Assembly (NCBI GenBank): GCA_039636795.1
Contig: CP143430.1
Coordinates: forward strand, 1,488,001 to 1,552,000
Direction: 5' to 3'
Source of the DNA: Micrococcaceae bacterium Sec5.1
GTDB lineage: Bacteria; Actinomycetota; Actinomycetes; Actinomycetales; Micrococcaceae
Length of the DNA stretch: 64,000 nucleotides
The position numbers and the translations under genes are program-made. Shown here piece after piece: positions 1-64,000 of this stretch. The notes under the pieces are model-generated. The model saw only the letters and a program-made list of their open reading frames with translations, had not been told where the DNA came from and searched no databases. Position 1 is the first letter of the stretch. Each line of letters starts with the position of its first letter.

Positions 1-339
1 AAGACCGTTGTTGGCCAGGTTGAAGGCCGCACCTGCGTGCTTATTGACGACATGATCGACACCGGTGGAACCATCTCCGGCGCCGTCCAGGTCCTTAAGA
101 ACGCCGGCGCCAAGGATGTCATCATCGCTTGCACGCACGCCGTTTTCTCGGATCCGGCAGCGCAGCGCCTCGCTGATTCCGGCGCACGCGAAGTTGTTGT
201 CACCAACACCCTGCCCATCCCGGCAGAGAAGCGCTTCCCGCAGCTCACGGTGCTGTCCATCGCACCGTTGATCGCGCGCGCCATTCGTGAAGTGTTCGAC
301 GACGGGTCGGTCACCAGCCTCTTCGACGGCAAAGCCTGA
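1..339 (+). CDS. prs: Ribose-phosphate pyrophosphokinase, C-terminal part (5' truncated by window)
   Basis: The frame is open from base 1 and ends with TGA at 337-339, so only about the last 112 residues are present. The segment VLIDDMIDTGGTISGA is the PRPP-binding loop of PRPP synthetases, and the following ACTHAVFSDPAAQRL and VTNTLPIP stretches match the C-terminal half of the family. The enzyme makes PRPP from ribose 5-phosphate and ATP for nucleotide, His and Trp synthesis. In actinobacteria prs is commonly followed by rplY and pth, as here. A terminator-like hairpin follows at 358-400. Confidence 0.95.
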   Translation, partial: KTVVGQVEGRTCVLIDDMIDTGGTISGAVQVLKNAGAKDVIIACTHAVFSDPAAQRLADSGAREVVVTNTLPIPAEKRFPQLTVLSIAPLIARAIREVFDDGSVTSLFDGKA

Positions 340-357
340 CGCCGGACGACTGACGTG

Positions 358-400
358 ACGGGTCATCCGCCGCCTCCGGGCGTGTGGGTGGCCCGTTTTC
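358..400 (+). terminator. Probable Rho-independent terminator after prs
   Basis: Arms 358-368 and 386-396 pair over 11 positions (two as G-U) and are followed directly by TTTTC. It lies 19 nt after the prs stop. The rest of the 304-nt gap to rplY holds a 9-bp inverted repeat (AAGGTATCC at 408-416, GGATACCTT at 433-441) and a 6-bp hairpin (603-608/615-620). I see no gene in it. Confidence 0.6.
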
Positions 401-643
401 AGTAATGAAGGTATCCGCTGGTAAACTCTTGGGGATACCTTGGCGAGGGAGAGCACATCCGGTGCGCGTTTTGAACCGGAATTGCGGGTCTCCGTTATCG
501 ACTGGGTCTGCATCTCCTTCGACACAGGCGGGCTTTGCTGCTGGACAGCAACGATCGCCGGGCGTAGAAGGTCCACAGACCTCCGCCCTTGCTGATCGAC
601 TTGTCCGGAATTTCCCGGACGCCACAGTAATCAAGGAGTACAC

Positions 644-1216
644 ATGTCTGAGCAGAAGCTCACCGCAGAACTGCGCACGGAATTCGGCAAGGGTTTTGCC
701 CGCCGTGCACGCATGGCCGGCCAGATCCCGGCTGTCATCTACGGCCACGGCGCAGAGCCGATCCACATCAACCTGCCCGGCCGCGCCACCACGCTGGCTG
801 TCCGCGTTTCCAACGCCCTGCTGGCGATCGACGTCGACGGCGAGCAGCACCTGACGCTCGTCAAGGACATCCAGCGCGACCCGGTTAAGCAGATCATCGA
901 GCACGTTGACCTCCAGACCGTCCAGGCCGGCGAGAAGGTTACCGTTGACATCGCCATCCACGTTTCCGGTGAAGTTGCTCCGGGTGCTGTTGCCAGCCTC
1001 GAAGCCACCACGGTTTCCCTTGAGGCCGAGGCAACCCACGTGCCTACCGCCGTCGAGGTTGACATCGAAGGCCGTAAGGCTGGGGAGAACATCCACGCAT
1101 CGGACCTCGTCCTGCCGAAGGGTTCCACCCTGCTCACTGAAGGTGACACCCTGGTGGTCCGTATCTCCGAGACCGCTTCTGAAGCTGAAGAAGAAACCAC
1201 GGCAGCAGCTGAGTAG
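644..1216 (+). CDS. rplY: 50S ribosomal protein L25/general stress protein Ctc
   Basis: 190 residues, the long two-domain form of L25 (TL5/CTC type). Residues 1 to about 95 form the 5S-rRNA-binding L25 domain (start MSEQKLTAELRTEFGKGFAR, with a conserved IPAVIYGHG). Residues from about 100 to 180 form the beta-rich C-terminal CTC domain. A Glu/Ala-rich tail (ASEAEEETTAAAE) ends the protein. AAGGAG at 633-638 lies 5 nt before the ATG and fixes the start. It binds 5S rRNA in the large subunit. A strong terminator follows, so it is probably transcribed alone or with its own leader. Confidence 0.96.
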   Translation: MSEQKLTAELRTEFGKGFARRARMAGQIPAVIYGHGAEPIHINLPGRATTLAVRVSNALLAIDVDGEQHLTLVKDIQRDPVKQIIEHVDLQTVQAGEKVTVDIAIHVSGEVAPGAVASLEATTVSLEAEATHVPTAVEVDIEGRKAGENIHASDLVLPKGSTLLTEGDTLVVRISETASEAEEETTAAAE

Positions 1217-1246
1217 TCTTTGACTATTTGAGGCAAACGCCTTTTG

Positions 1247-1283
1247 AGTGGCCGGGTACCCCTTGGGTCCCGGCCACTTTCTT
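1247..1283 (+). terminator. Rho-independent terminator after rplY
   Basis: AGTGGCCGGG (1247-1256) pairs perfectly with CCCGGCCACT (1269-1278) and is followed by TTCTTCTT. It lies 30 nt after the rplY stop. Confidence 0.85.
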
Positions 1284-1356
1284 CTTCCGTCCCACGCAAA
1301 CTCCGGGACCCCCATCGCTGACCCGATTCCCTGACAAGACTCCCTAGGATGAGACC

Positions 1357-1941
1357 ATGACTGACACTTGGCTGATAGTTGGCCTCGGCAACCCCGGCAG
1401 TGAGTACAGCAACAACCGGCACAACGTGGGCCAGATGGTGCTTGACGAGCTGGCATCGCGGATGGGCGGCAAGTTCAAGACCCACAAGGCCAGGGCCCAG
1501 GTAGTAGAGGGTCGGTTGGGGATAGGCGGACCCCGCGTAGTGCTGGCCAAGCCGATGACCTACATGAACGTTTCCGGTGGTCCTGTGGCGGGCTTGAGCA
1601 ATTTCTTCGACATCGCGCCGGACCACGTTATTGCCGTCCATGATGAGATCGATATTCCCTTCAACACGGTCAAGCTCAAGATAGGTGGAGGTGAGGGTGG
1701 TCATAACGGCCTTCGCGATATCTCCAAGGCACTGGCAACAAAGGACTATTTGCGCGTGCGGGTAGGGGTGGGCAGGCCTCCGGGACGTATGGATACCGCT
1801 GATTTTGTGCTGCGGGATTTCGCAACGGCCGAGAAGAAGGAATTGCCGTTTCTGCTGGACGAGGCGGCTGACGCGGTGGAACTGCTGGTCAATGAGGGGC
1901 TGTTGGCGGCACAGCAGAAGCATCATGCCGCAAGAACTTGA
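1357..1941 (+). CDS. pth: Peptidyl-tRNA hydrolase
   Basis: 194 residues, normal for bacterial Pth. It cleaves the ester bond between peptide and tRNA in drop-off peptidyl-tRNAs. Family motifs are all present: [18 protein letters not shown] with catalytic His22, [11 protein letters not shown] with Asn71, HDEID with Asp96, and [16 protein letters not shown] start at 1357, with a TAGGATGAG stretch just upstream as a weak ribosome-binding site. Downstream lies a 140-nt spacer before the first LAL regulator. Confidence 0.97.
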
Positions 1942-2084
1942 GCAAATCTTGAGGAAAGCCTGAGGAAAGCCTGATGATTCGAGGCGCCCTTAGCCCTACC
2001 AAACTGTCGGCGCCCGGAGGTAGTGTGCATGGTACGCAGGTAAGCGGTGGGGGACTGTCGCGGATGTTGTAGCGAAGGATGCGA

Positions 2085-4826
2085 ATGTCGGCGGAGTTGC
2101 TAAACAGAGGCGGTGGAGGCGCAGCGAGGGCTGCGGCTCCGGACCTTGTGGGCGGTCCATCCGATCGGCAAACATGGTCACTGCTGGCCAGGAGCCAGGA
2201 TCTGTCCCGGGCCACCAAGCACCTTGAGTCCCCGGAATCGTACGGCGTAGTCCTCACGGGCGAACGGGGCATTGGCAAGTCGGGCTTGGCCCGGGCAGTA
2301 ATTTCCTCCCTGGGTCCCAAGATCCACAGCCTGCAATTGCGCAACACGGTTGCCAATGGCCAGACTCCTTACGGGTGCCTCGGATTCCTCTTGGCGAGGC
2401 TGCCGTCCGAGGCCGTCAGTTCGCCCACGGGCATTCTCCACGCGATTACGTCCCTGATCCGTGCAGAAGCTGCGGGCCGCCAGACTGTCTTCATCGTGGA
2501 CAATGCTGGCGGTATGGATCCCATGAGTACAGGCGTGCTGCTGAATCTGATGGCCACTGGAACGGCAAAGGTGATCGCCACTGTTCAACGCTCCAGCGAT
2601 CTCCCCGCTGATTTCCATCGGCTGGTGCTTGAGGAGCAACTGGGCGAAGTCCACCTGAATACGCTCAGCGAAGAACAGACGAAGCAGGTTCTCGGTTCGG
2701 TACTGGGCCACTATGTCTCCTCCACGCTGGTGGGCTCACTCCACTCCGCCGTCGGTGGGAATCCGATGCTCCTGCACGCGCTGTTGGATGAGCAACGCCA
2801 TTCCGGCAACCTCGTCCTGAACGATTCCGTGTGGACGCTCAGGGACCGTATCAAGCTTGAAGGCGCCACGGTTGTGGAGGACTTTGTCCGTTCCAGGTTG
2901 GCGCGCGAACCGCAGTCCAACCGGACCGTAGTCGAGGTCCTGGCCTGTGCGCAGCGCGCGACACTGGTGGATCTGGCTGCAATCTTTGGCACTGAAGTGC
3001 TTGTGGAGATGGAGGAATCCGGGCTGCTCACCGTTGATCGGAACGGCGAGCACTGGGTTTCCCTTCGCGATGCTTACGTCGGTGAGGTTGTTCGGGGCTG
3101 GCTGAGTACCCGGCGGCGTCGCGAGCTGAGGTTGATGCTTCTTGGACCCAAGGAGCCGGAGTTGGGTGGGTTGGCTCCACAGGATCTGCTGAGCCACGCC
3201 GCCTGGATGCATGCCTGTGAGGACGAACCGTCTCCGTCGCCAGCGCATGCTCTGGCAGCAGGACGGGCTGCCTTGGATGATTACGATCCCAACTTTGCCA
3301 TCCAATGCACGCTGTCACTGGATCCGAAGGACCCCGAGTGGGTGGCGGGGCAGCGACTGAAGTCAGCTGCCTACCTCATGCTGGATCTGCCCCTGCACGC
3401 TGCCCAGGCCTTGGATGAGGTGTCAGAGGCGCACATTGCAGCTTTGGACCCCATGGAGTTTGCCGAAGTAACAGCTGCGAAATGCCAGGCCATGACATGG
3501 ATTGACGGCCGCTCGGCAATGGTGCCCGGAGTGATCACGGCGGCAAGTGAAACCTTGGAGGCCATGGTTTCGAATCCGGAGGCCTACGCGCCGGAGCTGA
3601 TCACGCGGGCCCGGAACAGGCTCCTTCTTTGCAACTACGAATACCAGGCGTATATGGGCGAGTACGCAGCTGTGGCCGAGGACCTGGAAAAGGAACTGGT
3701 CAAGGACCCGGCCGATGACCGGGAACACTGGCTGAAGTCCGCGTTCTGCCTCATGGAAACCCGATGCGTGATGGGCCGGGAACTGGAAGCGCAGCAACTG
3801 GCACGCACTGTGTCCCGGCAGCTGGGGAACAATGACAGGCCGGCGCAGTTGGAGGAGTCCTTCGCCCGGCATGCTTACGGAGTGCTGCTGCTGTCCGGAC
3901 AATGGCGGAAATGCATCGAGCTCATGCGGCGGACTCCCTCCACACCTTCGCGCCTGCAGTATCGGGGTGCAATCACCGAACTGGGCGTGGGCCTTGCCTA
4001 CGCTTACGCCGGGAAGCCCTCCAGCGCGATCGAACCGTTGCGCTCCGCCGCCGCCCAGCTTGAGCTTCGCCCGGCCATGAACATGGTCAAGGTTGCCTAC
4101 GCTGCTACCGCCTTTGCCTATGCACAGCTGGGCAATTCACTCGAAGCCGGACGGTACCTTGACCTTTACCGCACTTGCCGGGGTGTCGGGACATATTTCT
4201 CCGAGTCCGTTGCCGAGTTCTGCGCTGAAATGGCAGGGCGATGGATGGGGGACCCGGACGTCAAGCCGCGTCTGCTGGCCAGGGTCCAGCAGGACATCGA
4301 CAAGCGGCGCTTTACAACGGCCGGGATTTGCCTTTTTGGCGCCACAGTGGAGGGCACGGACGCCGAGTACAAATTGCTGGAGGAAATTGCCGAGAACCGT
4401 CAAGGCCCTTTGGCGCAGATCGCCCGCGACCTTGCCCGGGGATCCCTGAAACGGAGTTCGCGTTCTCTCCTGGCTGCCGCCGACGCCGCAGCTGCACTGG
4501 ATTTGTTGGTGGTGGAAGCCAGGTGCGTGGCCATGGCCTTGGACTTTGCCCGCAATGCCGGTGAAACCACGGCTGCCCGGACCGCCCAGCTTAGGCTTGA
4601 GCGTCTGGAACAATCGGTCTCGGCGTTGCCCATCCAACCACGAAGCGACGCACCGGTGTTGACCGAGCGTGAACGGCAAATTGCCAAACTGGCCGGAAAG
4701 GGTGTCAGCAATCGTGAAATCGCTATGGATATTGGGGTGTCTGTGCGGACCGTTGAAGGACACCTGTACCAAGTATTTACCAAGCTCGGCGTCTCATCGC
4801 GAGGCGAGCTCAATGGTCTCCTGTGA
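2085..4826 (+). CDS. LuxR-family (LAL-type) STAND ATPase transcriptional regulator 1
   Basis: About 913 residues: an N-terminal AAA/STAND ATPase, a long helical TPR-like middle and a C-terminal LuxR HTH. The Walker A loop is GERGIGKSG near residue 66. Walker B is atypical (VFIVDNAGG, Asp-Asn instead of Asp-Asp/Glu). The HTH covers the last 60 or so residues (LTERERQIAKLAGKG, NREIAMDIGVSVRTVEGHLY). ATG 2085 is chosen because GAAGGA (2074-2079) sits 5 nt before it; an in-frame ATG at 2079 is the alternative. This is the first of three tandem paralogs. LAL proteins integrate ATP binding with a ligand or protein signal; ligand and targets cannot be read from the sequence. Confidence 0.9.
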   Translation: MSAELLNRGGGGAARAAAPDLVGGPSDRQTWSLLARSQDLSRATKHLESPESYGVVLTGERGIGKSGLARAVISSLGPKIHSLQLRNTVANGQTPYGCLGFLLARLPSEAVSSPTGILHAITSLIRAEAAGRQTVFIVDNAGGMDPMSTGVLLNLMATGTAKVIATVQRSSDLPADFHRLVLEEQLGEVHLNTLSEEQTKQVLGSVLGHYVSSTLVGSLHSAVGGNPMLLHALLDEQRHSGNLVLNDSVWTLRDRIKLEGATVVEDFVRSRLAREPQSNRTVVEVLACAQRATLVDLAAIFGTEVLVEMEESGLLTVDRNGEHWVSLRDAYVGEVVRGWLSTRRRRELRLMLLGPKEPELGGLAPQDLLSHAAWMHACEDEPSPSPAHALAAGRAALDDYDPNFAIQCTLSLDPKDPEWVAGQRLKSAAYLMLDLPLHAAQALDEVSEAHIAALDPMEFAEVTAAKCQAMTWIDGRSAMVPGVITAASETLEAMVSNPEAYAPELITRARNRLLLCNYEYQAYMGEYAAVAEDLEKELVKDPADDREHWLKSAFCLMETRCVMGRELEAQQLARTVSRQLGNNDRPAQLEESFARHAYGVLLLSGQWRKCIELMRRTPSTPSRLQYRGAITELGVGLAYAYAGKPSSAIEPLRSAAAQLELRPAMNMVKVAYAATAFAYAQLGNSLEAGRYLDLYRTCRGVGTYFSESVAEFCAEMAGRWMGDPDVKPRLLARVQQDIDKRRFTTAGICLFGATVEGTDAEYKLLEEIAENRQGPLAQIARDLARGSLKRSSRSLLAAADAAAALDLLVVEARCVAMALDFARNAGETTAARTAQLRLERLEQSVSALPIQPRSDAPVLTERERQIAKLAGKGVSNREIAMDIGVSVRTVEGHLYQVFTKLGVSSRGELNGLL

Positions 4827-4864
4827 GTTGAGGAGTGTAGTTTCCGTCAACCGGGTGCGTGCCC

Positions 4865-7528
4865 ATGCAGGCTGAGTACCTTGTTGGCCGGGACGCGGAG
4901 TTGGACCTGGCGAGTGAAATATTGAGGCAGGAGGGGGCGGGCGCCGTCCTGCTCCTTGCCGATCCCGGCATCGGTAAAACGGCCATGGCCGAAGAGATCG
5001 CCGCCCGCTTGGCAGGCGAAATGGTGGTGATGCGGATCCATGGCAGCCCCGCCCTGTCCGCTGTTCCTTTCGGTGTCCTGGCGCCGTATCTCCTGGACCT
5101 GCCTGTGGAACAGGCCACGTCGCCAGTGGCTATCCTCCGCGAGTTTTGGTCCCAGTTCGAGAAAAGGCGCGGAAGCGAAGGTGCAAGGCTCCTTTTGGTA
5201 GTGGACGACGCCCATGACCTCGATGAGGCCAGCAGCCAGATTCTGGCCGAGTTGGTGACGGCTGGCTGGGCGCGGCTCGTGGCTACCAGCAGGCCACGGC
5301 CCGGACTGCCTCCTGCCCTGCTCCAGCTCTGGTACGACGGCTTGGCAGAGCGCTTCGAACTCCATCCCCTGGAAAAGGAAGAAGTGGCCGAGCTCGCCGG
5401 GAAAACCCTGGGTGGGTCGGTCATGGCAGGCACCACAGATGTTTTGCATTCTGTTTCGGAGGGCAACCCCCTGCTGCTCCGTTGCCTCCTGGAAGACTCA
5501 AAGGCTGACGGAAACCTGGTGCGCCGAAATGGCGTCTGGTTCCTCACGAGTGCCCTCTCCGGCGCCGGCGAGGGCCTCTCTGAAGTGGTTCGGAACAAAG
5601 TCCTGCGAACCAGCGAGGCTGAACGGGAGGCGATGTACATCATCGCCTTGTCCGAACCCGTGCCCGCCGCTGTACTCGACGCGCTTGTGGGCAGGGATAC
5701 GCTGCGGTCGCTGATGGACAACAGGCTCGTGATTTCCAGTAATGGCGCTGGTAGTCCGGTGAAAATGTGGCACCCGATGTATGGTGAGGCGCTTCGCCAC
5801 ATCGTTTCGCCCGCCCGCAGCCTCCAGATCCGCCAGCGTATGGTCCAGCACCTGCCCGCGGAGCCCTCCACGGCGGAGGGTCTGCTTCGAATGGTGAGTT
5901 GGGCGCTGGACTGTGGTGCCGACGTCGAGGACGAACAGTTGCTGCGGGCGGCGTTCCTCGCCGCAAAACTCCTGCAGAATCCACTCGCGCTGCAGGCCGC
6001 TGCCAAGGTTCGCTCCGAAGCGCTGCGTCCCCGTGCCCGTGCCGTCATGGCAATGGTCAAATACAACGACGGCGACTACCGCAGTGCCGTGCAGCTGCTC
6101 GGGGAAGATGCAGGGTTCCTGGACGCCGATCCGTCCGGGCCCTTGGGTGCCGGACTGCTGTGGGGGGCCGCAAGGTCCGCAATGGGGGACAGCTCGGGTG
6201 ACATCCTGGCGGACGCTCACTCGGCCGCTGACGCACTAGTGGCGGGCCGCAACGACCAGGACCCTGTGGTCCAGCAAATTCGACGGCATGCTGCAGCTTT
6301 GGAATTGGCGGCGCTGGCCCATGACGGCCGCTATGGGGAGCTGCGCGAGGGACTTGCCACGTTCCAGGCCGGTCTTGCCGTGGACGAGCCGGATTTCGTC
6401 ATGAACAAGCTTTTCCTGCTGGCCATGCAGTGCGAGTTGCTGATGGTGGAGGGCCAGGCGGTGCAGGCATTGGAGATGGGCAGGGAAGCGCTGGTGTTGC
6501 TGGATGAACACCATGACGACCTCCTGTACTTCACCGACTTCATCCTTGTCCGCTACGCCTTGGCCGCGTTGGAATCCGGTGACTGGGCGGCAGCCGAAGC
6601 CGCGCTGAACCGCTATGCCGCCAGCTCCGCCATGGGGCTTATAACGTTCGGCGGCGACATCCAGGCGCTCAAAGGACTGTCCTTGCTCCGGCAGGGACGT
6701 TTGGAACAAGCCAGCGCTGTGCTGACGCCCGCGGTGGAGGCCCTCCGTGTGAAGGACCCGCAGAGGTTGCGCCGTCTGGGCAACGCGCTTGCGTTTTATG
6801 CTGCCGCCAGGTCAGGAAATAACGAACTGGCCCAACGCCTGTCCGTGGATAGGGTAGTGGACCAGGCAGCCGGTGGCGCCTATGTTGAAGCCCTGGCTGA
6901 GATCTTTACCCTGGCTGCCAAGGAGCATTTGAATAAAGGAACAGGGCTGGAGAAGCTGCGGAGCCTCCCTGATTCCACGCATCTGCATCAACTTCCGGGC
7001 CTCCTGCTCCAGAACCTGGTCCTCAGGGCAGAGCTGGGGGACCAGCACGTAATGGACCCGATCCGGGAGACTGCCTCGTCAATGGCTGGGGCATGGGCAG
7101 GCGGCTGGCACATGCTGGCGACCGCCCAGGTGGACGGCGCCGGCGATGCTTTCGTTAACGCGGGCAATCTGCTGGCCGCTGGAGGCATGCCAGGGCCAGC
7201 GGCCACAGCTTTCGACAAGGCCGCCATCGCCTTTGATGCCGAGGGCAAGCGCCCGGAGGCGCGGCAGGCGGCCGTGCTGCGCGACGTCAGCGAGGCCAGC
7301 CTTGGGGACACACAGCTCCACGACCCCCACACCGAGGTAGACCGGTCCGTGCCCCTGACCCGGCGGGAGCAGGATATTGTGGCGCTGGCCGTTTCCGGAC
7401 TCACTGACCGTCAGATCGCAGAGAAACTCATGGTCTCCGTCCGCACGGTGGAGGGTCACTTGTACCGCAGCTATGCCAAGCTGGGCATCCGCCGGCGCGA
7501 GGACCTTGGGGCTGCTGTCCGCAATTGA
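4865..7528 (+). CDS. LuxR-family (LAL-type) STAND ATPase transcriptional regulator 2
   Basis: About 887 residues with the same plan as its upstream neighbour: LVGRDAELDLA entry, Walker A ADPGIGKTAMAEE near residue 36, canonical Walker B LLVVDDAHDLDEA, a helical repeat region, and a C-terminal LuxR HTH (LTRREQDIVALAVSGL, DRQIAEKLMVSVRTVEGHLY). It begins 38 nt after the stop of regulator 1, so co-transcription is likely. A GTG at 4859 is in frame, but ATG 4865 leaves the conserved domain entry at the N-terminus; neither has a strong ribosome-binding site. Sensor specificity is unknown. Confidence 0.9.
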   Translation: MQAEYLVGRDAELDLASEILRQEGAGAVLLLADPGIGKTAMAEEIAARLAGEMVVMRIHGSPALSAVPFGVLAPYLLDLPVEQATSPVAILREFWSQFEKRRGSEGARLLLVVDDAHDLDEASSQILAELVTAGWARLVATSRPRPGLPPALLQLWYDGLAERFELHPLEKEEVAELAGKTLGGSVMAGTTDVLHSVSEGNPLLLRCLLEDSKADGNLVRRNGVWFLTSALSGAGEGLSEVVRNKVLRTSEAEREAMYIIALSEPVPAAVLDALVGRDTLRSLMDNRLVISSNGAGSPVKMWHPMYGEALRHIVSPARSLQIRQRMVQHLPAEPSTAEGLLRMVSWALDCGADVEDEQLLRAAFLAAKLLQNPLALQAAAKVRSEALRPRARAVMAMVKYNDGDYRSAVQLLGEDAGFLDADPSGPLGAGLLWGAARSAMGDSSGDILADAHSAADALVAGRNDQDPVVQQIRRHAAALELAALAHDGRYGELREGLATFQAGLAVDEPDFVMNKLFLLAMQCELLMVEGQAVQALEMGREALVLLDEHHDDLLYFTDFILVRYALAALESGDWAAAEAALNRYAASSAMGLITFGGDIQALKGLSLLRQGRLEQASAVLTPAVEALRVKDPQRLRRLGNALAFYAAARSGNNELAQRLSVDRVVDQAAGGAYVEALAEIFTLAAKEHLNKGTGLEKLRSLPDSTHLHQLPGLLLQNLVLRAELGDQHVMDPIRETASSMAGAWAGGWHMLATAQVDGAGDAFVNAGNLLAAGGMPGPAATAFDKAAIAFDAEGKRPEARQAAVLRDVSEASLGDTQLHDPHTEVDRSVPLTRREQDIVALAVSGLTDRQIAEKLMVSVRTVEGHLYRSYAKLGIRRREDLGAAVRN

Positions 7529-7997
7529 CGCACGGCAATTTGAGTAGCCTCCGACGCCCGCGAGCACCACGTGGACGCGGTATTGCACCTATTACCACCA
7601 ATCAATGGAGTAACCTGGGCCCTATCCCCGACGGGACCAAGTAGTGCCCCTCCAAGGTACTGAGTACAACAGAGTATCGGGGCCTGGAAACCGCCCTACT
7701 AATCGAGTACCGATTACTGGTGTTCTGATTTCCAGCGCGCGGTTAACTGATCTTGGAAGGAAGGAAAGCCCCAAGCATCCCCCGAATTCCATATCGAAAT
7801 ACCGCATCGGTGGTCTCTTTTAGCCGGTGCTCCGGCCGTCGAGAGGCGGTCCGGCCCTGGACGAAGCCGGCGGCGACAGAGTCTTCTGAGACCGAGACTC
7901 TCCCCCCAGCCGTCGCCGGCTTCTAGGCCAGGGATCCCGCAAACTCGCGGAAGCCTAAATTCTCCCGGACCAAGGGACTGCTGCTATTGGAGTGCGC
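7529..7997. other. 469-nt gap with inverted repeats; no gene seen
   Basis: The spacer between regulators 2 and 3 has no convincing frame. Its right end holds a nested structure: GAAGCCGGCG (from 7863) pairs with CGCCGGCTTC (7914-7923), enclosing GAGTCT (7879-7884) paired with AGACTC (7895-7900). Left of this are short palindromes such as AATCG/CGATT near 7700. It probably contains the end of the regulator 1-2 transcript and the promoter of the third gene. No T-tract marks a clear terminator. Confidence 0.5.
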
Positions 7998-10505
7998 ATG
8001 TTGCCGGACCCCTGGCTGGACCAAGACACTGTCACAGTCGGGCTGAGGCCGCCAACATTCCCGGACCGGAAGCAGATCCTGGATCTGATCCTTTCGGCAG
8101 TACCATCTCCGTCCAGCAACGGCATAGTTGTGACAGGCGACAGGGGATCTGGAAAGAGCCATTTGTTGCTCTCCATCAAAGCAGGACTCCCGGACTCCGT
8201 GGACGTTCGCACATTCGCCGGCAAACCGGAACTCCAGACAACCGTCTACGGTGCTTTGAGCGCACCAGTAGAGCCCTCCGGCGAACAAACGGCCCTCCCT
8301 GGCCTTCATGTCCTGCGGGCGCTCACCCAAAGCCTGGGTCCAGCGGAATACCTGTACACACCACCGTTTGCACGGCGTCGAGGCAAGCGTCACCCTGAGC
8401 CTAAACGGCCTCCACTGGTCCTCCTCGTGGACGACATCCACTTCGTTGATCCTGCATCCCTCGCGGTTTTGTTGCAGCTGATGCCGGGATTCGGAGCCAC
8501 CTTGGTGGCGACGGCGGACAGCCGCCGCCCGCTTCCGCCAGATCTGTACCAGTTGTGGGAAGAAGGATTTCTCGAGCAGTACTTCCTGGCTCCCTTTACG
8601 TTCAGCGAGGCACAGGCACTGTCCGAGGACCTACTGGGCGGAAAGGTTCAAAGACGCGCCAGCAGTCTCCTGGCGGCGATGTGCGGATTCAACGTAGGAC
8701 TCCTTTGCCTCGCCATCCAGGATGCACGCAGCGCCCACCTCCTGGTGGAGCGCGACGGTTACTGGACCATGGACGTACGGGCACATTGCCAATGGCCAGG
8801 GGTGGTTGAGCATGTCCGGGCCGACATCTCCCAGCATGCTGCGGAAGAACTGAAGGCGTTGGAGGTTATTGCGCTCGCCGAGCCCCTGGCCTTGGATGTT
8901 GTTGAGCACCACTTCGGCCAGAAAGCCGTGGAACACCTTCTTGACTCACACGACATCCGGGTGCTGCCTGGAAGGCCGCCGCTTGTCCGTACGAGTTCAT
9001 GGCTGAGGGGCGAGGGCATCCGGCTGTCCGTTCCCCACTCGCGCAGCACGGCGCTCCGACTTGGCATCGAGGAGCCGGGACTCACGGCGGACTCCGCACC
9101 CGCAATGCTGAGGTGGATGACCTGGACGCTCGATTGCGGGCTGAGCCTCTCCGACGAACTCATCCTCGCCGCAGCGCCTGCGGCTGATAAACCGTCCACC
9201 GCTGAGTTGGCCATCCGGGCTTCCGTGGGCATCAACGGTTCAAGTCACCGGAATGAAGCCAGGATGCTCCGTGCCCGGGCACTCATTGCCGAAGGACAGC
9301 TCAAAGAAGCAGCACCGGAGTTGCGTGAGTTGGTGGGCGCAGGAGTGCAGGCGGAGGTGCAGGCCGAGGCTGCTTCCCGGTTGATGGGCCTCAGCCTTTT
9401 GGGAGCGGCCTCACCCATGCCGCCAAAGCCCGACGGCGGGGCGCAAGGGCTGGAGGAACCGTCGGATCCAGCCGCCCGGGTCATGTGGAATGTCCAGGAG
9501 GCCGAACAGCTCCTGCTGTCCGGTGACGCTCCACAGGCGTTGGAAAAGTCTTCCGCTGCCTTGGCCGCCATCAACGCCAATCCGGCGCTGGAAATGTTCC
9601 GGCCAGGGGTCCTCCTCCGCCACGTTTTGCACCTGCGGCACAACCTGTCATGGAGCCAGGTGGACGCCCTCCTGGATTGCCCGTGGGCCTACGCAGTACC
9701 AGCGCACTTGGCCTGGTGCCTGGAAGTAGCGCGGGGATATGCACAGCTCAGCCAGGGCCTTCCCCGGCCCGCCTTGCGAACGCTGGAACCCGTTGTGGCT
9801 GAACTGCACGACGCCGGCCTGCCGCCGGTTCTTCAGCTGGCATCGGCAATGCTGGCGTACTCCGCTGCGCTGTGCGGTGATTCGGAGCAGGCCATGGCAA
9901 GGGTGCAGCAGAGCTTGGTGGCGGGAAAGGACGCAGCCAGTGAAACCCCCGCCAGCCCAGCCCACAACAGTCCCGCCCACGCCGGCCCAACTCGTGAAGG
10001 CCTGTCTGATCAAGGTCCGTTGCCCCAGCTGAGCGCCCTGTTCGTGGCGGCTGCGCAGGACAAGGTTTCGCGCAAACCGAGCCACTTGTTTGCGGTGGCC
10101 GAGGCATTCCATGACCAGCAAAGTCCTTTGATGGAAGCCGAGGCGTTGACCTTCATGACGCTCAACGCAAGCAAGTCCGCCGTCGAGGACCTCGTGGTGC
10201 AGCGCCGCCTTGGTGAGCTTGCCGCCTCGTTGCGGGGGGCCCGCGCGGCGGCGATGGGAACCTTCGCATCGGCTTTGCTGGGCAATGATCCCAAGCTGCT
10301 TGAGTCCGCCGGCAAGAGTCTCTCTGCAGACCGGCAATTCGCAGAGGCGGCCCTCTGTTACGCGCGGGCGGCAAGCGGCTACGAAGCGAGGACCCGCAGT
10401 GCGGCTAGCCGCCGCGCCTGGACCTTGATGGAGCGGCTGCACGGGGCTTTCGACAGCGATGTTGCTCCGCCACTGGGATGGCTGCCCGGTACTGCAGGCC
10501 ATTGA
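7998..10505 (+). CDS. LAL-like STAND ATPase lacking the LuxR DNA-binding domain
   Basis: About 835 residues, clearly related to the two preceding regulators: Walker A TGDRGSGKSHLLLS near residue 43, Walker B PLVLLVDDIHFVDPASL near residue 150, STAND-type ATPase and helical repeat region. It stops at HGAFDSDVAPPLGWLPGTAGH with no HTH at all, so it cannot bind DNA in the way its neighbours do. GGAG (7989-7992) is 5 nt before ATG 7998, which is preferred over GTG 7992. The stop codon lies in the first unit of an 18-bp tandem repeat. It may be a decoy, partner or sensor-only paralog, or a gene that lost its 3' end; this is inference. Confidence 0.85.
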   Translation: MLPDPWLDQDTVTVGLRPPTFPDRKQILDLILSAVPSPSSNGIVVTGDRGSGKSHLLLSIKAGLPDSVDVRTFAGKPELQTTVYGALSAPVEPSGEQTALPGLHVLRALTQSLGPAEYLYTPPFARRRGKRHPEPKRPPLVLLVDDIHFVDPASLAVLLQLMPGFGATLVATADSRRPLPPDLYQLWEEGFLEQYFLAPFTFSEAQALSEDLLGGKVQRRASSLLAAMCGFNVGLLCLAIQDARSAHLLVERDGYWTMDVRAHCQWPGVVEHVRADISQHAAEELKALEVIALAEPLALDVVEHHFGQKAVEHLLDSHDIRVLPGRPPLVRTSSWLRGEGIRLSVPHSRSTALRLGIEEPGLTADSAPAMLRWMTWTLDCGLSLSDELILAAAPAADKPSTAELAIRASVGINGSSHRNEARMLRARALIAEGQLKEAAPELRELVGAGVQAEVQAEAASRLMGLSLLGAASPMPPKPDGGAQGLEEPSDPAARVMWNVQEAEQLLLSGDAPQALEKSSAALAAINANPALEMFRPGVLLRHVLHLRHNLSWSQVDALLDCPWAYAVPAHLAWCLEVARGYAQLSQGLPRPALRTLEPVVAELHDAGLPPVLQLASAMLAYSAALCGDSEQAMARVQQSLVAGKDAASETPASPAHNSPAHAGPTREGLSDQGPLPQLSALFVAAAQDKVSRKPSHLFAVAEAFHDQQSPLMEAEALTFMTLNASKSAVEDLVVQRRLGELAASLRGARAAAMGTFASALLGNDPKLLESAGKSLSADRQFAEAALCYARAASGYEARTRSAASRRAWTLMERLHGAFDSDVAPPLGWLPGTAGH

Positions 10506-10561
10506 CATACTGCAGGCCATTGAAGGACTGCTGGAGACTGAAATACTGCAGGATATTGACG
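10490..10561 (+). repeat. 18-bp tandem repeat, four units, spanning the stop codon
   Basis: Units at 10490-10507, 10508-10525, 10526-10543 and 10544-10561. Units 1, 2 and 4 begin TACTGCAGG; unit 3 is diverged (GACTGCTGGAGACTGAAA). Read in the frame of the upstream ATPase, each unit encodes Thr-Ala-Gly-X-stop, giving TGA at 10503, 10521, 10539 and 10557. In the SufS frame the same bases stay open as hexapeptides (ILQAID, ILQAIE, GLLETE, ILQDID). Confidence 0.9.
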
Positions 10562-10638
10562 TGCTGTACGGCACATCTCCGGGGACGTCGGGCCGTGGGA
10601 TAATTGAGTGTCCCCGAAGGATTTCCAAGGAGTGCCCC

Positions 10639-11967
10639 TTGACAGTCGTATCAACTCCCGCCTCATTGCAGCAGTCCGTGGTTCCCGCCATGGACAATGC
10701 GGAGGTGTTGCGGATCCGGAACGACTTCCCCGTCCTGGACCAACTGGTCAACGGCAAGCCGTTGATCTATCTCGATTCCGGGGCTACGTCCCAGAACCCC
10801 TTGAGCGTGATCGAGGCCGAGCAGGAGTTCTACGAGCAACGCAACGCCGCAGTACACCGTGGTGCACACCAACTTGCGGTGAGCGCGACTGAGGCCTTTG
10901 AGGATGCCCGCCAGACGGTGGCGGACTTTATCGGCGCCCAATACGAGGAAACCGTGTGGACGTCCAATGCGACGGAGGGCCTGAACCTCATTAGCTACGC
11001 TCTGTCCAACGCCGCTTTGTGGGCTGCGCAGGGCCGTGGCAGCTCAGCGTTGAAGGAGCTGGGGATCGGCCCCGGCGACGAAATCGTGGTCACGGAGATG
11101 GAGCACCACGCCAACCTGATCCCCTGGCAGGAACTCGCCTTCCGGACCGGAGCCACACTCAAATACATTCCCATCACCGACGATGGCACCCTTCGCCTGG
11201 ACGCCGCAGCAGAGATCGTGGGGGAGCGCACCCGCCTGCTGGCTTTCACCCACGCCTCCAACGTCCTGGGCACCATCAACCCCGTTGCCGAACTCGTGGC
11301 TCTCGCCCGACGCGCGGGGGCGTTGGTGGTCCTGGATGCTTGCCAGTCAGTGCCTCACATGCCCATTGACGTCAAGGACCTGGACGTTGACTTCGCGGTT
11401 TTCTCGGGCCATAAGATGTTGGCCCCCACGGGCGTCGGCGTCCTGTACGGCAAGCAGGAACTCCTGGATGTCCTTCCGCCGTTCCTCACAGGTGGTTCCA
11501 TGATCACTACTGTCACCATGGAGCGCGCCGAATATTTGCCTGCCCCCCAGCGCTTCGAAGCCGGAACCCAGCGCATCTCCCAGGCGGTTGCCCTTGCCAC
11601 TGCCATGAACTACTTGTCCGAAACCGGGATCGACCGCATCCATGCTTGGGAAGCCACGTTGGGTCAGCGCCTGGTCAAGGGACTTGAGGGCATCGACGGC
11701 ATCCGCGTGGTGGGCCCTGCTTCTGGTGCGGAACGCATCGGACTGGCTGCTTTCGACGTCGCCGGTGTCCATGCGCACGACGTCGGCCAGTTCCTTGACG
11801 ATCGCGGCATCGCCGTTCGCGTCGGCCACCATTGCGCCCAGCCACTGCACCGCCGCTTGGGGCTGACTGCTACTACCCGGGCAAGTACGTACCTTTACAA
11901 CACCACGGACGACGTCGATGCCTTCCTTGACGCCGTGTCTGGCGTTCGGGCCTATTTCCAGGCCTGA
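10639..11967 (+). CDS. sufS: SufS-type group II cysteine desulfurase
   Basis: 442 residues from TTG 10639, which has AAGGAG (10627-10632) 6 nt upstream; ATG 10690 is an alternative start. PLP enzyme that takes sulfur from cysteine for Fe-S cluster assembly. FSGHKM carries the PLP lysine (Lys259), HHANLIPWQ and VLDACQSVPH line the cofactor site, and RVGHHCAQPLHRRLG carries catalytic Cys399. A loop around residues 126-146 is longer than in the E. coli enzyme. sufU follows after 59 nt, the usual Gram-positive/actinobacterial SufS-SufU pair, and would accept the persulfide. The frame is open far upstream through the repeat, but that part is unlikely to be translated. Confidence 0.95.
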   Translation: MTVVSTPASLQQSVVPAMDNAEVLRIRNDFPVLDQLVNGKPLIYLDSGATSQNPLSVIEAEQEFYEQRNAAVHRGAHQLAVSATEAFEDARQTVADFIGAQYEETVWTSNATEGLNLISYALSNAALWAAQGRGSSALKELGIGPGDEIVVTEMEHHANLIPWQELAFRTGATLKYIPITDDGTLRLDAAAEIVGERTRLLAFTHASNVLGTINPVAELVALARRAGALVVLDACQSVPHMPIDVKDLDVDFAVFSGHKMLAPTGVGVLYGKQELLDVLPPFLTGGSMITTVTMERAEYLPAPQRFEAGTQRISQAVALATAMNYLSETGIDRIHAWEATLGQRLVKGLEGIDGIRVVGPASGAERIGLAAFDVAGVHAHDVGQFLDDRGIAVRVGHHCAQPLHRRLGLTATTRASTYLYNTTDDVDAFLDAVSGVRAYFQA

Positions 11968-12026
11968 CCCACGCGGCCGAACTGCAGCCGCTTCCCACAC
12001 ACTTCCACGAACGGGTAACCAGCACC

Positions 12027-12479
12027 ATGAGTCTTGACCAGCTGTACCAGCAGATCATCCTGGACCACTCCAAGCAGCGGCACGGCAGCGGGCTGGCGGG
12101 CACGGAAGTCCCAACGGGCACGTCAACCGGGCAATCCCACCAACTCAACCCGGTCTGCGGGGACGAGGTAACGCTCCGACTGGCTGTCGCCGATGGAACG
12201 GTCAAGCAGATCAGCTGGGACGGTGAAGGCTGTTCCATCTCCATGGCGTCGGCTTCAGTGTTGACCGACCTCGGCGAGGGAATGTCGGTAGAGGAATTGC
12301 ACGCCGTGATCGATAACTTCCGTGAGGTGCTCCGCTCGCGTGGAAAGGTGCAGGCGGATCCAGAGATTCTGGGAGACGCTGCCGCGTTCGAAGGTGTGGC
12401 CCGCTACGCCGCCCGGGTTAAATGCGCCATGATTTCATGGGTTGCTGCGGAGGACGCGCTGAACCAGGCGACGGCCTAG
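12027..12479 (+). CDS. sufU: SufU-type zinc sulfurtransferase for Fe-S assembly
   Basis: 150 residues. The three conserved cysteines of SufU are present at Cys44 (NPVCGDE), Cys69 (GEGCSIS) and Cys133 (RVKCAMI), with Asp46, matching the zinc site. The insertion between the second and third cysteines typical of SufU, as opposed to IscU, is present. It takes persulfide sulfur from SufS, its upstream partner. The gene is convergent with nhaA. Confidence 0.94.
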   Translation: MSLDQLYQQIILDHSKQRHGSGLAGTEVPTGTSTGQSHQLNPVCGDEVTLRLAVADGTVKQISWDGEGCSISMASASVLTDLGEGMSVEELHAVIDNFREVLRSRGKVQADPEILGDAAAFEGVARYAARVKCAMISWVAAEDALNQATA

Positions 12480-12503
12480 CAGCCTATCGAGCAGCGGCGG
12501 AGC

Positions 12504-12524
12504 AGCCCCGCGCTAGGCGCGGCT
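12504..12524. terminator. Compact hairpin between convergent sufU and nhaA
   Basis: CCGCGC (12508-12513) pairs with GCGCGG (12517-12522) around the TAG stop of nhaA, with AGC/GCT flanks. There is no T-tract. It could serve both converging transcripts. Confidence 0.35.
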
Positions 12525-13811
12525 GAAGACGTCAGGTACGCCGTCGCCGTCGTCGTCCCGTTGTTCTTCTGCCTGAACCTGGCGGTACCGCCGGTTCCGG
12601 GCCCTGAGCACGACGGCGGCCAGCAGCGCCGCGATCAGGGAACCTGCCAGGATGGCCACCTTGGCGTGGTCATTGTGTGCAGACCCCGCGCCGAAGCTCA
12701 GCTCGCCGATCAACAGGGAGACGGTGAACCCGATCCCGGCCAGCAGTGCCAACCCAAAGAGGTCGATCCACGCAATGCTGGAATCCAGGCTCGCACGGGT
12801 GGTTTTGGTCACCAGGAACGTGGTACCGAAGACGCCTACGGCCTTGCCTATTACCAACGCCGCAACAATTCCCACGGCCACCGGATCACTGAGCGCGGCC
12901 CGCATGCCATCGAACCCGCCCAGCGCCACCCCAGCGGAGAAAAACGCGAAGACAGGCACGGCGAATCCCGCGGAGAATGGGCGCAGCCGGTGCTCGAAGT
13001 GCTCAGCGAGCCCTTCCTCCGGCTCACCCTTTTTCCCGCTGTTGAAGACCGGAACCGCAAAGCCCAGCAGCACCCCGGCCACGGTGGCATGGATGCCGGA
13101 GGCATGGACGAAACCCCAGGTGGCCAGGGCCAAGGGGAGCAGGATGTACCAACTGCGGATCCGCTTCTGGACCAGGAACGTGAAAAGGGCCAGCGGCACC
13201 AGCGCGGCCAGGAGCATAAGGGGCTGGGTCCCGGTGGAGTAGAAGAAGGCGATGATGCCGATGGCGATGAGGTCGTCCACCACCGCGAGTGTCAGCAGGA
13301 AGGTCCGGAGCGCGGCGGGCAGGTGTGTGTTGATCACGGCTAGGACGGCCAGGGCAAAGGCGATGTCCGTAGCCGTGGGAATGGCCCAGCCTTTGAGTGT
13401 CTCCGAGGCGGAGCCGAGGTTGAAGAGGACGTAGATCAGGGCAGGAATAACAACTCCACCAACGGCGGCGGCCACCGGTACAACGGCGCGGGCCGGTTTC
13501 CGGAGTTCCCCCGCAACGAACTCCCGTTTGAGTTCAAGGCCTGCGAGGAAGAAGAACACAGCCAGCAGGCCGTCGGAGGCCCAATGCCCGACGCTGAGCT
13601 GCAGGTGCCAGGGTTCGTAGCCTATTTTGAGGTCGCGTAATGCAAAGTAACCGTCAGCGGCGGGGGAGTTTGCCCAAATCAGCGCAATGACGGTGGCGGC
13701 CAGAAGGAGGGCGCCGCCCACGGTCTCTGTTCGAAGGATCGAGAGGATCCGGCGGTACTCGGGGTAGCTGGAGCGGCTGAAAACAATGGTGGTCAGGGGT
13801 TGTTTGGCCAC
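12513..13811 (-). CDS. nhaA: Na+/H+ antiporter NhaA
   Basis: 432 residues from GTG 13811, with AGGAG 5 nt upstream. The frame runs further upstream, but that part lacks family similarity. It exchanges external protons for internal Na+ across the membrane. NhaA features are visible: GYFALRDL entry, the [20 protein letters not shown] helix, [15 protein letters not shown] and the [22 protein letters not shown] segment carrying the paired aspartates of the ion site, followed by the usual C-terminal helices. Unusual is the hydrophilic tail [15 protein letters not shown], which resembles a single thrombospondin-type-3/EF-hand-like calcium loop. Confidence 0.95.
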
Positions 13812-13897
13812 GGTGGCTCCTGTGGGTCGAGTAGTCCAGGGCAGGCATCGCAAAGACACCGCCGACCAGACTTCCCGGCACACCAAAGTCCATTCTA

Positions 13898-13963
13898 CCC
13901 AAGTGAGTCGCAGCAGTGCGCGTTATGAGCTCTCAAAACGCGCACTGCTGCGACTTACTTGGG
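13898..13963. repeat. 27-bp near-perfect inverted repeat (long hairpin)
   Basis: Arms 13898-13924 and 13937-13963 match at 26 of 27 positions, separated by 12 nt containing GAGCTC. The core is GTCGCAGCAGTGCGCGTT. It lies between the start of nhaA and the stop of the small membrane gene, with no T-tract on either side. Confidence 0.9.
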
Positions 13964-13969
13964 CGAAAC

Positions 13970-14191
13970 TTAGGCGAGAAGCCCCGTGATCCCGATGACC
14001 GCCGTCGCTAGTCCCAGCACCATGGAAATGGACACCAGGATCACGTGGACGGTCAGGAACCTTGTGGCCTTCCCGGCAGCGTCGCGGGCCCGGGGGTCCT
14101 TCATGACGCGCTTCAGGAACTGCGGCCATACAACCAGGGACCATACGCCGGCAACGATCAGGACCCAGCCCAGAATGGCGGGGAGCTGCAT
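13970..14191 (-). CDS. Small conserved membrane protein (SCO4848-like)
   Basis: 73 residues with two hydrophobic helices (residues 5-22 and about 47-71) joined by a basic loop, PQFLKRVMKDPRARDAAGKATRF. The layout and the VVWPQFLKRV motif resemble the small actinobacterial membrane proteins annotated as the SCO4848 family; no function is known. It starts just after the stop of the DUF2505 gene (spacing 1 nt), so the two are one transcription unit. Confidence 0.75.
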   Translation of the reverse strand: MQLPAILGWVLIVAGVWSLVVWPQFLKRVMKDPRARDAAGKATRFLTVHVILVSISMVLGLATAVIGITGLLA

Positions 14192-14192
14192 G

Positions 14193-14690
14193 CTAGTGGC
14201 TTTCGAGCCAGGCCTGCGCCTGCTGGGACTGGATGTTCAGGGCCTTGCCAACCATCGGTTCAGCAGCATCGGCAATCTTGCCGCCGAGGAATGGAACCGA
14301 CGAGGAAACGTTGCCCTCGAGCTCGATCCGGGTGTTCGCGCCTTCAGCCACGAGGCGCTGGACGGCCGTGACGTCAAGCGGAGCGCCGGAGACCTTCAAG
14401 GCAATCTTGCTGGCGCGGGAGCCGTCTGCTGCGGGCGCCTCCCACTGCTCGGTCTGCGTAACGGTCAGGCGCTCGCCCACGAACTTGCGGGCAATATCCG
14501 GCAGACGGGTAGTGGGCAGAGTACGAACCGTGGTGGTGCTGAAAGCGCCAGCAGGGTCGCCGTCGATCGTGAACGATTCCAGGGAGCCGCCCACCAGTTC
14601 GCTCGTGTGACGCAGAAAGTCTTCGTCGACAAAGACGGCCGCTACTCGGTCAACGCTGTGCGGCAGGGTGGTGGATGCACTCAGGGCCAT
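14193..14690 (-). CDS. DUF2505-domain protein
   Basis: 165 residues. It begins MALSASTTLPHSVDRVAAVF and carries the START/SRPBCC-like beta-helix pattern seen in actinobacterial DUF2505 proteins: an early VDEDFLRH segment, TEQWEAP in the middle, and a long C-terminal helix KIADAAEPMVGKALNIQSQ. Proteins of this fold bind hydrophobic ligands, but no role is established for the family. GGAGGA precedes the ATG by 4 nt. It is divergent from mfd and precedes the small membrane gene. Confidence 0.85.
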   Translation of the reverse strand: MALSASTTLPHSVDRVAAVFVDEDFLRHTSELVGGSLESFTIDGDPAGAFSTTTVRTLPTTRLPDIARKFVGERLTVTQTEQWEAPAADGSRASKIALKVSGAPLDVTAVQRLVAEGANTRIELEGNVSSSVPFLGGKIADAAEPMVGKALNIQSQQAQAWLESH

Positions 14691-14884
14691 GGGTCCTCCG
14701 TGGATATGTTGGTGGTGAAGCTCTTTTAGCTCCCAACATCCTACGGGGTGTCCGTGGCCACAGCGGAAATGTCCCAGCCATCAACGGGCCCTGAGGGAGG
14801 GGTAGGCTGGAATGACCCGGCATTCGTTCGAATTTCCGGGCATTTGTGTTGCCTGCCCTTGGACCCACCCTAGGAGTTTCAGCC

Positions 14885-17800
14885 ATGAGCCTCAACGGTC
14901 TGCGCCGCGCACTGGCGGAGGACAAGACTTTTGCGCGCGTCCGAACTGAGGCTCAGCGGGCCTTTTCGGCCCGGAGCACCGACTACCAGATCAGCGCCCC
15001 TACCGGTATGCGGGCAGTTCTCCTTGCAGAAATGGCCGATGGCCTTGCTGCCCAAGGAGCCGACGCCGCGAACGCCCCTGTTGTGCTGGCAGTCACCGCC
15101 ACCGGGCGTGAGGCCGAGGACCTGACAGCGGCACTCGCCTCCTATCTCCCCGCGGACTCGGTGGCTACTTTCCCCAGTTGGGAAACCCTCCCGCACGAGC
15201 GGCTCTCGCCGCGTTCGGACACCGTAGGTCGCAGGCTCTCCGTCCTGCGCCGCCTGACCCACCCTGAAACCTCGACGGCGGCACCCTTGCGTGTGGTGGT
15301 TACTCCGGTTCGCGCCGTGGTCCAGCCGATTGTTGCCGGTTTGGGCGACCTCGTTCCCGTAACGCTGCAGGTAGGGCAGGAACGCTCGTTCACCGATGTT
15401 GTCCGGGCCCTCTCCGACGCCGCCTATGCCCGGGTTGACATGGTGACGCACCGAGGTGAATTCGCGGTTCGCGGCGGCATCCTGGATGTTTTCCCTCCCA
15501 CGGAGGACCATCCCATCCGTGTGGAGTTCTTCGGCGATGAAGTTGACCAAATGCGCTGGTTCGCTGTGGCCGACCAGCGTTCGCTGTCCGCTCCCGGGAT
15601 CCACCACCCCACGGAACTGCACGCCCCGCCGTGCCGTGAAATCCTGATCACGCCCTCCGTCATGTCCCGCGCTGCCAAGCTCAAAGCCGATATGCCGGCG
15701 GCGGCTGACATGCTGGAGAAGATCGCCGGTGGGATCGCCGTTGAAGGTATGGAGTCCTTGGCTCCGGTCCTGGTGGATGCCATGGTCCCGTTCGTGGACC
15801 AGCTTCCGGCCGGGTCCTTGAGCGTGGTCATCGAACCGGAAAAGGTTCGCACCCGCGCGCACGACCTCGCTGCTACCAACGAAGAGTTCCTGGAAGCTGC
15901 TTGGTCAACGGCGTCCGACGGCGGTTCCGCGCCACTGGATCTGTCCTCCCAGGCATCCACTGACTTGCACGCCGCGAGCTTCCGTTCTCTGACAGACACC
16001 CGATCCGCCGCCTTGGAACACGGAGTGTCCTGGTGGTCCATCACTTCGCTCGCAACGGACGAGGACCTGGTGTTGGACATCGACGTCCTCAACCTGCATG
16101 CCCGGGAGCCGCGCGGTTACCAGGGCGAGGTCGCGGAAATGCTGGACTTCATCGGCTCACGTGTCCGCGAGCAGTGGCGCCTTGTGGTTGTTACGGACGG
16201 CCCGGGGCCGGCACAGCGCCTGGTTGAGCTGTTCCACGATGCCGACATCCCCTGTGCACGAGTGGACTCGCTGGATAAGGATCCGCAGCCGGGCATCATC
16301 GAGGTGACCACTGCCGCCGTCGGGCGTGGTTTTGTCCTGGACGGCCTCAAACTGGGCCTGTTGACCGAAGCTGACCTGCTGGGCCGCGCCACCGCCAGTT
16401 CCACCAAGGACATGCGGCGCATGCCGTCCAAGCGGCGGAATGCAGTGGACCCCTTGCAATTGCACGCAGGTGACTTTGTGGTTCATGAGCAGCACGGAAT
16501 CGGGCGGTTCGTGGAGCTCATTCAGCGCAAGGTGACCGGAACGTCGTCCTCTGATGCGGGGCTGCGTGAATACTTGGTGCTGGAGTACGCAGCATCCAAG
16601 CGCGGTGCTCCGGGGGACCGTTTGTTTGTCCCCACGGACCAGCTGGATCAGGTCACGCGCTACGTCGGCGGGGACGCCCCTGCCTTGAGCAAGATGGGCG
16701 GCGCTGACTGGGCCAGCACCAAGTCCAAGGCCCGCAAGGCCGTCAAGGAGATCGCCGGAGAGCTCATCCGGCTGTACTCGGCCCGGATGGCCTCCCGCGG
16801 ACACGCCTTCGCCCCGGACACTCCGTGGCAGCGCGAGCTCGAGGAAGCTTTCCCGTATGTGGAGACCCCCGACCAGCTGACCACCATCAACGAGGTCAAG
16901 GCGGACATGGAGCGGGAAATCCCCATGGACCGGCTCGTTTCCGGCGACGTTGGCTACGGCAAAACCGAGATCGCAGTCCGCGCCGCTTTCAAAGCTGTCC
17001 AGGACGGCAAGCAGGTGGCAGTCCTGGTGCCCACCACGCTGTTGGCCCAGCAGCACTACGAAACTTTCACCGAGCGTTTCTCCGGATTCCCGCTGCGGGT
17101 GAAACCCCTTTCGCGGTTCCAAAGCGGCAAGGAAGCAAAAGAAACCGCCGACGGCGTCAAGAGCGGCGCCGTCGATGTTGTGATCGGTACGCACCGGCTG
17201 CTGTCCAAGGACTTTGAGTTCAAGGACCTGGGGTTGGTGATCGTGGATGAAGAGCAGCGCTTCGGTGTGGAACACAAGGAAGCACTGAAGAAGATGCGCA
17301 CCAACGTGGACGTGCTGGCCATGAGTGCCACGCCGATTCCGCGAACCTTGGAAATGTCCCTGACGGGTATCCGCGAGACGTCCACGCTGGCAACCCCGCC
17401 GGAGGAACGCCACCCGGTACTCACCTATGTGGGTCCGTTCACCAACAAGCAGACGTCAGCGGCCATTCGTCGTGAGCTGATGCGCGAAGGGCAGGTGTTC
17501 TTCGTGCATAACCGCGTGTCCTCGATTGAACGAATTGCCGCACAGATCCGCGAGCTGGTCCCCGAGGCCAGGGTGGAAGTGGCGCACGGCCAGATGTCCG
17601 AGAGCCGCCTTGAGAAGATCATTGTGGACTTCTGGGAGAAACGGTTCGACGTCCTGGTCTGCACCACCATCATTGAAACCGGGCTGGACATCTCCAACGC
17701 CAACACCCTGATTGTGGACGGCGCCGACAAGTACGGACTTTCGCAACTCCACCAGCTCCGTGGCCGTGTTGGTCGTGGCCGTGAACGTGCCTACGCCTAC

Positions 17801-18517
17801 TTCCTCTATCCGTCGGAAAAGCCGCTGGGCGAGGTCGCCCTGGAGCGGCTCAAGGCTGTGGCGGCACACAACGAGCTCGGCGCCGGCATGCAGTTGGCCA
17901 TGAAGGACCTCGAAATCCGTGGTGCGGGCAACCTGCTGGGCGGGGAGCAATCCGGCCATATCCAGGGAGTGGGCTTCGACCTTTATATCCGGCTCGTGGG
18001 CGAGGCTGTTGCCGAGTACCGCGGCGAGGCCGAGGAAAAGGCAGCCGAGATGAAGATCGAGCTGCCCGTCAACGCCCACTTGCCGCATGATTATGTGCCG
18101 GGTGAGAGGTTGCGCCTGGAGGCCTACCGGAAGCTGGCCGCGGCGGTGACCACCGAGGCCATTGATGAGGTCCTCGCCGAACTCGTGGACCGCTACGGTG
18201 AGCCGCCGCTGCCCGCGCAGAACCTCATCGCCGTTGCGCGCTTCCGGGTGGGGGCCCGCGAGGCCGGCCTGTCCGACGTCGCGCTCCAAGGCAACTTCAT
18301 CCGCTTCTCGCCGGCGCAATTGCCCGAGTCCAAAACCATGCGGCTGAACCGCATGTACCCGGGTTCCCAGGTCAAGCCTGCGTTGGATGCTGTGCTGATC
18401 CCCAAGCCCAAAACAGCCAGGATCGGTGGCCGTGATCTGCAGGACGCCGAGATCCTCCAGTGGGCCAACAACGTGATCGAAGCGATCTTCTCAGATGTAC
18501 CCGTAAAGGCAGGCTAA
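14885..18517 (+). CDS. mfd: Transcription-repair coupling factor
   Basis: 1210 residues from ATG 14885, with TAGGAG 8 nt upstream; the frame is open further upstream without support. Mfd removes stalled RNA polymerase and recruits UvrAB. Order of parts: UvrB-like N-terminal module with FPSWETLPHERLSPR, RNA-polymerase-interaction domain near residues 525-600 (LHAGDFVVHEQHGIGRFVEL), then the RecG-like motor with Walker A GDVGYGKTEIAVRAAF near residue 688, DEEQ box, SATPIPRTLEM and QLRGRVGRG, then the C-terminal TRCF domain. All key motifs are intact. Confidence 0.97.
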   Translation: MSLNGLRRALAEDKTFARVRTEAQRAFSARSTDYQISAPTGMRAVLLAEMADGLAAQGADAANAPVVLAVTATGREAEDLTAALASYLPADSVATFPSWETLPHERLSPRSDTVGRRLSVLRRLTHPETSTAAPLRVVVTPVRAVVQPIVAGLGDLVPVTLQVGQERSFTDVVRALSDAAYARVDMVTHRGEFAVRGGILDVFPPTEDHPIRVEFFGDEVDQMRWFAVADQRSLSAPGIHHPTELHAPPCREILITPSVMSRAAKLKADMPAAADMLEKIAGGIAVEGMESLAPVLVDAMVPFVDQLPAGSLSVVIEPEKVRTRAHDLAATNEEFLEAAWSTASDGGSAPLDLSSQASTDLHAASFRSLTDTRSAALEHGVSWWSITSLATDEDLVLDIDVLNLHAREPRGYQGEVAEMLDFIGSRVREQWRLVVVTDGPGPAQRLVELFHDADIPCARVDSLDKDPQPGIIEVTTAAVGRGFVLDGLKLGLLTEADLLGRATASSTKDMRRMPSKRRNAVDPLQLHAGDFVVHEQHGIGRFVELIQRKVTGTSSSDAGLREYLVLEYAASKRGAPGDRLFVPTDQLDQVTRYVGGDAPALSKMGGADWASTKSKARKAVKEIAGELIRLYSARMASRGHAFAPDTPWQRELEEAFPYVETPDQLTTINEVKADMEREIPMDRLVSGDVGYGKTEIAVRAAFKAVQDGKQVAVLVPTTLLAQQHYETFTERFSGFPLRVKPLSRFQSGKEAKETADGVKSGAVDVVIGTHRLLSKDFEFKDLGLVIVDEEQRFGVEHKEALKKMRTNVDVLAMSATPIPRTLEMSLTGIRETSTLATPPEERHPVLTYVGPFTNKQTSAAIRRELMREGQVFFVHNRVSSIERIAAQIRELVPEARVEVAHGQMSESRLEKIIVDFWEKRFDVLVCTTIIETGLDISNANTLIVDGADKYGLSQLHQLRGRVGRGRERAYAYFLYPSEKPLGEVALERLKAVAAHNELGAGMQLAMKDLEIRGAGNLLGGEQSGHIQGVGFDLYIRLVGEAVAEYRGEAEEKAAEMKIELPVNAHLPHDYVPGERLRLEAYRKLAAAVTTEAIDEVLAELVDRYGEPPLPAQNLIAVARFRVGAREAGLSDVALQGNFIRFSPAQLPESKTMRLNRMYPGSQVKPALDAVLIPKPKTARIGGRDLQDAEILQWANNVIEAIFSDVPVKAG

Positions 18518-18521
18518 GCGA

Positions 18522-19331
18522 ATGATGGGAGGACACCACGCCGCGTCGGGAGCCGCGGCGTGGATTGCCATTGCCTCGACCGGCCCCTACGCCTTGGGCT
18601 GGTATCCGCTGGACTCCACCGGCATCCTGATCGGAGCCATGGCGACGGCGGGCACCGCCTTGGTGTGCGACTGGGACCACCGGCACAGCACCATTGCGAA
18701 TTCGCTGCCGCCGCTTTCGAATGTCATTGCAGTGGGAATCGAGAAAGCCAGCGGAGGGCACCGGCAAGGCACACACTCGCTGTTGGGAGCCTCGGCCTTT
18801 GTAGTGCTGGCAGCCATGGCAGCTCAATTTCAGATGATCACACCGGCAGGGAAGCTCTCTGTTGGCGCTGGTTTGCTGTGTATGTTCATGATCAACCTGG
18901 CAGCTAAGGCTTTGAACCTGTTTCCGAAGTCCGGCTGGATCACCAACTGGCTGTTCGCTGTGCTGATGGCTGGCCTGGTGACCTGGTTTGCACCGGATCA
19001 ATGGGGTTGGTTGCCGCTGTCAATGCTGACGGGCGTCGTGGTCCACATTGTGGGGGACATGATTACGGTCGGCGGTGTGCCTTTGCTGTGGCCCATCGTG
19101 ATCAAGCCCCCTAAATTCCTGCGGAAATCGCTGATCAGTGGCATCTGGCGGGCCAACGGTGCTTTCTCCATTCCCTTGCTGGGCAAGGCAGGCTCCCGGC
19201 GGGAGTGGCTGGTCCTGATACCCGTCAGTGGATACGCCATGGTGGGAATGGGGGCAGCGGGTTGGGCTCTGGCCCAGCAACATTGGCCCGGAGTGCTTGC
19301 GGCATTCGGCGGTGTGATCCAGGCCCCTTGA
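18522..19331 (+). CDS. YdjM/DUF457-like membrane-bound metal-dependent hydrolase
   Basis: 269 residues with several hydrophobic helices. The N-terminus MMGGHHAASGAAAWIA and the DWDHRHSTI and GGHRQGTHSLLG segments supply the His/Asp cluster of the YdjM (LexA-regulated inner-membrane, DUF457) family. The gene starts 4 nt after the mfd stop, so it is probably in the mfd transcript. In E. coli ydjM is an SOS gene, which would fit proximity to a repair gene; that link is inference. The true substrate is unknown. Confidence 0.8.
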   Translation: MMGGHHAASGAAAWIAIASTGPYALGWYPLDSTGILIGAMATAGTALVCDWDHRHSTIANSLPPLSNVIAVGIEKASGGHRQGTHSLLGASAFVVLAAMAAQFQMITPAGKLSVGAGLLCMFMINLAAKALNLFPKSGWITNWLFAVLMAGLVTWFAPDQWGWLPLSMLTGVVVHIVGDMITVGGVPLLWPIVIKPPKFLRKSLISGIWRANGAFSIPLLGKAGSRREWLVLIPVSGYAMVGMGAAGWALAQQHWPGVLAAFGGVIQAP

Positions 19332-19385
19332 TCGGGATGCCAAGTTGGCGTCATGTCTCGCGGCCTGTGCCCACTCCCTTTACGA

Positions 19386-19407
19386 GAAAACGAACTTTTG
19401 CGTTTTC
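19386..19407 (+). promoter_or_regulatory. Small hairpin just upstream of the glycan cluster
   Basis: GAAAACG (19386-19392) pairs with CGTTTTC (19401-19407) around an 8-nt loop, followed by GGAGG (19416-19420) and the ATG at 19426. The A/T-rich stretch is unlike its surroundings and may hold the promoter or leader of the five-gene glycan cluster. Confidence 0.35.
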
Positions 19408-19425
19408 ACGTATACGGAGGTTCAG

Positions 19426-20238
19426 ATGGCTGTGCTCCACTCACGCAGTATGCACATCGGCAGCAGGGGAGGCCTTCGGGCACTGCGACATGTGGATTCT
19501 CTGCGTCGCTCCCTGGTTGATCTTGAAGTCATAATTCCGGCCTACAATGAGGCCGGACGGATTCCCAATACCCTGCTGCAAGCCGTCGATTTCCTGGCAA
19601 GTCAGCCCTGGTCGTCTCGAATCGTGGTGGTGGATAACGGCAGCGTTGACGAGACCGGGGCTGTAGTCCGCCGTATTTCGCGCGAGACAGGAAGCCGTGA
19701 GACCGGGAGCACCGTCCCGATTTCCGTGATCGGGTGTTCCCGTCGCGGCAAGGGGGCAGCTGTCCGCCGGGGCCTCCTCAGCGGTACGTCACGTTTCACC
19801 GGATTCTTTGATGCCGATCTGGCCACACCCTTGGATACGCTGACTGCTGCCATGTCCCACCTCGAAGAGGGTGCTGCAGCAGTTATTGCCTCGCGCCACG
19901 CGCCGGGTTCCACCCTGGTCCGTCCGCAACAACTGGGACGCCGCGTCGGCGGTACTGCTTTCCGCGCACTAACTAAGTCCAAAGTGAAGGGCATCTTCGA
20001 TACCCAGTGCGGCTTCAAATTTTTTGAGCGGTCCTCGCTGACGGCTGCCATGGTCCAATGCCGCGCGACGGGATTCGCCTTTGACGTGGAGCTGCTTCTG
20101 AGGCTGCAACACCAAGGGGCCCGAATCATCGAACTGCCTGTCGCCTGGACTGACGGAGAATCGTCAACCTTCCGGCCATTCCACGACGGAATCGCCAGTT
20201 TTGCCTCCGTGCTTCAACTAGAGAAATCGATCCTATGA
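19426..20238 (+). CDS. Family 2 glycosyltransferase (polyprenyl-phosphate sugar synthase type)
   Basis: 270 residues from ATG 19426, fixed by GGAGG 5 nt upstream. A GT-A fold is shown by LEVIIPAYNEAGRIPNTLL, VVDNGSVDET and the metal-binding FFDADLATPLD. KGIFDTQCGFKFFERSS and FAFDVELLLRL are typical of dolichyl-/polyprenyl-phosphate glucose or mannose synthases. No C-terminal membrane anchor is seen. It probably charges polyprenyl phosphate with a hexose for the GT-C enzyme encoded two genes downstream. Its stop overlaps the next start by 4 nt (ATGA). Confidence 0.87.
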   Translation: MAVLHSRSMHIGSRGGLRALRHVDSLRRSLVDLEVIIPAYNEAGRIPNTLLQAVDFLASQPWSSRIVVVDNGSVDETGAVVRRISRETGSRETGSTVPISVIGCSRRGKGAAVRRGLLSGTSRFTGFFDADLATPLDTLTAAMSHLEEGAAAVIASRHAPGSTLVRPQQLGRRVGGTAFRALTKSKVKGIFDTQCGFKFFERSSLTAAMVQCRATGFAFDVELLLRLQHQGARIIELPVAWTDGESSTFRPFHDGIASFASVLQLEKSIL

Positions 20239-21665
20239 CCAGTGCTTTCCCAATGTCGCCGACACATCTTGCTGGAAAGCAGCTACTTATCCTGAACTGG
20301 CGCGACGTCGGCCATTCCCAGGCCGGGGGCGCCGAGCAATATATGCACGAGATTTCCCGCAGGTGGATAGAGGCCGGGGCTGAAGTCACGTGGTTTACCG
20401 GACGTGAAGCGAACCAGGCTGCGGAGGACGTCATCGACGGCATCCGGATACTTCGCGCTGGCGGTCCCTTGGCAATCTATGCCCACGCCGCGCTCAAGCT
20501 CGTGCGAACGGGCAGTCTTTACGATGCTGTGGTGGATTGCCAGAACGGAATCCCCTTCTTCTCGCCGCTCTTCATGCCGGGCAGGACGCCGATCATTCAA
20601 CTGATCCATCACGTTCACCAAGAGCAATTCAGCAGCAGGTTCTCTCCGCCCTTGGCTGCCCTCGGTCGTTTCCTGGAAAGCCGCGGCGCAAAAGCTGTCT
20701 ATGGCCAGCGTGCCATTGTTGCCGTATCACCCTCCACACGGTTGGAACTTCGCAGGCTCGGGTTTTCCGGTCCTATACACGTAGTACCCAATGGCACCAT
20801 CGACGTCCCGGCCGAGGTTGGGCCCAGGGCGCCTGAGCCCACCATTACGGTGGTCAGCCGCTTGGTGCCGCACAAACGACTGGACTTGCTGCTGGGCCAG
20901 ATTGCCGTTGCAGCCTCCCGTATCCCTAATCTGCGCCTGGAAATCGTGGGCGATGGGCCCGAAAGGGGCCGCCTTCAGCAACTCGCGATGGACCTGGGGC
21001 TGAGCCACGTTGTGACTTTCCACGGCTATCAGCCCAACGAGGTCCGCAACAGGCTGCTGAACCGGGCATGGCTTACTACTTCCACGTCGGCGTCCGAGGG
21101 CTGGGGATGTTCAGTCATCGAGGCAGCGGCTTGGGGCGTTCCCTGCCTTGCATTGCGTGTTCCAGGCATCCGCGATTCCGTAGTGGACGGCAGCACAGGA
21201 TGGTTGGTGGATACAGCCAAGGAATTCGGGAGCGCCATGGTTGCCGCCTTGGAGGCGTTGGCTGCCCATGAGGCATCGCAGGAGTTCTCTGCACAATGCC
21301 AGGAGTGGGCACGTTGCTTTACGTGGGAGCGGAGTTCGGCGCTTCTGGCTGGTGTTGTCCTTGAAGAGACGCAAAGCCTGGAAGCCACCGGTGGACGCAG
21401 TTCCCGCTCCGATATGTCCACACTGGTTCGTTTCGAACTACCGCCAGGCACCGATCTCCGGGCCATACTGCGTCCCACCGATGAAGTGTGGGAGGGCGAC
21501 GGCCAAGCCTCGGTACTGATGAAAGGCCGCGATGAGTTCGAAGCCTTCGCGGTTTTGAAGCAGATCGGAGTTGACTCGGCAGAGTTGCAACCGGCCGGAC
21601 GAAGCGTCCTGCTGGCCGGACCCGCAAGCGCTGCTTCGCCTGCCCACGCCGTTGATGGCCTGTAG
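20235..21665 (+). CDS. Family 4 glycosyltransferase with C-terminal extension
   Basis: 476 residues. GT-B enzyme of the GT4/WecG-like type: NWRDVGHSQAGGAEQYMHE in the N-lobe, SRLVPHKRLDLLLGQ and VGDGPERGRLQQLA in the C-lobe, and the donor-binding STSASEGWGCSVIEAAAWG (EX7E-like). The last 85 or so residues after the catalytic fold (from about SRSDMSTLVRFELPPG) form an extra acidic domain I do not recognise. Translationally coupled to the GT2 gene. Likely adds one sugar of the cluster's glycan. Confidence 0.88.
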   Translation: MTSAFPMSPTHLAGKQLLILNWRDVGHSQAGGAEQYMHEISRRWIEAGAEVTWFTGREANQAAEDVIDGIRILRAGGPLAIYAHAALKLVRTGSLYDAVVDCQNGIPFFSPLFMPGRTPIIQLIHHVHQEQFSSRFSPPLAALGRFLESRGAKAVYGQRAIVAVSPSTRLELRRLGFSGPIHVVPNGTIDVPAEVGPRAPEPTITVVSRLVPHKRLDLLLGQIAVAASRIPNLRLEIVGDGPERGRLQQLAMDLGLSHVVTFHGYQPNEVRNRLLNRAWLTTSTSASEGWGCSVIEAAAWGVPCLALRVPGIRDSVVDGSTGWLVDTAKEFGSAMVAALEALAAHEASQEFSAQCQEWARCFTWERSSALLAGVVLEETQSLEATGGRSSRSDMSTLVRFELPPGTDLRAILRPTDEVWEGDGQASVLMKGRDEFEAFAVLKQIGVDSAELQPAGRSVLLAGPASAASPAHAVDGL

Positions 21666-21700
21666 GGCGCATACGGCCGGAATCGGCCAGGAGTGTGGAC

Positions 21701-24685
21701 ATGGCTGACACTCTGCTTCAAACGGATCAGGAAGCCAAGCCCGGTGATGTGGAAAGGCTGTCGGGACGGAGAAACAAAAGAGGTGAAAACAGCAAAGTAG
21801 GGGAGAATAGCGTCTTCCTGGCCATGTCGGCCGGTGTAGTGGGTGCAGTCAGTTACGCCTGCAGTTTACTCATGGCCAACATGCTGCCGACCATCGACTA
21901 CACGCATTTTGCGTCGGCCGCGATGCTGATGGGAATCGTGGGGATTGTCGCATCAGCGTTGGTACCTCTTCCCTTGTCCCATGTAGTCGCTGTCAATCCT
22001 GAAGGCTCCAAGGAACGCAAGGATGGCCTGGCCTTCTCGGTTTTTGTGTCATGCCTGGCGGGAGCAGCGGCAGCCGTAGTGACAGGAATGGTGACTCTGG
22101 CCTTTGCCACTCCAGCGCTGGCAGGAGCTGTAGCGCTGGGTTCGCTGGCTATCTTCATCGTGACGGCACCCTCGGGCTGGTTGCAGGGTGAATTGCGTTT
22201 CACTTGGGTTGCCCTGATTAACATCGGCGAAGTTGTCCTCAGGCTCGGGTTCAGTGTGTTGGTGATCTTCCTGGCATGGGGTGCCGGGGGAGCGGTCCTC
22301 GGATTTGCTGTGGGTTCAGTAGCTCCACTTGCCGTGCCACTTTCCTTCTATCGGGACCTGCATTGGCGTCCGCGTGTGCTTCTGGACAAATGGCGGTGGG
22401 CGGAGACCATCGAGATCGCGTCGGTGCTGTGCGTAGTTTCGGTACTGGTTGGCCTGGATGTTGTGCTGGTTGGATTTCTGGACGAAGGATCCTCCGCTGC
22501 AGCCGGATTCCAAGCTTTGGCGTCAATTGCCAAGGGGCCGGTGTATGTGGCGGCCGGTACTGCCTTGGTGGTTTTCCCTTTGCTACGCACCCCAGGCGCG
22601 GACGTGCGCAAGGTCCTTGGAGCCGCCTTCACCTCCTTTGGGCAATTGGCGGTAGTGGCCTTCGTCATTATCGCGACGGCACCGCACGCGCTGGCCGGGT
22701 TGATTGTGCCCCAGAAGTATCACGGCTCCCTGGAGCTGCTGCCATGGTTGGCAGTAGCTGGCCTTGGCTACGCGATGCTGATGGTACTGTCCACCATCCT
22801 TCTCGCGGTGAGGGCGTACCGGCGATGCCAGGTAGGCCTTGCCATCGCTTGCCTTCTGGTGGTGGGTGGGTTGTGGGCTGGCTGGTGTCTGAATGCTGTT
22901 GCCGGCATGGCAGTGGGCTCAGCGGCGGGTTCCGTGCTGGCATCCGTGGTTCTGGCCCTTATAGCTCGTCCCGTTCTTGCCGCCGCCAAGCGTCCCGGAG
23001 GCGTGGCCTGGCGGTGGTTTGCCTACCCAGCCGGACTGGCTGTCGTGCTGGGCGTGGCCAGCCAGTTTCAACCATTGCTGTGGCTGCTCCTGGCGTCCGG
23101 CGCAGGCTCTGCCATACTGGCACATCAGCGCGGTCTGTTGCCCGGCTGGAGCAAAGTTGCGCGGCGTGTTCAGAGACTCACGGGCATCTGGATGCCGTTC
23201 TTCGCCGTTGTTGCCGGAGCCTTCTGCGTTCGTGCCCTTGGTCTTGAACGGGGCTTCGAGCTCTGGGTGGATGAGTTGCTGTACGTGCGTTTAGGCGAGT
23301 CTGTCAGTACAGGCCACTTTCCCACGCTCCCTGACGGGCCCTTCTTCCTCCACCCGCCCGGCTATTTCATCCTTGAAGCCGGCATCATCAGGCTGTTTAA
23401 CGTCTCTGGTGAAATTGTGGATGTCGTACTGCAGTTGCGATGGCTCAACGCCGCGCTCGGAGCACTGACAGTGGGTTTGGGGTTCCTCCTTGTCAAAAGG
23501 CTCACCAGTGCCGCGCCCGCGTGGCTCTGCGCTGTGCTACTTGCGTTCGAGCCTTTCATTCTGCGCAACAACAGCCATGCCTTCCTCGAGACCTCGGCCA
23601 TGGCGGCTGTGCTTGCAGGGTTTTTGATATTGCTGCGAACGCCGAAGCGGGCAAAGGAAGCTGTCCCTTTCCTGCGATTGGCTGTAGCGGGATTGCTTCT
23701 GGGATACGGAGTTCTGTGCAAGGACTTCTTCATCATCTGCACCTTCGTTCCGGTGCTGGTTGCTGTGTTGTGGAAGCAGACCCTGCCCTGGCGAAAAGCT
23801 GCGGTGGTGGCGGCGGTGGCTGCCATTCCCTATGCCGCTTACCTCGCGGTGGTAGCGCTGCGGGGACAAATGCCGGATTGGGTGTGGGCCAAAAGCAATG
23901 GGCTGCTTCGGATGTCCGGGGTTGAGAAGAACACGGGTTTCACGGCGGAAGGCTCGCCGAGCATCGTGTCCCGGTTGATCGAGCAGAGCGGTCACTTTGG
24001 CACCAGTTATATTCTCCTGGCGCTGTGTCCCGTAGTGGGCCTCCTCTTGTGCTTCAGCCTTCATGCAGGGCGGCGGTTTGTTGGACTGGCGGGGCTGGCT
24101 CTGGGTGTCGCGGGCGCCTACAGCGCCATCTTCGGCACCTTCGAAGAGCAATATGGGTATGGCGTCATCGTGGCAGGGGTCCTGTGCTCCGTGCTGGCCG
24201 TGGTGGAGCTCATTGAGAGATATCCGAAGGGTCGAAGGGCCTTCGCGGCGATGTCCATCTGCTTCATTGCCTTGACCGTGCTTCTCGGGATGCGCACGGC
24301 ACTCACTGTGGACAATGGCTTTGCCAGTGCGAGGCAGTGGGTCACAGCGAACCTGCCCGCTGATGCGCGCGTCAGCGTCACCAACAGCACCGGGGAGTTG
24401 GTATTCAGGGACGACGCCAGGTTCGGAATCTGGCCATCAGCACCCTTGATGAAAGAGCATGGCGTCAATTACATCCTGACCCAGTCGCTGCCCATCAGCC
24501 AGGGATACGGCTACGCGAATCCCACGATGCTCGCCTGGCTAAAGGAGCACGCAACTCCTGTTTTCACTTCCGAGGGACCCACCAATGGTGATACGACGCT
24601 CTGGTTCGTGCGGGAAGCGGATCTGGACGTTGCGGCATCGGCGAATATCGGGTTCCCGTCCAAAGACCATGGCACAGAACGGTAA
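21701..24685 (+). CDS. Fusion of Wzx/MATE-like flippase and GT39-type membrane glycosyltransferase
   Basis: About 994 residues (GTG 21695 possible, ATG 21701 preferred). Residues 30-470 hold about 12-14 helices of an oligosaccharide flippase type (SYACSLLMANMLPTIDY, FASAAMLMGIVGIVASALVP). From about 490 on, a second multi-helix module begins. ERGFELWVDELLYVRLGES supplies the acidic pair and FFLHPPGYFILEAG the loop of GT-C enzymes that use polyprenyl-phosphate sugars (GT39/ArnT type). The C-terminus has a soluble VTNSTGELVFRDDARFGIWP part. One chain would thus move a lipid-linked glycan out and glycosylate on the outer face; that coupling is inference. Neighbouring GT2 could supply its donor. 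Confidence 0.85.
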   Translation: MADTLLQTDQEAKPGDVERLSGRRNKRGENSKVGENSVFLAMSAGVVGAVSYACSLLMANMLPTIDYTHFASAAMLMGIVGIVASALVPLPLSHVVAVNPEGSKERKDGLAFSVFVSCLAGAAAAVVTGMVTLAFATPALAGAVALGSLAIFIVTAPSGWLQGELRFTWVALINIGEVVLRLGFSVLVIFLAWGAGGAVLGFAVGSVAPLAVPLSFYRDLHWRPRVLLDKWRWAETIEIASVLCVVSVLVGLDVVLVGFLDEGSSAAAGFQALASIAKGPVYVAAGTALVVFPLLRTPGADVRKVLGAAFTSFGQLAVVAFVIIATAPHALAGLIVPQKYHGSLELLPWLAVAGLGYAMLMVLSTILLAVRAYRRCQVGLAIACLLVVGGLWAGWCLNAVAGMAVGSAAGSVLASVVLALIARPVLAAAKRPGGVAWRWFAYPAGLAVVLGVASQFQPLLWLLLASGAGSAILAHQRGLLPGWSKVARRVQRLTGIWMPFFAVVAGAFCVRALGLERGFELWVDELLYVRLGESVSTGHFPTLPDGPFFLHPPGYFILEAGIIRLFNVSGEIVDVVLQLRWLNAALGALTVGLGFLLVKRLTSAAPAWLCAVLLAFEPFILRNNSHAFLETSAMAAVLAGFLILLRTPKRAKEAVPFLRLAVAGLLLGYGVLCKDFFIICTFVPVLVAVLWKQTLPWRKAAVVAAVAAIPYAAYLAVVALRGQMPDWVWAKSNGLLRMSGVEKNTGFTAEGSPSIVSRLIEQSGHFGTSYILLALCPVVGLLLCFSLHAGRRFVGLAGLALGVAGAYSAIFGTFEEQYGYGVIVAGVLCSVLAVVELIERYPKGRRAFAAMSICFIALTVLLGMRTALTVDNGFASARQWVTANLPADARVSVTNSTGELVFRDDARFGIWPSAPLMKEHGVNYILTQSLPISQGYGYANPTMLAWLKEHATPVFTSEGPTNGDTTLWFVREADLDVAASANIGFPSKDHGTER

Positions 24686-24690
24686 AGATC

Positions 24691-25833
24691 ATGAGGGTTT
24701 TACATCTCGGGTTCGAAGACCCAGGCATGCCCGGCGCCGGTGGGGGATCAGTGAGGACACACGAGGTCGATCGTCGGCTGGTTGCCAACGGCTTCCGAAT
24801 GACGGTCCTGACCACCAGATACCCCGGGTGGTCTGAACGTGTGCAGGACGGCGTTCACTACGTGCCGATCGGAATAGGCCATGGGCGGAACAGATTAGCC
24901 CGGCTCCTGGGCTACGTGCTGATGCTGCCCTTTGAGGTTCGACGGCGTCGCGGAGCCGCTGATCTGGTGGTGGAGGACTTTTTCGCGCCGTTTTCCAGCA
25001 TGGCTGCGCCGCTCTGGACAAAGCGCCCCACAGTTGGCCTGGTCCAGTGGCTGCATGCGCGAGAGAAAGCACGTGAATATGGGTTGCCCTTGCATTGGGT
25101 GGAACAGTGGGGTGTTAGGCGTTACCGGCGGATGATCGCAGTGTCGCAGGGCATCGCTGACCGCTTGACGGCCATAAACCCCCACGTTCGTGTGGAGGTG
25201 ATCGGTAATGGTGTGGATCCCGCAGCCTGGAAACCCGAACCCAAACCCGGACAGGACATCCTATGCATTGGGCGTTTGGAGTTCGGTGGCAAAGGTCTCG
25301 ATTTGCTGCTGGCAGCATGGGAAGAATGTGCGGGCCGCGTGGATGGCCATCTCCTGATTGCAGGTGCTGGCCCTGATGAAGGAAAGCTGCGCGCCGTCAT
25401 TGAAGAGAGGGGCCTTTCCAGCCGGGTACGGCTCCTTGGGTGGCTCTCCGGGGAGCAGAAATTCCAGGCAATGAGTGATGCGCGGCTTGTGGTTGTTCCC
25501 TCCAGGCAGGAGACCTTTGGGTTGGTGGCCATCGAGTCATTGGCTGTTGGAACTCCGGTCATTGCCTTCGATATCCCGTGCTTGAGGGAGATTGTCCCCG
25601 ACGCCGCCGGCTGGTTGGTTCCGGCGTTCGACGTAGATGCCCTTGCTGCTGAGATAACGCGCAGATACGCACAGGACGGACTGATGGAGGCGGGAGCCCA
25701 AGGCAGGGCGTTTGCTTCAGGCTTCAATTGGGACCGGCTCGCCGAAATGCAGGCCACATCCTTTCGCAATGCAGTTGCTGAAGCAGCTCCAACCGGGCCT
25801 CATCCACAGGAAGGGCCTCCGCATGGCAATTGA
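24691..25833 (+). CDS. Family 4 glycosyltransferase
   Basis: 380 residues, GT-B/GT4: MRVLHLGFEDPGMPGAGGG N-lobe glycine loop, RLEFGGKGLDLLLAAWEE, GAGPDEGKLRAVIEERGL and the SRQETFGLVAIESLAVGTPV donor site with both conserved glutamates. It starts 5 nt after the flippase-GT fusion stop and overlaps the downstream deacetylase gene by 11 nt. Probably a cytosolic hexosyltransferase building the lipid-linked glycan. Donor and acceptor cannot be told from sequence. Confidence 0.9.
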   Translation: MRVLHLGFEDPGMPGAGGGSVRTHEVDRRLVANGFRMTVLTTRYPGWSERVQDGVHYVPIGIGHGRNRLARLLGYVLMLPFEVRRRRGAADLVVEDFFAPFSSMAAPLWTKRPTVGLVQWLHAREKAREYGLPLHWVEQWGVRRYRRMIAVSQGIADRLTAINPHVRVEVIGNGVDPAAWKPEPKPGQDILCIGRLEFGGKGLDLLLAAWEECAGRVDGHLLIAGAGPDEGKLRAVIEERGLSSRVRLLGWLSGEQKFQAMSDARLVVVPSRQETFGLVAIESLAVGTPVIAFDIPCLREIVPDAAGWLVPAFDVDALAAEITRRYAQDGLMEAGAQGRAFASGFNWDRLAEMQATSFRNAVAEAAPTGPHPQEGPPHGN

Positions 25834-26632
25834 ATCAAAAATCGACCGATCCTTGGCAGGCGACGCTCCCTGGCTGTTCCTGTCGCCCCACCTTGATGAC
25901 GCGGTTTTGTCCTGTGGTGCGCTTATTGAGGCGCAGGCGCAGGAACGGGAGATCATCGTGGCAACTGTGTTCACGGAAGCCTCCCCTGCACCGCACACCC
26001 GGGCCGCCCGCTCTTTCGTGCGTCAGTCCACGCTTGAGGATGGTGTCCAACTATTCGAGGCCCGCAAAGCAGAGGACAAGGCTGTCCTTGCTGCCATGGG
26101 CGTACAGCTCATACATCTGGGTGCCGTGGATGCCTTGTTCCGTCGTCGCCAGTTACCGCGGCTCGCCAGAGGCGCGTGGAACAAGCTCCTGCCGGAACTG
26201 ACGCACCGCTACTCGACGTATAGATTCGACATCGCGCTCGGACGAATAGCGCGGGGAGATAAAACGCTTATCCGGCAACTCCAGGACGATGTTGCCGAGC
26301 TAATGGCCGTGACCAAGGCCGAACTGCTCTTCGTTCCTGTAGGTGTGGGTAGCCATGTTGACCACCTCATCACCCGCAAGGCCGGGGAGGGCCACCCTGA
26401 AAACCTGGTCCTTTACTCGGACTTTCCCTACGATTTGGTCTCGCCGCCGGATACGGCAGGGTTAGCGCGCCTTGGGTATCAACCGTGGATTTGGGAAGAA
26501 GGCTTGTCATCCAAGCACCCGCGGATCAGGCAGTACTCCACACAAGCAAATGGGTTGTTCCCCAGCGGTGTAATTCCCATCAAAGCGGAAACCTACTTTG
26601 TCCCGCATCCTTCCCGAAGCTCAAGCAGTTAA
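25823..26632 (+). CDS. PIG-L/LmbE family N-deacetylase
   Basis: 269 residues from ATG 25823, which has AGGAAG 9 nt upstream and removes an unrelated N-terminal extension. The zinc motif SPHLDDAVLSCG (His23, Asp25, Asp26) and the distal GSHVDHLITRKAG His pair are those of GlcNAc-PI de-N-acetylase, MshB and LmbE enzymes. It is the last gene of the cluster and suggests that the glycan contains a GlcNAc residue that is de-N-acetylated. A terminator follows. Its exact substrate is unknown; MshB activity is less likely given the context. Confidence 0.87.
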   Translation: MAIESKIDRSLAGDAPWLFLSPHLDDAVLSCGALIEAQAQEREIIVATVFTEASPAPHTRAARSFVRQSTLEDGVQLFEARKAEDKAVLAAMGVQLIHLGAVDALFRRRQLPRLARGAWNKLLPELTHRYSTYRFDIALGRIARGDKTLIRQLQDDVAELMAVTKAELLFVPVGVGSHVDHLITRKAGEGHPENLVLYSDFPYDLVSPPDTAGLARLGYQPWIWEEGLSSKHPRIRQYSTQANGLFPSGVIPIKAETYFVPHPSRSSSS

Positions 26633-26646
26633 GCCCGCCCCAAAAG

Positions 26647-26680
26647 CAATGGCCCAGGCGTTAGCCCGGGCCATTGAAAA
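26647..26680. terminator. Bidirectional terminator at end of glycan cluster
   Basis: CAATGGCCCAGGC (26647-26659) pairs with GCCCGGGCCATTG (26664-26676), one mismatch, 4-nt loop, followed by AAAAA. It separates the plus-strand cluster from the minus-strand small membrane gene. Confidence 0.8.
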
Positions 26681-26693
26681 ACTGCGTGAACGT

Positions 26694-26921
26694 TTAGCTT
26701 TCGCCAGCTGAGTCCGAGCGGCCAAGGATGGTCTGCGGAATCCAGAATGCGAGGGCGAACAGGCCCAGGCAGACGGCCATCGGCCACGGGTTATCCAGGC
26801 TGAGGAAGGACAGGGAGTAGATAGCGCCCAGGAAGAGCACGATCATGACCACGAACAGGACAATGCTTGTGCCGAGGTTGTTCTCTTTTTCAATGGGGGC
26901 GCTTGTTGCGTTCTTGGACAT
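26694..26921 (-). CDS. Small two-helix membrane protein, unknown function
   Basis: 75 residues with a polar N-terminus (MSKNATSAPIEKENN), a helix at about 17-40 (TSIVLFVVMIVLFLGAIYSL), a short outer loop and a second helix near 46-64. A strong ribosome-binding site (GAGGAGG, 5 nt before ATG) supports expression. No family is recognised. It lies downstream of deoC on the same strand. Confidence 0.7.
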   Translation of the reverse strand: MSKNATSAPIEKENNLGTSIVLFVVMIVLFLGAIYSLSFLSLDNPWPMAVCLGLFALAFWIPQTILGRSDSAGES

Positions 26922-26973
26922 TCATTCCTCCTCGGCCCCGCAGGGCTCAAAATCTGTGGCGGTTGCGGATGCC

Positions 26974-27666
26974 TCAGTAATCCGATGAACCCTGTTCACC
27001 TTTGACAATGGCTATTCCGGAACTCGCTCCGATACGTGTTGCACCAGCAGCAATCATAGCCTGTGCGTCAGCCAGGGACCGCACTCCGCCTGACGCCTTG
27101 ACCCCAACATCAGGTCCGACGGTCTTGCGCATCAAGGCAACGTCTTCAAGGGTTGCTCCGCCGCCGTTGAAACCAGTGGAGGTCTTGACGAAGTCAGCCC
27201 CTGCCTCCACGGCTGATTCGCAGGCAATGACCTTCTGTTCATCGGTCAACATGGACGTCTCGATGATGACCTTCAGGATCGCTTCGCCGGCGTGGACAGC
27301 TTCGGCGACGGCGGTGATGTCATCCACCAAGGCACCCTTGTCATTCGCGCGGGCGGCCGCCATGTTGATCACCATGTCGATCTCATCGGCGCCATCCAAC
27401 ACTGCACCGCGGGCTTCGAATGCCTTGACGTCACTGGGTGTGGCGCCCAGCGGGAACCCAATAACGGAGCAGGTCAAGACTCCGGATCCTTTGAGGGCCT
27501 TGGTGACGGTCTTGACCCAGATCGGATTGACGCAGACGGACTTGAATTTGTACTCGACGGCCTCGGCGCAAACCTTCAAAACCTCGGCCTCGCTGGCCTC
27601 CGGCTTCAACAGTGTGTGGTCGATGTACGAGGCGATGCTTGCAGGCGCGACGGCTTCGTTGCTCAT
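26974..27666 (-). CDS. deoC: Deoxyribose-phosphate aldolase
   Basis: 230 residues from ATG 27666 ([20 protein letters not shown]), with GAAGGAT upstream; the longer frame adds an arginine-rich stretch without family similarity. The enzyme splits 2-deoxyribose 5-phosphate into glyceraldehyde 3-phosphate and acetaldehyde. The Schiff-base lysine is in [18 protein letters not shown], and [10 protein letters not shown] and KASGGVR are also conserved. It joins nucleoside salvage with the phosphorylase encoded at 53109-53927. Confidence 0.95.
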
Positions 27667-27793
27667 GGGATCCTTCCGTGCCGGGCGTGGCCGGCCCGAT
27701 GGCCGCAGGGTTGTCACTGCCCGTCAAAGGACCATCTTGCCATATGGTCCGGGTGCCGGTTGGGGTTGTCCACAATGGCAAGAGAAGCAGCAG

Positions 27794-28654
27794 TCAGGCC
27801 GCCATCGCGGCCTGCTGGTTGCTGCCCCATGCGCCCAACAGCATCCCCGAGGCGCACAGCATCGCGGAGGACTCGGCAGAAAGGAGAAGACCCAGTCGGA
27901 GGCCGTCGCAGGAAGCCGCGTCGCCAATCGCCCAAATGCCGGGGACGGACGTGGTGAGGTCGCGCCCTACTGCGATCCCGCCGTCGGAGGCAATCAGGAG
28001 ACCTGCGCTTTCGGCAAGCTCGCTGCGCGCGATACGTTCCTCGGCGAGGACCACGAGGTCGCCGTTCATGCTGCTGCCGTCTTCGAACAGGATGCCGGTC
28101 GCCGCTGGCGTGGAACCTGAGGTGGAACGAACGACGGCGGCTGGCCGGAGGGTGGTGCGGACGGGACGGACACCGCGGGCCCGGAGCACGGCCTCTGCCT
28201 GGCCCGCTGCGGGGCCATTGCCCACGAGGATTCCCAGCGGGCGCCGGCCGACGATCCTGGTGACGTCCTTGATTGCTTCACCGATGTCCGCGGCGTCATC
28301 GATGGTGGAGTAGCTCAGACCGTCTTCGGCCCCGGCGACCGGCGGAAGGCTTGGAGCTGAACCCGTGGCGATCACGAGTTGGTCGTAGGAGAACTCCATG
28401 CCGTCCACGGTGGTGACGATCTTTGCTGCCGCGTCAATGAAGCTTGCCGGCTGCCCGAACCGGACCGAGACCTGCGGCAGTTCTGCCAGTTCCAGGAGCG
28501 CCTCCGGGCATTCGTCGCGATTGCTGAGCACGGTGACGGTGCCATCGAAGGGGCGTTGCCGGGAAGCTGAACCGCTGCCGGCCAGCCGCCGCACCAAAGC
28601 CTGGGCTGCGGGACCTGCGCCTGCAATGACGATGTGAACGGGTGTGGAGGACAT
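27794..28654 (-). CDS. Short FAD-dependent pyridine-nucleotide oxidoreductase
   Basis: 286 residues. It opens with the FAD Rossmann motif HIVIAGAGPAAQALVRRL, has the LVIATGSAPSLPPV and LGILVGNGPAAGQAEAVL dinucleotide segments, and ends after the GIWAIGDAASC flavin motif. It resembles the N-terminal reductase part of NirB and the electron-transfer protein encoded at 56401-57963, but lacks [2Fe-2S] and C-terminal domains. Electron acceptor unknown. A 7-bp inverted repeat (GGACCAT at 27729, ATGGTCC at 27744) lies downstream. Confidence 0.75.
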   Translation of the reverse strand: MSSTPVHIVIAGAGPAAQALVRRLAGSGSASRQRPFDGTVTVLSNRDECPEALLELAELPQVSVRFGQPASFIDAAAKIVTTVDGMEFSYDQLVIATGSAPSLPPVAGAEDGLSYSTIDDAADIGEAIKDVTRIVGRRPLGILVGNGPAAGQAEAVLRARGVRPVRTTLRPAAVVRSTSGSTPAATGILFEDGSSMNGDLVVLAEERIARSELAESAGLLIASDGGIAVGRDLTTSVPGIWAIGDAASCDGLRLGLLLSAESSAMLCASGMLLGAWGSNQQAAMAA

Positions 28655-28782
28655 GTTTGGCCCTTTCGCTGGCGTGACCTGTTGATCATCAGCGTAGGGT
28701 GCCGGTTTTTCGCGGGTGTTTCCCCCTTGTTGCCATCTTTTGCAGATCGGTAGCGCGCTGTTTACCAGCCGGTAATAACGTG

Positions 28783-28818
28783 GATCACAGCGGAGTTAGC
28801 GATCACAGTGGAGTTCAG
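28783..28818. repeat. 18-bp tandem duplication overlapping the patatin stop codon
   Basis: Unit 1 GATCACAGCGGAGTTAGC (28783-28800) is followed at once by unit 2 GATCACAGTGGAGTTCAG (28801-28818), 14 of 18 identical. The minus-strand stop of the patatin gene (28817-28815) lies in unit 2, and the TGA trinucleotide recurs in frame downstream. Confidence 0.85.
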
Positions 28819-30164
28819 TACCGTGCGAGCAACTCCCGAAAACCGTTGGCGGCGAAGCTGGCCACGGCCTCTGCCCGGTCAACGAAGCCATGGGCACCCA
28901 CTGGCTCCACCGAGGCCAGAAGTCCCGCGGCGTCGGCCAGGCTCATGGTCAGGCTTCCCGCCGGCAACCCGTCCACTTGCAATACTGCCTGGCGCGAGTC
29001 GGTCCAGGCATCCGGACCGGGATCGTCCCGCAAGGTGCGGGTCAGGGACACGTCCTGCCACCCGCCGTCGAGCCTGATCCGGGCACGGTACGTGACGTCG
29101 TGGCCTTCCGTTTCAACGCGCCCATCCGAGAAAAAGACGCGACCGTCGAAGAGCGGGTGCTCCAGGAATCCCGTGAACTGTGGGGGCACAGTGGACCCGG
29201 CCGTGGGCAGCATGACGGTGGCCTTGAACGTCAGGGGTGAGCCGTCCAAGTCTCCGCGCAAAGTGTCGTTGAAACGGACGCCGGCAGCCGGTTCTGTCAT
29301 GGCGGTGCAATTGGCGTCCTTTGGAACGCCGGCTGGCGTCATGGTATCCAGGTACGCCCGGGCGTCCCGGTATCCCATGCCGATCAGGGTATCGGCGTCG
29401 ATCCTTCCCAGATAGAACTCGGGATCGAGCGGGAGCGGATGCTCAGGACGCACCACATGCAGCACAAACTCGCGTCCAGCCGCGCTCGCAGCCTCGAAAT
29501 CAGCAAGGAGGGCTCCCATGGCGCTCATTTCGATCATGTGCACGTACTGCTCCAAGGGCCCGTCACCCCAATAGGGCGAGTTGCCGATGCACCAAATCAG
29601 CCATACTTCCTCCGCTCCCCGACGCAGGGCTTCGGCTACATTGGCGTCGCGCATCCAGACGGCGTCCGTCCAGATCTTCCCGTCCCGGCGCAGCGGTGTC
29701 AGGAAGATGGGCAGAGACATTCCCGCGGCCATAAGCTCCGCGTCGATGGCGGTGGCATCGATGGCGTGGCAGCGCTTTTCAGTGAATTCCACGACGTTGA
29801 AGGAACCTTCGACGGCGCCCGGTTCCGCCGCGCGGCCCCGGATAGTCGCATCATTAATCCCGAGTGCGGGAAAGACCTTGTTCAGGATCCCGTCCGCATC
29901 CCCAATAGCTGGCAGCGCCCACGGGCCCTTGAGGTAGTCACCGATCGGCAGCGCCGAGCCGAAGTCCTTCACGTTCACGCTGGACCAGCGGGTGCACATT
30001 TCTTCCGGCGACACCCCGGACAGCAGCATCCCCGCCGTCAGGATCCCGCCGGAGCTGCCGTCAACATGGTGAAACTCCAGGCCTTCCTCGGCGAGCGCAC
30101 GCATGACGCCGGCCTGCCAGGCCACGCGCATTCCGCCGCCGGCGAGCACCAGTGACCTTTTCAC
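28815..30164 (-). CDS. Patatin-like phospholipase with C-terminal accessory domain
   Basis: 449 residues from GTG 30164, which has GGAGG 9 nt upstream and overlaps the preceding stop as GTGA. The patatin domain covers residues 1 to about 280: oxyanion loop LVLAGGGMRVAWQAG, nucleophile Ser38 in VDGSSGGIL, and catalytic Asp in KIWTDAVWMRDANVAEAL (DAV in place of the usual DGG). Residues from about 293 form a beta-rich domain that resembles the C-terminal region of the GMC enzyme at the head of the operon. Likely a lipid acyl-hydrolase; the substrate is unknown. Confidence 0.85.
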   Translation of the reverse strand: MKRSLVLAGGGMRVAWQAGVMRALAEEGLEFHHVDGSSGGILTAGMLLSGVSPEEMCTRWSSVNVKDFGSALPIGDYLKGPWALPAIGDADGILNKVFPALGINDATIRGRAAEPGAVEGSFNVVEFTEKRCHAIDATAIDAELMAAGMSLPIFLTPLRRDGKIWTDAVWMRDANVAEALRRGAEEVWLIWCIGNSPYWGDGPLEQYVHMIEMSAMGALLADFEAASAAGREFVLHVVRPEHPLPLDPEFYLGRIDADTLIGMGYRDARAYLDTMTPAGVPKDANCTAMTEPAAGVRFNDTLRGDLDGSPLTFKATVMLPTAGSTVPPQFTGFLEHPLFDGRVFFSDGRVETEGHDVTYRARIRLDGGWQDVSLTRTLRDDPGPDAWTDSRQAVLQVDGLPAGSLTMSLADAAGLLASVEPVGAHGFVDRAEAVASFAANGFRELLARY

Positions 30165-30643
30165 AGCGCGCTTCCTCCGGTCATGCCCCCACTGATCCTG
30201 CGCCAATAGACGAACAGGAGTACCGCCGTCGCGAGGTCAAAGAAGGCCACCAGCAGCGCGATGGGTGAGAAGACGCCGTTCAGTACCCCGATTCCGACGG
30301 CGCCGAATGCGCCGGCTTTCTGCAGTCCGGACCAGAGCACCACCTCGGGGGAGGGTGCGGCGTTGAGCAGGGTGTGGAGGAGCAGTCCGCCAACCACCAC
30401 CATGAACATGCCCACTGTGCCGAACAGTTGCCGCATTCCAGGGGTGGGGTCGGCGCCGATCAAGGGCAATATTTGTCCGCCAAACGGGACCTGCACGGCA
30501 CCGGTCAGGACCGTGATGATGGCGATCGCTGCGAGGATGGCGCGCAGTGGATCGGCGGTGGCCCAGGCCAGCAAGCCGGGGCGTCGCGCTTGGTGGTGAG
30601 GCTGGGAGTGGGGTGTGGGTTGTGCCGGCTGATGGGCGGTCAT
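30161..30643 (-). CDS. Four-helix membrane protein B of the GMC-patatin operon
   Basis: 160 residues from ATG 30643. After a polar His/Pro/Gln-rich N-terminus, four hydrophobic helices follow: about 35-55 (AILAAIAIITVLTGAVQVPF), 73-93, 108-130 and 136-152 (LATAVLLFVYWRR). No family is recognised with confidence. Its start overlaps the stop of membrane protein A (ATGA), and its stop overlaps the patatin start (GTGA). Confidence 0.75.
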   Translation of the reverse strand: MTAHQPAQPTPHSQPHHQARRPGLLAWATADPLRAILAAIAIITVLTGAVQVPFGGQILPLIGADPTPGMRQLFGTVGMFMVVVGGLLLHTLLNAAPSPEVVLWSGLQKAGAFGAVGIGVLNGVFSPIALLVAFFDLATAVLLFVYWRRISGGMTGGSAL

Positions 30644-31122
30644 GCGAAGGACTCCAGCAGGCGTCCGCGGTCCACGAGCAGCCACACCATGGAGGCCCAG
30701 GTCAGCGTGGAGACGTAGAAGCGGATGTCGTTGAGCATCATCCAGCGCTTCAGCAGGGTGCGGAGTTCGGCGTCGTCCGCGAAGTCGCCGCCGCGGATGC
30801 GCTTGTTGATGGGGATGATGATGCCTTGGCCCACCCAGGTCAGGACGATGATTCCCAGCAGGCAGATGATGGCTGGGATGACACGGATGGTGCCCCACTC
30901 GGACCAGACCAGGATGCCGCCTGAAATGAACATAATGGGCACCACGACCGTGAAGAACTTGGTTGCTGCGCGCGTGGGGATGCCGAAGTGCATGTCGACG
31001 TTCTCACGGGCCAGCGAGCGCCATGTGGGGTACAGGAAGAATTTGAGGACCCACATGGTGCCCACATACATCGTGGCGCCGAACAGGAAGTAGAGCGCGT
31101 TGATGAGCAGTAGCCAGTTCAT
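30640..31122 (-). CDS. Four-helix membrane protein A of the GMC-patatin operon
   Basis: 160 residues from ATG 31122 (MNWLLLINALYFLFGATMYV). Four helices: residues 2-32, about 56-75 (FFTVVVPIMFISGGILVWS), 81-105 and 134-152. The loop IPINKRIRGGDFADDAELRTLLKRWMML is hydrophilic. It may belong to the broad group of small integral-membrane DUFs with four helices (DUF1772/DUF2269-like), but I cannot place it. It overlaps both neighbours by 4 nt. Confidence 0.75.
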   Translation of the reverse strand: MNWLLLINALYFLFGATMYVGTMWVLKFFLYPTWRSLARENVDMHFGIPTRAATKFFTVVVPIMFISGGILVWSEWGTIRVIPAIICLLGIIVLTWVGQGIIIPINKRIRGGDFADDAELRTLLKRWMMLNDIRFYVSTLTWASMVWLLVDRGRLLESFA

Positions 31123-32120
31123 TGGAGGCTTCCCGGAGTAGCGCGGGGTACGGCGCCGGAGTCTCGTGCCGTGCCCATTGGCGCCGTCCCTGCGATCCTG
31201 CTCCGGTCCGGCGGGGTCAGCCATTCCTGGCCCTGGCCCAGGTTCACGACGCTGTCCAGCATGTCGCCTCCTCGAAGGGCTGCAGCAGCGGATTCGGTAG
31301 GTGCCGTGAGGAACCAGGCTTCGTAATGATCGTCAAGAACACCGTGGGCTTGCGGCAGCCAGGCGGTGAACACGGGTTTGCTTTCCACCTGCAGATTCTT
31401 CAAAGGCTCGACGCCGGGCGCGTCACCGAGGATGAGGCGTGCCTTGGCCTGTGCTCCGAGTGTGATGTCTCCGGTAGCTTCGAAGTAGATGTCCGATTTC
31501 CAGAGCATGTTCCGGAATACGCAGTAGTTCGACGCAGCAAGCTTCAGTGGCAGCCCAAGTGGGTCGGGACGCTCGATTTCGATGTAGCAACCGAGTTGGC
31601 CATCTTTGTCGTACTGTGCTGACACTGTGGAGTCAGTGACGACGAAGTCCAGGTTGGCCTGGTGCTTCGGCATGCCCCAGATTCCCTTGCCACCCTTGAC
31701 GGAAACCTCCGAACTGACGGGCAGGTCCACCACGAACTGCCCCAGCTTGAAGGTTTTCTGGAAGATCAGCGGGAGGATGGGCGGGGCCGGCCTGCTGCCG
31801 TGGGTGATGGCGATGGCCAGTGAGTATTCGATGTACTTGCCGATGTCCGTGGACTTGTAATTGACCACGGTGACCACCAGCAGCCCTTTGCCGCCCAGGC
31901 TGAAGGGCCTCATCTCGGTGCCGGGGAGTGCGGCCGCTGCGGCTTTCTTGTTGATGGGGAAGGCCGCCATGAGCACCGGGGAGTCGTCGGAATTGACCGG
32001 CATGACGTACTTGATGCCGTCGGCCAGTGCGTGCTGGCCGCGGAGGCGTTCCTGGCGTCGGGGAACCGGGGACGGCATGAGCTTGAGCAGGGGGGTAACC
32101 AGTTCGGTGAGTGTTTTCAT
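31119..32120 (-). CDS. Acetoacetate decarboxylase-like protein
   Basis: 333 residues from ATG 32120, overlapping the hydrolase stop (ATGA). The central segment GGKGIWGMPKHQANLDF contains the GxPK motif of the ADC superfamily, with Lys152 at the position of the Schiff-base lysine. YIEYSLAIAI and LQVESKPVFTAWLPQ match the beta-cone fold. The classic glutamates were not verified. Family members act as decarboxylases, aldolase/dehydratases or unknown enzymes; here it probably acts on a product of the oxidoreductase/hydrolase pair upstream. Confidence 0.8.
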   Translation of the reverse strand: MKTLTELVTPLLKLMPSPVPRRQERLRGQHALADGIKYVMPVNSDDSPVLMAAFPINKKAAAAALPGTEMRPFSLGGKGLLVVTVVNYKSTDIGKYIEYSLAIAITHGSRPAPPILPLIFQKTFKLGQFVVDLPVSSEVSVKGGKGIWGMPKHQANLDFVVTDSTVSAQYDKDGQLGCYIEIERPDPLGLPLKLAASNYCVFRNMLWKSDIYFEATGDITLGAQAKARLILGDAPGVEPLKNLQVESKPVFTAWLPQAHGVLDDHYEAWFLTAPTESAAAALRGGDMLDSVVNLGQGQEWLTPPDRSRIAGTAPMGTARDSGAVPRATPGSLQ

Positions 32121-33172
32121 GACCTTGGCTCCTTGGTTTTGTTGAGCTCCTCCACGATGATCGGGAAGGTGTCCTGCCAGGCATGCTGACCGAAGAAGAC
32201 GTCCAGATGTCCGTAGCCGGGGATGAGGTGGAGCGAGTCCTTCCCGGGCCGGTGCTTTTGGAAGAAGTCGAAGGTGCGTTGCTGGCTTTCGGGAAGGAAA
32301 CAGAGGTTGTCCAGCCCGGCGATGAACGCGAACCGCGCATCGGTTTGGGGAGCCTCGGCCACAAAGTTCTCCGGCAGTTCCGGATGGTTTCCGGCAGCTA
32401 CCATGTGCCCGGCTTTGATGCTGCGGCCCATCTCCTCGAAGAACGTCACCGGGACCTCGGCGAACTCGCCGCTGAGCCATTGATGAGTGGCGTCGTCGAG
32501 GTTTTCGTGGGCCCAGAGCGCCGGGCGGCCGCTGCCGTAGGTGAAGCTGACCATCTTGCAGACGATGTTGTCGCACTCGCGGTGGGTGGCCTTGACGAGG
32601 CCTCGGATGGCCCGCGTGAAGTAGCCCTGCGATTTATAGCCCCATGCCGGGGACAGGTAAGGGGTGAAGATCTTGACCACGGGCGTCAGGTAGTCGATCT
32701 TGAGCCGCGAGAACGCAGGCACCACGGGATGCAGGGACACCGCGTTGGAGACGATGGTGTCCACTTGGGGCAGGAGACCGGCCACGGCGGACATGGTGAA
32801 CGACGTCGATCCCTGGCAGTGGATGACAGCCTTCATCGTGTCCGCTCCAGTCGCATTCAGCACATGCTCGACGGCGGCAGGGTGGTCGTACACGGCGGCG
32901 TCGGCGAGCGTCCAGGACAAGGGATCGAGATCGATGGATGCCCTCCAGTTCAGCATCCACACGTCCCATCCGTCTCCCAACAGGACGTCCACAATGGTGG
33001 TCCGGACCGGTGGCCTGAACAACTCCGCCCGCACGCCGGACCCATGGACCAGCATGACCGGCCCTTTCGTCACCTCCACCGCCGACGTCACATGGACAAG
33101 GCTCAAAGGGGTGTTGTCCCGGGCACGGAACGGGATGACCTCGGTCCGGTGCTCGGCACGGGTGATGATCAT
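32117..33172 (-). CDS. Alpha/beta hydrolase with cysteine nucleophile
   Basis: 351 residues. Oxyanion region VMLVHGSGVRAELF, nucleophile elbow AVIHCQGSTS in which Cys119 takes the place of the usual Ser in GxSxG, candidate acid Asp in FIAGLDNLCFLP, and catalytic His in LIPGYGHLDVFFG. Cys nucleophiles with a GxCxG-like box are known from PHA synthases and dienelactone hydrolase. Alpha/beta hydrolases of this type are also found next to cholesterol-oxidase-like GMC enzymes. Overlaps both neighbours by 4 nt, so tight coupling with the oxidoreductase pathway is likely. Confidence 0.85.
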   Translation of the reverse strand: MIITRAEHRTEVIPFRARDNTPLSLVHVTSAVEVTKGPVMLVHGSGVRAELFRPPVRTTIVDVLLGDGWDVWMLNWRASIDLDPLSWTLADAAVYDHPAAVEHVLNATGADTMKAVIHCQGSTSFTMSAVAGLLPQVDTIVSNAVSLHPVVPAFSRLKIDYLTPVVKIFTPYLSPAWGYKSQGYFTRAIRGLVKATHRECDNIVCKMVSFTYGSGRPALWAHENLDDATHQWLSGEFAEVPVTFFEEMGRSIKAGHMVAAGNHPELPENFVAEAPQTDARFAFIAGLDNLCFLPESQQRTFDFFQKHRPGKDSLHLIPGYGHLDVFFGQHAWQDTFPIIVEELNKTKEPRS

Positions 33173-35190
33173 GGTGCGGTTCCTTTCCGCGTGATGGTGA
33201 TGGGTTCTTCAAGCAGCCGTACGCCGGGCAGGCCGGGTTCCGGGACCAGCCGCGCGCCGTCGTCGTTCTGTACCAGCTGCCAATCGCGGCAGACTGTGTC
33301 CACCACAAGCGGGTAGACAGTGAGGTTGCCGTCAGCGGCGAGGTGGAGGCGGAGGAATCCTTTATGGTCTTCGATGGATTGCCCGGACATTTTCCAGGTA
33401 GAGACTTCACCGGTTGGCGTCGCCAGGATGAACAGCGCGAAGGCCTCACTGCCAAGCGCCCAGCCACCCAGATACACCACCGCGAGCGCCAGCAGCAGAA
33501 TCACGACGTCGGGCCAGCCGGCCGGCCAGGGAAGCAGGATCACGACGGCGGCACTCACCGCAAGGGCGGACAGCTGGTAGAGCGCGCCGCGGGTGAAGAC
33601 CACGATTCCTGCCTTCGCCAGCCCAAGCAGCCGTGCCGCTAGTGAGAGGACTGCGAGCAGGAGTGGCATCGCAAGGATCAAGATGACGATGAGGAGCAGG
33701 GTGTTTCCGTGGGTCAGGCTGCGGAGGCTGTCCACGAACGATTCCCCGCGGAATGCGCTGAAGACTGTCCAGAGCGTTAGTGCAGCGATGACGTGGACAA
33801 TGCCCAGGGACAAACCGAAGCCAGGGTTGCGGATGGGAAGCCAGTATTGCGAGAAGGGGTTCGCAAGCCTCGGACCGAGCAACTGGGAGTCGGCCTGATC
33901 CGGGTAGAGGGTGGGCATGCGGGTGAAGTGCCGGGTAGGTGCTTCTTCGTGGTCGCCGTGAGGGTTTCCGGCTTGGGTGACGCTGGAGGACATGCCCGGT
34001 GCGTTTTCGTGGCAGGGAAGGGTGAGGTGTTCCGGGAGCCAATGGGCATCTGAAAGGTAGGCGCCGCCCAGGCCGCAGGTGATCATTTGCGTTCTCGTTG
34101 AGTCCGGTGGGAGGTTTTGGGCGCCCGGTCTGTCAGGGCCCGGTTCCTCCGTCGGCGTTCGTTCCTCGTAGCGGGAATAGTGGTGCAGGTCGCCGGTGAG
34201 CCACAGCCGGACGTTTGCGCCCGTGGCCTCGAACAGGCCGGTCTCGGGATTGAACCGACGACGAAGGTAGTCCTGCTCAAAAAAGTTGACCTGCCTGAAC
34301 TCGTTCGGCCCCGGGTGCTCGGCGTCAACCCAAAAGGGAGCCGCCACGCACAGGATGATGGCGTCCCCTGGTTGGAGTTGGAGCGTGACGTTCCGGTAGA
34401 AGTAATCCAGTTGTGGTTCGTCGATGTACTGTCCCAGCTGGCTGTCCAGGCCCAGGAGCCACCAGCCCGGCGTACCGTCCTGTGATCCATCGGGACCCTG
34501 GGTGCCCGATTGTCCGGTGAGTCGGACCGCGAAGTAGCTGCGCGTCTGGATGGTCCGCCAGCCCCCGATGCTTCGTTGCCGGGTGAACATCCGGATGAAC
34601 GAGGTCAGGCCGTCGTACCAGTCGTGGTTGCCGGGGAGTGCGAGCATGATGGGTGTGGGATTGTGCTTGGTGGGCAGCGCCATCCGGTATGGTCCTGCCA
34701 TCCGGTTCTCGTAGGCAGCCGGTGAGGCGACGGGGTAGACCTCATCACCCCCGAGGACCAGCACGCTTCCGCGGGGGAGCTCATGGCCCTGAACGGTTAC
34801 CTTGTCCTGGGCGAGCAGCATTGCGACGGAGTAGGTCGCGTCGAAGCCGTCGCCAAGATCTGCGGTGTAATCGAGCCACAGATCAGCGGGGCTCAAGGGC
34901 TCGTCGGGCTTTGTGGTGCGGGATGCCTCAAGCTCTCCGGGGGTTGGAAGCCCGCGGCTCGTGACCGGCGGCTGGGCTGGTTGGCCGGGGACCGGGAGTT
35001 TATCCAGGCGCAATTGATCGGCAGGGAAGCTCCCCTCGAGTTCCCTCTTGTCACCGAAGTCCGCGAACACAGTAGCCGCCATGACTTTCAATGCCGTCCG
35101 TGCCAGCGACATCGGCGAGAGCCAGCGAACCGCTGCCTGGGGAGTGAAGCCCAGGACAGTACGGTGCTTCGCAAGCTCCCAGCTCTTCAT
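33169..35190 (-). CDS. Membrane-anchored calcineurin-like metallophosphoesterase
   Basis: 673 residues from ATG 35190 (MKSWELAKHRTVLGF), which overlaps the GMC stop as ATGA. The soluble part (about residues 75-410) has ADLGDGFDATYSVAM where a DxH motif would be, then VLVLGGDEVYP, LALPGNHDWYDG and LTGDLHHYSRYE, the metal-binding motifs of the family. From about 425 to 580 it has five or six hydrophobic helices, then a soluble tail. The missing first His and the membrane tail make it unusual. Substrate unknown; a lipid phosphate is plausible. Confidence 0.82.
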   Translation of the reverse strand: MKSWELAKHRTVLGFTPQAAVRWLSPMSLARTALKVMAATVFADFGDKRELEGSFPADQLRLDKLPVPGQPAQPPVTSRGLPTPGELEASRTTKPDEPLSPADLWLDYTADLGDGFDATYSVAMLLAQDKVTVQGHELPRGSVLVLGGDEVYPVASPAAYENRMAGPYRMALPTKHNPTPIMLALPGNHDWYDGLTSFIRMFTRQRSIGGWRTIQTRSYFAVRLTGQSGTQGPDGSQDGTPGWWLLGLDSQLGQYIDEPQLDYFYRNVTLQLQPGDAIILCVAAPFWVDAEHPGPNEFRQVNFFEQDYLRRRFNPETGLFEATGANVRLWLTGDLHHYSRYEERTPTEEPGPDRPGAQNLPPDSTRTQMITCGLGGAYLSDAHWLPEHLTLPCHENAPGMSSSVTQAGNPHGDHEEAPTRHFTRMPTLYPDQADSQLLGPRLANPFSQYWLPIRNPGFGLSLGIVHVIAALTLWTVFSAFRGESFVDSLRSLTHGNTLLLIVILILAMPLLLAVLSLAARLLGLAKAGIVVFTRGALYQLSALAVSAAVVILLPWPAGWPDVVILLLALAVVYLGGWALGSEAFALFILATPTGEVSTWKMSGQSIEDHKGFLRLHLAADGNLTVYPLVVDTVCRDWQLVQNDDGARLVPEPGLPGVRLLEEPITITRKGTAP

Positions 35191-37913
35191 CTGCGTGGCC
35201 GTCGCAGTGGTCTCCGGACCGGGAACGGGACCCGTTTGAGGCCCCGCCCGTAGACCTCCCACAACTCACCGGCGAACAATTTCATGAAGGACGCCAAACC
35301 CGCGGCCGGTGCCGGGCCCTCGGCACGGAACGTGGTCAGTTGCTTGGCGAAGTCCAAGGGGCGGATGTACAGAATGCCGGCACCGAAGACATCCTCCTGG
35401 CCTGGCTCCTGCCCGCCTGGCTCATCAACGTCAACTGCTTCCGACGGCGGAACATGGCCTCGCAGGATCGTGGCGTACAGCGTGGTCGTGTCCTGCCAAA
35501 TATCCAGCCCGGCCTCGTTATGGATCAGCTTGTACCCGGTGAACGTGAACGGCGTTCCGCCCGGGTCCCGCAGCCACAACCGGTAGAGCATGCGCCTGGC
35601 TGGCCTGCCGTCGTCGGAAACGTCCTCCACAAAGAGATTGAACCAGCCACGCTCCACCGGCATCCGGCCACCGAAATAGTCTGCGAGGACATACCCCTCG
35701 GCCTTCGCCGGGTGGCTCGGATCCTCAACGAACGCGTCCATGTCCTCGGCAGTAATCGTCAGCTCGAACATGATCCCGCGGCCCCGGTCCCTGCCCAGGC
35801 TTCGACCCTTCTCCGGATCACTGAGACCGGGACTGAACCAGCCGTGCATCTGCTCGGTGAAACGCACCGAGGTGGTGGCGTCTGTCGCAGCGGCTTCCGC
35901 GTCCAGGGTTGCCTGGTCCGGGTGTGACTGCAGCCCCAAACCACGAGTCCCTGCACCCGTCGTGGCAGGTGCGCCCTCGGTGGCGGCGCTCGCAGGCCGC
36001 TCCTCCCGCGCGCCCTTGCCCTTGGTAGCGTCAGGCGCCAATTCGCGCGGAGCCGAAGCGTCGAGGTCGTTGGCCCGGCTGTCAGCGCCAGCCGAGTCAT
36101 CACTGGCCAGGTCGTCACTTCCAGCAGCGTCGGCGGGGGTAATTCCCCTGTGCCCGGCACCCTGGGCGTTCTCCAGGATGTGGTGGCACGCGCGTTCGGC
36201 AAAAGCGGAAATGGTCAGCGAAGGGTTGGCACCCACGGGGCCAGACATGGCTGCCCCATCCATCACGAACAGGCCGGGATAACCGAACACCTCGCCGTAG
36301 GAGTCGCACACCGCCTCGCCAGGGTGGCGGCCCGATGGTGCCCCGCCGATGGGGTGCACCGTGATGACACGTTTGGCCCACCACAGCGGGTTGTCTACGA
36401 AATCTCCGTCGAGGTCCTTGGCGATCTCGGACATTGTTCCGCGGACGCGTCCGAAGTAGTCCTTGGACGTGGCCATGGTCCATGCAATGGCGAGTCTTCC
36501 GTCGCGAAGGGTCATGACGCCGTCGGGGATGTCCCGGCCCATTCCCAGCAGCGGCACGGAACTGGAGGAGAGGCGCCCGTCACCCAGTGCGGCGGCGAGG
36601 TCGGCGGAGACGTTCGAGCGGCCGGCGTCGAACAGCCTGTCCATCAGCAGTTGGCGGGCAACTTTGGCCGTTCGTTTGACGGTGGTGCTGAGTTGGGCGG
36701 TCTCCATGAGCCAGTTCATGAAGGCGGGATACCCGGCGTCCTCCACGTAGTAGCCGCGACCATCGCCGTCGTCGTCGTTGGAATCGGGGATCCTGATCGC
36801 GGTGGTGATGACGGGTCCGCGGCTGCCGGTGAGTGTTCGCACTCCGGGTGGGGATCCGTTGGCGGCCGGTGTCTTGGCGTCCATGACGAACGTGAGGAGA
36901 TCGCCGTTGCCGCTGAAGCGGGTGCCTAAGGCGTCGCTGAGGGCGGGCAGGGAGCTTCGGTTGCGCAGGAGCAGGAAGTTGGTGCCGAACGTGCCGGCGC
37001 CGAGGATGAGGCGGCGGCAGTGAATGATCCGCTCTTTCAGGAGTTCGCCTTGGCGCTCGGGATCGTGCACCACGTAACGGACCTCGTAGCCTCCCCTCGC
37101 AAGTGGCCTGATCCCGCGGACATCGTGGAATGTGCGGATGTCCGCGCCCTTGGCAGCCGCTGCGGAGATGTAGTTGTGGTCCAGCGTGTTCTTGGCGCCC
37201 GCGTTGCAGCCGATGTCGCATTCACCGCTGAGGGTACAGGTGGTCCGCACAGTGTCAGGGCCGTGGATGCTGCCGTAGTCGGGGAGGGGGAGCGGCCTGT
37301 TGGTTTGGGGATCTTTCTTAGGATCCGTGGAGAACGTGACGGCGATGGGCGGCCTGCTGATGGGCAGCCGCAGCGTTGCAGCCGTCTTCTCCATGGCCAT
37401 GGTTTTCGGCGTGTCGTTGTACGGATAACGGACCGGTTTGAGCATGCCTTCTGCGGTTTTGTAGTACGGGTCAAGGTCCGCCCGTGTGAAAGGCCAATTC
37501 TCGTAACCGCCGCCGGGGATGGGGGATTCGTTGACGAACCATTTTTCGTCCTTGCGCAGGAGGACGTTGGCATAGATCAGTGAACCGCCGCCCAGGCCGC
37601 TGGATACCAACCCCTCCGTGCCCCGGAATGTCCACGCATCGAAGAGCCCGTACAGTCCGCGATCCGGGTCCCAGAAATTCCTGCCCATCTCGGCTGGCGA
37701 ACGCGCGAAACTACCTGGAGGATAGGGCTTGCCACGTTCCATGAGCACCACGGATTGTCCGGCCTCGGCCAAGCGGAGGGCAGCCACCGAACCGCCGAAT
37801 CCGGAACCGACCACTACGGCGTCAACTTTTTCGATGCCTGGACTGTGGCGCGCCGGATCGGGCGCCGGTTCCGCACCAGTATTCCCGCTGTTCCCGGTCC
37901 CCAGACGACCCAT
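35187..37913 (-). CDS. GMC-family FAD oxidoreductase (cholesterol-oxidase-like) with C-terminal accessory domain
   Basis: 908 residues, much longer than a plain GMC enzyme. FAD-binding VVVGSGFGGSVAALRLAE (Gly36-x-Gly38-x2-Gly41), GLVSSGLGGGSLIYANVL, and a C-terminal GMC block with HPIGGAPSGR near 521 and GPVGANPSLTISAFAERA. A low-complexity Ala/Asp/Ser linker (about 590-660) leads to a beta-rich domain (about 680-830) with GWFSPGL, ADYFGGRMPVERGWFNLFVED and FTGYKLIHNEAG. The enzyme would oxidise an alcohol, perhaps a sterol or other lipid. First gene of the seven-gene operon; AGAGGA precedes the ATG. Confidence 0.87.
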   Translation of the reverse strand: MGRLGTGNSGNTGAEPAPDPARHSPGIEKVDAVVVGSGFGGSVAALRLAEAGQSVVLMERGKPYPPGSFARSPAEMGRNFWDPDRGLYGLFDAWTFRGTEGLVSSGLGGGSLIYANVLLRKDEKWFVNESPIPGGGYENWPFTRADLDPYYKTAEGMLKPVRYPYNDTPKTMAMEKTAATLRLPISRPPIAVTFSTDPKKDPQTNRPLPLPDYGSIHGPDTVRTTCTLSGECDIGCNAGAKNTLDHNYISAAAAKGADIRTFHDVRGIRPLARGGYEVRYVVHDPERQGELLKERIIHCRRLILGAGTFGTNFLLLRNRSSLPALSDALGTRFSGNGDLLTFVMDAKTPAANGSPPGVRTLTGSRGPVITTAIRIPDSNDDDGDGRGYYVEDAGYPAFMNWLMETAQLSTTVKRTAKVARQLLMDRLFDAGRSNVSADLAAALGDGRLSSSSVPLLGMGRDIPDGVMTLRDGRLAIAWTMATSKDYFGRVRGTMSEIAKDLDGDFVDNPLWWAKRVITVHPIGGAPSGRHPGEAVCDSYGEVFGYPGLFVMDGAAMSGPVGANPSLTISAFAERACHHILENAQGAGHRGITPADAAGSDDLASDDSAGADSRANDLDASAPRELAPDATKGKGAREERPASAATEGAPATTGAGTRGLGLQSHPDQATLDAEAAATDATTSVRFTEQMHGWFSPGLSDPEKGRSLGRDRGRGIMFELTITAEDMDAFVEDPSHPAKAEGYVLADYFGGRMPVERGWFNLFVEDVSDDGRPARRMLYRLWLRDPGGTPFTFTGYKLIHNEAGLDIWQDTTTLYATILRGHVPPSEAVDVDEPGGQEPGQEDVFGAGILYIRPLDFAKQLTTFRAEGPAPAAGLASFMKLFAGELWEVYGRGLKRVPFPVRRPLRRPRR

Positions 37914-38062
37914 GGCCGTTCCTCTCAGAGGAAAGCTGACCTGAAGGCAGCCCCGGCGTGACCGGGCGATGCCTCCGGACTATCGCCCTTATGTTCCCAC
38001 CGGGCCGGGGATCTGTCCATGAGGTGGAGTTATCCCGTTGATCCGGCTTGACTGGTTGGATG

Positions 38063-38488
38063 TCACGCGATGTTCCGTGTGTACACGAGGTCGAAGTCGT
38101 GCTCAAGCGGTCCGCCTGGGTAGGTTCCCCGCTCCCATCGGCCCGTGATGGTGTTCCCGTCCTCGCTGATGCGTCCGATGTAGCGTTGCGGCCAATCGGG
38201 TCCATCCCGGAAAAGGGTCCACACGTTCTCTTCCAGGGTCATGTCCAGGATGCGGGCGACGCCCCGGGAATCGAAGTAATGCTGCTGAAGTGCGCCGTCG
38301 GATCCAGTAGCGCCGATGGTGCAAATAGCATTCGGGAATTCCGGCCTCTCAACAGTGGAGCGCTGGATGAGGAATCCGCCACCGTGCAGCCATTCGAACG
38401 TTGTCCGACCCACCGCGTCCATGCCGGGGGCAGTGGTCTCCCATTGGCCGACCAGGATGTTGAGTCGCTCTATCAGCACGGATGTCAT
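38063..38488 (-). CDS. DUF1579/lipocalin-like small protein
   Basis: 141 residues: LNILVGQWETTAPGM entry, GGFLIQRSTVERPEFP, ALQQHYFDSRGVARIL, WTLFRDGPDWPQRYIGRISEDG and ITGRWERG. These are the strand motifs of DUF1579-type beta-barrel proteins, thought to bind small lipophilic ligands. No function is known. Divergent from the reductase-like gene at 38590, with about 100 nt of shared upstream DNA. Confidence 0.75.
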   Translation of the reverse strand: MTSVLIERLNILVGQWETTAPGMDAVGRTTFEWLHGGGFLIQRSTVERPEFPNAICTIGATGSDGALQQHYFDSRGVARILDMTLEENVWTLFRDGPDWPQRYIGRISEDGNTITGRWERGTYPGGPLEHDFDLVYTRNIA

Positions 38489-38589
38489 GTGGTCCTCCTG
38501 AGATGTGTAGCCCTAGTTTCCGCCGTAGGTGGCCGATTTGGCGAGGGCTGCCCTGGTTGGCGAAGGTTGCCCAGTGGCATGATGGGCGA

Positions 38590-39186
38590 ATGAGCCAAGT
38601 GACGTGCGATTTGACCATCTCCCTGGACGGCTTCGTTGCCGGTCCGAACCAGCGGATGTCGGAGCCCTTGGGCGACGGCGGAGAGCTTCTGCACCGATGG
38701 ATGTTTGAAGAGCCCGAAGCCAACGCGGCCCAGGTTGAGGAAATCCTCGCCGCCGGCGCCTTCATCATGGGGCGGAATATGTTTGCGGGACCGGGCCCAG
38801 ACATGTGGGACAAGGAATGGCGTGGGTGGTGGGGTGAAGAACCGCCATATCACGCGCCGGTTTTCGTTCTGACACACCATCAGCATGAGCCGCTGGAGAT
38901 GCAGGGCGGCACCACGTTCCATTTCGTGAACGACGGGATCGAATCCGCGCTTGCACAGGCGCGGGAGGCCGCAGGCAGCAAAGACGTGGCCATCGCTGGC
39001 GGAGCCCAGACGGCCCGGCAGTACATCCAAGCTGGGTTGATGGACGAGCTACGGCTCCACATTTCGCCCATGACTCTTGGTGGTGGCGAGCGGTTGCTGG
39101 ACGGCGTGGGGAGTCTCAAGCTTGAGCCTACGGAAGTGGCCGGCACCAAGCTCGTCACCCACGTTCGGTACCACCTGCCCCGGTAA
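38590..39186 (+). CDS. Dihydrofolate reductase family (RibD C-terminal-like) protein
   Basis: 198 residues. TCDLTISLDGFVAGPNQ, AGAFIMGRNMFAGPGP, VAIAGGAQTARQYIQAGLMDEL and LGGGERLL are characteristic of the RibD C-terminal/DHFR-like reductases. It probably binds NADPH and reduces a small unknown substrate; these proteins are not true DHFRs. The start is the first ATG before the domain; no strong ribosome-binding site is seen. Confidence 0.87.
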   Translation: MSQVTCDLTISLDGFVAGPNQRMSEPLGDGGELLHRWMFEEPEANAAQVEEILAAGAFIMGRNMFAGPGPDMWDKEWRGWWGEEPPYHAPVFVLTHHQHEPLEMQGGTTFHFVNDGIESALAQAREAAGSKDVAIAGGAQTARQYIQAGLMDELRLHISPMTLGGGERLLDGVGSLKLEPTEVAGTKLVTHVRYHLPR

Positions 39187-39212
39187 ACGAACCTGCCGGT
39201 AAACGAACCTAC
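39181..39212. repeat. 16-bp tandem duplication over the stop codon of the DHFR-like gene
   Basis: CGGTAAACGAACCTGC (39181-39196) is repeated at once as CGGTAAACGAACCTAC (39197-39212), 15 of 16 identical. The TAA stop (39184-39186) lies in the first unit, and the second unit ends inside the stop region of the convergent LacI gene. Confidence 0.9.
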
Positions 39213-40225
39213 CCCGCGCGCCTGACCGGGCCCGTGGAGTTGCGCACCACCAATTGCGGCATGAGGCGTTCGTCGGCGATGGGGGCGTCCGGATTATTGA
39301 GCCGTTCCAGGGCTACTGTCCCGGCGGTCCGACCCAATTCAACAGCATGCAAGTCCACGGACGTGAGGTCGATGCCGTGCAGGTGGGCGGTCCTTGTGTT
39401 GTCATAGCCCACAAGGGACAAATCTTCGGGAATCGAGAGTCCCAGTGCGTAGGCGGCTTCGCGAACGCCAAGCGCCAACTGGTCGTTGTGGGTGAAAATC
39501 GCAGTCGGCCGGTCGGAATTATTCAGCATCTGCGCGGCGGCGCGCTGTCCTGCATCCGGTGTGAAGTCCTCTGCTGCCACCGTCTGCGGTGAGAGCCCGG
39601 CGTCGCGCATTGTCTGCTCGTAACTCTGGCGGCGGACGACGTGGCCGTCGTAGACCGGGCCAGAGAGATGGGCGATGCGCGTATGGCCAAGTCCGAGGAG
39701 ATGTTCAGTTGCCGCCCGCGCGCCCGCAAGGTCATCCGAGTACACGCTGTCCACGCCGTGCACCGGCCGCGTCACACTCACCAGGGGGACGATCCGGGCC
39801 ATTTCTTGCACCCGTTCGTCTGAGTCCAGCAGCGTAGCCGCGATGATAATTCCAACACGGGCCTCAATCAGGGACTCCAGCGCACCCGGATCCACGCCGT
39901 CCACGGACCGCGAAACGCTTAAGATGAGCCGGTTACTGTCTTGGGGTAGCGCGGTGCGGACACCGCTGAGGACATCAGCGTAGATCTCGTTGCGGATGTC
40001 CAGCAGATAAAGCCCGACGGCGGAACGGTGCTTGCGTGCCAAATCGGCGGCCACGGCGTTTGGCCGGTACCCGAGACGCTTGGCTGCCTCGAAGATGGCC
40101 TGCTTTGTCTCGTGGCTGACACCGGGTGCGCCGCGGAAGGCGAAAGACACCAAGGTCCGGGAAACGCCCACTTCGCGCGCGACGTCGCTTTGCGTGGCGG
40201 GGCGGTGCTGAGAATCGGGAGCCAT
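39209..40225 (-). CDS. LacI-family transcriptional regulator
   Basis: 338 residues. HTH at about 11-60: QSDVAREVGVSRTLVSFAF and GYRPNAVAADLARKH (hinge helix). The rest is a periplasmic-binding-like sensor: VGLYLLDIRNEIYADVLSG, EARVGIIIAATLL, DDLAGARAATEHLLGLGH, TAIFTHNDQLALG and PEDLSLVGYDNTRTA. It is divergent from a sugar transporter, which it most likely represses in the absence of the transporter's substrate. Confidence 0.93.
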   Translation of the reverse strand: MAPDSQHRPATQSDVAREVGVSRTLVSFAFRGAPGVSHETKQAIFEAAKRLGYRPNAVAADLARKHRSAVGLYLLDIRNEIYADVLSGVRTALPQDSNRLILSVSRSVDGVDPGALESLIEARVGIIIAATLLDSDERVQEMARIVPLVSVTRPVHGVDSVYSDDLAGARAATEHLLGLGHTRIAHLSGPVYDGHVVRRQSYEQTMRDAGLSPQTVAAEDFTPDAGQRAAAQMLNNSDRPTAIFTHNDQLALGVREAAYALGLSIPEDLSLVGYDNTRTAHLHGIDLTSVDLHAVELGRTAGTVALERLNNPDAPIADERLMPQLVVRNSTGPVRRAG

Positions 40226-40250
40226 AGTTCATCCTCCCACGGGGAAAAGA

Positions 40251-40265
40251 ATGAAAATTCGTCAT
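40251..40265. promoter_or_regulatory. Weak candidate operator between LacI gene and sugar transporter
   Basis: ATGAAAATTCGTCAT is an interrupted inverted repeat (ATGA/TCAT) inside the 135-nt divergent spacer, the only A/T-rich stretch there. Assignment as the LacI-protein operator is inference from position. Confidence 0.3.
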
Positions 40266-40360
40266 TTGTTAGTTTGACCTTACATTTAAGCCTTTCGCGC
40301 GTTAGTCTGTACTTCAGGGCAGGCGACTATGGCCTGCAACACACCGACAAAGGAGTCCTG

Positions 40361-41809
40361 ATGTCTGCTACGCAAACGCAGAGCAAAGGAACCGGCAATG
40401 CTGCCCTTCCGCCGCTAACCAATGGCCCGCATCGTAAGCGCTTGGGGCTTGTTGCCCTGGTGGCTACATTCGGCGGCCTGCTGTTCGGCTACGACACTGG
40501 TGTCATCAACGGCGCACTGAGGCCAATGACGGCCGACCTCGGACTGACACCGCTGACGGAAGGGATCGTCACCAGTTCACTGTTGTTTGGGGCAGCTGCC
40601 GGAGCAGTTGGCGGCGGGCGCCTCTCGGATAGCTGGGGCCGTAGGAAGACGATCATCCTCCTGGCCGTGCTGTTCCTCATGGGTACGCTGGCCTGTGTCT
40701 CGGCGCCAAGCTTCGAGGTAATGGTCATCGGGCGCGTCATCCTGGGCCTGGCCGTTGGCGGTGCTTCCACCGTGGTGCCCGTCTTCCTTGCTGAGCTGGC
40801 TCCGTACGAAATCCGTGGTTCCCTGGCCGGGCGGAACGAACTCATGATTGTCATCGGCCAGTTGGCTGCGTTCGTTGTCAACGCCATCATCGGCAATGTC
40901 TGGGGCGAAGTGGGGGGAGTCTGGCGCATCATGCTCGCCGTTGCCGCTCTTCCCGCCATCGCACTGTTCTTTGGCATGCTGCGGATGCCGGAATCTCCAC
41001 GCTGGCTCATCTCCAAGGGCAGGAACCCGGAAGCCTTGGCCGTGCTCAAGACCATTCGCTCCGAGGATCGCGCCGAGGCAGAAATGGCAGACGTCAAGCA
41101 CCTGGCGGACGAAGAAAGGGCATCGAGGGCTACCTCATGGGGCGCGCTGAAGGACAAGTGGATCCTGCGCATCATTCTTGTAGGCATTGGGCTGGGCGTT
41201 GCCCAGCAGCTGACGGGCATCAACTCGATCATGTACTACGGCCAGTCCGTACTCGTTGAGGCGGGATTCACTTCCAATGCCGCGCTCGTCGCCAACATCG
41301 CGCCCGGTGTGATCGCCGTCGTCGGTGGTGTCATTGCGCTGACGCTGATGCAGCGCGTCAACCGCCGCACAACGCTGCTCCTGGGTTTCACCTTGACTAC
41401 GGTCTGCCACTTCCTCATCGGGATCGCGTCGATCGTCCTTCCGGTGGGCAATGCGGCCAGGCCGTTCGTGATCCTTTTCCTGGTGGTTGCGTTCGTAGGA
41501 TCGATGCAGACGTTCCTGAACATTGCGGTGTGGGTGATGCTGTCTGAGATCTTCCCGCTGCACGTCCGTGGCTTCGCCATTGGCCTGTCAGTCTTCTGCC
41601 TGTGGATCGCCAACGCCCTGCTGGGTCTCTTCTTCCCCACACTTGTTGCCGGGATGGGGATCACGGGAACGTTCTTCCTCTTTGGTGTTGTGGGCATCTT
41701 CGCCTTGGTGTTTATCTACACCCAGGTCCCCGAAACCCGTGGGCGTACGCTGGAGGCTCTCGAAGAGGACGTGACCACCGGCGCCATCTACCTGGTGCAC
41801 AAGAGCTAG
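40361..41809 (+). CDS. Sugar porter family MFS transporter (sugar:H+ symporter)
   Basis: 482 residues from ATG 40361, with AAAGGAG 5 nt upstream. 12-helix MFS protein of the sugar porter type: FGGLLFGYDTGVINGAL in helix 1, GGRLSDSWGRRKTI and the PESPRWLISKGRNPEAL motif after helix 6, QQLTGINSIMYYGQSV in helix 7 and PETRGRTLEALEED at the C-terminus. Closest in feel to myo-inositol or hexose symporters. Controlled probably by the divergent LacI-type regulator. Confidence 0.93.
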   Translation: MSATQTQSKGTGNAALPPLTNGPHRKRLGLVALVATFGGLLFGYDTGVINGALRPMTADLGLTPLTEGIVTSSLLFGAAAGAVGGGRLSDSWGRRKTIILLAVLFLMGTLACVSAPSFEVMVIGRVILGLAVGGASTVVPVFLAELAPYEIRGSLAGRNELMIVIGQLAAFVVNAIIGNVWGEVGGVWRIMLAVAALPAIALFFGMLRMPESPRWLISKGRNPEALAVLKTIRSEDRAEAEMADVKHLADEERASRATSWGALKDKWILRIILVGIGLGVAQQLTGINSIMYYGQSVLVEAGFTSNAALVANIAPGVIAVVGGVIALTLMQRVNRRTTLLLGFTLTTVCHFLIGIASIVLPVGNAARPFVILFLVVAFVGSMQTFLNIAVWVMLSEIFPLHVRGFAIGLSVFCLWIANALLGLFFPTLVAGMGITGTFFLFGVVGIFALVFIYTQVPETRGRTLEALEEDVTTGAIYLVHKS

Positions 41810-41826
41810 TCACTTTCCCAAAAACG

Positions 41827-41865
41827 TCAGAAGGGAGCGACGCTCAAGGCGTCGCTCCCTTCTGA
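41827..41865. terminator. Bidirectional terminator hairpin
   Basis: TCAGAAGGGAGCGACGC (41827-41843) pairs perfectly with 41849-41865 around a 5-nt loop. It stands between the convergent sugar transporter and the HemD-type regulator. The flanking AAAAA upstream would give a U-rich tail for the minus-strand transcript. Confidence 0.85.
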
Positions 41866-41876
41866 TGGTAGGGAAC

Positions 41877-43034
41877 CTAAGCCCGCAGCCGGTACCCGCG
41901 CTTCACGACGGTTTCCACGAGCTTGCCGTCCGGAAGCGAGGAACGCAGCCGGCTGACGGTCATGTCCAGGGCGTGTACGGAACCACGCAGGTCCAGGAGA
42001 TCCGAGAGCGCTTCACGGGACAGCACCGCACCACCGGCGCCGAGCAGGGCCCGGAGCAGCAGGAGCGGGGCTGGCGCAAGATCAATCACTTCGCCGTTGA
42101 TCCGCAGGCAGCGCCCGCGAAGTTCGATGGTGGCGCTCTTGGTTTCCAGGCGGCGCACGTGGTTCAAGGACAGGTGCTCCGTCACCAGGCGAATCAGTGC
42201 GCCCATGCGGTAACGGTCGGGAATGAGTGGCGTCAGCCCGGCGTCGACCAGTGGCTGTGCGGTGACGGGCCCAACGGCGGCTACCGTCACGGGACCTTTG
42301 AGCGCTTCAATAAGCTGGCGGTACAGGCCCATCTCGTGCGCGGTGCTCCACATTGCGTCCACGGCCGGGGCGCTGGTGAAGGTCAGGACATCAAGGTTGC
42401 CGTTGCAGACGGCCTCGATCAGGCGCGGCAGCTTGTCCTCGCCGTCGGGCTTGACCCAGCGGTAGGGCGTCACCGTCAGGACCCTGGCGCCGGACATCCG
42501 CAGCCGCTCCAGTTGGCGCACGTCGGTGTAGCCGTGCAGCTGCACAGCAACGGTCTTGCCCCGGACGCCTTCCACCAGGAGCATGTCGACGAGCGTCGCT
42601 GTGGTTTCGTCACTGCTGATTCCGACGTCGGCAAGGCCGGCCGCGCGGACGGCACCGCGGGCTTTGGGTCCCCGAACGAACATGCGGCAGGCCGAGAGTG
42701 TTTCCAGGAGTTGCTCGCCGATGCCGAAGGAGTCTGCTGCCTCGCACCAGCGGCGCATGCCGTAGGCCGTGGTGGCGATGCAGATATCAGGCTTGGCGGC
42801 GATGATGGTGCGGGTGTCCTCGATGAGGACCATGTCCTCCTGCACGGGCGCGATCTTCAAGGCCGGAGCATGGAGCACGCTCGCACCACGGCGTTCCAGG
42901 GCCTCGATGAGGTCCCTGGAACGGCGATGCGAGGTGACGCCGATGCGGAACCCGTCCAGCGGCGCTTCGGTAGCTTCTGAAACGTCCGTGGCGGTTGTGA
43001 CGTCTTGGATTTCAAAGGCACGTGCAACAGTCAT
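41877..43034 (-). CDS. nnaR: HemD-like uroporphyrinogen-III synthase fused to winged-helix DNA-binding domain (NnaR type)
   Basis: 385 residues from ATG 43034 (a TTG at 43055 is possible but has no ribosome-binding site). Residues about 25-285 form a HemD domain (GFRIGVTSHRRSRDLIEALE, TFTSAPAVDAMWS, TVAAVGPVTAQPL). Residues 290-385 form an OmpR-type winged helix (LRGRCLRINGEVIDLAP, LSREALSDLLDL, VHALDMTVSRLRSSL, VVKRGYRLRA). In Streptomyces NnaR, with this layout, regulates nitrate/nitrite assimilation. Its place beside cobA and nirB supports the same role here. Whether it keeps synthase activity is not clear. Confidence 0.88.
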   Translation of the reverse strand: MTVARAFEIQDVTTATDVSEATEAPLDGFRIGVTSHRRSRDLIEALERRGASVLHAPALKIAPVQEDMVLIEDTRTIIAAKPDICIATTAYGMRRWCEAADSFGIGEQLLETLSACRMFVRGPKARGAVRAAGLADVGISSDETTATLVDMLLVEGVRGKTVAVQLHGYTDVRQLERLRMSGARVLTVTPYRWVKPDGEDKLPRLIEAVCNGNLDVLTFTSAPAVDAMWSTAHEMGLYRQLIEALKGPVTVAAVGPVTAQPLVDAGLTPLIPDRYRMGALIRLVTEHLSLNHVRRLETKSATIELRGRCLRINGEVIDLAPAPLLLLRALLGAGGAVLSREALSDLLDLRGSVHALDMTVSRLRSSLPDGKLVETVVKRGYRLRA

Positions 43035-43044
43035 TGATTTACTT

Positions 43045-44079
43045 TCAGGCTTCAAGGAGCGAAGCCGCGAGTCGGCTCAGTTCAGCGGATGCTTCGGCAT
43101 GATTACGGTTGGCTTCAGCCACCCGGACCACCTCGCCTATGACCAGCACGGCCGGGTTGCTGCAGCCGGTGGCTGCCGTTTCGATCGTACCCAGATCGGC
43201 GATGGTAGTGCGCTGGCCCGGGCGGTAGCCCCGCTCCACCACGGCCATCGGCATGTCGGATTCCATGCCCGCGCGGCGCAGGCCGGCGGCAAGCTGCGGG
43301 AGGGTTCCGATGCCCATGAGGACAACGATCGTGCCGCCGAGTCCTGCCAGGTGCGTGTGTTCCTTCTCCGTCAGGGGAGCGTGTCCGGAAACCACGGTGA
43401 ACATGTGGCTGACCTCGCGGTGCGTTACCGGAATCCCGGCTGCGGCCGGAACGGAGATAGCGCTGGTGACGCCGGAAATCACGCGGACCGGAACGCCGGC
43501 GGCAACACAGGCGGCCACTTCTTCGCCGCCGCGGCCGAAGACGTAAGGGTCGCCGCCCTTGAGCCGGACCACATTCTTGCCCAGGAGGGCGGCTTCCACC
43601 ATGAGTTTTTCGATGTCACGCTGGGTGACCTTGTGGTGCCCGGGCTGCTTTCCAACGTCCACCAACTCGCCGGACGTCAAGTCGGCCAGCTCCTGGTACG
43701 GGGCGAGGCGATCGTAAAACACGACGTCGGCATCGCGCAGGGCGTCCACCGCACCAACCGTGAGGAGATCCAAGGCGCCAGGTCCGCCTCCCACCAGGGT
43801 TACATGGCCCTCGTTGCCTGGTGCGGGCTCGAAGGCAACCGGAATCCCGGCGCCGCCGCAGCGTTCCACCAACGGCTCCCAGCCCGTGTCGCCGTCGTCC
43901 ACCACTGCTACCAGGAACGGACGTTCCGGCAGCGGACCGTCGCCGGGTGCGCCGGCAGGCGTGCTGAGACGGAACACCTTGGCCCCGGCAGCCTGGTAGC
44001 GTCGAACCGCTTGGCGGGCGGCCTTTTCGGATCCCGTGACGAGGACCTCGCGGCCTGTGAGATCAATGGTGAGCTGCAT
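43045..44079 (-). CDS. cobA: Uroporphyrinogen-III C-methyltransferase
   Basis: 344 residues. SUMT core from about residue 90: HVTLVGGGPGALDLLTVGA, VVFYDRLAPYQELADL, KQPGHHKVTQRDIE, VVRLKGGDPYVFGRGGEE and GIPVTHREVSHMFTVVSGH. It makes precorrin-2, the siroheme precursor needed by NirB, whose gene lies 8 nt upstream in the same direction. The first 85 residues look like the remnant of a CysG-type NAD-binding domain (REVLVTGSEKAARQAVRRY) without a full dehydrogenase. Confidence 0.94.
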   Translation of the reverse strand: MQLTIDLTGREVLVTGSEKAARQAVRRYQAAGAKVFRLSTPAGAPGDGPLPERPFLVAVVDDGDTGWEPLVERCGGAGIPVAFEPAPGNEGHVTLVGGGPGALDLLTVGAVDALRDADVVFYDRLAPYQELADLTSGELVDVGKQPGHHKVTQRDIEKLMVEAALLGKNVVRLKGGDPYVFGRGGEEVAACVAAGVPVRVISGVTSAISVPAAAGIPVTHREVSHMFTVVSGHAPLTEKEHTHLAGLGGTIVVLMGIGTLPQLAAGLRRAGMESDMPMAVVERGYRPGQRTTIADLGTIETAATGCSNPAVLVIGEVVRVAEANRNHAEASAELSRLAASLLEA

Positions 44080-44087
44080 GGGTACCC

Positions 44088-46733
44088 CTAGTTCTCTGCG
44101 CCGACGCGTTCTGCGCCGACAGTTTCGCGGCGGACCGGGATGGTGGAGGCGATGAGCACGCCGCCCTTTTCCTCGTTCGTCGCGGGACGGATCTGGCCGC
44201 GCTCCGGAACGAAGGAGATGGACTCGTCCTTCTGGTTGGGGGCGTTGACGAAGGAACGGAAACGGCGAAGGCGCTCCGGGTCCTTCAGGGTCTCAGCCCA
44301 CTCGTCCTCGTAGGTGTCGATGTGCTTGGCCATGGCGGCTTCAAGCTCTTCGGCGATGCCCAGGGAGTCGTGTACCACTACTTCCTCAACGTGCTTGATG
44401 CCGCCGTCGAGCTCTTCCTGCCAGCGCGCCGTGCGCTGCAGGCGGTCGGCGGTACGGATGTAGTACATGAGGTAGCGGTCGATGTACTTCAGGAGTGTTT
44501 CGTCATCCAGATCCTTGGCGAGCAACTGGGCGTGTGCCGGGGTGGCACCGCCGTTGCCGCCCACGTACAGGTTCCAGCCATCAGCGGTGGCAATGACGCC
44601 GACGTCCTTGCCGCGGGCTTCTGCACACTCACGGGCGCAACCGGAAACACCCATCTTCAGCTTGTGAGGGCTGCGGAGGCCGCGGTAGCGCAGCTCCAGG
44701 GCGATGGCCATGGCTACGGAATCCTGGACGCCGAAACGGCACCACGTTGATCCGACGCAGGACTTCACCGTGCGCAGGCTCTTGCCGTACGCCTGGCCGG
44801 ACTCGAAGCCGGCGTCAACCAGTTCCTTCCAGATGTCCGGCAGCTGCTCCAGGCGGGCACCGAACATATCGATGCGCTGGCCACCGGTGATCTTGGTGTA
44901 CAGGTTGTACTTTTCGGCGACCGCTGCAATGACACCGAGTCCCTTGGGGGTGATTTCACCACCGGCGATACGCGGAACCACCGAGTACGTGCCGTCCTTC
45001 TGCATGTTCGCCAAGGCACGGTCGTTGGTGTCCTGCAGGGAACCACGGCCGGCATCCAGGACGTAAGCGGAATGCTGGCTGGCCAGGATGGAGGCGATGG
45101 TCGGCTTGCAGATATCGCAACCGGCACCAGTGCCGTACTTGGCCATGATCTCCTCGAAGGAGGTGAGTTCCAGGACGCGGATAGCGTCGAACAACTCCTG
45201 GCGGGACAGGCTGATGTGCTCGCAGAGGGCCTTGGAAACCTCGATGCCGGACTTCTTCAGTTCGCCTTCGAGGAGCTTCTTCAACATGGGGACACAGGAA
45301 CCACACTGGGTGCCGGCACGCGTGCAGCCCTTGAGCTCGCCGAGTTCCTGGACCGGAGCGTTGCCCTCGCAGGCACCGCAACCGTTGACGGTGTCGCGAA
45401 TGGTTCCGGCGGACACGTTGTTGCAGGAGCACAGGATTGCATCATCCGGAAGCTCGGTTTCCGGAGCCTCGCCGCCACCGGCAGCGCTCAGGAAGGCGCC
45501 GGGTTCGGCAGGCAGTTCACGTCCCAGCAGCGGGCGCAGGCTCATGTAAGGGGAAGCGTCGCCGACGAAGATGCCGCCCAGGAGGGTCTTGGCATCGTCA
45601 GTGGTGACGATCTTCTGGTAGACGCCACGGGCGGGGTCGGCATAGACGATTTCGAGGGAGTGCTCGGTGCGGGCGAAGGCGTCACCGAAGCTCGCAACAT
45701 CCACGCCGGACAACTTCAGCTTGGTGGCCGTATCGAATCCCGGGAACGTTGCCTCGCCACCGTTAAGGCGGTCTGCAACGATCTCGGCCATAGTGTTGGC
45801 GGGGGCAACGAGGCCCAGGCACATGCCTCCGAAGTTGGCCACTTCACCGATGGCCCAAATACCGTCCACCTCGGTGGCACAGAAATCGTTGATCACCACG
45901 CCCCCGCGCTGGCCAAGCGAGAAGAGCTGCTCTTCACCCTCTGCGGCGCGGAAGAGTTCATCCCGGGGCCGTACGCCGATGGCGACGATCACCATATCTG
46001 CGTCGATGGTGCGGCCGTCGGCCATGAGGACTCCGGTGACCTGGCCGTCGTCGTCGGACAACACCTCGGAAGGGAAGACGCCGCTGTGCACTTCGAAGCC
46101 CTTGGCCTTGATCAGGCGGCCCATCGCCTGGCCGGCGCCTTCATCCAGCTGGGTGGCCATAAGCCACTGCGAGCCGTCGATGACGATCGGGTTGGCGCCC
46201 AGCTGCTCCGTGCCGGCCGCGGACTCAAGGCCGAGGAGGCCTCCACCAATCGTGACCGCGTTGACCTTGCGGCCAAGCTTTTCCGTGAGGTCGGCGATGG
46301 CCTTGTTAATGGCCCAGACGTCTTCAAGCGTGCGGTAAACGTGAGTGAGCTCGTTGCCGGGAATGGGCAGGCGGGCAGCGTTTGAACCAGAAGCCACCAC
46401 CAGGTGGTCGTATTCGTACTTGTTCCCTGCGGCCGTGAGGACGCTCTTGGCTGCGACATCGATCTTGACGGCGCGCTCGCCGGTCTTCAGCGTCAATGCC
46501 TCGTGGTCCCACATGGACGCCTCGCCCAACGTGAGGTCAACGTCCATTTCCGTCAATGCCTTGCTCAACGCAACGCGGTCGTAGGGGAGGTGGGCTTCTT
46601 CGGTGAGCACCGTAACCTGCCAGCCTTCAAGACCGCGGTTGTACATTGCGTCGGCGAAACGGTGGGCCGCAGGGCCGCCTCCGACGACAACGATGCGGCG
46701 CGGGTTCTCTGTACTTGAAGTGTGTCCGGTCAC
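44088..46733 (-). CDS. nirB: Assimilatory NAD(P)H nitrite reductase, large subunit
   Basis: 881 residues from GTG 46733 with AAAGG upstream. FAD/NAD reductase half (VVVGGGPAAHRFADAMY; VNAVTIGGGLLGLESA), then [2Fe-2S] BFD-like domain (LCSCNNVSAGTIRDTV, GTQCGSCVPML), then a siroheme/[4Fe-4S] sulfite-reductase-like half. Cluster ligands are SCVGSTWCRFG (Cys-x5-Cys) and VSGCARECAEARG (Cys-x3-Cys). It reduces nitrite to ammonium in the cytosol. First gene of nirB-cobA-nnaR, divergent from nirD. Confidence 0.97.
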   Translation of the reverse strand: MTGHTSSTENPRRIVVVGGGPAAHRFADAMYNRGLEGWQVTVLTEEAHLPYDRVALSKALTEMDVDLTLGEASMWDHEALTLKTGERAVKIDVAAKSVLTAAGNKYEYDHLVVASGSNAARLPIPGNELTHVYRTLEDVWAINKAIADLTEKLGRKVNAVTIGGGLLGLESAAGTEQLGANPIVIDGSQWLMATQLDEGAGQAMGRLIKAKGFEVHSGVFPSEVLSDDDGQVTGVLMADGRTIDADMVIVAIGVRPRDELFRAAEGEEQLFSLGQRGGVVINDFCATEVDGIWAIGEVANFGGMCLGLVAPANTMAEIVADRLNGGEATFPGFDTATKLKLSGVDVASFGDAFARTEHSLEIVYADPARGVYQKIVTTDDAKTLLGGIFVGDASPYMSLRPLLGRELPAEPGAFLSAAGGGEAPETELPDDAILCSCNNVSAGTIRDTVNGCGACEGNAPVQELGELKGCTRAGTQCGSCVPMLKKLLEGELKKSGIEVSKALCEHISLSRQELFDAIRVLELTSFEEIMAKYGTGAGCDICKPTIASILASQHSAYVLDAGRGSLQDTNDRALANMQKDGTYSVVPRIAGGEITPKGLGVIAAVAEKYNLYTKITGGQRIDMFGARLEQLPDIWKELVDAGFESGQAYGKSLRTVKSCVGSTWCRFGVQDSVAMAIALELRYRGLRSPHKLKMGVSGCARECAEARGKDVGVIATADGWNLYVGGNGGATPAHAQLLAKDLDDETLLKYIDRYLMYYIRTADRLQRTARWQEELDGGIKHVEEVVVHDSLGIAEELEAAMAKHIDTYEDEWAETLKDPERLRRFRSFVNAPNQKDESISFVPERGQIRPATNEEKGGVLIASTIPVRRETVGAERVGAEN

Positions 46734-46824
46734 TGGTGGGCCTTTCGCAGATGTTGCAGACGGATCTCCGCAACTTGTGCTTCCAGCCTAGGGACGGGCA
46801 GTTTCGCTTCAGTTTCCCTTTTGT

Positions 46825-46852
46825 TTCGTGATCTTAACTTCTGCATCACGAA
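46825..46852. promoter_or_regulatory. Inverted repeat in the nirB-nirD divergent promoter region
   Basis: TTCGTGAT (46825-46832) and ATCACGAA (46845-46852) form a perfect 8-bp inverted repeat with 12-nt spacer, in the 282-nt gap between the divergent starts. Good position for a shared nitrogen regulator such as GlnR or NnaR. The binder is not known. Confidence 0.5.
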
Positions 46853-47015
46853 CGCATTTCGCGGGGTGTGAGGTCTCTTTTACGCACCGGACACAAATGC
46901 GGACCCCCGATGAAACACCCGCGCCCTAGCTTTGAAGAGTGGCCGCAAGCGTGGCCCGGTCCGGGGGAGTGAAGGTGGAAATTGCCAGCGCCCGGACACA
47001 GTGAGAGGGGCTGAA

Positions 47016-47384
47016 ATGACCGTAATTCTGGACCGTGCCGACGAACTGACTACTACCGCCGTTGGCGAATGGCACCGTGTGTGCCCGGTGGACGAACTCG
47101 AAGTGGCCTGGGGCGAAGCGGCACTCATCGAGGGCCGGCAGGTAGCGTTGTTCCGCATCGCACCCGGCGAAGTCTTCGCCGTCGCACAGCAGGACCCGGC
47201 CACCCTGGCCAACGTCATGGCCCGCGGCATCATCGGGTCCCGCGGCAGCCGGCCGACCATTGCGTCGCCGCTGCACAAAGAGGTTTACGACCTCGAAACC
47301 GGTGAGTGCTTCACCGATCCAGACCTCAAACTCGCAACCTTTGCCACCCGCCTTGTGGATGGCTACATCGAGGTCGAACTCTAA
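47016..47384 (+). CDS. nirD: Assimilatory nitrite reductase, small subunit
   Basis: 122 residues from ATG 47016 (MTVILDRADELTTTAVGEWH), preceded by GAGAGGGG. Rieske-like fold without cluster cysteines, as usual for NirD: HRVCPVDELEVAWGEAALI, QVALFRIAPGEVFAVAQQDP, ARGIIGSRGSRPTIASPLHKEVYDL. It partners NirB. It is transcribed away from nirB rather than following it, which is uncommon. Confidence 0.95.
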   Translation: MTVILDRADELTTTAVGEWHRVCPVDELEVAWGEAALIEGRQVALFRIAPGEVFAVAQQDPATLANVMARGIIGSRGSRPTIASPLHKEVYDLETGECFTDPDLKLATFATRLVDGYIEVEL

Positions 47385-47405
47385 GAACCCGCCAGACTCC
47401 GGCGG

Positions 47406-49151
47406 CTATAAGCCCAACGCTTCGCGGACATCCCGAAGGACATCGTCCAGGGATGTCCGCGCTGCTTGGCGGGCAGCTGGAAGCTCTGCTGCCGACTCCA
47501 CAGCCTGGATGACCTCCAGGTAACACTTGAGCTTTGGTTCCGTGCCGCTGGGCCGGATGATGACGCGGCTCTGATCCCGCGTGAGGTACAAAAGCCCGTC
47601 CGTGGGCGGCAAGGATTCGCTGCCTTCGGCAAGATCGGTGAAAATCTCGACGGCGGAGCCTCCGAACGCTTCCGGCGGGTTGACCCGCAAGCGGTTCATC
47701 ATGGCGTCCAGGAGCCCCAGGTCAGCCACTCGGATGCTCAACTGGTCACTGGCGTGAAGCCCGTGCACCAGGTACAGCTCATCCAAGGTGTCGAAGATCG
47801 TCTTGCCCTCGGCCTTGGCGGTTGCCGCCAATTCCGCGATCAGCACGGCCGCTGAAATGCCATCCTTGTCCCGGACCAGATCCGGCGCCACGCAGTATCC
47901 CAGCGCTTCCTCGTACCCATAGGTGAGTCCCGGAACGCGCGAAATCCACTTGAAGCCCGTGAGTGTTTCCTCATGGGCATAGCCCGCCGCAGCCGCAATG
48001 CGGGAGAGCAGCCGTGAGGACACGATCGAGTTGGCGAAGACGCCTGCACGTGGTTCTTCGCTTGCGCCGGCGGCCATGCGCGCAACGATATGTGCACCCA
48101 GCAGCGCACCAACTTCGTCCCCACGAAGCATCCGCCAGGCTCCCGTTGCGGGGTCAACCGCAGCAACCGCGGCCCGATCGGCGTCGGGATCGTTGGCCAG
48201 GACGATGTCGGCACCCAGGTCTGCTGCAGCCGCAAGCGCCAAGTCCAAGGCGCCGGGCTCTTCCGGATTGGGAAATGCGACGGTGGGGAAATCGGGGTCA
48301 GGTTCTGCCTGCTCAGCGACGAGGGTGACGTCCGTGAAGCCCGCTGCGTTCAGCACGGATACGGCCGTTTCGCCGCCCACGCCATGCATGGGGGTGAGGA
48401 CGATCTTCAGGTCCCGCGAGGGGAAGTGCTCTGCATCCACCAGACCTGCCATCGCCGCTTCATAATCCGTGGCGATGGAGCTGGGAAGTACTGTCCAGCC
48501 AGCCGCGGCCAGTTCGATCGACGCCAGGGTTCCCACGGCCTCAATCTTTTCCGCAATCTGAGCATCGTACGGGGCCACTATCTGTGAACCCTTGCCACTC
48601 TCAGTCACGGCGTGCCGGCCAAGATAAACCTTGTAGCCGTTGTCCTGCGGCGGATTGTGGCTCGCGGTGACCATCACGCCGCCGTCGCAATCCAGCGCCC
48701 TGACCGCATAGGCGAGCAACGGCGTCGGGAGCGCTGCCGGCATCAGGAAGGTCTCGATCCCCGTCGCCGTGAAGATCGCGGCCGTCTCTTCCGCGAAAAT
48801 GTCCGAGTTATACCTGGCGTCAAAGCCAACGACGGCGCGCGGCCGGGTACCCGGCGCAGCTGCGGCCACCGCTTCGGTCAGGAACGCAGCCAAGCCAGCC
48901 GCTGCCCGACGCACCACCACCCTGTTCATCCGGTTGGGGCCTGGGCCGAGAGCCGCTCGAAGGCCCGCGGTGCCAAACTGCAGCGTGCCGTTAAAGCTGT
49001 CGACCAATTCCTGGACTGCTCCTGCGTCACCGCCGCTGGCGAGGTCGGTGAGCTCAAGGAGAGCGGCCGACGTCGTGGGGTCCGGATCGTGGGAAGCCCA
49101 TTCGCGGGCGTCGGTGAGCAGCTGGTTAAGGGCGGCATCGCTTGATGTCAT
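47406..49151 (-). CDS. Phosphoglucomutase/phosphomannomutase family enzyme
   Basis: 581 residues from ATG 49151 (MTSSDAALNQLL); GTG 49178 is an alternative and neither has a strong ribosome-binding site. Alpha-D-phosphohexomutase fold: LQFGTAGLRAALGPGPNRMN, phosphoserine loop GVMVTASHNPPQDNGYKVYL, metal loop LANDPDADRAAVAAV, GDEVGALLG and IIRPSGTEPKLKCYLE. The length fits the PGM2/PmmB-type group. It interconverts hexose 1- and 6-phosphates. No operon partner is evident, as the fructan genes upstream are separated by a 26-bp hairpin. Confidence 0.92.
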   Translation of the reverse strand: MTSSDAALNQLLTDAREWASHDPDPTTSAALLELTDLASGGDAGAVQELVDSFNGTLQFGTAGLRAALGPGPNRMNRVVVRRAAAGLAAFLTEAVAAAAPGTRPRAVVGFDARYNSDIFAEETAAIFTATGIETFLMPAALPTPLLAYAVRALDCDGGVMVTASHNPPQDNGYKVYLGRHAVTESGKGSQIVAPYDAQIAEKIEAVGTLASIELAAAGWTVLPSSIATDYEAAMAGLVDAEHFPSRDLKIVLTPMHGVGGETAVSVLNAAGFTDVTLVAEQAEPDPDFPTVAFPNPEEPGALDLALAAAADLGADIVLANDPDADRAAVAAVDPATGAWRMLRGDEVGALLGAHIVARMAAGASEEPRAGVFANSIVSSRLLSRIAAAAGYAHEETLTGFKWISRVPGLTYGYEEALGYCVAPDLVRDKDGISAAVLIAELAATAKAEGKTIFDTLDELYLVHGLHASDQLSIRVADLGLLDAMMNRLRVNPPEAFGGSAVEIFTDLAEGSESLPPTDGLLYLTRDQSRVIIRPSGTEPKLKCYLEVIQAVESAAELPAARQAARTSLDDVLRDVREALGL

Positions 49152-49185
49152 AGGGACAAAACTATCCTCATTGCCCACACCATAG

Positions 49186-49250
49186 GCAACGCGGGGTCAG
49201 ATATGGCCCATAAATCCAGTCGCAATGGGCCATATCTGACCCCGCGTTGC
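49186..49250. repeat. Perfect 26-bp inverted repeat (long hairpin)
   Basis: Arms 49186-49211 and 49225-49250 are exact reverse complements with a 13-nt loop. The core word is GCGGGGTCAGATATGGCC. It begins 2 nt after the stop of the GH32 gene and ends just before the mutase start, so it may terminate the fructan transcript. No T-tract. Confidence 0.95.
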
Positions 49251-49251
49251 T

Positions 49252-50907
49252 TTAGAGGGGGCGGGATCGGACGGTGAAGTCCGTGTTCCCATCCATGCTG
49301 AACACAGAGGATCCCGTGATGTCCCAGTCCGGGAAGAAGATGTCCGAAATGACTGCCGCCCCATCCTGGGCGAAGACCTCCACGGACGAGGAATCCAGGA
49401 GGATGCGGAGGCGGACCTTGCTGTCGCTGCCGGAGGAGGGCAGGGCAACCTCGTGATAGGGGCTGAATTTCTCGGAGAAGTTGCTGGTCCCGGCGTTGGA
49501 ACGGTCAACCCTTACGGTGCGCTTTTCCTTGTTGTAGGAGATACGCAGGCTAGCGCTGCCGTCAGCGGATCGACGAAGGAGAATTCCTGCCTCGCGCGCA
49601 GAGGTAAGGTCCATTTCAAGCTCAATGAGCTGCGTACGACTGGCGAAATCACTGCCAAGATCCTGCACGTCCGGGCCGACGGTGAGGTTTTTGCTCTTCA
49701 CCTCACCTCCGGCGTTTTCGAGTGATTCCCTCGCCACGCCGGCAATGGCCGATCGCAGTTCGAGCCGCTTCTGGCCCCGCACCAGGGTGAGCTCGCGGGG
49801 GATTGCCATGGATCCGCGCCAGGGCGTGGTGGGAACGTGTTGGGCGTAGTCCCAATTGCCCATCCAGCCAAGGAGCACGGGCTTGCCGCCGGGTGCTCCG
49901 GAGATGGAGTTTGCCGCGTAGTAGTCGGCGCCATGGTCCAGCCACTGGGATTCGGTGAGCGGGGCATCGGCGGGCGCGGCGTTCTCGGCCGTGAAACGGG
50001 TGCCGTCGAAGTCGCCGACGAAGTACTGCATGCCCGAGCCACCCGCGATGCCACCGGGGTTGATGCTCAGCAGCATGACCCACTTCTTCGCGGTGGAGTC
50101 CTCTACGTCCATCTGGACGAGTTCCGGCACCTCCCAGAGTCCGCCCTGGGCGCCGACTCCGGAGAAATCACTGAGGAAGTCCCAGTGGAGAAGGTCCGTG
50201 GACTTGAACATCTTCACTACCTGCGCGTCCGCCACGACAGTGGTCATCACCCAGTATCGGCCGGGCTCGTACCAGGTGATCTTGGGGTCGCGGAAGTTGT
50301 TGTTGGTGGGCGCCAGGTTCAGGACAGGGTTGCCCTTGTACTTCTGCCAGGTGCTTCCGTTGTCCAGGCTGAAGGCCACTGATTGCGCCTGCGCACCTTG
50401 TGGGAGCACGCCGTTCTTTCCATAGGCACTGGTGTAGAGGGCCACCATGGGTGGGTTCTGGGCGGACCCCAGTCCGGACGCGTTGTTCTTATCCATCACG
50501 ATCGAACCGGAGAAGATTTCCTCCTCCGGGCTCGCCTCCATGGCAACAGGCTGCTGTTCCCAGTGCACCAGGTCCTTGCTGGTGGAGTGGCCCCAGGACA
50601 TGTTGCCCCACGAGTTCCCGCGCGGGTTGTACTGGTAGAAGGCGTGGTAGGTCCCGTCGTGGTAGACGAGGCCGTTGGGATCGTTGAGCCAGTTCTTTTC
50701 AGCAGTCAGGTGGGCTGCGGGCCGCCACGGATCCGAAGCGGATGGCCGGTGCCCGCCCGGGGTGGGGGCCGACGTCGGGTTTTCCGTTGCCGGAGCAGTG
50801 CTTTCCGGTGCTGGAGCAGTGCAGGCGGCAGCAGAAAAGGCGACGACGACGGCGGCACTTGCGGCCAGCAGGTGGCGGCGGGAAAGGCGGGGATTGGGGT
50901 AAGTCAT
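49252..50907 (-). CDS. Secreted GH32 lipoprotein (levanase/fructosidase type)
   Basis: 551 residues. The N-terminus has a twin-arginine-like RLSRRHLLAAS and a lipobox ending AFSAAACT (Cys29), so a Tat-exported lipoprotein is likely, followed by a Ser/Thr/Pro linker. GH32 catalytic set: nucleophile Asp76 in NWLNDPNGLVYHDG, transition-state Asp207 in NNFRDPKI, and acid/base Glu259 in GLWEVPELV (EVP in place of the common ECP). C-terminal beta-sandwich follows. It probably cleaves levan or sucrose outside the cell and follows the levansucrase gene. Confidence 0.93.
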   Translation of the reverse strand: MTYPNPRLSRRHLLAASAAVVVAFSAAACTAPAPESTAPATENPTSAPTPGGHRPSASDPWRPAAHLTAEKNWLNDPNGLVYHDGTYHAFYQYNPRGNSWGNMSWGHSTSKDLVHWEQQPVAMEASPEEEIFSGSIVMDKNNASGLGSAQNPPMVALYTSAYGKNGVLPQGAQAQSVAFSLDNGSTWQKYKGNPVLNLAPTNNNFRDPKITWYEPGRYWVMTTVVADAQVVKMFKSTDLLHWDFLSDFSGVGAQGGLWEVPELVQMDVEDSTAKKWVMLLSINPGGIAGGSGMQYFVGDFDGTRFTAENAAPADAPLTESQWLDHGADYYAANSISGAPGGKPVLLGWMGNWDYAQHVPTTPWRGSMAIPRELTLVRGQKRLELRSAIAGVARESLENAGGEVKSKNLTVGPDVQDLGSDFASRTQLIELEMDLTSAREAGILLRRSADGSASLRISYNKEKRTVRVDRSNAGTSNFSEKFSPYHEVALPSSGSDSKVRLRILLDSSSVEVFAQDGAAVISDIFFPDWDITGSSVFSMDGNTDFTVRSRPL

Positions 50908-50933
50908 GGGGAGAGATCCTGGGGTTGGGGAGT

Positions 50934-50972
50934 GGCAGGGGTGAAGGCCCTTGTGGAGCCCCCACCCCTGCC
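50934..50972 (-). terminator. Hairpin between levansucrase and GH32 genes
   Basis: GGCAGGGGTG (50934-50943) pairs with CACCCCTGCC (50963-50972). It lies in the 93-nt gap and may attenuate read-through from levansucrase into the GH32 gene or protect the upstream message. A smaller GGCC palindrome adjoins it. Confidence 0.45.
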
Positions 50973-51000
50973 GTGGCCTAACGGCCGGGGGTGTTGCGGC

Positions 51001-52602
51001 CTACTTGTAGAGGCCTTCGCCGCCAACGCGGAGGTTGGTGGGCAGGTAGCCGAACGGACCGAGGCCGTTCTTGCCGAAGCTGCGGTCAACCTGCGTCACG
51101 CCACCCTGGAAGTTCATCTTCACGGTGGGGGACAGGGAGCCGCCGCGGACGCCGCCCACGTTGTCGATGAACGACTGCACGAGGCCGCCCGGCTGTACGT
51201 AGTGCGAGTAAGCCTGGAACTGACGGCCGTTCTGGCGCGGGTCCGGACCCTCCGGCGCGTTGGCCGGCATGTTCAGGTCCGTGGGGGAGCCAAGGGCCAG
51301 GCCGCTGTTGTTCACCGGCTGGAAGTCGGAGCGAACGCCGTTGCCCACGAAGCCGTAGACGCCGTCCGGGCCGCGCATGCCGTCCGCGTAGGTGAACTGG
51401 TGGCTGATGGTGAACAGGTAGTACTTGTTCTTGCCGTTTTCGTTCTGGATGAAGATCTGCGGACGCTCAGTTTGGTCGTTGACGCAGTTGGCGGACAGGA
51501 TCGGGGGCAGGAAGCTCCACTTGGTGAGGTCCTTGTTGTCGGCCACAGCCAGGCCCACGTTGGCGGTCTGGTACCAGGCACCTGTGGTGGTGTTGACCTG
51601 GTTCAGGCTCTCGGCGTGGGGATCGCCCGCTTGGTAGCCGAGGTCTTCCTGCTTGCACTTGTAATCGCCGCGCGTGCCGCCGGTGTTGCCTTCGAAGACC
51701 ATGAAGGTCTTGCCCGGGTGGGCGGGGTCCGCGAAGGTGTACGGGTCACGGAATGCGAAGCCCGGGTTCTGGGCCTTGTTCTGGTACATCTTTCCGTCCG
51801 GCTCCAGCAGCTTGGTGTGCTCGAAGCCGTCGAAGGTCACGCCGTCCTGGTTGGCGTGGATGTTGCCCAGTGCCTTGGCGATGACAGCATCCGGAGCGAT
51901 GCCGCCGCCGCCTGCGTTGCGCTCAGCAACGTCGTAGAACGTGGTGGCCGTGTAGAAGACGTTGATCTTGTTGCCCTGCATGAGGCGCGTGGAGCCGGAC
52001 CATTCCGTGTTGCCGATGGACGTGTTGTCCAGGAACAGGTGTCCGCCGTAGTTCCACTTGTCCTTGGCAGGATCAGCGTTGGTCTTGCGGAAGAAGTACC
52101 CGATCCGGGCGTTCCAGTGGCGCTGGTCGAAGCCGTAGCCGGCGTGCCGGTCAGCTACCAGGGAGAAGATGACGTCCCAGCCCTTGTAGCTGATCTGGTT
52201 CGCGTTCTCGTCCGTCAGGGACCAGGTGTCCCAAACCCAGACGTCGTCGTTCATGGCGGGGAAGTCCTTGGGGATTTCCGGCATGGTGACGTCGGGGCTC
52301 ATTGAGTTCTGGCCCGGAGCAACGTTGGTGTTGCTCTGTGCCATGATCTGCTTGGCGTCCGCACGGGTCCATTTGGACGTGAAGTTGGCTGCCGGGTCGT
52401 ACGCCTCTTGCGTGTGGAGGCTGGGCAGCGGGAAGCCGGGCGTGGGTGCCGGCATGGTGCTCGACGGCGGGTCAGCCGGCAGGTTGGCCTGCGCAGCCGG
52501 CGTCACCAGCAGGATGCTGCCGGCCACGCTGGCTGCGGCTGCGAGGGCGGCTGCCTGTCGCAGCCGGCGGCGCGGCCGTTGAAGGGTTGAGTGCGTGTTC
52601 AT
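51001..52602 (-). CDS. sacB: Levansucrase (GH68)
   Basis: 533 residues. A long Sec signal (RRRLRQAAALAAAASVAGS, cleavage after PAAQA near 39). GH68 triad: nucleophile Asp125 in VWVWDTWSLTD, Asp286 in GFAFRDPYTF and acid/base Glu379 in NDQTERPQIF. It transfers fructose from sucrose onto a growing levan chain outside the cell. It precedes the GH32 gene, so the pair can build and reuse levan. The upstream 500 nt hold hairpins and a LacI-type operator. Confidence 0.94.
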   Translation of the reverse strand: MNTHSTLQRPRRRLRQAAALAAAASVAGSILLVTPAAQANLPADPPSSTMPAPTPGFPLPSLHTQEAYDPAANFTSKWTRADAKQIMAQSNTNVAPGQNSMSPDVTMPEIPKDFPAMNDDVWVWDTWSLTDENANQISYKGWDVIFSLVADRHAGYGFDQRHWNARIGYFFRKTNADPAKDKWNYGGHLFLDNTSIGNTEWSGSTRLMQGNKINVFYTATTFYDVAERNAGGGGIAPDAVIAKALGNIHANQDGVTFDGFEHTKLLEPDGKMYQNKAQNPGFAFRDPYTFADPAHPGKTFMVFEGNTGGTRGDYKCKQEDLGYQAGDPHAESLNQVNTTTGAWYQTANVGLAVADNKDLTKWSFLPPILSANCVNDQTERPQIFIQNENGKNKYYLFTISHQFTYADGMRGPDGVYGFVGNGVRSDFQPVNNSGLALGSPTDLNMPANAPEGPDPRQNGRQFQAYSHYVQPGGLVQSFIDNVGGVRGGSLSPTVKMNFQGGVTQVDRSFGKNGLGPFGYLPTNLRVGGEGLYK

Positions 52603-53108
52603 GCTTGCTCTTCTCGCGGAGTGTTGGACTTCGTGGAGTGGGGCGCATGCCCTGATCCCCCGGGAGGGGGCTCGCTACTACAGCGTCCGCTCGATCCGCT
52701 GATGGCGTCTTCGAGGGACGCCATCGTTTCGAGGTGCGGCGAACCCCTTGCAGGGTTCTCGCCGCGGCGGCTCCGGCACGTCGACTTACCGGAACGACTC
52801 CCACGCTAGACGGGCTTCGCGGGACAAATCAAAGCACGTTTCAGAGGCCAAAACGGGTTGTCAGACATCTGTGTGCAAGCGCTTACATTTCTCAACGCGT
52901 GCGCGTGCCACAACTCCCCGACGGAATCAAATATTTCGTTATAAATCAGATTTAATCTGAGAATTTGCTGTGTGCTTACTTTTGAAATGGTTCAAGTCAC
53001 ACAGACGATGGAGGCCTACTGGTGTGGATGGCGTGTCCAGCAACGGCGTGGTGGTCAGCGTTGGTCCAATGTTCCCCACCCAAGGGCCGGTAAAGGGCTA
53101 GTTGGCCT
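52603..53108 (-). promoter_or_regulatory. 506-nt levansucrase upstream region with three hairpins; no gene seen
   Basis: Three consecutive stem-loops stand 50-165 nt before the levansucrase start: CCCCC/GGGGG at 52657-52670, GATGGCGTC/GACGCCATC at 52701-52725, and GCGGCGAACCC at 52736-52746 pairing with 52753-52765 (2-nt bulge). They could form a structured leader. Farther up is the palindromic operator at 52874. The remainder to the phosphorylase gene shows no convincing frame. Confidence 0.5.
52874..52887. promoter_or_regulatory. LacI-family operator upstream of levansucrase
   Basis: TGCAAGCGCTTACA is a 14-bp palindrome with one mismatched pair around the central CG-containing AAGCGCTT, the classic consensus of LacI/GalR-family regulators. 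It suggests sugar-responsive (sucrose or fructose) control of the fructan genes. The regulator is not obvious nearby. Confidence 0.65.
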
Positions 53109-53927
53109 TCAGAGTTTGGCGATGATCTCCGCAAGCAGTTTGGAGATACGCTTGCCTGCCGCTTGGCCGGCCTCGAGGACTTCGGCGTGGCTCAGCGGAA
53201 CCGGGCTGATACCCGCGGCAAGGTTGGTGACCAACGAAATGCCGAAGACCTCCATGCCTGCATGGCGTCCGGCGATGGCTTCCAACGCCGTGGACATTCC
53301 CACGAGGTCCGCTCCGATCCGCTTGGCGTACTGGACCTCAGCCGGCGTCTCGTAGTGAGGACCGCTGAACTGGGCGTAGACACCTTCCTGCAGTGACGGA
53401 TCCACTTCGCGGGCCAATTGCCGGACACGTGAGGAGTAGAGGTCCGTGAGGTCCACGAACGTTGCGCCCTCAAGCGGGGACGTGGCGGTCAGGTTGATGT
53501 GGTCGCTGATGAGTACAGGCGTGCCCGGGGTCCAATCCTCATTAAGGCCACCGCAGCCATTGGTGAGGACCAGCGTCTTGCAACCTGCGGCTGCGGCGGT
53601 GCGAACGCCGTGGACCACCGAGCGGACACCTTTGCCTTCGTAGTAGTGAGTCCTGGCTCCGAGGACCAGGGCCCGCTTGCCTTCCTTGGTCAGGACGGAG
53701 CGAATGGTTCCCACATGGCCCACAACTGAAGGTTGGTGGAAGCCGGGAACCTCGGAGGCATTCAGCGTGGCCGTAGTTTCACCAATGAGATCCGCAGCTT
53801 CGGCCCAACCGGAACCGAGTACCAAGGCAACGTCGTGGGACTCAACGCCAGTCTCTGCGGCAATGAAGTCCGCGGCGGCCCGGGCAGCTTCGAAAGGGTC
53901 TGTGTTCATCAGCTCAGTGTTACTCAC
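53109..53927 (-). CDS. Purine nucleoside phosphorylase
   Basis: 272 residues, trimeric PNP type: VALVLGSGWAEAADLIGE, RTHYYEGKGVRSVVHGVR, VLTNGCGGLNEDWTPGTPV, FSGPHYETPAEVQYAKRIGADLVGMSTA (read in parts) and ISLVTNLAAGISPVPLSH. Phosphorolysis of purine (deoxy)nucleosides gives base and (deoxy)ribose 1-phosphate, the upstream step to DeoC. Start is GTG 53927 (ATG 53909 possible). Divergent from lpdA. Confidence 0.94.
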   Translation of the reverse strand: MSNTELMNTDPFEAARAAADFIAAETGVESHDVALVLGSGWAEAADLIGETTATLNASEVPGFHQPSVVGHVGTIRSVLTKEGKRALVLGARTHYYEGKGVRSVVHGVRTAAAAGCKTLVLTNGCGGLNEDWTPGTPVLISDHINLTATSPLEGATFVDLTDLYSSRVRQLAREVDPSLQEGVYAQFSGPHYETPAEVQYAKRIGADLVGMSTALEAIAGRHAGMEVFGISLVTNLAAGISPVPLSHAEVLEAGQAAGKRISKLLAEIIAKL

Positions 53928-54040
53928 TGGTACAAGCTACCTTGGGTGTGCGGCAATTTGGTAGGGACGCCTTTTCGACACCCGGGGGTGAGGCTTGGCT
54001 GACTGGCAGCCTGCGCTGCAATGAGCGAGAATTGAGGATT

Positions 54041-55450
54041 GTGACCACCCAAGTTGACTTCAGTTCCCCCCGTATCGCGATTCTGGGAGGTGGTCCCGGA
54101 GGATATGAAGCCGCCATGGTGGCCGCTTCCCTTGGCGCAAAAGTCACCATCATCGAGCGGGCAGGCCTTGGCGGCTCCGCCGTGCTGACCGACGTCGTGC
54201 CTTCCAAAACCCTTATTGCCACCGCCGACCTCATGACCCGCGTCGGTGAGGCGGACGAGTTGGGCGTCAAGTTCGACGGCGACGGCGGCGGCTCCAAGCC
54301 CCGCGCCGACCTGAAGCACATCAACAACCGCGTCCTGGAGCTGGCCCGTGGACAGTCCCACGACATCCGCGCGGGCCTGGAGCGCCTCGGCGTGGAGATC
54401 GTGATCGGTTCCGGCAAACTGCTGGACAACAACACGATTGAGGTCCTGACCCTTGAAGGCGTCCGCACCATCGACGCCGATGCCATCCTGCTGGCGGTGG
54501 GCGCGCACCCTCGCGAGCTCCCCACTGCCAAGCCCGACGGCGAACGCATCCTCAACTGGGCCCAGATCTACAACCTGGACGAGCTGCCTGAGGAACTGAT
54601 CGTGGTGGGCTCGGGTGTCACCGGCGCCGAATTCGCCTCCGCCTACAACGGCCTCGGCTCCAAGGTCACTCTGATTTCCAGCCGCGACCAGGTCCTCCCC
54701 GGTGAGGACACGGACGCCGCCAAACTGCTGGAAGGCGTGTTCGAGCGCCGCGGCGTGCGCGTGTTGTCCCGGTCGCGTGCCAACGCGGTTGAGCGGACGG
54801 ACGACGGAGTGAAGGTCACCTTGGGCGATGGATCGGTGGTCACCGGCTCGCATTGCCTGGTGTGCGTTGGTTCCATCCCCAACACGGCCGGAATCGGGCT
54901 TGAGGAAGCAGGGGTGACCTTGACGGAGTCCGGGCACATCAAGGTGGATGGTGTCTCGCGCACCACTGCCCCCAACATTTACGCAGCCGGCGACTGCACG
55001 GGAGTGTTCGCGCTGGCGTCCGTGGCCGCCATGCAGGGCCGGATCGCGGTTGCACACTTCATGGGTGATGGCGTTAAGCCGCTCAAGCTCAACCAGGTGG
55101 CGTCGAACATCTTCACGTCCCCGGAAATCGCCTCCGTGGGTGTTTCCGAGGCCGATCTCGCCTCCGGCAAGTACCAGGGCGACGTCGTGATGCTCTCGCT
55201 GCTGAGCAATGCCCGCGCCAAGATGCGCAACACCAAGGATGGCTTCGTCAAGATCATCGCCCGCAAGGGATCCGGCACCGTGATTGGGGGCGTGGTGGTC
55301 GGACCGAACGCTTCCGAACTCATCTTCCCGATCTCCGTGGCCGTCACGCAGAAGCTGCACGTTGACGACGTCGCCAGTGCTTTCACGGTGTACCCGTCAC
55401 TGACTGGGTCCATCTCTGAGGCAGCCCGGCGCTTGCACGTGCACATGTAA
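54041..55450 (+). CDS. lpdA: NAD(P)H-quinone dehydrogenase LpdA (flavoprotein disulfide reductase family)
   Basis: 469 residues from GTG 54041 with GAGG just upstream. FAD motif RIAILGGGPGGYEAAM, NAD motif IVVGSGVTGAEFASAY, second FAD motif NIYAAGDCTGVFALAS and the C-terminal dimer domain (VASNIFTSPEIASVG). At the place of the redox disulfide it has GLGGSAVLTDVVPSKTL with no cysteines, as in mycobacterial LpdA (Rv3303c), which reduces quinones rather than lipoamide. The N-terminal region before GTG is not conserved. Confidence 0.92.
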   Translation: MTTQVDFSSPRIAILGGGPGGYEAAMVAASLGAKVTIIERAGLGGSAVLTDVVPSKTLIATADLMTRVGEADELGVKFDGDGGGSKPRADLKHINNRVLELARGQSHDIRAGLERLGVEIVIGSGKLLDNNTIEVLTLEGVRTIDADAILLAVGAHPRELPTAKPDGERILNWAQIYNLDELPEELIVVGSGVTGAEFASAYNGLGSKVTLISSRDQVLPGEDTDAAKLLEGVFERRGVRVLSRSRANAVERTDDGVKVTLGDGSVVTGSHCLVCVGSIPNTAGIGLEEAGVTLTESGHIKVDGVSRTTAPNIYAAGDCTGVFALASVAAMQGRIAVAHFMGDGVKPLKLNQVASNIFTSPEIASVGVSEADLASGKYQGDVVMLSLLSNARAKMRNTKDGFVKIIARKGSGTVIGGVVVGPNASELIFPISVAVTQKLHVDDVASAFTVYPSLTGSISEAARRLHVHM

Positions 55451-55465
55451 CTTCTTGCTCCTGTG

Positions 55466-55539
55466 GCGCCCGTTTCGATGGCTTGCTGCGGATTCGATGG
55501 TTGGAAACGTCGAATGCGCAGCGAGCCATCGAAACGGGC
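55466..55539. repeat. 24-bp near-perfect inverted repeat (long hairpin)
   Basis: Arms 55466-55489 and 55516-55539 match at 23 of 24 positions, core CGTTTCGATGGCTTGCTGCG. The 26-nt loop itself pairs (ATTCGA/TCGAAT). Situated between convergent lpdA and the metallo-hydrolase gene, whose stop it almost touches. Confidence 0.92.
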
Positions 55540-55544
55540 GTTTC

Positions 55545-56294
55545 CTACGTTTGGAGGCTCGCGATGGCTTCGGCGAGGGGCATGTGCAACGCAGGACCGT
55601 GGCCCGGCAGGATCACGTTGGCTTGGACGCTGCTCAAGGAGCGTGCCGCTGCGAGGGCGCCCTCTGGATCCGAGTGGTACATCCGGTGCAGCATCTGGGG
55701 CCCGGATTTTGTGCTGATCGGGTGGCTACTGGCAAATGTGTCGCCTACGGCGATGGCCAGCGCCCCCGGGAACAGCAAAGCAACGTTGCCTGGAGTGTGA
55801 CCGGGCAAGAGGATGGCTTCCGGCTGGCCCGGCAGGCTCCGGAGCCTGTTCTCGTCCCACGGCTCGGCGCGGGTTGCGGGCTCCGCCTGGAGGGCCTTCG
55901 CTTTGATGACGTGGAGCAGCCAGCGGAAAACGCGGGGACGCCAAGCCCTCACCAGCACCTGGCCGAACGTGACCTGGTGCTTCTCCTTGCCCTGAACGTG
56001 GGCAAGTTCCTCGGGGGAACACAGGATGGGCGTGCCGAACGTCCGCGAGAAGTACGCCGCGGAGCCCGTGTGGTCCACATGGCCATGGGTGATGAGCATG
56101 GCTTTGGCATCGGCGGGATCCAGCCCCAGTTGGCGGATGGATTCGAGGATCAGGTCACGGTCGGCGGGGTATCCGCCGTCGATCAGTAGGAAGGCAGGCC
56201 CGTCCGCGGAGGCCGGGGCATCCCGGAGAATGACCCAGTTGGACGCAGGTCCTTCAACAAAGTGGACGCCGGGCGCGGGTTCGGAGATCTTCAC
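55545..56294 (-). CDS. Metallo-beta-lactamase fold hydrolase
   Basis: 249 residues. Zinc motifs: MLITHGHVDHTGSAAYF (HxHxDH), AILLPGHTPGNVALL, IAVGDTFASSHP and VILPGHGPAL. This arrangement fits glyoxalase II-like and other MBL hydrolases; substrate unknown. An extra helical stretch near 105-135 (VLVRAWRPRVFRWLLHV) may cover the active site. GTG start at 56294 with weak upstream site. Confidence 0.9.
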   Translation of the reverse strand: MKISEPAPGVHFVEGPASNWVILRDAPASADGPAFLLIDGGYPADRDLILESIRQLGLDPADAKAMLITHGHVDHTGSAAYFSRTFGTPILCSPEELAHVQGKEKHQVTFGQVLVRAWRPRVFRWLLHVIKAKALQAEPATRAEPWDENRLRSLPGQPEAILLPGHTPGNVALLFPGALAIAVGDTFASSHPISTKSGPQMLHRMYHSDPEGALAAARSLSSVQANVILPGHGPALHMPLAEAIASLQT

Positions 56295-56325
56295 CCCGAA
56301 AGTCTAGAAGCCCCGGCAACGAATA

Positions 56326-56382
56326 CGCGGGAAGCGTGCGAGCACGCAGGGAAACTTCCCACGAACCCGCAGCTTTCCCGCG
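56326..56382. repeat. Branched inverted-repeat structure downstream of the nitrate reductase operon
   Basis: Outer arms CGCGGGAAGC (56326-56335) and GCTTTCCCGCG (56372-56382) enclose GCGTGC/GCACGC (56334-56347) and GGGAA/TTCCC (56349-56360). This could fold as a three-way, cloverleaf-like element. It is 19 nt past the stop of the electron-transfer gene on the minus strand. Not a tRNA: no anticodon arm or CCA-type geometry. Confidence 0.6.
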
Positions 56383-56400
56383 AACCGGGCGAACTACCAC

Positions 56401-57963
56401 TCAGGCAGCAGCCGCTTGGAAGTGCTTCTCGATGAGCCCCTTGATGTCCTCGTGGCATCCGCCGCACCCTGTTCCGGCACGGGTGGCCTTGGAGACCTCG
56501 CCAACAGTGCTGCAACCTTCCAATACGGAGTCCTCAATGCTTGCCGCGCTGACGCCTGCACAGCGGCAGACTGTGCGTTGGGGATCGTTGCTGGTAGCGC
56601 CGGAATCCAACTGGTCCGGGCCGTCCAGGCGAAGCAGCAAGGAACGGTCCGCGGGCAACTCCGAGGAACGTTCGAAAAGGACCACGAGTTCAGCAGCAGT
56701 CCTGGGCATGCCTACAGCCACCAAACCCTCCAGCACTCCGCCGCGCGTTGTCATCTTGACGTAGCGGCCGTGCTCGGGATCGGCCCACTGGGAGATCTGG
56801 CGGCGTGCCCGGCCAGCAGTGGCCCCGGCTTCCAGAAGCTCTTCGTCCCAGGGATCGGCTTGGTTGTCGCCGGCAACGGCCAGGTTGATGCCCCGTGCTT
56901 TCAGGACCACGACACCGGGCTTTTCCGTGGGCAGGGCTTCCAGCGCATCCGCGGCTTCCTGGCCGTCCCGTGCCAGGACCACCAAATATTCAGCCAGCCA
57001 TTCGGCCTGACGCCAGCCGGGGCCTACCAAGCCGGAGGGGGCGGTGGCGGTCCGGCAATCGAGGCAGGAAGCGTCAGGGCAGCGAACCTCGGCACAATCG
57101 CCGATCGCGAACATGTGTGGCTCGTGGTACGTCCGGAGATGGTGGTCCACCAGTATTCCGGCCGCAACAGGAAGGCCACAGCCTTCGGCCAGCTCGATCC
57201 TCGGGCGAACGCCGCAGGACAGGACCAGCAGGTCGCCGTCGATCGCCGATCCGTCCTCCAGCAGGAGAGCAGAGAAAGATCCGCCGGGACCAGCGGTTTC
57301 CACGCCAGTAGACCTCGCGTTGCCGGCCATTCGGACGCCGCCCGCACGGAGGCTGCTCGTCAGAACGGATCCGCTGCCGCGGTCAATGCTGCGCCCCAAG
57401 GGGAAGGGTCCGTTGTGTACCACCGTTGCCTGGGCGCCTTCCTCCGCGGCGGCGAGGGCGGTTTCCAGGCCAAGCACGCCACCGCCCAGGACCACCACGC
57501 GTTTGCCGCCGGCTACGGCTTCACGGAGCACGGCAGCATCGCGAAGATCGCGCAGGGCGGTGACTCCGGCCGGGAGAACGGGGCCCGCCGGATCAGGGTT
57601 CAAGCCGGTGAGATTGGGGATGACCGGCCGGGAGCCGGTGGCAAACACCAAGCGGTCGTAGTGTTCGTTGGTGCCGTCGGAGAGAATCACGTGCTGGCGT
57701 GCGCGGTCAATCCTCTTGACCTTGACACCCAACCGGACGTCGACGCCGTCGGCCTCCAGTTCAGCAGCATCAGCCATGGCCAAAGCTTCAGGAGTGGTCC
57801 GTCCGACGCCCAGTTCTGCAACCATGACGCGGTTGTAGGCGGCCTCAGCTTCCTGGCCGACCACCAGCAGTTGCACGAGTCCTGTGCGGACCGCGGGAAG
57901 CAGTTCGTCCACCAGTCGCGCAGCCACCGGGCCGAATCCAACAACAACAATGCGCTCGCTCAT
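56401..57963 (-). CDS. NAD(P)H-FAD/[2Fe-2S] electron-transfer subunit of assimilatory nitrate reductase
   Basis: 520 residues from ATG 57963 (MSERIVVVGFGPVAARLVDE), with AAGGAGG upstream. FAD and NAD Rossmann motifs (VVVLGGGVLGLETALAAAEE) and a FAIGDCAEV flavin motif, as in NirB's N-half. A C-terminal BFD-type [2Fe-2S] domain follows: RTVCRCAGVSAAS and GTGCGGCHEDIKGL with the CxC and CxxC pairs. It likely passes NAD(P)H electrons to the adjacent nitrate reductase (NasB-like). ATGA overlap with that gene. Confidence 0.85.
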   Translation of the reverse strand: MSERIVVVGFGPVAARLVDELLPAVRTGLVQLLVVGQEAEAAYNRVMVAELGVGRTTPEALAMADAAELEADGVDVRLGVKVKRIDRARQHVILSDGTNEHYDRLVFATGSRPVIPNLTGLNPDPAGPVLPAGVTALRDLRDAAVLREAVAGGKRVVVLGGGVLGLETALAAAEEGAQATVVHNGPFPLGRSIDRGSGSVLTSSLRAGGVRMAGNARSTGVETAGPGGSFSALLLEDGSAIDGDLLVLSCGVRPRIELAEGCGLPVAAGILVDHHLRTYHEPHMFAIGDCAEVRCPDASCLDCRTATAPSGLVGPGWRQAEWLAEYLVVLARDGQEAADALEALPTEKPGVVVLKARGINLAVAGDNQADPWDEELLEAGATAGRARRQISQWADPEHGRYVKMTTRGGVLEGLVAVGMPRTAAELVVLFERSSELPADRSLLLRLDGPDQLDSGATSNDPQRTVCRCAGVSAASIEDSVLEGCSTVGEVSKATRAGTGCGGCHEDIKGLIEKHFQAAAA

Positions 57964-60203
57964 GATGCCTCCTTGGCGTGCAGGGGCAGCCCGGATCCGA
58001 CAGGCACCGCGACTGGCGCCGCTGACACTGCGGTGGACGCTGCCCGCCGGACCCATACCCGGCTGGTCTTGAACTCCGGCATGCCGGAGATGGGATCGGT
58101 GACCGCCTCAGTGAGGCGGTTGGCGTTTTCCTGGCCCGGGAAGTGGAACGGGAGGAAGACAGTGTCAGGGCGGACCGAGTTGCTGAGTTCCGCCCGGCAG
58201 AGGACCTCACCGCGCTGATTGGTCACGGTGGCGTAATCGCCGTCGGCAATGCCACGCGCTGCGGCCGTGCCAGGGTGGATCAGGAGCTTAGCCTGAGGTT
58301 GGGACGCCAGCAGCTCGCTCACGCGGCGCGTCTGGGCACCGGACTGATAGTGCTCCAGGAGACGGCCAGTGGCGAGGGCCAGGGAGTCGTCCGCAAACGA
58401 ACGTACAGCCCGCTTGGAAGGGGTAACTGGAACCATGACGGCGCGGCCATCAGCATGCGCGAACCCATCAGCGAAGAGGCGCGGCGTTCCCTGGCTGCCC
58501 ACGGGGTACGGCCAGTAGGCAGCTTCGCCACGATCCAGCATGGCGTAGTCGATTCCGGAGTAGTCAGCCAGGCCACCGGCGGAGGCAAGCCTGAGTTCTC
58601 CGAACACTGTCTCGGGGTCATCGCTGAACATGGAGGGAGCCTCGAGCATTTCCGCGAGCCGTGCCATCAGCCACAATTCGCTGCGGACGCCCGGGGGAGG
58701 GGTGATTGCCTTGCGACGCCGGATCACGCGTCCCTCCAGATTGGTCAGCGTGCCTTCTTCCTCGGCCCACTGCGTCACAGGAAGTACAAGGTCGGCCTCG
58801 GCTGCGGTCTCGGACATGAAGAAGTCGCAGACCACCAGGAAGTCCAGGCTGCGAAGTCCCTGGGTTACAGCGTTCGTGTCCGGCGCCGAAACCACCACAT
58901 TGGCGCCGTGCACGAAGAGGCAACGGACGCCGTCGGGCTTTCCGAGTGACTTGAGGAGTTCGACGGCGGGAAGGCCGGCTCCGGGGATCAGGGACTCGTC
59001 CACGCCCCAGACCTTGGCGATGTGGGCGCGCGCAGCGGGGTCGGTGATTTTGCGGTAGCCGGGAAGCTGGTCTGCCTTCTGGCCGTGCTCACGGCCGCCC
59101 TGGCCATTGCCTTGGCCGGTGAGTGTGCCGTAGCCGCTGCGGGCCGAGCCGGGCAGGCCCAGGAGGAGGCTGAGGTTGATGGCAGCGGTTGCGGTGTCCG
59201 TCCCATCGACGTGCTGTTCCACGCCGCGGCCGCTGAGGATGTAGCTGCCGCCGTTGCGGGCGCCTTGTGCCAGGCGCCGGGCGGTCTCACGGATGAGGGT
59301 GGCAGGGACGCCGGTGATGGACTGGACGCGCTCGGGCCAGAAGGCGTTGAGGCTGCGAACCACGGAAGCATAACCCTTGGTGTTTGCCTCGATGTAGCTG
59401 GTGTCGGCCAGGCTTTCGTGGACCACAACGTGGCTGATGCCCAAAAGGAGGGCCAAATCTGTGCCGGGCGTTGGCTGCAAATGGATGCCGCCGCCGTCGC
59501 CCGTGAAAGCCGCCGTGGCCGAACGCCGGGGGTCCACCACGATCAGCCCGCCGGCGTCGCGCGCGCCCTGAAGGTGCTGGACGAACGGAGGCATGGTCTC
59601 GGCGACGTTCGAGCCGAGCATGAGGATCACGGAAGCGGAGTCCAGGTCAGTGACGGGGAAGGGGAGGCCGCGGTCCACGCCGAAGGCGCGGTTGCCTGCG
59701 GCCGCTGCCGAAGACATGCAGAAGCGGCCGTTGTAATCGATGCGTGAGGTGCGCAATGCCAGCCGGGCGAACTTGCCCAGCATGTACGCCTTCTCGTTGG
59801 TGAGGCCGCCACCGCCGAAAACTCCGACGGCGTCGTTTCCGTACTGCTTCTGGGTGTCCTTCACAGCAGCCGTGATCAGCATGAGCGCCTGGTCCCAGGA
59901 GATCGGCCGGTGGACGCCGTCGGATCCTTTGAGCATCGGTTCGGTGACGCGGCCGTTGTGACGCAACAACGACGCCGATGTCCAGCCTTTGCGGCACAGC
60001 CCGCCCCGGTTGGTGGGGAAATCGCGCCCTGAAACTTCCAGGGGCACGGCACCTTCACCGGGGACTGTGTTTGCTGCAGGGCTTGCCGGTGCTGCGTCGG
60101 ACGAGGGCGCGGGCGCTGCCCCGGCGGCCGAGGCAGCCGGGGTCAGCGTCATGGCGCACTGGAGCGCGCAGTAGGGGCAGTGGGTATCGGCGCCGTTGGG
60201 CAT
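57960..60203 (-). CDS. nasA: Assimilatory nitrate reductase, molybdopterin catalytic subunit
   Basis: 747 residues. N-terminal [4Fe-4S] ligands DTHCPYCALQC and GGLCRKGW, split by an unusually long Ala/Pro-rich insertion of about 35 residues. Bis-MGD fold follows: FGGGGLTNEKAYMLGKFARL, NGRFCMSSAAAAGNRAFG (with Cys as likely Mo-site neighbour), LMLGSNVAETMPP and GRLLEHYQSGAQTRR. It reduces nitrate to nitrite in the cytosol. Named nasA as in Streptomyces (narB in cyanobacteria). It begins directly at the narK stop. Confidence 0.92.
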   Translation of the reverse strand: MPNGADTHCPYCALQCAMTLTPAASAAGAAPAPSSDAAPASPAANTVPGEGAVPLEVSGRDFPTNRGGLCRKGWTSASLLRHNGRVTEPMLKGSDGVHRPISWDQALMLITAAVKDTQKQYGNDAVGVFGGGGLTNEKAYMLGKFARLALRTSRIDYNGRFCMSSAAAAGNRAFGVDRGLPFPVTDLDSASVILMLGSNVAETMPPFVQHLQGARDAGGLIVVDPRRSATAAFTGDGGGIHLQPTPGTDLALLLGISHVVVHESLADTSYIEANTKGYASVVRSLNAFWPERVQSITGVPATLIRETARRLAQGARNGGSYILSGRGVEQHVDGTDTATAAINLSLLLGLPGSARSGYGTLTGQGNGQGGREHGQKADQLPGYRKITDPAARAHIAKVWGVDESLIPGAGLPAVELLKSLGKPDGVRCLFVHGANVVVSAPDTNAVTQGLRSLDFLVVCDFFMSETAAEADLVLPVTQWAEEEGTLTNLEGRVIRRRKAITPPPGVRSELWLMARLAEMLEAPSMFSDDPETVFGELRLASAGGLADYSGIDYAMLDRGEAAYWPYPVGSQGTPRLFADGFAHADGRAVMVPVTPSKRAVRSFADDSLALATGRLLEHYQSGAQTRRVSELLASQPQAKLLIHPGTAAARGIADGDYATVTNQRGEVLCRAELSNSVRPDTVFLPFHFPGQENANRLTEAVTDPISGMPEFKTSRVWVRRAASTAVSAAPVAVPVGSGLPLHAKEAS

Positions 60204-61616
60204 CTAGATGTGTCCGATCGTGTTGCGCTTCTGGGCGGGGCGGATGTAGCAGACCCAGCAGACGGCGAGCATCAGGACGTAGGCTCCAACAAATCCGTAG
60301 AACGCCGGGGTGTAGGAGCCGCTTGATGAGCTCGACGCGTTCAGCACCTGAGGGATCACGAATCCGCCGTAGGCACCGATCGCCGAGATCAGGCCCAGTG
60401 AGGAGGACGCCAACCGTGCCGTTGAGGCGCTGGGGGCGCCTGAGCGGGCTGCCCGGCTGGAGGTCGCGAAGATCACCGGGATCATTCGGTAGGTAGCGCC
60501 GTTACCGAAGCCGCTCGCCACGAAGAGCACCAGGAACAAGGTCAGGAACAACCAGAAGTTCTTCAGTGGCAGGGTCCAGATCATGGTCAGGGTGATGACA
60601 GCCATGGAGGCGAACGAAACGATGGTCATCCGGGCGCCGCCCATGCGGTCTGCCATGCGGCCACCGTAAGGACGGGCCAGCGAACCGACCAGCGGGCCCA
60701 GGAATGCCAGGGACAAGGCCACTGCACCGAGGTGGATGGAGGAGAAATCGGGGAAGTAGTCCTTGATCAGTTTCGGGAAGACGCCGGCGAAGCCGATGAA
60801 CGAACCGAACGTTCCGATGTAAAGGAAGGCCATGATCCACAGGTGCGGTTCTTTGAGGGCCGCTACGGATCCGGCCACATCACCCTTGGCGCTGGTGAGG
60901 TTGTTCATGTACTTCCAGGCACCGAATGCCGCGATCAGGATCAGCGGGATCCAGATGATGCCGGCCATCGGCAGGTTCACCGTTCCAGCTGCGAGCAGGG
61001 TGATGGCGATGGGAACCACAAGCTGCGCGACGGCGGCACCAAGGTTTCCGCCCGCGGCGTTCAGGCCCAGGGCCCAGCCCTTTTCGCGTGCCGGGTAGAA
61101 GAAGGTGATGTTGGCCATCGAGCTGGCGAAGTTACCTCCGCCGAAGCCGGCGAGGGCTGCTACCAGGAGCATGACACCGAACGGCGTTTCCGGAGTGGAA
61201 ACACAGATCGCCAGGCCACTGGCGGGAATCAGGAGGAGCAGTGCCGAGACGATGGTCCAGTTGCGGCCACCGAACTTCGGCACCATGAAGGTGTAGGGGA
61301 TTCGCAGCGTGGCGCCTACGAGGCTGGGGATGGAGATGAGCCAGAAGATCTGGTTGGTATCGAACTTGAAACCTGCCGCGGGGAGCTGGACGACAACGAT
61401 CGACCAGAGCTGCCATACGACAAAGCCGAGGAATTCGGCGAAGATCGACCAGTACAAATTGCGCTTGGCGATGGACCGGCCTTCGGCTTCCCACTGGCCC
61501 TTGTCCTCGGCGTCCCAGTTGGCGATCCAGCGGCCGGGGCGGTGTTCAAGGGCGGGAACGGCGGTAGCAGTGGACTGGGCGGGGGCCAGTTCTTCTGCAG
61601 TGCGGTCAACAGTCAC
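60204..61616 (-). CDS. narK: Nitrate/nitrite MFS transporter
   Basis: 470 residues from GTG 61616 (GGAGG 6 nt upstream). The NNP family signature is seen in ALAGFGGGNFASSMANITFF and GLGNAAGGNLG-like AAGGNLGAAVAQL, along with RIPYTFMVPKFGGRNW and the later LARPYGGRMADRMGG. It imports nitrate (or exports nitrite). It is the first gene of narK-nasA-electron transfer operon. Its 5' spacer holds several GGAC/GTCC half-sites. Confidence 0.93.
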   Translation of the reverse strand: MTVDRTAEELAPAQSTATAVPALEHRPGRWIANWDAEDKGQWEAEGRSIAKRNLYWSIFAEFLGFVVWQLWSIVVVQLPAAGFKFDTNQIFWLISIPSLVGATLRIPYTFMVPKFGGRNWTIVSALLLLIPASGLAICVSTPETPFGVMLLVAALAGFGGGNFASSMANITFFYPAREKGWALGLNAAGGNLGAAVAQLVVPIAITLLAAGTVNLPMAGIIWIPLILIAAFGAWKYMNNLTSAKGDVAGSVAALKEPHLWIMAFLYIGTFGSFIGFAGVFPKLIKDYFPDFSSIHLGAVALSLAFLGPLVGSLARPYGGRMADRMGGARMTIVSFASMAVITLTMIWTLPLKNFWLFLTLFLVLFVASGFGNGATYRMIPVIFATSSRAARSGAPSASTARLASSSLGLISAIGAYGGFVIPQVLNASSSSSGSYTPAFYGFVGAYVLMLAVCWVCYIRPAQKRNTIGHI

Positions 61617-61758
61617 GGAGTGCCTCCTTTGTGGGGACGTTGTTCTACCAAGGTAGGTTTCACGCGTTTCGCGGACCGTCGCGCTTTGTAAACGTGCTGT
61701 GACATTTCCCTATCGGCGGGGTCACCGGCGCGTGAGGCAATGGTGAGGTAATGTGGCC

Positions 61759-61853
61759 CGGACCACAGAGTGAGACTTTTCCAGTGGTCCGCATTGTGGA
61801 CTTAGTTGTCCAGTCAATGGACTGCGGGAACTATTATTGAACTCTCGAATAAT
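61759..61853. promoter_or_regulatory. Cluster of inverted half-sites in narK-MHS transporter divergent spacer
   Basis: CGGACCAC/GTGGTCCG (61759-61766/61784-61791), TGGAC/GTCCA (61797-61801/61808-61812) and ATTATT/AATAAT (61833-61838/61848-61853) lie within 95 nt. The 293-nt spacer serves both promoters. Repeated half-sites suggest at least one regulator; which one is unknown. Confidence 0.45.
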
Positions 61854-61909
61854 CCTTCGCCGGCAGGCTCCCAGGGGCATCGGCCGGTGTGAACGAAAGC
61901 TGCTACTAC

Positions 61910-63319
61910 ATGTCTTCCACCGCACCATCCAAGGAAGGTGAGTTCACTAAGCCCGTGAACTCACGGGGACGGGTGATTGTTGCCAGCCTTATTGGCACGA
62001 CGATCGAGTTCTACGACTTCTACGTCTACGCCACAGCGGCGGTCCTCGTCTTCCCGCGATTGTTCTTCCCCAGCCTGAACGAGACCACCCAGCTCCTGAG
62101 CTCCTTCGCTGTGTTTGGGGTCGCGTTCATCGCGCGCCCTCTGGGCTCGATCATCTTTGGACACTTTGGTGACAAATTTGGACGCAAAGGCACTCTGGTT
62201 GCGTCCCTGCTGACAATGGGCATAGCGACCTTCCTGATTGGTTGCCTGCCCACCGCCGCCGTTCCCGGCTGGACCATTCTGGCCCCGGCTCTCCTGGTGG
62301 TCATGCGCTTTGCGCAAGGGCTTGCCCTGGGCGGGGAGTGGAGTGGTGCAGCACTGCTGGCCACCGAAAATGCGCCCGCCAACAAGCGCGCCATTTATGG
62401 AACGTTCCCGCAACTGGGCGCGCCCATCGGCTTCATCGTGGCCAACATCATCTTCCTGGTCTTCAACTACACCCTTTCCCCGGAAGCGTTCGAAGCCTGG
62501 GGCTGGCGGGTGCCATTCCTGCTCAGCGCCGTCATGGTGATCATTGGCCTGTACGTTCGCCTCAAACTCATCGAGACTCCTGCCTTTACCAAGGTGGTCG
62601 AGTCCAATGAAGTTGCCAAGTTGCCAATTGGCCGTGTCTTCAAGAGCAGCTGGCGTCAACTCATTCTCGGTACCTTCATCATGTTGGCCACGTACGTGCT
62701 CTTCTATCTGATGACCACCTTCACGCTGACTTACGGCACGAAACCGACGCTGGCGGGGGCGCAGGCTGCGGCTGAGAAGGCCGGAAAGCCTTTGTCGGAA
62801 GCGGCGGCCGCGGCGTTCGTTCCTGGCCTTGGCTACACGCGGAACGAGTTCCTGTGGATGCTCATTGCGGGCGTGGTGTTCTTCGGCATCTTCACCCTGG
62901 TGGCGGGCCCGCTCGCAGAAAAGTTCGGACGCCGCAAGACGCTCCTGACAGTGACCGCGGGCATCTTCGTCTTTGGGTTGCTGTTCGTACCGCTCTTTGG
63001 CGCAGGATTCGCAGGCGCCATGGCGCTGCTGATTATCGGCTTCACGCTGATGGGTCTGACATTCGGGCCCATGGGTGCTCTGCTGCCCGAACTGTTCCCC
63101 ACGAACGTCCGGTATACGGGGTCGGCTGTCAGCTACAACGTCTCCAGCATCCTGGGTGCAGCCGTGGCCCCGTTCATTGCCGTGTGGCTGTGGGAAGTCG
63201 GAAAGGGCAGCACCGTCCTGGTGGGCGTCTACCTCAGCGCGATGGCTGTGCTGACACTTATTGCGCTGTTCATCTCCAAGGAAACCAAGGACACGGACTA
63301 CGAGAACAACGTCGCCTGA
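61910..63319 (+). CDS. MHS-type MFS transporter (metabolite:H+ symporter)
   Basis: 469 residues from ATG 61910 (GTG 61889 is possible). Features: IGTTIEFYDFYVYATAAVLVF in helix 1, FGHFGDKFGRKGTLVASLL after helix 2, FAQGLALGGEWSGAALLATE, and FGPMGALLPELFPTNVRYTG before helix 11. This is the MHS group (proline/betaine, citrate, shikimate, alpha-ketoglutarate types); the substrate cannot be chosen. It contains an unusual Ala-rich loop (AAAEKAGKPLSEAAAAAF). A terminator follows. Confidence 0.9.
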   Translation: MSSTAPSKEGEFTKPVNSRGRVIVASLIGTTIEFYDFYVYATAAVLVFPRLFFPSLNETTQLLSSFAVFGVAFIARPLGSIIFGHFGDKFGRKGTLVASLLTMGIATFLIGCLPTAAVPGWTILAPALLVVMRFAQGLALGGEWSGAALLATENAPANKRAIYGTFPQLGAPIGFIVANIIFLVFNYTLSPEAFEAWGWRVPFLLSAVMVIIGLYVRLKLIETPAFTKVVESNEVAKLPIGRVFKSSWRQLILGTFIMLATYVLFYLMTTFTLTYGTKPTLAGAQAAAEKAGKPLSEAAAAAFVPGLGYTRNEFLWMLIAGVVFFGIFTLVAGPLAEKFGRRKTLLTVTAGIFVFGLLFVPLFGAGFAGAMALLIIGFTLMGLTFGPMGALLPELFPTNVRYTGSAVSYNVSSILGAAVAPFIAVWLWEVGKGSTVLVGVYLSAMAVLTLIALFISKETKDTDYENNVA

Positions 63320-63330
63320 CCTTCGGGGAA

Positions 63331-63378
63331 TTAACGACGTCGGCCCCGCACCTTCCAGTGCGGGGCCGACGTCGTTAA
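63331..63378. terminator. Bidirectional terminator between MHS transporter and carboxylase
   Basis: 21-bp perfect arms at 63331-63351 and 63358-63378 with 6-nt loop, followed on the plus strand by GTTT. It serves two converging transcripts. Confidence 0.85.
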
Positions 63379-63388
63379 GTTTGGGTTC

Positions 63389-64000
63389 TTAGTCCTCGAT
63401 GGTGGCGATGACAGCGCCGGCAGCGACCGTCTCACCCGCTGTGGCTGCCAGGCCGCGAACAGTGCCGGACTTGTGTGCGGTCAATGGCTGCTCCATCTTC
63501 ATGGCTTCCAGGACAACGATCAGATCGCCCTCGGCCACGATATCGCCTTCGGCAGCTGCGACCTTGACGATGGTACCCTGCATCGGCGAGGTCAGTGCAT
63601 CTCCGCCGGCGGCAGCGGCTGCGGCCCCTGCCGAGCGGGAACGCTTCTTGGACTTGCCCGACTTGGTGCCCGAGCCGCTGGAAACAGCGGCGACGCTGGC
63701 GCCCAGGCCGGTCGGCAGAACGACCTCAAGCCGCTTGCCGCCAACCTCGACCACGACGCGCTGGCGCTCACCGGCGTCGGGCGTTTCCGTACCCGCGCCG
63801 CTGGCCGTCCAGGCGGGGATGTTGTTGACGAATTCGGTTTCGATCCAGCGGGTGTGGACGCTGAACGGTCCCTCCACAGGTGCGAAGGCGGGGTCCGTGA
63901 CAACGGCGAGGTCGAAGGGGATGACGGTGGGAATGCCTTCCACCACCATCTCCTCAAGGGCGCGGCGCGAGCGCTGGAGGGCTTGCTCGCGGGTGGCGCC
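63389..64000 (-). CDS. Acetyl/propionyl-CoA carboxylase alpha subunit, C-terminal part with biotin carrier domain (truncated by window)
   Basis: The frame stays open to the window edge, so only about the last 203 residues are visible. They include the end of the biotin carboxylase part ([20 protein letters not shown]), a linker rich in Ser/Lys/Ala, and a biotinyl domain with biotin lysine in [18 protein letters not shown]. Likely an AccA/BccA-type subunit feeding malonyl- or methylmalonyl-CoA synthesis. The final [12 protein letters not shown] matches family ends. Confidence 0.93.

What the first reader, a model, noticed from the sequence alone, without database searches (positions are those of the whole stretch)
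28815..37913. Seven-gene operon with all six junctions as 4-nt overlaps: candidate undescribed lipid-oxidation/hydrolysis system
Seen: GMC oxidoreductase, membrane metallophosphoesterase, Cys-nucleophile hydrolase, ADC-like protein, two four-helix membrane proteins and patatin run 37913 to 28815 with ATGA (five junctions) or GTGA overlaps (last). Such tight coupling implies stoichiometric products of one pathway or complex. Known: GMC, patatin and ADC-like families act on alcohols, acyl esters and beta-keto acids. Inference: a membrane-associated pathway that oxidises and deacylates a lipid or sterol and processes a keto-acid product.
Basis: partly seen in the sequence, partly recalled or inferred. 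Interest (0 to 1): 0.82.

Follow-up and report, generated by a model that had tools for sequence, protein, structure and literature searches.

The report
Widespread unstudied seven-gene lipid-processing operon
A tightly packed set of seven bacterial genes, kept together in several phyla but apparently never studied, looks like a membrane-surface pathway that splits and oxidises an unknown lipid-like molecule.

Summary
Seven minus-strand genes (37913 to 28815) have six consecutive 4-nt overlaps; background is 29 of 165 same-strand junctions, longest run three. In 31 relatives with the full set, 166 of 186 junctions keep the overlap.

The set is old and modular. The order ABH-ADC-TMa-TMb-PAT recurs in Actinomycetota, Myxococcota, Acidobacteriota, Rhodothermota and Bacteroidota loci; GMC and MPE lie before, after or are missing. 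An eighth module without a real Pfam match, a predicted eight-stranded barrel, is fused to GMC, patatin or ABH, or stands alone. Elsewhere GMC, barrel and ABH form one protein of about 1140 residues.

GMC has a C-x5-C-x3-C set in 68 of 68, spaced like the 3Fe-4S ligands of FAD glucose dehydrogenase, so a dehydrogenase is likelier than a sterol oxidase. ABH has an acid-lipase-like fold and invariant Cys, Asn and His.

Best reading: a cytoplasmic-face pathway that cleaves, oxidises, decarboxylates and dephosphorylates a hydrophobic substrate, the barrel acting as carrier. Substrate unknown; hopanoid and PHA markers are absent from the window's genome. The enzyme families are known; seven paper searches found no report of the system.

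The parts
35187..37913 (-). Gene 1, P0001: GMC flavoprotein (about 1-600) with C-terminal barrel domain
   Evidence: Pfam GMC_oxred_C 46.5 bits (cut-off 24.6), GMC_oxred_N 18.5 (cut-off 23); profile closest to cholesterol oxidases among solved structures, E 4.8e-56; active-site His and Asn columns (H520, N563) 68/68
37206..37238 (-). Cys cluster C226-x5-C232-x3-C236, candidate Fe-S ligands
   Evidence: three Cys 68 of 68, a fourth at +3 in 43 of 68 (here Ser); same spacing as 3Fe-4S ligands C212, C218, C222 of B. cepacia FAD-GDH (PMC6719666, passages)
35229..35873 (-). Accessory barrel domain ('acc'), first copy, fused to GMC
   Evidence: in 26 members only two single-member Pfam matches at E 0.029 and 0.095; AF2 of a stand-alone relative (L081): 8 strands, pLDDT 93.4, pTM 0.89
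33169..35190 (-). Gene 2, P0002: metallophosphoesterase domain plus C-terminal membrane helices
   Evidence: Pfam Metallophos 14.7 bits, below cut-off 21.5; GD149, GNHD187-190, GD334-x-H336 invariant 19/19; hydrophobic segments between 462 and 580
32117..33172 (-). Gene 3, P0003: alpha/beta hydrolase, Cys119 and His322 with Asn289 at the acid position
31119..32120 (-). Gene 4, P0004: acetoacetate-decarboxylase-like protein
   Evidence: Pfam ADC 57.3 bits, cut-off 29.8; PK motif 67/67; K152, E98 invariant 22/22
30640..31122 (-). Gene 5, P0005 (TMa): small membrane protein, Anthrone_oxy-like
   Evidence: Pfam Anthrone_oxy 26.2 bits, cut-off 27.3; 12 of 15 members match at E<=1
30161..30643 (-). 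Gene 6, P0006 (TMb): small membrane protein, no family
   Evidence: no Pfam match for P0006 itself; DUF6069 in 2 of 16 members, best E 0.0036
28815..30164 (-). Gene 7, P0007: patatin domain with C-terminal barrel domain
   Evidence: Pfam Patatin 91.4 bits, cut-off 27.7; S38 and D167 invariant 17/17
28818..29294 (-). Accessory barrel domain, second copy, fused to patatin
   Evidence: aligned with the other copies in A3, 21% identity to L081; in L022 the patatin C-terminus matches P0001 663-890, 24.9% identity, E 1e-10
37914..38062 (-). Upstream intergenic stretch, presumed promoter region
   Evidence: 149 bp between gene 1 and the ORF at 38063-38488; no sigma-70-type match found

Best explanation
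It is a co-translated, ancient and modular operon for the stepwise conversion of a hydrophobic acylated substrate at the cytoplasmic face of the membrane. Proposed order (inferred): the Cys hydrolase (P0003) and the patatin (P0007) cut or move ester-bound acyl groups; the GMC protein (P0001) oxidises an exposed hydroxyl with FAD and passes the electrons through an Fe-S cluster to the membrane, perhaps to the small membrane proteins P0005/P0006; the ADC-like protein (P0004) acts through a Schiff base on the resulting beta-keto acid; the membrane phosphoesterase (P0002) removes a phosphate. The barrel domain, present on both GMC and patatin here, is proposed to hold or hand over the lipid. Shown: gene order, overlaps, fusions, conservation of candidate catalytic residues. 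Inferred: Fe-S cluster, carrier role, order of steps, cytoplasmic side, lipid nature of the substrate. Not known: the substrate.
For: Full set in order in 31 of 82 loci, permuted sets in Myxococcota and in L171; 166 of 186 overlaps kept. Single open frames GMC=acc, PAT=acc, acc=ABH, TMb=PAT and GMC=acc=ABH. In an Actinomycetota sample 18 of 396 genomes carry acc, and 15 of the 17 regions then fetched contain GMC, ABH or PAT. Candidate catalytic residues conserved. ABH model closest to acid lipases; GMC profile closest to cholesterol oxidase but with the FAD-GDH Cys spacing. No hydrophobic segment in P0001, P0003, P0004, P0007. Neighbour families that recur lie at scattered distances or only in close relatives.
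Confidence: 0.5

Rival explanations
1. Catabolic operon for an external sterol, steryl ester or other triterpenoid: ester cleavage by P0003, oxidation by P0001. (A special case of the general reading; the odds overlap.)
Against: P0001 scores 195 bits against the cholesterol oxidase model's cut-off of 850; it has a Cys cluster that cholesterol oxidase lacks; no hydrophobic signal-like segment; no ring-degradation genes were recognised among recurring neighbours (clusters read by eye).
Confidence: 0.15
2. Biosynthesis of a lipid or polyketide-like product: P0003 works as a Cys acyltransferase (PHA-synthase-like), not as a hydrolase.
Against: No synthase, ligase or carrier protein in the set; a patatin and a phosphoesterase point to breakdown; PhaC_N in only 1 of 10 genomes examined and not in G000.
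Confidence: 0.2
3. Membrane-lipid repair or turnover: removal of oxidised or damaged phospholipid species. (Also a special case of the general reading.)
For: Patatin, phosphoesterase and membrane proteins in one set; by record titles spread over unrelated, mostly environmental bacteria.
Against: Patchy: 5 of 198 genomes of the order; no stress regulator was recognised next to it (ORFs that look by eye like sigma factors occur in 4 loci at several kb).
Confidence: 0.15
4. Hopanoid or polyhydroxyalkanoate metabolism.
For: Bulky hydroxylated or hydroxyacyl lipids would suit GMC, ABH and ADC.
Against: Squalene-hopene cyclase N-domain in 3 of 10 and PhaC_N in 1 of 10 carrier genomes, neither in G000.
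Confidence: 0.04

Closest known systems
Class I cholesterol oxidase (GMC; 1b4v, 1coy)
   Same: GMC sequence profile match; active-site His and Asn aligned
   Different: Cys cluster absent in cholesterol oxidase; here a C-terminal barrel, no signal-like segment, operon-encoded; far below the NCBIfam cut-off
FAD glucose dehydrogenase with 3Fe-4S cluster (6a2u; PMC6719666)
   Same: C-x5-C-x3-C spacing in a GMC protein; profile match E 4.4e-26
   Different: no match to a hitchhiker or cytochrome subunit among the seven proteins; closer to cholesterol oxidase overall
Acid lipases (gastric, lysosomal acid lipase) and PHA synthase PhaC
   Different: Cys instead of the lipase Ser (Ser recalled); invariant Asn where PhaC has Asp447; elbow is I-H-C-Q-G, without the first Gly
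Acetoacetate decarboxylase family (3c8w, PF06314)
   Same: Pfam match above cut-off; GG-x-x-IWG-x-PK block aligned with 3c8w
   Different: second Lys of the PKK motif is His; match to the solved member is weak (E 0.8)
Patatin-like phospholipases
   Same: Pfam above cut-off; Ser-Asp pair invariant
   Different: C-terminal barrel shared with the GMC protein; TMb-patatin open frames in three myxobacterial loci

Membership tests
Cholesterol oxidase (class I) | score above the curated NCBIfam cut-off (CholsOxChoxAB, 850 bits) | tested here: not met
   195.2 bits
Cholesterol oxidase (class I) | active-site His and Asn | tested here: met
   aligned with 1b4v; 68 of 68; their catalytic role is recalled
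Cholesterol oxidase (class I) | oxidises sterols with O2 | not testable with these tools
   needs an enzyme assay
3Fe-4S FAD dehydrogenase (BcGDH type) | three Cys ligands with spacing x5, x3 | tested here: met
   68 of 68 against C212/C218/C222; a residue-level alignment to 6a2u was not obtained (one search failed)
3Fe-4S FAD dehydrogenase (BcGDH type) | hitchhiker and cytochrome subunits beside it | tested here: not met
   no such Pfam match among the seven proteins or eight other window proteins
PHA synthase | Cys-His-Asp triad and G-x-C-x-G box | tested here: not met
   Asn 81/81 at the acid position; box reads I-H-C-Q-G; defining residues
PHA synthase | curated model TIGR01836 (cut-off 365.3 bits) | tested here: not met
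   18.3 bits
Acid lipase fold | overall fold with cap | tested here: met
Acetoacetate decarboxylase family PF06314 | gathering score and catalytic Lys | tested here: met
   57.3 against 29.8 bits; PK 67/67; that this Lys forms the Schiff base is recalled
Patatin PF01734 | gathering score and Ser-Asp dyad | tested here: met
   91.4 against 27.7 bits; S38 and D167 17/17
Calcineurin-like phosphoesterase PF00149 | gathering score | tested here: inconclusive
   14.7 against 21.5 bits; metal-type motifs 19/19
Anthrone_oxy PF08592 | gathering score | tested here: inconclusive
   26.2 against 27.3 bits
Lipocalin/avidin-like barrels | fold match clearly above unrelated barrels | tested here: inconclusive

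The most novel reading that the evidence does not exclude
An undescribed, ancient lipid-processing machine: an iron-sulfur GMC dehydrogenase, a Cys-His-Asn acid-lipase-fold enzyme, a patatin, a Schiff-base decarboxylase-like protein and a membrane phosphoesterase share a new barrel domain that hands a lipid from one active site to the next, feeding electrons to the membrane through two small membrane proteins. It would be a pathway for a lipid class not now known to be degraded or made this way.
Probability: 0.3. Interest if true: 0.8.

Novelty: new variant of a known kind. Interest (0 to 1): 0.62.

Why it matters
A set this strongly coupled in several phyla, with a domain lacking a Pfam model and two unusual active-site arrangements, points to a real and general pathway whose members are annotated only as separate enzymes in the records seen here. 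It gives a defined knock-out and lipidomics target in soil bacteria, and a natural GMC-barrel-hydrolase fusion of about 1140 residues that can be expressed as one protein.

Tried and rejected
Defence system: no PADLOC match for any of the seven proteins. Phage origin: of five proteins scanned (P0001, P0002, P0005, P0006, P0007) only P0001 gave one marginal phrog of unknown function. Hopanoid or PHA metabolism as the general role: markers in 3 of 10 and 1 of 10 carrier genomes, none in G000.

Extra partner genes: clustering of neighbour ORFs in 58 of the 82 loci gave families of up to 10 loci, but at scattered distances, and part of the clusters were antisense ORFs; an adjacent gene recurred only in close relatives (for example beside ABH in the related MAGs L071 and L076). 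Ten flanking proteins from eight loci were scanned: four had no Pfam family and the rest differed, one being an AMP-binding enzyme on the other strand in L107 and one a PhoD-like phosphatase directly after ADC in L083, where no MPE was detected.

Co-inheritance: pairwise distances of the seven proteins correlate at 0.82-0.93, 0 of 200 permutations as high, but no housekeeping control was run, so this is not counted as evidence. Recent transfer between phyla: the ABH tree needs 7 phylum changes where 6 is the minimum, so no clear sign. A residue-level alignment to FAD-GDH was tried with a sub-fragment and failed. Foldseek found no match for the barrel at E<=0.001; avidin-like, designed and outer-membrane barrels are not told apart. 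An internal terminator or promoter: 0 promoter-like and 5 terminator-like matches, no more than in shuffles (1.2 and 6.6).

Literature: seven searches of the open PMC library with combinations of the family names returned zero papers. One search returned 16 papers, the ten listed being on GMC enzymes; one search found nothing on ADC residues; one search listed six lipase and PHA synthase papers. Subscription papers and bioRxiv were not searchable. Of papers, passages of PMC6719666 and PMC5509742 were seen; the rest only as listings.

Rows dropped before a count: only the 31 full-order loci were used; L032-L045, L047-L052 and L055-L058 were left out as near relatives; from then on domains of 0.6 of the median length or less were left out, and the tree also left out L022 and L024. 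Of the 23 acc places, 18 lie in the 17 regions; the other five (G000, G009, G140) had been seen before.

Full report
Observation. The window lies at 1488001-1552000 of a 5.43 Mb single-contig genome whose nearest listed relative for P0003 is Arthrobacter sp. NtRootA1 (98% identity). Seven minus-strand genes run from 37913 to 28815. Their junctions read ATGA five times and GTGA once. With a simple codon-usage gene caller, 29 of 165 same-strand junctions in 20 stretches of 20 kb from the same genome are 4-nt overlaps and the longest run is three; the window's run is six. The caller is crude, so the 17.6% is approximate.

Conservation. A pattern scan of the species-genome collection with the hydrolase alignment gave 184 confirmed relatives, of which the best 80 were kept. 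Adding L022 and L024, 82 loci were annotated with iterated profiles of the seven families. 31 of 82 hold the complete order GMC, MPE, ABH, ADC, TMa, TMb, PAT, all in Actinomycetota. In eleven only GMC=acc and ABH were found, in six GMC=acc MPE ABH ADC; many others are cut by contig ends or lack members (Sinomonas L046 shows no MPE). Myxococcota L094, L109 and L090 have ABH, ADC, TMa, TMb, PAT, then GMC, MPE. L104 (Rhodothermota), L107 (Acidobacteriota) and L091 (a Bacteroidota MAG) keep ABH-ADC-TMa-TMb-PAT. L171 has MPE first. Of seven Pseudomonadota loci, six keep ABH-ADC, one (L105) shows no ADC, and none shows TMa or TMb. In the 31 complete loci, 166 of 186 junctions are 4-nt overlaps: 21, 30, 31, 30, 27 and 27 of 31.

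Result against strict linkage. The first search, with the phosphoesterase, found matches in 15 of 296 Actinomycetota genomes. Around four full-length relatives (L023, L025, L026, L027) no other family of the set was found. Two of these genomes, G100 and G140, carry parts of the set elsewhere (L166; L024). MPE is thus the loosest member.

Distribution. By record title the 80 ABH loci fall in seven phyla (61 Actinomycetota, 7 Pseudomonadota, 5 Acidobacteriota, 4 Myxococcota, one each of Nitrospirota, Bacteroidota, Rhodothermota), several of them MAGs. The tree needs 7 phylum changes against a minimum of 6. The set is rare and patchy: 5 of 198 genomes of the window's order have the hydrolase at E<=1e-20.

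A shared eighth module. The C-terminal parts of the GMC protein and of the patatin are homologous: the L022 patatin matches P0001 663-890 at 24.9% identity, E 1e-10. This 'acc' domain has no real Pfam match. It is fused to GMC, to PAT, to ABH (L083, L086, L095) or stands alone (L081, L082, L088, L099, L112). In Leptospira, Azospirillum, Bernardetia and Rhizobium plasmid records, GMC, acc and ABH form one polypeptide of about 1120-1170 residues, and in Azospirillum an MPE gene stands directly before it. Nitrosomonas aestuarii and G690 have an ABH-ADC-PAT=acc locus and, elsewhere, a 1142-residue GMC=acc=ABH protein. In a sample of Actinomycetota 18 of 396 genomes have acc; of 17 regions fetched around such places, 15 contain GMC, ABH or PAT, the exceptions being a contig end (L170) and a 52-residue fragment (L177). 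In a sample of 200 genomes of the phylum of G583, 3 have acc, G583 included.

GMC protein. Its profile is closest to cholesterol oxidase (E 4.8e-56) and next to FAD glucose dehydrogenase (E about 4e-26). The His and Asn of the active site are in 68 of 68. Three Cys with spacing x5, x3 are in 68 of 68, a fourth in 43 of 68, and the three are also kept in the more distant rows of A10 (24 of 24); the cholesterol oxidase rows shown have none there. In B. cepacia FAD-GDH the 3Fe-4S ligands are Cys212, Cys218 and Cys222 (passages of PMC6719666), the same spacing. I infer an Fe-S flavodehydrogenase.

Other members. ADC-like: PK motif 67 of 67, Glu98 22 of 22, aligned with 3c8w, though that match is weak, E 0.8. 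Patatin: Ser38 and Asp167 17 of 17; a loose serine-elbow pattern in 52 of 53, the exception being L066, whose PAT is split. MPE: metal-type motifs 19 of 19. TMa: Anthrone_oxy-like, below cut-off. TMb: no family. P0001, P0003, P0004 and P0007 show no hydrophobic segment.

Mechanism. Best reading: ester cleavage or transfer, hydroxyl oxidation with electron delivery to the membrane, Schiff-base chemistry on a keto acid, and dephosphorylation, with the barrel as carrier. The carrier role and the order are conjecture. Hopanoid and PHA markers are missing from the window's genome, so these are not the general substrate.

Novelty. No paper on the cluster turned up in the seven searches listed under Tried and rejected. 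The component families are known. The barrel, the Cys-Asn-His arrangement and the Fe-S-type cholesterol-oxidase-like protein were not searched for in print on their own, so their novelty is open.

Noticed in passing
L083:11979-13460: In a Rubrobacteraceae MAG a PhoD-like phosphatase follows ADC directly where no MPE was found, a possible replacement by an unrelated phosphatase.
   Followed up: partly
L188, L194: Nitrosomonas aestuarii and G690 carry both an ABH-ADC-PAT=acc locus and a separate GMC=acc=ABH fusion protein.
   Followed up: partly
L114:7366-9035: Rhodococcus plasmid: a weak acc relative and an ABH relative beside a type I PKS, a thioester reductase protein and ccrA.
   Followed up: no
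L112:5387-9032: Pseudonocardia plasmid: GMC and acc on one strand, ABH divergent, next to a SARP-type regulator.
   Followed up: no
L023, L025, L026, L027: Relatives of the phosphoesterase P0002 that stand without the other six families.
   Followed up: partly
L168:7870-10221: The GMC gene beside acc lies in two open frames in this genome.
   Followed up: no
window 21695-24685: A 996-aa open frame with no Pfam match at E<=1e-5.
   Followed up: no
window 57960-60203: Molybdopterin oxidoreductase of 747 aa; no link to the finding seen.
   Followed up: no
L095:141-5974: Thermoleophilaceae MAG: a second, distant GMC and ADC pair plus an MPE on the other strand.
   Followed up: no
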